Shown here piece by piece: positions 1 to 24,081 of a stretch of DNA of 24,081 bases. The position numbers and the translations under genes were made by a program. How positions within the stretch are numbered: the stretch's first letter is position 1; each line of letters opens with the position of its first letter. Below the pieces are notes generated by a model. It saw nothing but the letters and a program-made list of their open reading frames with translations, did not search any database and was not told where the DNA came from. Source of the DNA: a virus; IMG/VR virus record IMGVR_UViG_3300047095_000568, positions 1 to 24,081 of that record; one strand, given 5' to 3'.

Positions 1-1
1 G

Positions 2-97
2 TATGAATTAAACGGTGATGGGATAAGCGTTGAAATGCTAAACGACATTAAGGCAAACCCGAATCATTATAGGCAATTTATTGGAGTTAAAAAATAA
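2..97 (+). CDS. 3' end of an unknown gene (cut by the window edge)
   Basis: An open frame enters from the left edge and runs 31 codons to a TAA at 95-97. The next gene's ATG follows directly at 98. The visible tail is polar and ends in lysines (FIGVKK). I do not recognise it. Its tight coupling to the next gene says it belongs to the same operon as the small genes up to 1088. Confidence 0.6.
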   Translation, partial: YELNGDGISVEMLNDIKANPNHYRQFIGVKK

Positions 98-436
98 ATG
101 GAACAAGTAATAACACTACCCAACGGATTTAAATCATGGCTTGATTTTTATAATTCCATAAAAAACACTAAAGAGTTCAATTCTCTTAACTGTTACGGTG
201 AAATTAAATACCAACAATATGACGATAATTTTGTGGTTACGGGCATAGTAACTATTTCAAGGCATGAATTAGACACATTGGTTTTAGGTGAATTATTGCC
301 AATTGTTCCGCCTTACAGCGACGCAAAAGAAATGCTTTACGAGGTTTCGATATGCCAAAGCGAAAACACCAAGCAAAAATCAAAATTAGTAGATATGATT
401 ATTTCAATAATGGAAATACAAACACCAAATACTTAA
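98..436 (+). CDS. hypothetical phage protein, 112 aa
   Basis: The ATG at 98 follows the previous stop without a gap, and the gene ends two bases before the next ATG. The product is soluble-looking, with no signal peptide or membrane segment. Aromatic residues cluster near the N-terminus (SWLDFYNSI), with a beta-rich middle (NFVVTGIVTIS) and a helical C-terminus. I do not recognise a family. Position and spacing make it a real member of a small-gene operon upstream of the head genes; the function is unknown. Confidence 0.65.
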   Translation: MEQVITLPNGFKSWLDFYNSIKNTKEFNSLNCYGEIKYQQYDDNFVVTGIVTISRHELDTLVLGELLPIVPPYSDAKEMLYEVSICQSENTKQKSKLVDMIISIMEIQTPNT

Positions 437-438
437 AC

Positions 439-687
439 ATGAAAAATACAACACTTATACTAATTGCGTTTTCGATTGTATCGCTTGCAATGTGCAAAAA
501 AGTAGAAACGGGGCCAAACGCCAACAAAAGCGATATTGAGATTGGTAAAATAGTAACCAATGAAGGCCACCGCTTTCAAATATTAACAATAGATTCGTGC
601 GAATATATCGCTTTGCAGGTTGGTGCAAACTTTGGCCTACTAACTCACAAAGGAAATTGCAATAACCCATTTCACTGTAAAAAGTAA
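439..687 (+). CDS. small exported or lipoprotein-like protein, 82 aa
   Basis: I place the start at ATG 439, two bases after the preceding stop. An in-frame ATG at 352 would overlap the upstream gene by 85 bases and add a tail lacking signal-peptide character. From 439 the protein starts Met-Lys-Asn, then about 15 hydrophobic residues ending in Ser-Leu-Ala-Met-Cys-Lys-Lys. That resembles a signal peptide with a lipobox-like cysteine at residue 19, but Met at -1 is atypical for signal peptidase II. The mature part holds an EYI motif and a Cys/His-containing end (HKGNCNNPFHCKK), so zinc binding or disulphides are possible. From memory, similar short lipoprotein-like proteins with an HKGNC-type end occur in Bacteroidota phages. 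Function unknown. Confidence 0.65.
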   Translation: MKNTTLILIAFSIVSLAMCKKVETGPNANKSDIEIGKIVTNEGHRFQILTIDSCEYIALQVGANFGLLTHKGNCNNPFHCKK

Positions 688-690
688 CCC

Positions 691-900
691 ATGAAAAAGA
701 AAAAAAAGAAACTAGCAAACGGCGGCGTTTTAATTGAGCCGGCAACGATGATTGTTTTCAAGGAAAAACAGCCCGGACACTATGTAGGATATACAGTACC
801 GAGCAAAAAGTTGGCAGAATTAATGCAAGGCAATGAAGAAATAACGGTGCATGGTAGCGTTATTGGGCATGACCTAGTTATAAAACCAAAAGAACCATAA
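691..900 (+). CDS. hypothetical protein with lysine-rich start, 69 aa
   Basis: The ATG is three bases after the previous stop. The protein opens with seven residues of Met-Lys-Lys type and then a compact beta-rich sequence (TMIVFKEKQPGHYVGYTVP). It ends ITVHGSVIGHDLVIKPKEP. No membrane segment or known motif is visible. The very basic start could bind nucleic acid, but that is only a guess. It sits in a tight run of small genes before the terminator at 1136. Confidence 0.55.
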   Translation: MKKKKKKLANGGVLIEPATMIVFKEKQPGHYVGYTVPSKKLAELMQGNEEITVHGSVIGHDLVIKPKEP

Positions 901-908
901 ACAATGAA

Positions 909-1088
909 ATGAAACAAGAAAAGATATTTAAATTTGTTGGCGATACACTTATGCGACCCGGTGAAGAAAGGCAATACAAGGCAGACAAAAAAATAAGAGC
1001 CAATAAGAAAAACAGACTACACAAAAAATACTTTACCCGCAAGGACAGGATTAACGCATTTATACTAAAATGGTATAGAGGTGATTAG
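909..1088 (+). CDS. small basic protein, 59 aa
   Basis: A 59-codon frame from ATG 909 to TAG 1086-1088. The earlier ATG at 904 stops after two codons. The product is strongly basic, with many Lys and Arg, a central stretch ANKKNRLHKKYFTRKDR, and a short aromatic end (FILKWYRGD). It is the last gene before a terminator. Composition suggests nucleic-acid binding, but no fold is recognised. Tight packing and a full open frame support it as real. Confidence 0.5.
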   Translation: MKQEKIFKFVGDTLMRPGEERQYKADKKIRANKKNRLHKKYFTRKDRINAFILKWYRGD

Positions 1089-1135
1089 TTGTAAAGAATA
1101 GGAAGTGTAATAGAAATTGTTTTCATTTTTTTTGG

Positions 1136-1175
1136 AGAGCCATACGCGGTAACGTGTTATGGCTCTTTTATTTTG
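1136..1175 (+). terminator. hairpin terminator after the small-gene operon
   Basis: AGAGCCATA (1136-1144) pairs perfectly with TATGGCTCT (1158-1166) across a 13-base loop. A T-rich tract (TTTTATTTT) follows. This is a typical intrinsic terminator and separates the small genes from the head operon. Confidence 0.75.
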
Positions 1176-1212
1176 CCCAATAAACACCAATAACCCCACA
1201 ATAATACAGCAC

Positions 1213-1230
1213 GTTAACCCAACAGTTAAC
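1213..1230. promoter_or_regulatory. paired GTTAAC sites upstream of the portal promoter
   Basis: Two copies of the self-palindromic hexamer GTTAAC lie at 1213-1218 and 1225-1230, twelve bases apart start to start. Together they form an imperfect larger palindrome. They end about a dozen bases before the -33-like TTTTGG. The position fits an operator or activator site for late transcription; no protein is assigned. Confidence 0.35.
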
Positions 1231-1242
1231 AAAAATATACCC

Positions 1243-1270
1243 TTTTGGCTTGCTTATTGCCTCATCTTTG
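1243..1270 (+). promoter_or_regulatory. Bacteroidota-type promoter for the head-tail operon
   Basis: TTTTGG (1243-1248) lies a little under 20 bases from CATCTTTG (1263-1270). The latter is one mismatch from the Bacteroidota -7 consensus TAnnTTTG; the former fits the -33 TTTG box. Transcription would begin around 1275-1280, at or next to the portal ATG at 1278, leaving almost no 5' leader. Confidence 0.55.
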
Positions 1271-1277
1271 TGCAAAC

Positions 1278-2597
1278 ATGGGCGTAGTACAAAAAATATT
1301 AGGAAGTTTTGGGTATGCTCCAATACAGCAACAGCCGCAAATTGAGGAACGCAGCACCCTGCAAAATCCCGAACAATGGTTTATTGATTGGATTGGAGGC
1401 GGTAACCAGTCTCTTTCAGGCGTAAACGTTACACCAGAGGCCGCTCTTTCTATTAGTGCCGTTTATGCGTGTTGTAGGATTATTTCCAACACAATCGCCT
1501 CGTTACATTTGGGACTTTACGAAAGGCTGCCAAATGGCGATACAATAGAGGTGACAGATACGCCGGAATACATTATACCTTGTTTAGAGCCAAACGATTT
1601 ATACAGCCGCTTTACTTTCGACAGCACAAGCGAACTGCATTTATCATTGCGCGGCAATTCTTACACCCGTCTTTATTTTGGGCGTTTTGGCAAAATTTCT
1701 AAAATGGAGATTTTGCACCCAGATTGTGTAAAACCGTTTTTAAAGGATAAAAAACTATACTACCAATATAGCGACATAGAGGGAAGGAATCAAATTGTAC
1801 ATGATTGGGAAATACTGCATTTTAAGAACTTTTCAGATGACGGATTGATAGGCCAAAGCCCGTTACAGGCAGCGCGTGAAACTTTTGGAATGGCAATAGC
1901 AGCAAACCAATACGCCGCAAATATGTACAAAAATGGCGGGTACGCTAAGGGTATAATTGAAAGCGAGGCGGCGTTAAAAACGGAGCAGATCGCAGAACTA
2001 AGGCGGTCTTTCCTTTCTGTTTTGCAGGACTACAAAAACACGGCGGCCATACCTGTCTTGGGCGGCGGAATGAAGTATAGACAAATTTCAATGTCTCCAA
2101 AAGATGCGGAATATATCGCAGCATCAAAAATGAGTGTTTTGGATATTTGCAGAATTTACGGAGTGCCTCCGCACTTAATTGCCGAAATGACAAACAGCAC
2201 ATACAGCAACATTGAACAACAGGCAATTGAGTTTGTGCAAAACCTGGTAAGGCCAAAGGTAAAATTAAGAGAAACGGAAATGAACCGCCGTATTTTAAGG
2301 CAATCAGACAAGGGAAAGTATTTTTATAGGTACAACCTTGACAGTCTTTTGAGGGGTGACACGGCGGCACGTGGCGAATATTTGGTTAAGATGCTCCAAA
2401 ATGGAGTTTACAACATAGATGAGGCGCGAGCATTAGATAACTTAAATCAATTACCCGATGGATTGGGTAAAGCGCACTATCGACCGTTAAACATGGTAGA
2501 AGTGGGCGTAACACCCGAACCGACAACACAAAATAATGACCCGGTGGCAACGGGCGCAAACGATACAGACAATGGAATACCGCAAGGCACAAACTAA
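1278..2597 (+). CDS. HK97-family portal protein, 439 aa
   Basis: The portal forms the dodecameric ring at one capsid vertex through which DNA enters and to which the tail attaches. The sequence is a clear HK97-type portal: VTPEAALSISAVYACCRIIS near the start, then LRGNSYTRLYF, the conserved HDWEILHFKNFSDDGLIGQSP stretch split across the middle, SVLDICRIYGVPPHLI, and the RGDTAARGEYLVKML segment near the C-terminus. Length is normal for the family. I choose ATG 1278; an in-frame TTG at 1245 would place the start inside the promoter. The 3' end overlaps the protease gene by 26 bases. The tail after residue about 415 is polar and low in complexity. No terminase gene lies immediately upstream. Confidence 0.95.
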   Translation: MGVVQKILGSFGYAPIQQQPQIEERSTLQNPEQWFIDWIGGGNQSLSGVNVTPEAALSISAVYACCRIISNTIASLHLGLYERLPNGDTIEVTDTPEYIIPCLEPNDLYSRFTFDSTSELHLSLRGNSYTRLYFGRFGKISKMEILHPDCVKPFLKDKKLYYQYSDIEGRNQIVHDWEILHFKNFSDDGLIGQSPLQAARETFGMAIAANQYAANMYKNGGYAKGIIESEAALKTEQIAELRRSFLSVLQDYKNTAAIPVLGGGMKYRQISMSPKDAEYIAASKMSVLDICRIYGVPPHLIAEMTNSTYSNIEQQAIEFVQNLVRPKVKLRETEMNRRILRQSDKGKYFYRYNLDSLLRGDTAARGEYLVKMLQNGVYNIDEARALDNLNQLPDGLGKAHYRPLNMVEVGVTPEPTTQNNDPVATGANDTDNGIPQGTN

Positions 2598-3396
2598 TAG
2601 GGAAAATAAAGAAACGGGCGAAAATATCAATGTTCGATTTTTTGATATTAAGCACCGATCCGAACAACGCATGGACGGCGAAAAACCGAAAAAGGTTATC
2701 GGCGGCCTAGCGTCCGTATATGACAAATATACCGACATGGGTTGGCATTTGGAGGTAGTGCGTCGCGGTTTTTTTGATGGTATAGACACAACGCAAACGG
2801 CTGCACTCAAAAACCACGACCCAAACTTGATTTTAGGTCGCACAGCAAACGGAACGTTAACGCTAAAAGACACGCCAGACGGCTACGACTACGAAGCAAT
2901 TGTACCAGATACGCAGGTAGGCCGCGACACATACGAGGAGGTAAGTGGTGGTTATATCTATCAGTCGTCTTTTGCGTTCACCGTAACGTCATCGGTTTGG
3001 CGCGAAGTTGATCGCTCGGAATTAGCGGGCATTGTTGACGAAGTGACCCTTACTAGAATGGCCTACGAAAACGGGAAAGTAGATATTAGGGAATTGGTAA
3101 AAGGCGGCAAATTGTACGACGTTTCTCCGGTCACTTTTCCAGCCTATCAAAGCGCAACAAGCGAAGCCCGCAGCCTAATTGAGGAAAGAAATGCTTTTTT
3201 GGGCAACGTTCGACAACTTGACGAACGCGCAAAGGTAAAAATTGAGATTGAAGTAGATACAAGCGATAACCCCGAAAGCGATAACCCCGAAAGCGAAACG
3301 CCCGACGAAACAACAACAGCAAGCACACGGGACACAAATAACAGAAATATACGCCTCCGCATGGCTATTGCGAAAGGCAACACATTAACGCAATAA
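2572..3396 (+). CDS. HK97-family prohead protease, 274 aa
   Basis: This serine protease cleaves the capsid scaffold domain during head maturation. The family landmarks are visible: LKNHDPNLILGR, with the likely catalytic His82, then YQSSFAFTV around residues 130-138 with the likely catalytic serine, and LYDVSPVTFPAYQSAT downstream. Numbering is from ATG 2572. An upstream ATG at 2536 in the same frame would extend the overlap with the portal to 62 bases and adds twelve residues of no family character. The last 40 or so residues are acidic and Thr/Ser/Asn-rich, including a tandem DNPES repeat. It is placed between portal and capsid, as usual in HK97-type heads. Confidence 0.92.
   Translation: MEYRKAQTNRENKETGENINVRFFDIKHRSEQRMDGEKPKKVIGGLASVYDKYTDMGWHLEVVRRGFFDGIDTTQTAALKNHDPNLILGRTANGTLTLKDTPDGYDYEAIVPDTQVGRDTYEEVSGGYIYQSSFAFTVTSSVWREVDRSELAGIVDEVTLTRMAYENGKVDIRELVKGGKLYDVSPVTFPAYQSATSEARSLIEERNAFLGNVRQLDERAKVKIEIEVDTSDNPESDNPESETPDETTTASTRDTNNRNIRLRMAIAKGNTLTQ
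3262..3291 (+). repeat. two tandem 15-bp copies in the protease tail
   Basis: AGCGATAACCCCGAA occurs twice head to tail, and the first five bases of a third copy follow. It encodes the repeated Asp-Asn-Pro-Glu-Ser in the acidic tail of the protease. Copy number here could vary between relatives. Confidence 0.8.
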
Positions 3397-3410
3397 ATAA
3401 AAATTAAGCT

Positions 3411-4691
3411 ATGTCAGTACTACCCAATTTTAGGGAATTAAAACAGAAGCATGACGCTGCATTGGTAGCCATGCAAGAGGCGGTAACCGAATTAGGCAAA
3501 CCCGGATTAACCGAGGCGCGGTCAAAGGAATTAGACGACCTTTTCAGTCGCGCTGAAAAAGACCAAGCCGAAACGTACAAACTTTTGCAACGCGCCGAGC
3601 AGGTTTCTAAAATCGAAAAGCAATCAGCCGAAGATTTTATGGAAGAGCGCGAAAAGCAGGAGGCAGAAAACGGCACAGCAAAAGCAAAGCGCACAAAAGA
3701 GGCTGAAAATCAGGAGAAATTGGAAATTTTTGCCCGTGCAATGCATCAAGGTTTTGACGCTCTGAGCGAGCCGGAACAACGCATCTATAAATCAATGGCA
3801 GTTGAAAAGCGCGGCACGGCAACGCAGATCAGCGGAACGGCTGGATTGGGCGGTTTTCTTGTGCCTGTTTTGCTTCAAAACGAGATCATCAAATTGATGA
3901 AATTGTATAGCGGCGTTTTGCAGGTTGCAAAGGTGCGCTTTACAGCGACAGGCGGGCAAATTACATTCCCGTCACGCAATACCACAGGCCGAAAAGCGGT
4001 AAAAACAGCGGAAAGCGGCTCTATTGCGGTGCAGGATATTACCTACACGCAGATCGTAATGGATGCGTATAAGTACACCGACGCGCTCAAAATTTCGTAC
4101 GAACTTTTGCAGGATAGCGAGTTTGATATTTTGGCCGAGTTCCAAGACGCGTTTTCGGAATCATTTGGCCGTGCCGCAAACGATACCCTAACATTGGGTG
4201 ATGGTACGGGCGATCCAAACGGTATCGTAGTTGCTTCAACATTGGGAAGGACGGCGGCATCTGCAACCGCTATTACATTAGGCGAATTGATCGACCTTTC
4301 ACATGAGGTTGACCCTGCTTATCGTGCTTCGCCAACGTGCGGGTATATGATGAACGACAAAATTTTGGCCGTCATCAAAAAATTATCATTAGCCGCAACT
4401 AACATGGGCGCGGGTACATGGCAGCCTTCATTCCGCGACGGCGCACCTGCTACAATCAATGGTTTCCCTTACTGGGTTAATCAGGACATGGTAGCAACGG
4501 TCGCAACCGCAACACGAACCGTTCTTTTCGGTGACTTCTCAAAATACAACGTTCGTATCGCTAAAGATATGACCATTTTGAGAAACGACGCACTACACAT
4601 GGCGACTGGTGAAGTTGGTTTCTACGCCCACGCACGTTGGGACGGCGAACTATTCGACACCACCGCCGTAAAACACCTAGTTCAAGCGTAA
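3411..4691 (+). CDS. HK97-family major capsid protein with N-terminal scaffold, 426 aa
   Basis: Builds the icosahedral shell. Residues 1 to about 105 are charged and helical, as expected for the delta (scaffold) domain that the upstream protease removes. The HK97-fold core begins near residue 134 (GTATQISGTAGLGGFLVPV) and continues with ITFPSRN, KISYELLQDSEFDI, GDGTGDPNGIV and GFPYWVNQDM. It ends HARWDGELFDTTAVKHLVQA. This order and length match fused scaffold-capsid proteins, so the cleavage site probably lies between residues 110 and 135. The ATG at 3411 is 14 bases after the protease stop. Among the best-supported calls in the window. Confidence 0.95.
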   Translation: MSVLPNFRELKQKHDAALVAMQEAVTELGKPGLTEARSKELDDLFSRAEKDQAETYKLLQRAEQVSKIEKQSAEDFMEEREKQEAENGTAKAKRTKEAENQEKLEIFARAMHQGFDALSEPEQRIYKSMAVEKRGTATQISGTAGLGGFLVPVLLQNEIIKLMKLYSGVLQVAKVRFTATGGQITFPSRNTTGRKAVKTAESGSIAVQDITYTQIVMDAYKYTDALKISYELLQDSEFDILAEFQDAFSESFGRAANDTLTLGDGTGDPNGIVVASTLGRTAASATAITLGELIDLSHEVDPAYRASPTCGYMMNDKILAVIKKLSLAATNMGAGTWQPSFRDGAPATINGFPYWVNQDMVATVATATRTVLFGDFSKYNVRIAKDMTILRNDALHMATGEVGFYAHARWDGELFDTTAVKHLVQA

Positions 4692-4692
4692 T

Positions 4693-4884
4693 ATGAAAGT
4701 ATTAATAGTTGAATCGTGCGCGGGTAGTGACTTTGTGTATAGTCGCGGTCAAACGGTAGAAAGTAACGACCCGGTTGTTATTGAACACCTTAAAGATTTA
4801 ATTAAGGGCGAACTTGCTACCGAGGTTAAAGGCGATCAAGCAGAACGCGCCATGCGCGACACCGCTAAAATAGAAAAGCGATAA
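4693..4884 (+). CDS. small post-capsid protein, 63 aa
   Basis: Starts one base after the capsid stop codon. The first half has a beta pattern (MKVLIVESCAGSDFVYSRGQ), then VIEHLKDLIKGELATEV, then a charged helix. Short proteins with the pattern 'G + hydrophobic, acidic, then L-x-x-L-I-x-G-x-A' commonly follow the capsid gene in siphoviruses. Their role is unsettled, with head decoration or completion suggested by position. The small gene at 6720 shows a similar arrangement. Confidence 0.7.
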   Translation: MKVLIVESCAGSDFVYSRGQTVESNDPVVIEHLKDLIKGELATEVKGDQAERAMRDTAKIEKR

Positions 4885-4888
4885 TTAT

Positions 4889-5473
4889 ATGTATCAATAT
4901 CAGGAATCCTCGCTAAAAATCAATTACGGTAATGATGTTATCTTTTCAGTAGATGACATGAAAAAACATTTGCGCGTAACTGGCAACAGTGAGGATTCTT
5001 TGATTGAGATTTATATAAAAGCAGCAACGCGGTACGTGGAAAATTACACGCGTCTTTTGTTGGCAGGCGGAACGTCTAAGCAGGTGTTTTTTAGTCCTAC
5101 GACAATGGACAATAAACAATTTTTTTCACTTGCAATAGGTAACGCCACGGCGGTAACAAGCATAACATGCAACACAGTGGACAACCTAACAGCGGAATTT
5201 GCGATAACATCGGATTGGACTTTGGTTAAAGACACAAACAAGCCTAGGGTGTACGCACCAGAAGGATTAGAGTTTGCGGGTAATGTTACACCGCACAGCA
5301 TAGCAATAACATACACGGCGGGTTTTACGGAATGCGAAATACCGCCGGATATTAAGGTTGCAATAATGCTAGTTTGTGCCGACATGTACGAAAATAGAAT
5401 GGACTCAGTAAAGCAGTTACCCACAGCAGCCGAAATACTCCTTTCTCCTTATGTCGTAAATCAGGGCGTGTAA
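4889..5473 (+). CDS. head-tail connector (gp6-like), 194 aa
   Basis: Matches the phage connector family whose members form a ring under the portal. The diagnostic N-terminal stretch is VDDMKKHLRVTGNSEDSLIE (about residues 21-40), followed by IYIKAATRYVENYTRLLL. The middle is beta-rich, and the C-terminal helix (IKVAIMLVCADMYENRMD) is also typical. Position after the capsid and before the closure protein fits. The stop overlaps the next start by one base (TAATG), so translation is probably coupled. Confidence 0.85.
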   Translation: MYQYQESSLKINYGNDVIFSVDDMKKHLRVTGNSEDSLIEIYIKAATRYVENYTRLLLAGGTSKQVFFSPTTMDNKQFFSLAIGNATAVTSITCNTVDNLTAEFAITSDWTLVKDTNKPRVYAPEGLEFAGNVTPHSIAITYTAGFTECEIPPDIKVAIMLVCADMYENRMDSVKQLPTAAEILLSPYVVNQGV

Positions 5474-5808
5474 TGCAGCGAAAGAAAAAAGAGACTATTG
5501 GAACACTAGATAGTGAAATATGTATCCAGCGCAAAACGATAACAGAAAACGCATACGCCGAAAAGGCAGAAACTTGGACGGAGTTGTTAACGGTTTGGGC
5601 GGCGGTTACATACCCACTAACAGGCGCGGGCGAAAATTACGACGAAGGTATAAATGTTTACACCCGTTCAATAATTTTTGAAATACGGGCAACGGATATA
5701 CTTGTTTCGGATCGGATAAAATTTGATAGTATGTTTTTTGATATTAACAGTATTGAAAAAGAACGGATAACAGGGCGTTATAAAATTCATTGTTCATCAT
5801 CGAGATAA
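5473..5808 (+). CDS. head closure / head-tail adaptor protein, 111 aa
   Basis: Resembles the SPP1 gp16-type head closure family, which seals the connector and receives the tail. Family signs are a small size, an opening beta strand with Ile-Gln-Arg (SEICIQRKT), the aromatic ETWTELLTVWAAVTYPLTG segment and the ending FFDINSIEKERITGRYKIHC. Both ends are fused to neighbours by one-base TAATG overlaps, so it lies in a coupled connector block. Confidence 0.85.
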   Translation: MQRKKKETIGTLDSEICIQRKTITENAYAEKAETWTELLTVWAAVTYPLTGAGENYDEGINVYTRSIIFEIRATDILVSDRIKFDSMFFDINSIEKERITGRYKIHCSSSR

Positions 5809-6296
5809 TGGCACTAACAAACGAGATAGAGCAGTTAATAAGAGATTTGCGGTTAGTTAGTCAAACATCTAAGCGGCAAACATCTAGGATATTGGGCAAA
5901 AACGCCAAGCCAATAGCGGACGCTCTTTTTTTAGCAGCACCACACGGCACAAAAATACACAAAAGGTATCGAAAGGCGGGGTTAAGCAAGAAAATACGCG
6001 CACCACGCGGCAAAGGTTCGGTAGTTGCAATTTATAGGCCGGGTAATACCGCTACGTCGTTTAAGTTGTTCAGATTTAAGGGCGCAAAGTACAGTATTCA
6101 AGTGGGCGCAAAGTTTCAAAAGAATAACGCTACTGGTGCGTTTGGACCAGGAACAGGCAGAAACGACGCATACTACACACACATACTCGAGCAAAGAGAC
6201 CCTTTTATCATTCCAACTTGGAACAGGATGAAAGCGGGCGTTGAGCGCGGTATAATTTCGGACTTAAAAACGCTAATCGAAAAGGCAAATAAATGA
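5808..6296 (+). CDS. HK97 gp10-like tail/neck component, 162 aa
   Basis: Start chosen at ATG 5808, which overlaps the previous stop by one base; an upstream ATG at 5790 lies inside the preceding gene. The sequence IADALFLAAPHGTKIHKRYRKAGL is the family's 'helix, A-P-x-x-T, basic strand' signature. VGAKFQKNN...PGTGRNDAYYTHILEQRD gives the typical G-x-x-Y-x-x-x-x-E-x-G-like segment before the C-terminal helix. The protein is very basic. In HK97-type phages this gene always sits between closure and tail terminator, as here. Confidence 0.8.
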   Translation: MALTNEIEQLIRDLRLVSQTSKRQTSRILGKNAKPIADALFLAAPHGTKIHKRYRKAGLSKKIRAPRGKGSVVAIYRPGNTATSFKLFRFKGAKYSIQVGAKFQKNNATGAFGPGTGRNDAYYTHILEQRDPFIIPTWNRMKAGVERGIISDLKTLIEKANK

Positions 6297-6715
6297 ACAT
6301 ACCAGCGGTTTTCAGAAAATTAATAGCAGACGACGCGGCGGCTTATGCTGTTTTTGCGGATAGAGTTTATCCCTTGCATACGGTTGATACGCCAACTTTC
6401 CCGTTAATAATTGTGACCGTTACAAGCATCACACCATCTACAAATAAGATTGTACCGTCTTTGGTTGATATGGTCATGGTTCAATTAGATATTTATTCAG
6501 ATAAATATTCAGATAATTGCGCCCATGCAGAATTGGTCAGGACGGCGGTTGATATGAAAATCGGGGACGTGACATTTATGGGTTCTACGATAAAAATGGA
6601 CGGAGTGCATTTTGATAGTGGAAGCCAGGATTTTTCCGACATACAAGGCAGCAACGGACAAATGAGAATTTACCGACACGTTCACAACTATTCAGTAAGG
6701 ATAAAAAGAAACTAA
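6293..6715 (+). CDS. tail terminator / tail completion protein (DUF3168-like), 140 aa
   Basis: Shares a four-base ATGA overlap with the previous gene. The pattern fits DUF3168/gp17-like tail completion proteins, which cap the tail tube and join it to the head: an N-terminal helix, ADRVYPLHTVDTPTFPLIIV (proline-rich strand), VQLDIYSDKYSDNCAHAELVRTAVD and a late HNYSVRI strand. Size is right. The family call rests on pattern and place; no single invariant motif proves it. Confidence 0.75.
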   Translation: MNIPAVFRKLIADDAAAYAVFADRVYPLHTVDTPTFPLIIVTVTSITPSTNKIVPSLVDMVMVQLDIYSDKYSDNCAHAELVRTAVDMKIGDVTFMGSTIKMDGVHFDSGSQDFSDIQGSNGQMRIYRHVHNYSVRIKRN

Positions 6716-6719
6716 AAAT

Positions 6720-6995
6720 ATGTCAGATAGATACCAGTTTTTAAAAGACTATCAAGATCCGCAAAACCCCGCAAAGACATTTAAGTCAGGTAGCACCGCA
6801 CGAATGTCGGACGGTGACGGCGCGGCACTAATAGCAAGCGGCACAGTTAAGCAGGTTGCAGACTTTACGCCACAAAGAAAAAACGCACTTGCCCCCGGCG
6901 GTTGTACCGAACTAAGCGAGGCGCAAAAGGCAGAAATAACGCCACCTGATACCAATGAAGCACAAGCGGCAATTAACACAAAAAATAAAAAATAA
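6720..6995 (+). CDS. small hypothetical protein, 91 aa
   Basis: Starts four bases after the terminator-protein stop and ends two bases before the tube gene. The first half (FKSGSTARMSDGDGAALIASGTVKQV) has the same 'G, acidic, A-x-L-I-x-x-G-x-V' layout seen in the 63-residue protein at 4693. The second half is polar and probably disordered, ending in four basic residues. Possibly a tail-tube accessory or head/tail decoration protein; function unknown. Confidence 0.65.
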   Translation: MSDRYQFLKDYQDPQNPAKTFKSGSTARMSDGDGAALIASGTVKQVADFTPQRKNALAPGGCTELSEAQKAEITPPDTNEAQAAINTKNKK

Positions 6996-6997
6996 TT

Positions 6998-7411
6998 ATG
7001 CCAACTACGGGAATAGTAAACAGTAGGTTAATGGTTATCAAAGTAGGCACGACGGTTGTTAGCTGCCTTACAGATGCATCATTGAGCCTTTCGCAAGAGT
7101 TCAGGGACACCACCTGCAAAGATAGCGGCGGATTTAATAACATTTTGCCCGCAAAGCGCGGTTGGGAAATGTCGGGTTCTGCGTTGTTTTCATACGACGG
7201 CACAACCACATTTGAAGACTTTTTTGCTCTTTGGAACGGCCAAACACTCGCAACCGTTATATTTGGAACGACCGTTTCAGGAGACAAAATTTACACGGGT
7301 TCGGCATACCTTTCGAGCCTTTCAAGCAGTTCGAGCGGCACGGATGAAAACGTGACCTTTGAGTTTAGTTTGACAGGTACGGGAACATTGACCGAATCCA
7401 CGAACCCATAA
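6998..7411 (+). CDS. major tail (tube) protein, 137 aa
   Basis: Looks like the TP901-1-type major tail protein that polymerises into the tube. The opening is a beta strand, LMVIKVGTTVVSCLTDASLS, then SQEFRDTTCKDSGGFNNILP and KRGWEMSGSALFSYDG, the usual 'R-x-x-x-x-x-K-D-S-G-G' and 'W-E-x-S-G' pattern of this family. A Ser/Gly-rich loop follows, then VTFEFSLTGTGTLTE. There is no C-terminal Ig-like domain. A terminator lies immediately downstream, as often seen for very highly expressed tube genes. Confidence 0.88.
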   Translation: MPTTGIVNSRLMVIKVGTTVVSCLTDASLSLSQEFRDTTCKDSGGFNNILPAKRGWEMSGSALFSYDGTTTFEDFFALWNGQTLATVIFGTTVSGDKIYTGSAYLSSLSSSSSGTDENVTFEFSLTGTGTLTESTNP

Positions 7412-7420
7412 AAAACATAA

Positions 7421-7457
7421 AAGGGCGGGCGCACATAGATACGTCCGTCCTTTTTTT
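7421..7457 (+). terminator. internal terminator after the tail-tube gene
   Basis: AAGGGCGGGCG (7421-7431) pairs with CGTCCGTCCTT (7442-7452), with two G-T wobbles and a 10-base loop. A run of seven T (7451-7457) follows. No promoter with a TAnnTTTG box is visible before the next gene, so it is probably a leaky terminator that lowers expression of the genes downstream. Confidence 0.8.
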
Positions 7458-7468
7458 AAAATAACCAT

Positions 7469-7837
7469 ATGGCAGTACAATATATTGATTTTAATGGTGA
7501 GCAAACGCCCATACTTTTTGGTAACGCCGCATTTTACCACTACGAAAAAAGGCATAAAGAAAGCGGTTTTGCTGCTTTTATGCAGTCCGTACCGCAGGAC
7601 GAAACGGGCAATGTGGATATTAACAAAGTAAAGATTTCATTCTTTATTGATATTACAATGTGCGCACTAATCGCAGGCGGCAACAAAGAAAGAAAGCCGT
7701 TTTTGGGCATAGTTGACGACGTGGCAGCATGGATGGACAACGAAAATATGATGACCATCATGGAAATGATTACAGATAGTTTACCCATTGCAAAAGATCA
7801 AAAAGACGAAGCAACGGAGCAAGAAGCGGGGGAGTAG
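7469..7837 (+). CDS. tail assembly chaperone, first frame (gpG-like), 122 aa
   Basis: Lies between tube and tape measure, where tail assembly chaperones are found. It has no strong similarity that I can name. It is acidic overall, with helices in VDINKVKISFFIDITMCALI and VDDVAAWMDNENMMTIMEMI and a charged end. In lambda-like phages this protein coats the tape measure before tube polymerisation, and a fraction is extended by frameshifting. The 3' end overlaps an open -1 frame (7780-7837) that continues into the next gene, and the stop is preceded by a run of five G. The call rests on position and the overlap. Confidence 0.7.
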   Translation: MAVQYIDFNGEQTPILFGNAAFYHYEKRHKESGFAAFMQSVPQDETGNVDINKVKISFFIDITMCALIAGGNKERKPFLGIVDDVAAWMDNENMMTIMEMITDSLPIAKDQKDEATEQEAGE

Positions 7838-7860
7838 CGGGTGTTGATTATTGGCAAACA
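7780..7860 (+). other. probable -1 frameshift zone joining the two chaperone frames
   Basis: The frame of the following gene is open from 7780, after a TAG at 7777-7779, so it overlaps the last 19 sense codons and the stop codon of the chaperone gene. The stop is preceded by GCG GGG GAG TAG, with five G at 7828-7832. A slip by one base with GGG in the P site gives Gly-Gly-Val-Ala-Gly-Val-Asp-Tyr-Trp and a 229-residue fusion. The site is not a classical X-XXY-YYZ heptamer: GAG does not re-pair well as GGA. Mechanism is therefore inferred; the open overlapping frame is seen directly. Confidence 0.5.
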
Positions 7861-8157
7861 ATGATAGACGCTGCCGGATGGATTGGAATGTCTGAAAGCG
7901 AATTTTGGGAAACAACACCCCGATATTTTGCCGCACGGGTCAGGGGCAAGCAGCGAGACGACCGCGAAAAGTGGGTAATAGCGCGACAAACAGCCTATTG
8001 GACAATTTTACCGCACATGGGTAAAAAGCAAATAAAACCCACGGCGTTAGGCGTTTTTGAGTGGGAGCAGCAGCCATTGACAGTAAAAGAAATAACGCCA
8101 GAACAAAAGGCGGACATGGCCAAATTTAAAGAAATGGCATTAAAACTACTAAACTAA
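7861..8157 (+). CDS. tail assembly chaperone, second frame (gpGT/T-like), 98 aa from first ATG
   Basis: The first ATG is at 7861. Just upstream in the same frame lie Val-Asp-Tyr-Trp-Gln-Thr, and the sequence then runs MIDAAGWIGMSESEFWETTP. Tail chaperone families of the gene-transfer-agent/phage TAC type show the layout 'W, about 18 residues, F-W-x-x-T-P'. That puts the upstream Trp inside the domain and suggests the natural product starts before this ATG, by frameshift from 7469-7837. The remainder is basic, then helical (ITPEQKADMAKFKEMALKLLN). The stop is four bases before the tape-measure ATG. Confidence 0.7.
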   Translation: MIDAAGWIGMSESEFWETTPRYFAARVRGKQRDDREKWVIARQTAYWTILPHMGKKQIKPTALGVFEWEQQPLTVKEITPEQKADMAKFKEMALKLLN

Positions 8158-8161
8158 CAAC

Positions 8162-10981
8162 ATGGCAAATATTGCAGAATTAAATATAAGGCTGGGAGTT
8201 AGATTTAGAGATTTTGACAGGTCGATGAGGCAGGTGGAAAACCGCCTCAAGCAGACCGCACAATCAATGGACGGTATTGCTAATTCAATGGCGCAATCCT
8301 TTACCGCTCCATTTTTGGCCATTGGTGCGTTAGCAATTAAGGCGGCGGGTGATTTTGAGGCGTTAAAGTTGGCTATGCAAACCACGATGAAGGATGCAGG
8401 GTATTCAACAATTGAAACCACAAAGGAACTAGAGGCACTTAGAAAGGTTGCACTTGCGCCCGGCATTGATTTACAACAGGCCGTAAAAGGCTCAATTGCC
8501 TTGCAGTCGGTTGGTTTTAGTGCTGAAAGAGCGCGTAAAACATTAGAACAACTAGCAAATGGCGTAGCGGCGGCTGGTGGTAGTGCGGAAAACCTAGAGG
8601 GTGTTGTTAAGCAATTTGCGCAAATTTCGGCCAAAGGCACAGTATTACAGGAAGATTTAGGGATAATAAAAGAAAACATGCCCAGCGTTGTAAAGGCCAT
8701 GCGCGAGGCGTTCGGCACAACAACAGCGGAAGGAATACGAAACGCGGGTGTTTCGGCAGATCAATTTATAGATGGTATTACCAAACAACTTGCAAAAAAC
8801 GAACGTGTTCAAGGCGGTATAAAAAACGCAATTGACAACACACGCAGCGCAATTACTCAATTTTTCGCGGCAATTGGTGACGGTATAAATGAGGCGTACA
8901 ACCTAAACGCGGTTGCGGGCGCAATGAGTGACAAGATTAACGACCTTGTTACGGTGTTTAAAATGTTAGACCCTGAAACAAAAAAGAGTATTTTTAATTT
9001 TGCGCTTTACGCGGCGGCGTTCCCTATACTTATTAAAAGTATGGCGTTACTTTTTGGCGCAGGCCAACAAGTAATTGCCATGACGCGGCTTTTGTCAAGT
9101 GGGGCGGCAAGCGCGGGCGGTGCGTTATTGGGGTTTGCAGATAAATTTGGAAAACTAAACACGGCTATGAAAGTGGGCGCGGCTGGTGTTGCGCTGGTAG
9201 GTATTCTTGCACTTTACGCGGGTTATCAAAAATTATCAGATGGCGTAAATAAAGCCTTTGAGGCTCAAACTAAATTTGCAAAAGCAAAAGACGAAGTAAA
9301 CAAAGAGGCGGGCAAAGAAATTGCAATTGCAAATAAAAACATTGAGGCGTTAAAATCCGAAACAACATCAAGGGAGGAAAAAATAAAGGCGTTTAACGCG
9401 CTAAAAGAATCATACCCCGATTTATTAAAGCAGTACGACAACGAGAAAATATCAGTATCGCAGTTGACAATGTTACAAGATAGGCTCACAAAGTCTATTA
9501 TTAACAGGGTTGCAGAAACTAGAAAATCTGCCTTATTAGATGAACAGGCGGGCAAGATAGTAGAGGCGCGTTTAAAGAAAACACAATTAGAGGCGCAAGG
9601 ACTAAACGCCATTTATGGGGAAACGCAAGCGGGCTTTTTGAGGGGCGCAGAGGGTATGGGATTGGGTGGTTGGATGGGTACGGAGGCTAGTATTGTAGGC
9701 GAAGAAATGGCCAAACTTGACAAGGTGATAATGCAAGCAGAAAAGACTTCAAAATCACTTGAAGAGCAGTTTGCTAAAACTTTTGGGACAGGAACGAGTG
9801 CGGCGGAAGAGACGGCGGCAAACTTATACGCATTAAGAGATGCGGAGGTAGATTATAGTGAACTTAATAGCAAGTTTGCGGAAAACTGGAAAAAGAGGGA
9901 GGCGGGCAAAAGCCAAGCAACTACCAAATCAGGAAAATCAATATCCGCAATTTTTAAAGAGGTTTCAAAAGACCTTGACGACATAAATAAAAAAGCGGCG
10001 GCATTAGGGGCAACAGGCGGCGAAGATCATTTTGATGATTTTGCAAAGGGTATCGAAAGCGGTATTAGTAAATTAGTAGAAGCGGGCGCAAAAGTTGACG
10101 GCAAAGAAATAACAGCATTAAAGCAATTGGCGCGTGAAGGATTAGGGGCGCAATTAGTTGCACCCGACTTGCTGCCAACAGCGGCAACGGCGCAATCAGT
10201 CGGCACAAGATCGGCGGAAATTCCCGACGTTCGTATTGCCTACGATAAAGACGCACTCAATGAGTTTTTGAGCGACAGCCAAAAGATTGGTCAGGTTTTA
10301 GAGCAAATGAAGTCGGGCTTTATTTCAGCAAGTGAGGGGTTTGATGCAATTAACGCCATACTGGCAACGACAAATGAAAACTTTACAGGCACGGGGTTAA
10401 AAATGCAGGAAATGTCGTTTGCGTTTCAAGCGTTAGGAGAACAATTTCAAATGCTTGGGCAATCGTTTCAAGCGGGCGGCGATGCTCAAAAGGCGATATT
10501 TGATGCAGTGGGGGCAAGTATTGCAGACCTTACAAACGAAGGGAGCGTAAACATGAAAGACTTTGCCAAAGCCGCTCTTTTGAGTTCTATAAAAGTGGCA
10601 AAGGCATACGCGGTACAGGGTATTTTTGCGGCGGTTTCTAAGGCATTGCAAAGCGTACCTTTCCCGATAAATTTAGTAGCGGCGGCGGGCGCAGCGGGTG
10701 TTGCAAGCGCGTTGTTAAATGGCTTAGCAAATAAGATTTCAGCACCAAAACTTGCAAAGGGTGGTTTGGCATACGGCGAAACTTTGGCAATGGTTGGTGA
10801 TAATCCAAACGCTAGTGTTGACCCCGAAGTAATCGCACCACTATCAAAACTTAAAGACATAATTGGCGGCGGCGCAAGCGAAATAATGGTTGGCGGTACA
10901 TTTAGGATTAGGGGCGAAGATTTGATATACACAATTGAAAAAGCAAATACAGCACAAGCAAGGCGTTACGGCAAAAAATAA
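8162..10981 (+). CDS. tape measure protein, 939 aa
   Basis: The longest gene; its product sets tail length and passes through the tube during DNA ejection. Residues 1-240 form the conserved tape-measure domain (FDRSMRQVENRLKQTAQSM; AGDFEALKLAMQT; GIDLQQAVKGSIALQSVGFS; GTVLQEDLGIIKENMPSV). Hydrophobic segments lie at about 279-300 and 338-354. Long charged helices (about 360-560) follow, then an Ala-rich helical C-terminus. The end, GGLAYGETLAMVGDNPNASV with EVIAPLSKL, is a motif often closing these proteins. At roughly 0.15 nm per residue the tail would be about 140 nm long. It overlaps the next start by one base (TAATG). Confidence 0.93.
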   Translation: MANIAELNIRLGVRFRDFDRSMRQVENRLKQTAQSMDGIANSMAQSFTAPFLAIGALAIKAAGDFEALKLAMQTTMKDAGYSTIETTKELEALRKVALAPGIDLQQAVKGSIALQSVGFSAERARKTLEQLANGVAAAGGSAENLEGVVKQFAQISAKGTVLQEDLGIIKENMPSVVKAMREAFGTTTAEGIRNAGVSADQFIDGITKQLAKNERVQGGIKNAIDNTRSAITQFFAAIGDGINEAYNLNAVAGAMSDKINDLVTVFKMLDPETKKSIFNFALYAAAFPILIKSMALLFGAGQQVIAMTRLLSSGAASAGGALLGFADKFGKLNTAMKVGAAGVALVGILALYAGYQKLSDGVNKAFEAQTKFAKAKDEVNKEAGKEIAIANKNIEALKSETTSREEKIKAFNALKESYPDLLKQYDNEKISVSQLTMLQDRLTKSIINRVAETRKSALLDEQAGKIVEARLKKTQLEAQGLNAIYGETQAGFLRGAEGMGLGGWMGTEASIVGEEMAKLDKVIMQAEKTSKSLEEQFAKTFGTGTSAAEETAANLYALRDAEVDYSELNSKFAENWKKREAGKSQATTKSGKSISAIFKEVSKDLDDINKKAAALGATGGEDHFDDFAKGIESGISKLVEAGAKVDGKEITALKQLAREGLGAQLVAPDLLPTAATAQSVGTRSAEIPDVRIAYDKDALNEFLSDSQKIGQVLEQMKSGFISASEGFDAINAILATTNENFTGTGLKMQEMSFAFQALGEQFQMLGQSFQAGGDAQKAIFDAVGASIADLTNEGSVNMKDFAKAALLSSIKVAKAYAVQGIFAAVSKALQSVPFPINLVAAAGAAGVASALLNGLANKISAPKLAKGGLAYGETLAMVGDNPNASVDPEVIAPLSKLKDIIGGGASEIMVGGTFRIRGEDLIYTIEKANTAQARRYGKK

Positions 10982-13560
10982 TGGCTAAACGATTCTCAAG
11001 TACGTTCTATTCAGCAAAAAGCGTTTTATACGTTGTTGAAATTTGGGACTCTGCTTACAGCGGAACGGTAACGCCATTTACTATTTCAGGAAATAACTTT
11101 CAGTTACAGCAATCTGGGTCAGGCGACAAAATATTAAACCATATGTCTCCCACAAGTTGCCAATTTGATTTCTTTATACAAAACACGACGCACGAAGGCT
11201 TGATTACTGATTTGATAGACGCAACAGAAGGGCGTTTTACGGTTGCAATATTCCAGTCAACAACCACAAATTTGTATTGGGCAGGGCAAATTGTAGCAGA
11301 CATTGGGAGTATAGAGGAGGCGTATTATCCGTATGCGTTCACTATTAGAGCGACGGACGGACTCGGTTTGTTGAAAACGGTAGATTACAAAGACACGGGC
11401 GGCGCGTACACAGGCAAAGACAGGAGTATTGATATTATAAAAAGGTGCATAAAAAAACTACCTTATGTAGCGGTTCACTATACAAGTTCAAGCCCGTTTA
11501 TATCTACCATATTGGATATTTGGGCGGCAGGTATGACAAACATAGGAACCGGAACGTGTGCATTATACCAGTCTTACATTGATAATTCAGTTTGGCAGAC
11601 ATATGAAAAAGGCGTAGAAAAGTACACTAATTGCTACGATGTTATTGAGCATATACTAAAGCCGTTTATTGCACGTATAACCCAAAGAAACGGCCAGTTT
11701 TTAATTGAAAATATATTTTATCGTACTGAATCAATAGTAATACAACGCAAGTATTCACGAGATGGCGGGCTTTTAGATACGGGTAACTTTTTTGGCACAA
11801 ACACCATAAACCAAACAGCAAACGGCGCGTTGTTGGCAGGGGCGCAATATGAATTTTTTCCAGGACTATTAGAGGCGCACCACACCTACAAGTCAAACAC
11901 GCGGCGCAACTTTTTAGAAAGCGCGGCGGCGTTAAATGACACAAGCACCCTGTTAGACATAAAAAAGCCAATCAATGCAAACGGAGGCAGTTCTACTTTA
12001 AGGCTAACGGGTAATGTTGTACTTTCTTTGCAGTCTTTAGACCCTGATATAACTTTCGGTTCGCCATTCGAGCCGTTTTGTATAATCTTTAGAATAAATC
12101 TGTTTTTGGACACGGTTGGATTGTCGCGACCTTATACCGTGTTGCCAACCTTTCAAGTAAATTACGGAGCGACCGAGTGGGCGGCTTCGCCCGGGTTTTA
12201 TATTGCGCTCCGTATTGATAACGCGGCGTTTTTAGTAAACACAACAAGCGACGTTTTTACCTTTACGCAAGGCGTTGACGTGATGACCCCGGTAATGCCC
12301 GAATCATGCGAAGATTTTAGTATTTCTTTCGATGTTGAATCAATACAAAAGTACAGCGGCGGAACTTACAACTTAGCAGATTTTGAAATAGGTTTTCAGT
12401 TAAATAACCAGTGGCTAGAGGTTTACAGTTATGGCAATCCTGCAATAACAGAAGATGAGGTTGAGTATGAGACAATAAATACTACCAATACCACCAATAC
12501 GGCAAAATTAGAGCAAGATAGCATAATTGGTACGTCGTCAGACCCTAACAGTTTGGGGGCATTATGGATAAAGCCATCATCTACATTTACACTTGCAAAC
12601 GTTTGGCAAACAGGCATAGCAACGCCAAACACGCTACTTGAGCAACTTGTTACAAAAATAGCAATGTCGGGACAATACGCACCGACTAAAAGGTTAAACG
12701 GGGTTTTATATGGAACAATAGACAAGTTAAATAGGGTTTTATGGGAGGGCGAGTATTACCTGTTTTTGGGCGGCACGTGGAATGCAGACATGGACGAACT
12801 AACAGGCGATTGGGTTTTATTGCGCTATGATGTGAACTTTACGCCTTCGCCACCGATCAAAAAGATAAAGAAGGGCCCAGATCCGCCAACACACCCGCCA
12901 TCAAACGGATTAGGGGGCGCAAGTTATGAAATGGTAGCAAAACCTCCCGCAACTTTGCTCTATCCGGTTGCGGCAACTACGAGCGCGGTCGCTCTTTTGT
13001 CGGGCGCAATTACAACGCTACCAATCAGCGGAACGGCAACGGACGGAGATTTTTACATAGGTGACACGGTTACAATTGTAAACCCATTAACGGGCGAATT
13101 TACAAACTTAACAGTAACAGCCAACAGCGTCGCGGGTGACACATCGGTAGCGGTTAGCGGTACTTTGAGTGGTCAATATCCAGCAAATGCCCCGATCATT
13201 AAAAAGCCAAAAATAGGCGGGTCGGATTTGCCGCCGTTAGGTAGCGCGTTACAGGTTTTGCAGGTAAATGCGGCGGGAACAGGCTTGCAGTATTACAGCC
13301 AAAGCCAACAGGTCACAACGGGCGTAAATTACACCTTTGCCTTACCTGCCAAAAGGTGGGCGGTTGCGGTATCAATCGAAAGCGCGGCGCAAACTATCAC
13401 AATAGGCAAAACGAGCGGCGCGGGCGATTATAGCACATTGGACGTAGTAAGCGGCGAACCTAACACGGTCACGCTTTTTGTTTATGGCGGCGCAAGCGGA
13501 ACGAATATATTTTTTGCTGGAATTTCAGTAAGCACAATTATCACGATTTTAACAGTATGA
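10981..13560 (+). CDS. large tail-tip / baseplate hub-like protein, 859 aa
   Basis: The position after the tape measure, where distal tail and tail-tip proteins lie, is the main evidence. The N-terminal 135 residues are beta-rich, with MSPTSCQFDFFIQN, LYWAGQIVADIG and the IRATDGLGLLKTVDY segment. That layout recalls the tail-hub proteins of Bacteroidota phages as I remember them. The middle (about 200-600) is long, beta-rich and unfamiliar. After a proline-rich linker (about 630-650) comes an adhesin-like region with GDTVTIVNPLTGEF and then LGSALQVLQVNAAGTGL, a fibre-type motif. So it seems to join a hub to a fibre-like end. There is no signal peptide. It shares ATGA with the next gene. Confidence 0.75.
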   Translation: MAKRFSSTFYSAKSVLYVVEIWDSAYSGTVTPFTISGNNFQLQQSGSGDKILNHMSPTSCQFDFFIQNTTHEGLITDLIDATEGRFTVAIFQSTTTNLYWAGQIVADIGSIEEAYYPYAFTIRATDGLGLLKTVDYKDTGGAYTGKDRSIDIIKRCIKKLPYVAVHYTSSSPFISTILDIWAAGMTNIGTGTCALYQSYIDNSVWQTYEKGVEKYTNCYDVIEHILKPFIARITQRNGQFLIENIFYRTESIVIQRKYSRDGGLLDTGNFFGTNTINQTANGALLAGAQYEFFPGLLEAHHTYKSNTRRNFLESAAALNDTSTLLDIKKPINANGGSSTLRLTGNVVLSLQSLDPDITFGSPFEPFCIIFRINLFLDTVGLSRPYTVLPTFQVNYGATEWAASPGFYIALRIDNAAFLVNTTSDVFTFTQGVDVMTPVMPESCEDFSISFDVESIQKYSGGTYNLADFEIGFQLNNQWLEVYSYGNPAITEDEVEYETINTTNTTNTAKLEQDSIIGTSSDPNSLGALWIKPSSTFTLANVWQTGIATPNTLLEQLVTKIAMSGQYAPTKRLNGVLYGTIDKLNRVLWEGEYYLFLGGTWNADMDELTGDWVLLRYDVNFTPSPPIKKIKKGPDPPTHPPSNGLGGASYEMVAKPPATLLYPVAATTSAVALLSGAITTLPISGTATDGDFYIGDTVTIVNPLTGEFTNLTVTANSVAGDTSVAVSGTLSGQYPANAPIIKKPKIGGSDLPPLGSALQVLQVNAAGTGLQYYSQSQQVTTGVNYTFALPAKRWAVAVSIESAAQTITIGKTSGAGDYSTLDVVSGEPNTVTLFVYGGASGTNIFFAGISVSTIITILTV

Positions 13561-15872
13561 GAAAGATATTTATATTATTTTTGTTTTTGCCATTTTTGGG
13601 CATGGCGCAACCAGCGGAAGTAGCGGCAATAAGGATACGCGCAACCGAAAAACTGCAACTAAGCGACAAAACATTAACGGCAATAGTTGAGGCTATTACC
13701 GTTTTAAGTACACACGCCCAAAGCCCAACAGCAAAAGCGGTTTACGATTTGACAGCGGCAATGATAACGAGCGTATCCACAAACGCCACGTTATCTGGTA
13801 ACGGAACAAGCGGCGACCCTTTGAAAATTGCACAACAAAGCGCAACAAGTGGACAGGTTTTAAAGTGGAACGGTACGACTTGGCTGCCGGCAACAGACAA
13901 CAATACAGGCACGGTAACAAGCGTGTCAGTGACCCCCGCGCAAGGTGTTACCGCAAGCGTGACAAACGCCACAACAACGCCCAACATCAGCATAGGATTA
14001 GGCGCAATTACACCCACATCAGTAGCGGCATCCGGCAACGTTACAGGGGCAAATTTAAGCGGAACAAACACAGGCAATCAAATCCTCTCATACGCCGCGC
14101 CAAACATTTCTTTATCGGGCGGTGGCGGTTCGGTTGCTATACCGCAAGGGGACATAACAGGGACGGGCGCAAATACAAGATTAGCGTATTTCACAGGGGC
14201 AAAAACAATAACAGGCAGTGGAAACGCATTGTACGACGGCAACGGGTTAAATATTTTTGGACACAGGTTTATAAATTCTGGACTTATAATGCCCTATGCA
14301 GATACAAACGATTTATCAATAGTTGCAAGAAATAATTTTCACATGTACACGCTTGTTGCGCCGGGTCAGCCTGTTTTTACGGTAACAGCGGCTGGCAAAT
14401 TTGGCGTAAACAAATACAATCCAGTAGATTATTTTCATATTTTATCAAACGACATAAACACTTATATAACTGGCGAGACTACACAATTTGGGTCAAACGC
14501 TTCGCCCGCAACAGTCGGCTTTAAATTTATTGGAGGTGGCGCGTATCAATTGGGAGAAATAACAATGCAAGCGCGACTTGCAAATGTTTTAGAGGGTTTA
14601 ATGCAGTTTAAGTCACGAACGGCGGCTGGTTCTTTAGTTACAGCAATGGCAATAACTGGCGACAATGTAGGCATAGGCACTGTTAGTCCGGCTGCAAAAT
14701 TACATGTTGTTGGCGCGGCTCGAATAACAGGCAGTAGCGGTACTGGAACATCTATAATGCTACGAAATGCAAGCGGCGATATTTCAAACGCAACACTAGG
14801 CGCGGGTTTATCTTTGTCGGGCGGCACACTAAGCAGCACGGCAACAGGCACAGTAACAGGCACAGGCATAGCAAACAAAGTTGCATATTGGAGCGGAACA
14901 AACGCAATTACAGCGACTAACAATTTTGCATTTGACGGATCTAATTTATCAGTTGGCACGGCAACGCCGGGCGCGGGGCGGTTTAATGTAACAGGCAATA
15001 GCACAAGTGTAGGGCTGCAGGTTGACGCAGGCGCACTACCCGATTTTGGCTCAACGATGCAAATGAGAGCATCTAACGCCGCGCAAACAATATACGGAAT
15101 TGACGCGGAAGGCAACACAGGTGGAACAACAAACTACCTAAACAAGTTTTTCAATACTGGAACAGGCAGCAGCATCTTACAATTGGGTGCAACATCGGAC
15201 GGCACGGGCGACCCGGTTGTGCAGTACAATATCACAGGCGGCGGCAATGTTTGGGTAGGCGGCATAGACAATTCAGACGCGGACAAATTTAAGATACAGC
15301 CTACCACATCAATAGGCAGCACAACGACAGGCGTAACGGTAACAACCGCCGGACTAGTTGGGATAAACCAAGATGCTCCGTTAGTTTCTTTGCAAGTAGC
15401 AGGAACGGATGGAATCGCAGTACCCACAGGCACGTCAGCGCAAAGGCCAGTTTCTGCACTTCAAATAATTAGATACAATTCGCAGTTGCAAGGATTAGAG
15501 GTTAAAAATAGCGGCAATTGGCATCTTTTAAATAGTCAAAATTTAGTAAATAGTACAGGCTCTTTAACACCGGGATTAGCACTGGGAACAACGCCAACCG
15601 TGACAATAAACGGAGGCCACGAGTCAGCATACACAATAAGTTTAACGGTCGGAACTGCACCCGTGGCAAATGAAATAATTTATACGCGCACGTTTCCTTC
15701 AACATGGAGCAGCGCACCACGCCCCGTATTTTCAGCAGCAAACGCACTCGCAGCGTCCGAAATAACAAAATTCTATGTTGACAGTAGTACGTCAGGCTCT
15801 TATGTAATTAGGGCAAACGGCACACTAACGGCGGGTGGATTATACAGATTAAACGTTTTAGTACATAATTAA
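13557..15872 (+). CDS. long tail fibre with signal peptide, 771 aa
   Basis: Starts in an ATGA overlap. Residues 1-18 are a clean Sec signal peptide ending Leu-Gly-Met-Ala|Gln. The rest is fibre-like, with low-complexity Ser/Thr/Gly/Asn-rich beta sequence: the NATLSGNGTSGDPLKIAQQ and ATSGQVLKWNGTTWLPATD block, GTVTSVSVTPAQGVTASV, two related 'ANxLAYxxGxxxITxxxN' units, and VGIGTVSPAAKLHVVGAARI. Near residue 615 is GTSAQRPVSALQIIRYNSQ followed by LEVKNSGNWHLLN, a motif common before fibre tips. The last 100 residues are probably a beta-sandwich tip. No S74 chaperone is present at the end. Likely host recognition; the reason for export is unclear. Confidence 0.82.
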   Translation: MRKIFILFLFLPFLGMAQPAEVAAIRIRATEKLQLSDKTLTAIVEAITVLSTHAQSPTAKAVYDLTAAMITSVSTNATLSGNGTSGDPLKIAQQSATSGQVLKWNGTTWLPATDNNTGTVTSVSVTPAQGVTASVTNATTTPNISIGLGAITPTSVAASGNVTGANLSGTNTGNQILSYAAPNISLSGGGGSVAIPQGDITGTGANTRLAYFTGAKTITGSGNALYDGNGLNIFGHRFINSGLIMPYADTNDLSIVARNNFHMYTLVAPGQPVFTVTAAGKFGVNKYNPVDYFHILSNDINTYITGETTQFGSNASPATVGFKFIGGGAYQLGEITMQARLANVLEGLMQFKSRTAAGSLVTAMAITGDNVGIGTVSPAAKLHVVGAARITGSSGTGTSIMLRNASGDISNATLGAGLSLSGGTLSSTATGTVTGTGIANKVAYWSGTNAITATNNFAFDGSNLSVGTATPGAGRFNVTGNSTSVGLQVDAGALPDFGSTMQMRASNAAQTIYGIDAEGNTGGTTNYLNKFFNTGTGSSILQLGATSDGTGDPVVQYNITGGGNVWVGGIDNSDADKFKIQPTTSIGSTTTGVTVTTAGLVGINQDAPLVSLQVAGTDGIAVPTGTSAQRPVSALQIIRYNSQLQGLEVKNSGNWHLLNSQNLVNSTGSLTPGLALGTTPTVTINGGHESAYTISLTVGTAPVANEIIYTRTFPSTWSSAPRPVFSAANALAASEITKFYVDSSTSGSYVIRANGTLTAGGLYRLNVLVHN

Positions 15873-15877
15873 TCGAA

Positions 15878-16213
15878 ATGATAAATAATACAGCAGGCAA
15901 GGCCGACATAGGCTACACGCAAGGGGACGACATAGCGCACACATTCACCTTTTTAGATGAAGCAGGCGCGGCTATTTCGGTAAGCGGTTGGGCGTGGACT
16001 ATGGTAATAACAAAATGCAACGGTGACGCGGTCGCAACCTATACAAACGCAAGCGGTATAACTTTCGATAGTGCTAACGTTTTGCGCGTTACGCTTGCAA
16101 ATTCAATCGCAATATCTGATAATTTGATAGATGCAAATTATACACTCGCAGCGGTTGCAAGCGGCAAAAAACGAACATATCTATTTGGTCAGTTCAAAAA
16201 GCAAAAAATATAA
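15878..16213 (+). CDS. baseplate upper protein (BppU)-like small protein, 111 aa
   Basis: A small all-beta protein. The pattern is: GDDIAHTFTFLDEAGAAISV, then GWAWTMVITK, a Thr/Asn-rich loop, VLRVTLANSI, and YTLAAVASGKKRTYLFGQF. This order (a 'q-G-D' opening, a 'D-x-x-G-x-x-x-x-x-x-G-W' turn and a 'Y-x-L-x-x-x-x-x-G-x-x-x-T-x-L-x-G-x-F' end) is that of the BppU/DUF2479-type immunoglobulin-like domain, which anchors receptor-binding proteins to the baseplate. Its place between two fibre genes fits. No signal peptide, unlike the fibres. One-base overlap with the next gene. Confidence 0.65.
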   Translation: MINNTAGKADIGYTQGDDIAHTFTFLDEAGAAISVSGWAWTMVITKCNGDAVATYTNASGITFDSANVLRVTLANSIAISDNLIDANYTLAAVASGKKRTYLFGQFKKQKI

Positions 16214-16506
16214 TGAGTTGCACGACGACGGTAATAGTAACAGATTGTGGCGTAACGGTACATCCGCAAAATACGGAGGCAATCGTAAAGGTACAAAATT
16301 GCACTACACAGGTAATTATACCCTTTTGCGCTCCGTCCGTACCAGCCGCAAACCCGCCGGGGTGGTACACCCTTTTGAGTTACTATGATACCGACGAGGA
16401 AGCAATTGGAGCAGGACTAGCAGTAGGGCAAATTTATAAAGTAAAGACAACGGGCGGCGCGCTAGGATTAAAGCGCGGCATGATTGTCGAAATAGAAGCA
16501 ATTTAA
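16213..16506 (+). CDS. short Cys-rich fibre-associated protein, 97 aa
   Basis: Starts in a TAATG overlap. The N-terminal 40 residues hold four cysteines (MSCTTTVIVTDCGV, NCTTQVIIPFCAP) that could form disulphides. After a Pro-rich hinge (PAANPPGW) comes DTDEEAIGAGLAVGQIYKVK. This matches the 'D-A-x-A-x-A-A-G-V-x-x-G-x-x-Y' unit seen at the ends of many phage structural proteins, ending in GMIVEIEAI. Likely a small fibre or baseplate accessory. No signal peptide. Confidence 0.6.
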   Translation: MSCTTTVIVTDCGVTVHPQNTEAIVKVQNCTTQVIIPFCAPSVPAANPPGWYTLLSYYDTDEEAIGAGLAVGQIYKVKTTGGALGLKRGMIVEIEAI

Positions 16507-16518
16507 AAAATAAAAAAT

Positions 16519-18465
16519 ATGAGATTACTTTTTTTATCAATTTTTTTGATCGTAAATTTATTGGGCGCAAAGGATTGCAAAGCGCAAACAGGTACATTTA
16601 TTTGGACTAATGGCGCACCGACAACGAACCCGGGTGCGTCGGGTGCAAGATTTGCGGTTGACCGCGCTACGTTTAGGTGGTACGAATGGGTAAGCGGCAC
16701 AAGTTGGGTTCAAAGCGGCGACCGTATCCAACGCATTAGCGGTTGCGCCGCACCTGCCTATACGCCTACAATCCACAATGCCTATTTTGTAGTAAATGGG
16801 TGTACAGAACCCGAATTTTACTACTGGAATGGCACGGCGTGGAAATTGTTAAATGGCGGCGGCGGCGCAACTTATACGGCTGGGAGCGGTATTGCTATTT
16901 CGGGAACAAATGTAATTTCTAATACCGCGCCTAATGTGAACCAAACAATTAGTACAAGCGGCGCGGCTGGAAATATAACGCTATCGAACGGAGGCGGCAC
17001 ATTGAATTTAAACGTTAACGATGCAGACGCAAACCCTACTAACGAAATACAAAATTTGTCATTAACAGGTCAGGCATTAGGTATAAGTTCGGGTACTGGT
17101 GTTAATTTGCCCGTTGTTGGTGTTGCGGCGGGGGAAGGAATAGGCGTATCAAGTAGCGCGGGTGTTGTGACAGTTACAAATAATGGGCTATTGTCTGAAT
17201 CGGACGGCACTACAATAGATTTTACTACTACGGAAAAAGTATTGACTGGCGAAGTTCAATTAAACTCATTAGATTCAACTCATATTAAAATAGGCGGGGT
17301 GGCACTAGAGTGCATAAGTCAAGACGGAGCAAGTACTGGCTATGCTTTAATTTATGACGGATCAAACTGGACTCCTAGCGAAATAACAAGCGAATCTATT
17401 TCATGGCCTTTACTCGCTCCTAATATCAGATTTACTACACAATACTCATTTGAGGGAAACCAAACAGGGGGCTTAGAATACGCCTCCGATATAAAACTTA
17501 ATGCCGGAGGGAATAATGATGATATTATTCCAAAAATTTACATACAAGGATCGTCTACCACGACTAATGGCGGCGGCGAAATTTATATTAATGCAGGGAA
17601 CGGAGCAACTGTTGGCGGAGACGTTCTTATTAATGCGGGTTCTGGCCAAACGTCTAACGGGGGCAATGTTATTGTTTTTGCTGGAACTTCAGATACTGGA
17701 CAGGGCGGTGGAGTAAATATAAGCGCGGGCGCAAGCACAACAGAAGGTGCTGGTGGGGCATTCATTTTTAGTTCAGGATCGGGCGCAGGCGGTGGCCCCG
17801 GAGGGGATTTCAATATGTCTGCGGGAGGGTCGCTACTTAATAGTGGTGGTAATTTTATTATGCAGGGAGGGCAATCAGAAAACCTAACAGGTGGGAATTT
17901 TAGTATGGCAGGAGGTCAAGGCGGGGTTGACGGAGGAAGTTTTACTTTGTCGGGGGGGTATGGAGTGACTGGCGTCGGCGGAAACCTCACATTTTTTGCA
18001 GGAATAGGCGGCACATCGGAAGGTGAGTTAAAATTTCAGTCATCTTTTAGGCCGATATTCTTAAACACACAAGGAAGTAAATATAAACTACTTACTACTA
18101 CCCAAAGAAATGCTATTCCAACAACTGAAAGTTTATTATTATGGAACACAACTACAAAAAGTTTCAACATTCACGACGGAACATCATGGCACGAAATACC
18201 AAAAATCATAAAAGCATCCGCAACGCTCAACTTTCCATCCACGCCCGTACATTCAAGCAGCGACCTAACGGTGACAGTAGCAGGCGCGGCGGTTGGTGAT
18301 GTTGTTACGGTTGCGCCCGGACTTGCGGCAATATCGGCAGGTAGTTGTTTTACCGCGTGGGTGTCAGCGGCCAACACGGTAACTGTTCGATTTAATCACT
18401 ACCACGCAGGCGGCGCAACAGACCCCGTATCAGCGGTTTTCAACATAATTGTAACTAAGTTCTAA
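16519..18465 (+). CDS. second tail fibre with signal peptide and glycine-rich repeats, 648 aa
   Basis: Residues 1-23 form a Sec signal peptide with cleavage probably at Cys-Lys-Ala|Gln-Thr. An N-terminal domain follows with two aromatic 'W-x-x-G-x-x-W' stretches (TFRWYEWVSGTSWVQSGD; FYYWNGTAWKLLN), then fibre-like Thr/Gly/Asn sequence (TYTAGSGIAISGTNVIS). Residues about 351-508 are ten 15-residue glycine-rich repeats. Next comes TTTQRNAIPTTESLLLWNTT with FNIHDGTSWHEI, the same pre-tip motif class as in the fibre at 13557. A final beta-rich domain ends VFNIIVTKF. Probable receptor-binding fibre. Overlaps the next gene by one base. Confidence 0.8.
   Translation: MRLLFLSIFLIVNLLGAKDCKAQTGTFIWTNGAPTTNPGASGARFAVDRATFRWYEWVSGTSWVQSGDRIQRISGCAAPAYTPTIHNAYFVVNGCTEPEFYYWNGTAWKLLNGGGGATYTAGSGIAISGTNVISNTAPNVNQTISTSGAAGNITLSNGGGTLNLNVNDADANPTNEIQNLSLTGQALGISSGTGVNLPVVGVAAGEGIGVSSSAGVVTVTNNGLLSESDGTTIDFTTTEKVLTGEVQLNSLDSTHIKIGGVALECISQDGASTGYALIYDGSNWTPSEITSESISWPLLAPNIRFTTQYSFEGNQTGGLEYASDIKLNAGGNNDDIIPKIYIQGSSTTTNGGGEIYINAGNGATVGGDVLINAGSGQTSNGGNVIVFAGTSDTGQGGGVNISAGASTTEGAGGAFIFSSGSGAGGGPGGDFNMSAGGSLLNSGGNFIMQGGQSENLTGGNFSMAGGQGGVDGGSFTLSGGYGVTGVGGNLTFFAGIGGTSEGELKFQSSFRPIFLNTQGSKYKLLTTTQRNAIPTTESLLLWNTTTKSFNIHDGTSWHEIPKIIKASATLNFPSTPVHSSSDLTVTVAGAAVGDVVTVAPGLAAISAGSCFTAWVSAANTVTVRFNHYHAGGATDPVSAVFNIIVTKF
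17569..18042 (+). repeat. about ten degenerate 45-bp (15-residue) repeats coding Gly-rich rungs
   Basis: Within the second fibre, the protein cycles with a 14-16 residue period: Gly-Gly, a small or acidic residue, a hydrophobic residue, an alternating beta strand, then Ala/Gly-Gly and a loop. Examples are GGDVLINAGSGQTSN, GGNVIVFAGTSDTGQ, GGDFNMSAGGSLLNS and GGNFIMQGGQSENLT. The DNA copies have diverged, so the repeats are maintained at protein level. The layout suggests a solenoid or glycine-packed rod. Confidence 0.8.
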
Positions 18466-18926
18466 TGAAAAAATACATAACAATACTTATTTTATTGTGC
18501 AGCCTATCTACACAGGCGCAATATAAAATCACTCGCGCAAAGGTAGCGGGGTGGTCGGTCGTTGCGCTTGGTGGTGCAGCAGACGGATTACTCGAAGGCT
18601 ACCTACACGACGGGCGCACATCGTTTGAGCGCAAATGGAACGCATCAAAAACAGGGTTTTGGGGTTCTGAAAGTTGGCGTTCTGTTTATGTGGGCGGCGA
18701 CCCCGAAAAGGGTTTTAAGTCGGGTTTTATAAAATGGACGGGCGCAAATGATTTTTACCATATTGCCGACGACACGCGCAAAATTGGATATATCACAGGC
18801 GGCGTAATGATTGGAATTGGAACAAAAGCAAATACAAAATGGTGGCACTATGCAGCAGACTTTGGCATTTCGTTTGCCGCGTCTGCTATCAGTAAAAGTG
18901 CCGCTTATTACTACATAAGAAATTAA
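18465..18926 (+). CDS. exported or membrane-associated phage protein of unknown role, 153 aa
   Basis: Starts in a TAATG overlap with the fibre gene. The first 19 residues are a signal peptide ending Ser-Thr-Gln-Ala|Gln. The mature protein has a weakly hydrophobic stretch (VAGWSVVALGGAADGLLEGY), then KTGFWGSESWRSVYVGGDPE, then FYHIADDTRKIGYITGGVMIGIG and a C-terminal Ala/Ser-rich helix. Small signal-peptide proteins with the 'F-W-x-x-x-S-W-R-x-x-Y-x-x-G-D-P' pattern recur near fibres and lysis genes of Bacteroidota phages, as I recall them. Their job is not known. Envelope interaction or superinfection exclusion are possible; nothing here decides it. Confidence 0.7.
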   Translation: MKKYITILILLCSLSTQAQYKITRAKVAGWSVVALGGAADGLLEGYLHDGRTSFERKWNASKTGFWGSESWRSVYVGGDPEKGFKSGFIKWTGANDFYHIADDTRKIGYITGGVMIGIGTKANTKWWHYAADFGISFAASAISKSAAYYYIRN

Positions 18927-18930
18927 TTTT

Positions 18931-19800
18931 ATGAAAAAGATACTATTATTATTACTTGTTTGTTCCTGCTTTTCAGTAACGGCGCAAAGACGCATCATTG
19001 GGGCAAGCAACGTCACAACCATTTTAGCGGGCGAAGCAATCCCTAACTGGACGCTTGTTAGGATTACGGCGGGCAAGGCATGGAGAGCAAGCAATACAAA
19101 AATAGACAGCGCGGCGGTCGCTATTGCAATAGATACAGCGTTCGCAGCAAACGACACAATACAAGTTGCATACAGCGGCACATTGCAAGGTTTTGCGTTA
19201 TCAAAAGGCGCGGACTATTTTTTAGGAACAGGCGGCACATTCACCGCAACAAAGCCGACCACTATTTTTACACAAAAAATTGGTAGTTGGGTAGAAGATA
19301 GCACACTGCAATTAAATATACAACAGGCGTTACCCGTCGTAAATACAGAAACTTTTGTAAATTTACCGAGCGACATTAGCAATAGCACGATAACTTTAAC
19401 GGACGTAACAGGGCTATCATTTACAGCGGAAGCAAACACATCGTATGTAGTGCGGTTGTACGGTTTTGCCACATTTGCAAGCGCGGTAACAGGCATAGGA
19501 CTGGCATTGAACGCACCTAATGACGCTACGATAGTAATGGGGCGCGTTACAAATCAGATAGGGGCGCAAACGCTTAGCTCTATGCAACAGGTGCAAAATA
19601 ATGCAATAGCAGGCACAACGGCGATAAATGGTAGCGGAACAAGCGGCAACCCCGCCGCAACAATTAGCACGTATATCGAGGGTGTTTGGCTTGTTACGGT
19701 TGTAACGGGCGGCACAGTGCAAATGCGTTTACGGTCGGAGGTGGCAACAAGTAACGTAACATTAAAGGCAGGATCAAGAATAAGTTACCTTAAAATATAA
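18931..19800 (+). CDS. third fibre-like / receptor-binding protein with signal peptide, 289 aa
   Basis: Signal peptide of 19 residues ending Ser-Val-Thr-Ala|Gln. An N-terminal domain contains AGEAIPNWTLVRITAGKAW, IDSAAVAIAID and IQVAYSGTLQGFALSKGADY, plus a QKIGSWVEDSTLQLNIQQAL segment, a layout seen in phage fibre shaft proteins. The second half resembles a jelly-roll tip: TDVTGLSFTAEANTSYVVR, IGLALNAPND, then ISTYIEGVWLVT, GTVQMRLRSEV and the ending LKAGSRISYLKI. Together this suggests a receptor-binding protein or a shaft-plus-tip protein. Four bases separate it from the preceding gene and three from the endolysin. Confidence 0.72.
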   Translation: MKKILLLLLVCSCFSVTAQRRIIGASNVTTILAGEAIPNWTLVRITAGKAWRASNTKIDSAAVAIAIDTAFAANDTIQVAYSGTLQGFALSKGADYFLGTGGTFTATKPTTIFTQKIGSWVEDSTLQLNIQQALPVVNTETFVNLPSDISNSTITLTDVTGLSFTAEANTSYVVRLYGFATFASAVTGIGLALNAPNDATIVMGRVTNQIGAQTLSSMQQVQNNAIAGTTAINGSGTSGNPAATISTYIEGVWLVTVVTGGTVQMRLRSEVATSNVTLKAGSRISYLKI

Positions 19801-19803
19801 GTT

Positions 19804-20286
19804 ATGTCAATACCCAACGCCCGACTAATAACCGCAAATTTCTCACTTAGAGAAATGATGCATAGCGACATTGCAGCACGTGAAGGAATAGAAAACGTCC
19901 CAAACGAAAAACAATTAGCCGCTTTAACTGCTTTATGCGAAAACGTTTTACAACCTTTACGTGACAAACTGGGCGTACCTGTTCGAGTTTCGAGCGGGTT
20001 TAGGTGTAGGGCGTTAAATTCACATAAAGATGTGGGCGGTGCGCCAAATTCGCAGCATTTACGAGGCGAAGCAGCAGACATACACGCTAAAGGTTACACG
20101 GCAAACGAACTGTTTCACCTTATTTTATTGTCGGGCATAGAGTTCGATCAAGTAATTGAGGAGTTCGGCGAATGGGTGCATATTTCTTACACAACGCGCC
20201 GAAAAAACCGACAAAGCGCGATAATTGCAACGCGCCGCAAAGACGGAAGCGCAAAATACACAATATTAAATAACAATAAAAAATAA
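19804..20286 (+). CDS. peptidase M15-family endolysin, 160 aa
   Basis: A zinc peptidase that cuts peptide cross-links of peptidoglycan. The M15_3-type signature is complete: VRVSSGFRCRALNSH, then SQHLRGEAADI with zinc ligands His85 and Asp92, and EWVHISY with the third ligand His126. Size is normal for a single-domain enzyme. There is no signal peptide, so release should depend on a holin. ATG 19804 lies three bases after the fibre stop. It opens the lysis-like end of the operon. In some phages such proteins are tail-associated instead, but the small size and the nearby holin-like gene favour lysis. Confidence 0.92.
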   Translation: MSIPNARLITANFSLREMMHSDIAAREGIENVPNEKQLAALTALCENVLQPLRDKLGVPVRVSSGFRCRALNSHKDVGGAPNSQHLRGEAADIHAKGYTANELFHLILLSGIEFDQVIEEFGEWVHISYTTRRKNRQSAIIATRRKDGSAKYTILNNNKK

Positions 20287-20291
20287 CTATT

Positions 20292-20624
20292 ATGAGTGAA
20301 TTAGTAACAGGTTATTACGACACAAGCGACTTAGTAAAACGCCTTGAAAGTCAAACGGGACTTGACGAAGATGTTTTGCGCGACGTTATAAATTTAGCGT
20401 TTCAGAACATTGCAGAGGCGGCGGGGCAAGGCGTTAACGCGGTTGTGCTTGACGATATAGGAACGTTCCGTGTTGCGGCTTGTATAGGTCGCAGGTATGT
20501 CGTTGACGGCAAAGAGGTGATAAAGCCGGACTATCTGAAATTTAAGTTCAAAGGCGCGATTAAATTACGCAACATTGTTGCGGCTAATTTACGTGAACCA
20601 GTTAAGCACTTAGAAGTTAAATAG
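20292..20624 (+). CDS. HU/IHF-like DNA-binding protein, 110 aa
   Basis: Matches the HU fold pattern: an N-terminal helix pair (DTSDLVKRLESQTGLDEDVL then INLAFQNIAEAAGQG), the beta turn VVLDDIGTFRVAACIGRR, the basic arm YVVDGKEVIKPDYLKFKFK and a last helix KLRNIVAANL. HU dimers bend and wrap DNA. It is slightly longer than HU, with an N-terminal extension of about ten residues, as in HU-like Bacteroidota proteins. Its presence among lysis genes is unusual. The gene is followed by a structured RNA-like region. Confidence 0.85.
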   Translation: MSELVTGYYDTSDLVKRLESQTGLDEDVLRDVINLAFQNIAEAAGQGVNAVVLDDIGTFRVAACIGRRYVVDGKEVIKPDYLKFKFKGAIKLRNIVAANLREPVKHLEVK

Positions 20625-20633
20625 CAAAATTTG

Positions 20634-20680
20634 GCACGGTTTTTATATTACAGTAAGTAATAAAACGACCGTGCTGTAAT
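20634..20680 (+). promoter_or_regulatory. overlapping inverted repeats: possible RNA switch at a start codon
   Basis: Stem A pairs GCACGGT (20634-20640) with ACCGTGC (20668-20674), and can extend through TTTTA/TAAAA with a two-base bulge. Stem B pairs ATTACAG (20647-20653) with CTGTAAT (20674-20680). The two share C20674 and are interlaced, so they are either alternatives or, with one base pair lost, a pseudoknot. Stem B covers the A and U of the start codon at 20679; stem A leaves it free. There is no T tract, so it is not a simple terminator. Confidence 0.5.
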
Positions 20681-20939
20681 GATTCAATTAATGACGGAAT
20701 TACAAAAAAAAATATTAGAGCAAAGTATTCTGGTAGTGCTGCTATGTGCTTTAGTTTGGTATTTAAACGAGCAACTAAAAGAACAAAAGACGGAATTGAG
20801 GTCTGAAATACAGTTAGTTGCTAACCGCTTGCACATATGTGAAAGCGACCGCCTAAACCTGTCAATACAGGTAGCAGAAATGCAGGCAACGCTAGAGAGT
20901 TTTTCACAGCCTACAAAAAGTAGGAAAAAATCTAAATAA
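20679..20939 (+). CDS. one-span membrane protein with coiled coil, lysis-region (holin/spanin-like), 86 aa
   Basis: Two in-frame starts: ATG 20679 and ATG 20691, giving Met-Ile-Gln-Leu-Met. Residues about 16-28 (SILVVLLCALVWYL) form one transmembrane segment. A long charged amphipathic helix follows (LNEQLKEQKTELRSEIQLVANRL, in pieces) and the C-terminus is very basic (PTKSRKKSK). This is the build of an Rz-like inner-membrane spanin or a small holin. No lipoprotein partner is seen next to it. The start sits in a structured region. Confidence 0.65.
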   Translation: MIQLMTELQKKILEQSILVVLLCALVWYLNEQLKEQKTELRSEIQLVANRLHICESDRLNLSIQVAEMQATLESFSQPTKSRKKSK

Positions 20940-20943
20940 TATT

Positions 20944-21438
20944 ATGACAGACAAAAAAAGGGGCGGAGCAACGCCTGTAAAAGCCCCACTAACGGGCGAA
21001 ACATTAAAGGAAAAGTTCTTTTCCACAAACTTTATTTTAGCCGTTGTGCTTTTGGTCGGTGGCCTATTCGTAGGTTTTCCAAAGGGCGAAGCGGAAAAGG
21101 TCGTCGCGTCCCTGTTTACACTTATTGGTAGCGTAGGCGCGTTTCGAGTATTCTTTAAAACGGCGGAATTTTCGCCTGTTAAATGGATACAAAATTCTAA
21201 CACATGGAACTACCTTTCTACTATCTTTATCGCGCTATTTCCTGTTTTAACGCCCGATGTTTTTACGGCGTTACGGGCGGCAATAGAAGCAGGGATTGGA
21301 GGTAATTGGCAGGGCATTTTGACAGCCTTAATAAGTTTGGCTACAATTTTGTGGAACGTGTTTAAGAACGCGCAACTACCTAAAACACCCGCGGCGGTTA
21401 CGACAATTTTTGTACTGTTTTTTTTTGCCCTAATTTAA
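20944..21438 (+). CDS. multi-span holin-like membrane protein, 164 aa
   Basis: Starts five bases after the preceding stop. A basic, soluble N-terminus (first 26 residues) is followed by likely membrane segments at about 29-46 (FILAVVLLVGGLFVGF), 54-70 (VASLFTLIGSVGAF), 90-105, 122-138 and 147-164. That number of spans, the small size and the neighbouring endolysin favour a holin. No family is recognised with certainty. The last codons include a run of nine T (21418-21426) read as Phe-Phe-Phe. The S8 peptidase frame overlaps this 3' end. Confidence 0.65.
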   Translation: MTDKKRGGATPVKAPLTGETLKEKFFSTNFILAVVLLVGGLFVGFPKGEAEKVVASLFTLIGSVGAFRVFFKTAEFSPVKWIQNSNTWNYLSTIFIALFPVLTPDVFTALRAAIEAGIGGNWQGILTALISLATILWNVFKNAQLPKTPAAVTTIFVLFFFALI

Positions 21439-21515
21439 GCGGGCAAACTAACAGAAATTTACGGAGCGCGTACATAGAGCAGGTTCAGCAACTTGAAAAA
21501 GATACTTTCGAGATT
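21384..21515 (+). other. open -1 frame linking the holin-like gene to the S8 peptidase
   Basis: The S8 frame is open from 21384, after a TAA at 21381-21383, and runs without a stop to 22967. It has no ATG or GTG upstream of the catalytic domain. In the holin frame the sequence CTG TTT TTT TTT GCC (T9 at 21418-21426) is an ideal slip site: both P- and A-site TTT re-pair after a one-base slip. The resulting frame continues Cys-Pro-Asn-Leu-Ser-Gly-Gln, then YIEQVQQLEKDTFEILPQPG, which looks protein-like. A miscount of T in sequencing would give the same picture. Confidence 0.55.
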
Positions 21516-22970
21516 TTGCCGCAGCCTGGTGAATTTCCGCAAAACATCGAAAGCGGTGTAACTAAACGGGACGGCACACGGGTTTTAGTGTCTAATTGGG
21601 GTTCAGAACAGCACAAACTAAACGCGCTCCGTAATCGCATTGCAGCGGAATGCAAAAATAAGGTACATATTAGGGTAGTTGATACCGCAATGGATACCGA
21701 CCACGCGCAATTGCAGCAGGGCAAACAGGCGGGGTATAATTACACTACCGACGCACGGGGAATTGATCGTAACGGACACGGGACGCACGTCGGCGGTATT
21801 ATGTTTGCACAGGATTTTGGCATTTCGTTCGACCTTATCAAATCGGGCGTTCTTACTTTCGAGTTTGACCAAATTTTAGGGGCAACGGGCGGCGGTTCGT
21901 TTGAGTGGTTTAGGTTGTGCGAAGTAGATCAACTTTCAAAAGATAGAGCAAGAAAGGCGGCGGGCGTTCGCACGGTTGTTTCAGGTTCGTTTGGCGGCAA
22001 CACGGCGGCAATTGGTAACGTAGAGGCAGCAATGAAAGCAATAACAGATTTGGGCGGCGTGTACTGCATTGCGGCGGGCAACACAGGCGGCGAAGGCGTA
22101 CAATACCCGGGTTCGTCTCAGTACTCAATTACGTGTGCTTCACTCGATCAATCAGGCGGTCGTTCATCTTACAGCACACAAGGCGTACAGGTTTGGAACG
22201 CGCAGCCGGGGCGAAGTATTCAAAGTTGCTGGTTAAATAATCAATACGCTACAATTTCAGGTACAAGCATGGCAACGCCTTTTTTATCGGGCGTGGTTGC
22301 TATTGCAATATCAAAGTGGGGCGATTTGCTGCCTACTTACACGGCGGTTAAAACGTATTTAGCGGCTGTTTCTAGGGACATAGCACCGACGGGCAAAGAT
22401 AACGGCACTGGGTACGGTATCGCTTTAATAGAGGCGGTTTTGAATACTAGACCCGGCACGGTTGTACCGCCAACACCACCACCAACACCACCAGGCGATC
22501 CGGTACGCCCAATACGAATTTACACACTAAATTTTAAAAACGACTATAAAATGTATTGGGGCGAAAATATACCGCTACCTAGTACGCCGCTACCTAGGAA
22601 GCCAGTGCCGTCTGCCATACCGCAAATACAAAGACTAAGTGCAAAAACGATAAAAGCAAATAGTACCAAATTTGTTACGATTTCCGAAATTGAACTATCT
22701 GTAAATAGCAATACAAATGCAGACGTAGAGCGCAAAAGAATAGCGGAAGCATTTAGTACGCTTGTATTTGCTAACAGGGGGCTTGTGCTTGCTCAAGGTT
22801 CGGACTTTGCCGACGCGGTGTATTGGAGTTCCTATTTTGCCGAATTATTGATCTATACGCAATATAAGACAAAGATACCGATTAATATTACTCGAATAAC
22901 AGGAAGCGACAACAGCGGCAATGTAGTAACGTGGACAAATGACCAGTTGCGGCACTTTCCAAAAAATTAG
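21516..22970 (+). CDS. subtilisin-family (S8) serine peptidase, 484 aa from a TTG start
   Basis: A serine endopeptidase with the complete S8 triad: Asp56 in VVDTAMD, His88 in NGHGTHVGGI and Ser251 in ISGTSMATPFLSG. The oxyanion Asn189 is in IAAGNTGG. After the catalytic domain a proline-rich linker (about 317-332) leads to a C-terminal region of some 150 residues that I do not recognise. No signal peptide or inhibitor-type propeptide is visible. The TTG at 21516 is the only usual start codon in frame before the domain; the first Met is residue 59, inside the Asp motif. The sequence upstream is open in frame back into the holin-like gene, so the true product may be longer. Role unknown: virion processing, envelope degradation or exclusion are all possible. 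Confidence 0.85.
   Translation: MPQPGEFPQNIESGVTKRDGTRVLVSNWGSEQHKLNALRNRIAAECKNKVHIRVVDTAMDTDHAQLQQGKQAGYNYTTDARGIDRNGHGTHVGGIMFAQDFGISFDLIKSGVLTFEFDQILGATGGGSFEWFRLCEVDQLSKDRARKAAGVRTVVSGSFGGNTAAIGNVEAAMKAITDLGGVYCIAAGNTGGEGVQYPGSSQYSITCASLDQSGGRSSYSTQGVQVWNAQPGRSIQSCWLNNQYATISGTSMATPFLSGVVAIAISKWGDLLPTYTAVKTYLAAVSRDIAPTGKDNGTGYGIALIEAVLNTRPGTVVPPTPPPTPPGDPVRPIRIYTLNFKNDYKMYWGENIPLPSTPLPRKPVPSAIPQIQRLSAKTIKANSTKFVTISEIELSVNSNTNADVERKRIAEAFSTLVFANRGLVLAQGSDFADAVYWSSYFAELLIYTQYKTKIPINITRITGSDNSGNVVTWTNDQLRHFPKN
22572..22601 (+). repeat. two 15-bp copies in the S8 C-terminal region
   Basis: CCGCTACCTAG occurs at 22572-22582 and 22587-22597, a 15-base period. It encodes Pro-Leu-Pro-Ser-Thr and Pro-Leu-Pro-Arg-Lys in the proline-rich part of the S8 protein. 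A recent small duplication is likely. Confidence 0.65.
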
Positions 22971-23000
22971 ACAGTAAGCATAAGACAGGAATTTTAATCA

Positions 23001-23037
23001 AAAAAAAGCGCGGGGTGAAAACCTTTGCGCTTTTTTT
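23001..23037 (+). terminator. strong terminator ending the late operon
   Basis: AAAAAAAGCGC (23001-23011) pairs with GCGCTTTTTTT (23027-23037), with a small inner GG/CC pair. The 3' arm itself supplies seven T. The symmetrical A and T arms would also let it work for transcripts from the right. Confidence 0.85.
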
Positions 23038-23079
23038 ATTGTGTTCATTATCAATCACTTACAAACTTTCAATATTTTC

Positions 23080-23112
23080 TGAAAAATAAAAAATACTTTT
23101 TTTGAAAAATAA
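23080..23112. repeat. direct repeats in the control region before the right-hand module
   Basis: TGAAAAATAA occurs at 23080-23089 and 23103-23112, 23 bases apart start to start, in a very A/T-rich stretch. The block is bounded by TCAAT (from about 23069) and ATTGA (to about 23116). It lies just upstream of a promoter and could be an operator or bend site. Confidence 0.4.
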
Positions 23113-23121
23113 TTGATTAAA

Positions 23122-23156
23122 TGTTACCACCGTAATACAAAACACCCTTATCTTTG
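23122..23156 (+). promoter_or_regulatory. Bacteroidota-type promoter for the right-hand small-gene module
   Basis: TATCTTTG at 23149-23156 is a perfect match to TAnnTTTG. A weaker -33-like GTTAC is at 23123-23127, about 21 bases upstream. Transcription would start near 23163, giving a leader of about 45 bases to ATG 23209. The preceding terminator makes this an independent unit. Confidence 0.65.
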
Positions 23157-23208
23157 ACCTATCAAAACGCGGTAAGCGCATTTATTCACTCACTTAAATT
23201 TTAAAATT

Positions 23209-23490
23209 ATGAATACCATAAACGATTTAGTAAAGTTTGCAATGGAAAACGAAGGAAAAGTTTTTGATATGGAAATCCTTCCAAACGGAAACGTAGCAGT
23301 AGTAACAGGCCGCACATTTATTGAGACAAAAATTAAAGGATCGGATATGCCTTTAAAAAAATGGTTTGGCGAAGATGGCGAAGTTGCCGAAAATTCAGGC
23401 TCTGAAACAGGAATCAAAAAAACGGTAGTTCAGTTTGACGGGCGCAATGCAGGTGATAGGGGCTTACTTCGCTTTAAATGTGGTATGTAA
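23209..23490 (+). CDS. hypothetical phage protein, 93 aa
   Basis: First gene after the promoter at 23149. The N-terminal half has a helix-strand pattern (INDLVKFAMENEGKVFDME, ILPNGNVAVVTGRTFIET). The middle is acidic (GEDGEVAENSGSETG), and the end is basic-aromatic (RGLLRFKCGM). No membrane segment, signal peptide or known motif. Similar small proteins are common in early or accessory phage operons; function unknown. Confidence 0.65.
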   Translation: MNTINDLVKFAMENEGKVFDMEILPNGNVAVVTGRTFIETKIKGSDMPLKKWFGEDGEVAENSGSETGIKKTVVQFDGRNAGDRGLLRFKCGM

Positions 23491-23499
23491 TACTTTGCC

Positions 23500-23511
23500 T
23501 TAATCGAACCA
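23500..23511 (+). repeat. leader motif TTAATCGAACCA, copy 1
   Basis: Lies ten bases after the previous stop and 33 bases before ATG 23545. A second identical 12-mer is at 23788-23799, before the next gene. In both, a GGAATTT...AAACTT stretch and an ATTATT just before ATG follow. Confidence 0.7.
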
Positions 23512-23544
23512 TAGGGAATTTCAAACTTTAAAACTTTAATTATT

Positions 23545-23778
23545 ATGAAAAATTATTTCACTTACTCATCAAGCCAAAGCCGCCGCCGCCTTTTTACTTC
23601 AATTGATATTGCAGATAAATATATCGCAGAACAAAGCAACGAAAAAGAGGTTTGGGTTTACAACGGCACTTCATTCGCTCATAAGCGTGACATTGTAGAA
23701 ATAACAGCAGGCGTTTTTAGGTACAAAACTAAAGGCGAAATTGAAGAAGATGAACTTGAAGCCCAATCGCAATTTTAA
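23545..23778 (+). CDS. hypothetical protein, 77 aa
   Basis: Starts after a shared leader motif. The protein has a Ser/Arg-rich beginning (YSSSQSRRRLFTS), then IDIADKYIAEQSNEKEVWVY, FAHKRDIVEI and an acidic end (GEIEEDELEAQSQF). No family is recognised. Size, acidic tail and context fit a small regulatory or host-takeover protein, but this is only inference. Confidence 0.6.
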   Translation: MKNYFTYSSSQSRRRLFTSIDIADKYIAEQSNEKEVWVYNGTSFAHKRDIVEITAGVFRYKTKGEIEEDELEAQSQF

Positions 23779-23787
23779 ATCACCTTT

Positions 23788-23799
23788 TTAATCGAACCA
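23788..23799 (+). repeat. leader motif TTAATCGAACCA, copy 2
   Basis: Identical to the 12-mer at 23500. Here about 25 extra bases, with a small CCCG/CGGG hairpin (about 23811-23826), lie between the motif and the GGAATTT stretch. ATG 23864 follows ATTATT. Confidence 0.7.
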
Positions 23800-23863
23800 C
23801 GCAGCAATGCCCCGTGTAAAAGCGGGAAGGAATTTTAAAACTTAAAAATAAAAAAATATTATT

Positions 23864-23986
23864 ATGAAATTTTTTGAAAAATGCAAACCATACATTGATC
23901 TTGATGCCGATCAATGGGTAACAGAGTACAAAATATTTGGCATAACTGTTTGGTGTTCACGTAAACCATACACATACAGGCCATGA
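23864..23986 (+). CDS. small hypothetical protein, 40 aa
   Basis: A 40-codon frame preceded by the shared leader motif, with ATTATT directly before the ATG. The product is aromatic- and Lys-rich, with two cysteines (residues 7 and 31), DLDADQWVTEYKIFGITVWC in the middle and KPYTYRP at the end. It overlaps the next gene by four bases (ATGA). That overlap and the leader make it likely real despite its size. No function recognised. Confidence 0.6.
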   Translation: MKFFEKCKPYIDLDADQWVTEYKIFGITVWCSRKPYTYRP

Positions 23987-24081
23987 GTAAACCACACTAC
24001 TGGATTATTCCAGCCACCGAAAACGCGCCTCAACAAGTGTTGCAAGTAAAAAACGCAACACCCGCAATAAAACGCCACGTT
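23983..24081 (+). CDS. 5' end of an unknown gene (cut by the window edge)
   Basis: The ATG at 23983 overlaps the preceding stop in ATGA and the frame stays open for 33 codons to the window edge. The visible start is MSKPHYWIIPATENAPQQVL. I do not recognise it. Its coupling to the previous gene indicates the small-gene module continues to the right. Confidence 0.6.
   Translation, partial: MSKPHYWIIPATENAPQQVLQVKNATPAIKRHV

Follow-up and report, generated by a model that had tools for sequence, protein, structure and literature searches.

Tandem tail-region genes with Sec signal peptides in a Bacteroidota siphophage contig, and a possible periplasmic route for its fibres

The window, as we call the whole stretch of DNA analysed, corresponds to a linear 24,081-base IMG/VR record, a Bacteroidota siphophage contig with about 30 called genes (Table 1). 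Roles of genes without a match were taken from gene order and from homology to phage phi39:1. The open reading frames of main interest, named here by their start positions, are 13557, 16519, 18465 and 18931, all of which are present; they follow the tail genes and are followed by the endolysin gene.

Table 1. Features of the window; a slash within a sequence marks the putative cleavage position
Feature	Position	Strand	Remark
Portal	1278		siphophage order
Protease	between portal (1278) and capsid (3411)
Capsid	3411
Tape measure	8162-10981
Large tail protein	10981-13560		no signal peptide
C-terminal 86 residues of the 10981 protein	13300..13557	+	candidate docking domain
Large fibre-type protein, 771 aa	13557..15872	+	signal peptide
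13557 signal peptide, residues 1-17	13557..13607	+	MRKIFILFLFLPFLGMA/QPAEV
Small protein, 111 aa	15878..16213	+	no signal peptide; weak phrog_1084 match
Small protein, 97 aa	16213..16506	+	no signal peptide (rule-based scan)
Fibre-type protein, 648 aa	16519..18465	+	signal peptide
16519 signal peptide, residues 1-22	16519..16584	+	MRLLFLSIFLIVNLLGAKDCKA/QTGTF
153-aa protein	18465..18926	+	signal peptide 1-18; helical prediction for the mature part
18465 signal peptide, residues 1-18	18465..18518	+	MKKYITILILLCSLSTQA/QYKIT
Receptor-binding-type fibre, 289 aa	18931..19800	+	signal peptide; phrog_4368 match
18931 signal peptide, residues 1-18	18931..18984	+	MKKILLLLLVCSCFSVTA/QRRII
M15-type endolysin	19804		after the four signal-peptide genes
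Membrane protein and subtilase	near the end of the window
T9 run, then -1 frame ...FFCPNLSG/QTNRN... and subtilase domain	21418..22970	+

Signal peptides were called with a purpose-written, untrained rule set, which flagged a Sec signal peptide in these four genes only, among the roughly 30 called. The initial annotation had described four signal peptides ending at an Ala-Gln cleavage site and their lack in the structural neighbours 10981, 15878 and 16213; the open reading frames and the scan confirm both points, for 16519 by way of a second site. The automatic site in 16519 is GA/KDCKAQ, and CKA/Q after residue 22 is a second permitted site behind a charged stretch, so its cleavage site is the weakest of the four. 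No lipoprotein was called among the four in the same scan. When the N-termini of the window's genes were shuffled, 3.4% passed the signal-peptide rule and 0.18% passed it with Gln at +1, and shuffling of residues 2-24 of the four proteins themselves gave a signal with Gln in 0.6-1.2%. About 0.05 such genes are expected among 30; three were called outright with Gln, and the fourth has it at a permitted site. Among tail control genes put through the same scan, none was flagged in HK97 and only lom, the gene for a known outer-membrane protein, in lambda. A lipoprotein-like open reading frame (MKNTTLILIAFSIVSLAM/CKK) lies at 439-687.

The four products had been taken for tail-region fibres, a reading that is supported for 13557, 16519 and 18931 but probably does not hold for 18465. 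A search of named fibre families linked 18931 to phrog_4368 (function unknown) and gave no match for the other three, and 13557 had no match among the annotated records of the phage collection. The 13557 protein carries repeats of the GIGTxxPAAKLHV type, which is known from tail fibres. Its residues 11-118 are 62% identical to a signal-peptide protein of one related contig (L007), and its C-terminal part is 56% identical to one of another (L015). The N-terminus of 16519 is constant among relatives of 648, 883 and 482 aa, and its signal peptide differs between the window and L005 by three synonymous changes and no amino-acid change. In 18931, residues 1-138 are kept in L023 and the sequence changes beyond them; compared with relatives, 8-10 of the 18 signal-peptide residues differ as against 1-5 of the next 60, and despite this divergence the charge, the hydrophobic core and the Gln are all retained. 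All three proteins thus combine conserved N-terminal with exchanged C-terminal parts when compared with L005, L007, L015 and L023, and since this is the habit of tail fibres, we assign them a tail-fibre architecture. In a low-confidence model (pLDDT about 55-69 in most of 133-289, lower around 212-243), residues 133-289 of 18931 resemble TNF/C1q-like lectin heads with a best Z of 9.3 (117 residues, rmsd 2.7), the neighbours being C1q-type heads and the TNF-like lectins PLTL and BC2L-C (N-terminal domain); this is a likeness of predicted fold that at 16% sequence identity does not imply function.

The last 86 residues of 10981 have a counterpart in L007 and L008, where a free-standing small protein is encoded 5' of a signal-peptide fibre gene (42.5% identity to L007:9534-9953, 28% to L008:8409-8852). 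Judged from these alignments, the C-terminal domain of 10981 is a candidate docking partner for the fibres. The 15878 and 16213 proteins are possible cytoplasmic adaptors.

The 18465 model is helical at a low mean pLDDT of 50, the protein has no family match, and a genome scan with its family returned zero relatives. The related proteins of L015 and L023 are longer by a stretch of ~80-100 aa that follows the signal peptide, and a relative in L018 sits in a different gene context. L017:10450-11010 was rejected as a relative; the true relative in L017 is the adjoining gene, 9824-10423. 18465 is probably exported alongside the fibres without being a fibre itself. It may act in the periplasm, in the membrane or in lysis, and a role at the surface is also possible.

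Related IMG/VR contigs, found by protein search, hold 2-5 signal-peptide genes in the post-tail module: five in L005 and in L015 (the latter count including one gene missed by the rule set), four in L023 and L024, three in L008 and L009, and two in L007. The trait persists where the upstream genes are unrelated and where the genes of a slot are swapped. The interval between 16519 and 18931 is filled in different ways, by 18465 in the window, by a pair of other genes in L005 and by different ones again in L015, and the interval genes examined in relatives carry signal peptides. The region 13557-22970 is largely common to L015 and L023, with 51-99% identity by gene and mostly more than 80% from 18465 on, and L023 matches most of 16519-22970 at 74-98%. 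The head and tail genes of the window, in contrast, had no protein match in the compared stretches of L015 and L023, and genes 1278-13560 had no DNA match in the whole 64.9-kb L023 record in a search run without a positive control. On this sequence comparison, the export-tagged fibre cassette appears to be a mobile module, passed between Bacteroidota phages that are not otherwise related. The presence of signal peptides in relatives holds for homologues that keep the N-terminus, but not for gp047 of phi4:1, an MS/MS-identified virion protein that has a domain in common with phi10:1 gp092 and carries no signal peptide. Homologues with other N-termini, named in the initial annotation as evidence against its reading, are thus seen only in part.

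Proteins tagged in this way are annotated as virion components in four Cellulophaga phages: phi10:1 (gp091-094), phi39:1 (gp25-26), phi19:1 (gp101-104) and phi18:3 (gp085-087). These 13 MS/MS annotations are depositors' record notes, and a lysate protein could co-purify. Gln is at +1 in 12 of the 13, with Lys in phi19:1 gp104. One of them, phi39:1 gp25 (MRKLILFFGLIFCLEMAA/Q), was missed by the rule set because Met is disallowed at -3, and was counted by eye; in phi19:1 gp101, INA/Q is present alongside the lipoprotein site that the rule set preferred. phi39:1 gp23 was excluded from the count since its annotated start overlaps gp22, which makes its N-terminus doubtful. The head and tail-tube MS/MS proteins of phi10:1 and phi39:1 were unflagged. 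Going by these 13 annotations, signal-peptide-tagged fibres reach virions in other phages.

With 26-27% identity in portal and tape measure, phi39:1 is a distant relative of the window phage, as judged from these two proteins. Like the window, the fibre and pectate-lyase modules of all four Cellulophaga phages have signal-peptide genes in tandem behind the tail genes, preceded by the tape-measure gene in phi19:1 and phi39:1, and an N-terminal module common to proteins with different C-terminal parts; residues 1-43 of phi10:1 gp094 match a pectate lyase family as well as a tail protein. The Cellulophaga records cite presence in the virion by MS/MS, whereas the window is known from sequence alone. 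Moreover, unlike the pectate-lyase modules, the four proteins of the window have no enzymatic domain recognised by profile or domain matches.

Fibres of tailed phages are normally assembled in the cytoplasm, and the particles as a whole are held to be assembled there. We propose that 13557, 16519 and 18931 are receptor-binding fibres that pass through the periplasm on their way into the virion, and give the full route a probability of roughly 0.6. Each fibre would be synthesized late and sent through the host Sec channel, and signal peptidase I would remove the signal peptide at Ala-Gln, leaving an N-terminal Gln that the host could cyclise to pyroglutamate. The fibres would then be kept in the periplasm, heads and tails meanwhile assembling in the cytoplasm together with 10981, 15878 and 16213; once holin and endolysin had opened the cell, the fibres would dock on the tail by their conserved N-terminus. 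Of these steps, cleavage of the peptide, residence in the periplasm and attachment at lysis are inferred, as is the transfer of the Cellulophaga case to this contig. Three readings had been offered, with no preference, in the initial annotation, of which maturation in the periplasm is the best supported, owing to the MS/MS-annotated signal-peptide fibre and pectate-lyase proteins of the four Cellulophaga phages, whereas a membrane tether and decoration of the cell surface are disfavoured. Slightly better than an even chance is what we would give the broader proposal, that a set of tailed Bacteroidota phages builds its host-binding fibres outside the cytoplasm, from a mobile cassette whose Sec-exported and Gln-capped products mature in the periplasm and join the particles at lysis.

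That exported proteins of Bacteroidota tend to have Gln at +1, as assumed at the outset, is established and applies to about 71% of the phylum's signal peptidase I substrates (PMC10653852). Of the 57 signal-peptide proteins of at least 100 aa in our panel, 50-51 have Gln either at +1 or at a permitted site close by, a count made partly by eye. Together with the established rule, this retention and the pattern-preserving divergence of the 18931 peptide favour cleavage after export. Pfam and NCBIfam gave no match to a type IX sorting domain in any of the four proteins and so do not point to the known surface route; this, the retained Gln and the fast but pattern-preserving change favour Sec export, cleavage and a stay in the periplasm. 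The hydrophobic N-terminus might instead stay uncleaved, as an inner-membrane tether or as a hydrophobic docking segment kept in the virion. Cytoplasmic assembly is normal for tailed-phage fibres, and a soluble cytoplasmic route would equally explain signal-peptide proteins in virions. However, a Gln kept at the cleavage position across unrelated genes has no evident use in an uncleaved protein, which disfavours the tether, and peptides that diverge fast yet keep their charge, hydrophobicity and an end in Ala or Gly before Gln are unlike a specific docking segment. We therefore consider an uncleaved N-terminus unlikely.

The exported proteins might also act on the surface or envelope of the infected cell, for example by blocking superinfection or stripping the capsule, without being virion parts here. 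There is a parallel in lambda, where lom, a signal-peptide gene inside the tail-fibre region, adjoins J; unlike the run in the window, it is a single gene, and it encodes an outer-membrane protein that is not part of the virion. Envelope modification has been proposed for phage genes with Gln at +1 in the available text of PMC10367356, and 18465, not fibre-like and with its relative in another gene context, would suit such a role. Against this, the 13 fibre-region proteins with similar tags are annotated as components of virions, and the four proteins show neither a type IX sorting-domain match nor a lipoprotein call. As three of the four moreover have the constant N-termini and variable C-terminal parts of tail fibres, surface display is disfavoured, and we hold an action confined to the host envelope to be quite improbable. 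Still less probable in our view is a dual use, in which exported fibres would be active or displayed before lysis, such as pectate lyases on exopolysaccharide, and would also enter the virion. Enzymatic signal-peptide fibres do occur in the cassette (phi10:1 gp093, phi39:1 gp26), and lyases are described as helping phages to reach cells or progeny to leave the matrix (PMC8776804, available text), but none of the known ways through the outer membrane was recognised and the window's own four proteins have no recognised enzymatic domain.

With respect to why fibres would be exported through the periplasm, disulfide formation was rejected as a reason, cysteine being rarer in the signal-peptide proteins (0.49%) than in their neighbours (1.08%). 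The O-glycosylation motif D[ST][AILMTV] was observed 139 times as against 110 +/- 10 on shuffling, in related, non-independent sequences, and given this modest enrichment, periplasmic O-glycosylation is only a lead from the sequences.

Signal-peptide fibres are a minority trait among Bacteroidota phages. No signal peptides were found in the fibre regions of phi46:1, phi12:1 and Flavobacterium phage hemulen9-1, which rules out a universal trait and argues that export is not a general need. Likewise, 11b, B124-14, P2559S, RAP44 and P12024S showed no run of signal-peptide fibre genes. Among contigs picked by their M15 endolysin, an upstream Gln-type signal-peptide gene of at least 150 aa was present in 6 of the 31 clusters with low Shine-Dalgarno use and in none of the 9 with high use, a contrast between host groups that is not significant (Fisher p = 0.31). 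One of the six positive clusters, L064, may be a host gene.

Phage genes of this kind have been noted before. Porphyromonas gingivalis phages carry five Q-rule genes of unknown function, and those of the Nixviridae are, like the window's genes, predicted substrates of the host signal peptidase I with Gln at +1; the available text suggests outer-membrane modification, without a link to fibres or virions (PMC10367356). The Cellulophaga phages Nekkels and Ingeline encode lyases with 'signaling peptides', which resemble the window in their signal peptides, there on lyase-domain proteins, and the Nekkels module is homologous to that of phi10:1. The available text of that report notes that phage lyases are usually located on tails and does not take up how the signal peptide would agree with this (PMC8776804). 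The target proteins of phage DGRs have no signal peptides (PMC6199706). We found no link of Sec-tagged fibres to virion assembly in the accessible portions of the open-access literature, subscription papers falling mostly outside this search. If the periplasmic route is correct, phage assembly would take place in two compartments, with fibres passing through the periplasm and joining at lysis. The fibres would then be open to periplasmic modifications such as pyroglutamate, recombinant fibre work on Bacteroidota phages should start from the mature N-terminus, and a role would be on offer for some phage Q-rule genes of unknown function.

Beyond the endolysin gene, the stretch 21418..22970 has a counterpart in L005 and L015 that shares its reading frame with the membrane protein upstream of it, and on account of this arrangement the subtilase may be a further exported product with Gln at +1.

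In the window, the stop of the membrane protein ORF lies shortly behind a T9 run; the subtilase carries on past this run in the -1 frame. In two related contigs (L005 and L015), a single ORF spans the same run and joins membrane protein and subtilase, and in a third, L023, the two are separate ORFs, split as in the window. Both products could be obtained via slippage at the run. After the last hydrophobic stretch sits LSG|Q, a possible additional cleavage site with Gln at +1.

Features of the window
Feature	Position	Detail
Membrane protein ORF and subtilase	20944-22970	T9 run at 21418-21426
Lipoprotein-like ORF, 82 aa	439-687	N-terminus MKNTTLILIAFSIVSLAM|CKK

In Cellulophaga phage phi10:1 (46438-47391), residues 1-43, comprising the signal peptide and ~24 further residues, match N-termini in two families, one of tail proteins and one of pectate lyases; this points to an exchangeable export-and-dock module. 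In phage phi39:1 (15917-16291), gp23 overlaps gp22 by ~145 bases from its annotated start; this start may be wrong, because a later Met would give gp23 a strongly hydrophobic N-terminus.

Relatives of the 153-aa signal-peptide protein encoded at 18465 (L015:9713-10420 and L023:13474-14247) carry ~80-100 added residues between signal peptide and conserved domain. A 1046-aa protein of contig L012 (9926-13066) has a signal peptide ending in A|Q and is preceded by a 777-aa protein of tape-measure size. The lipoprotein-like ORF directly follows gene 98-436, beyond the fibre region.
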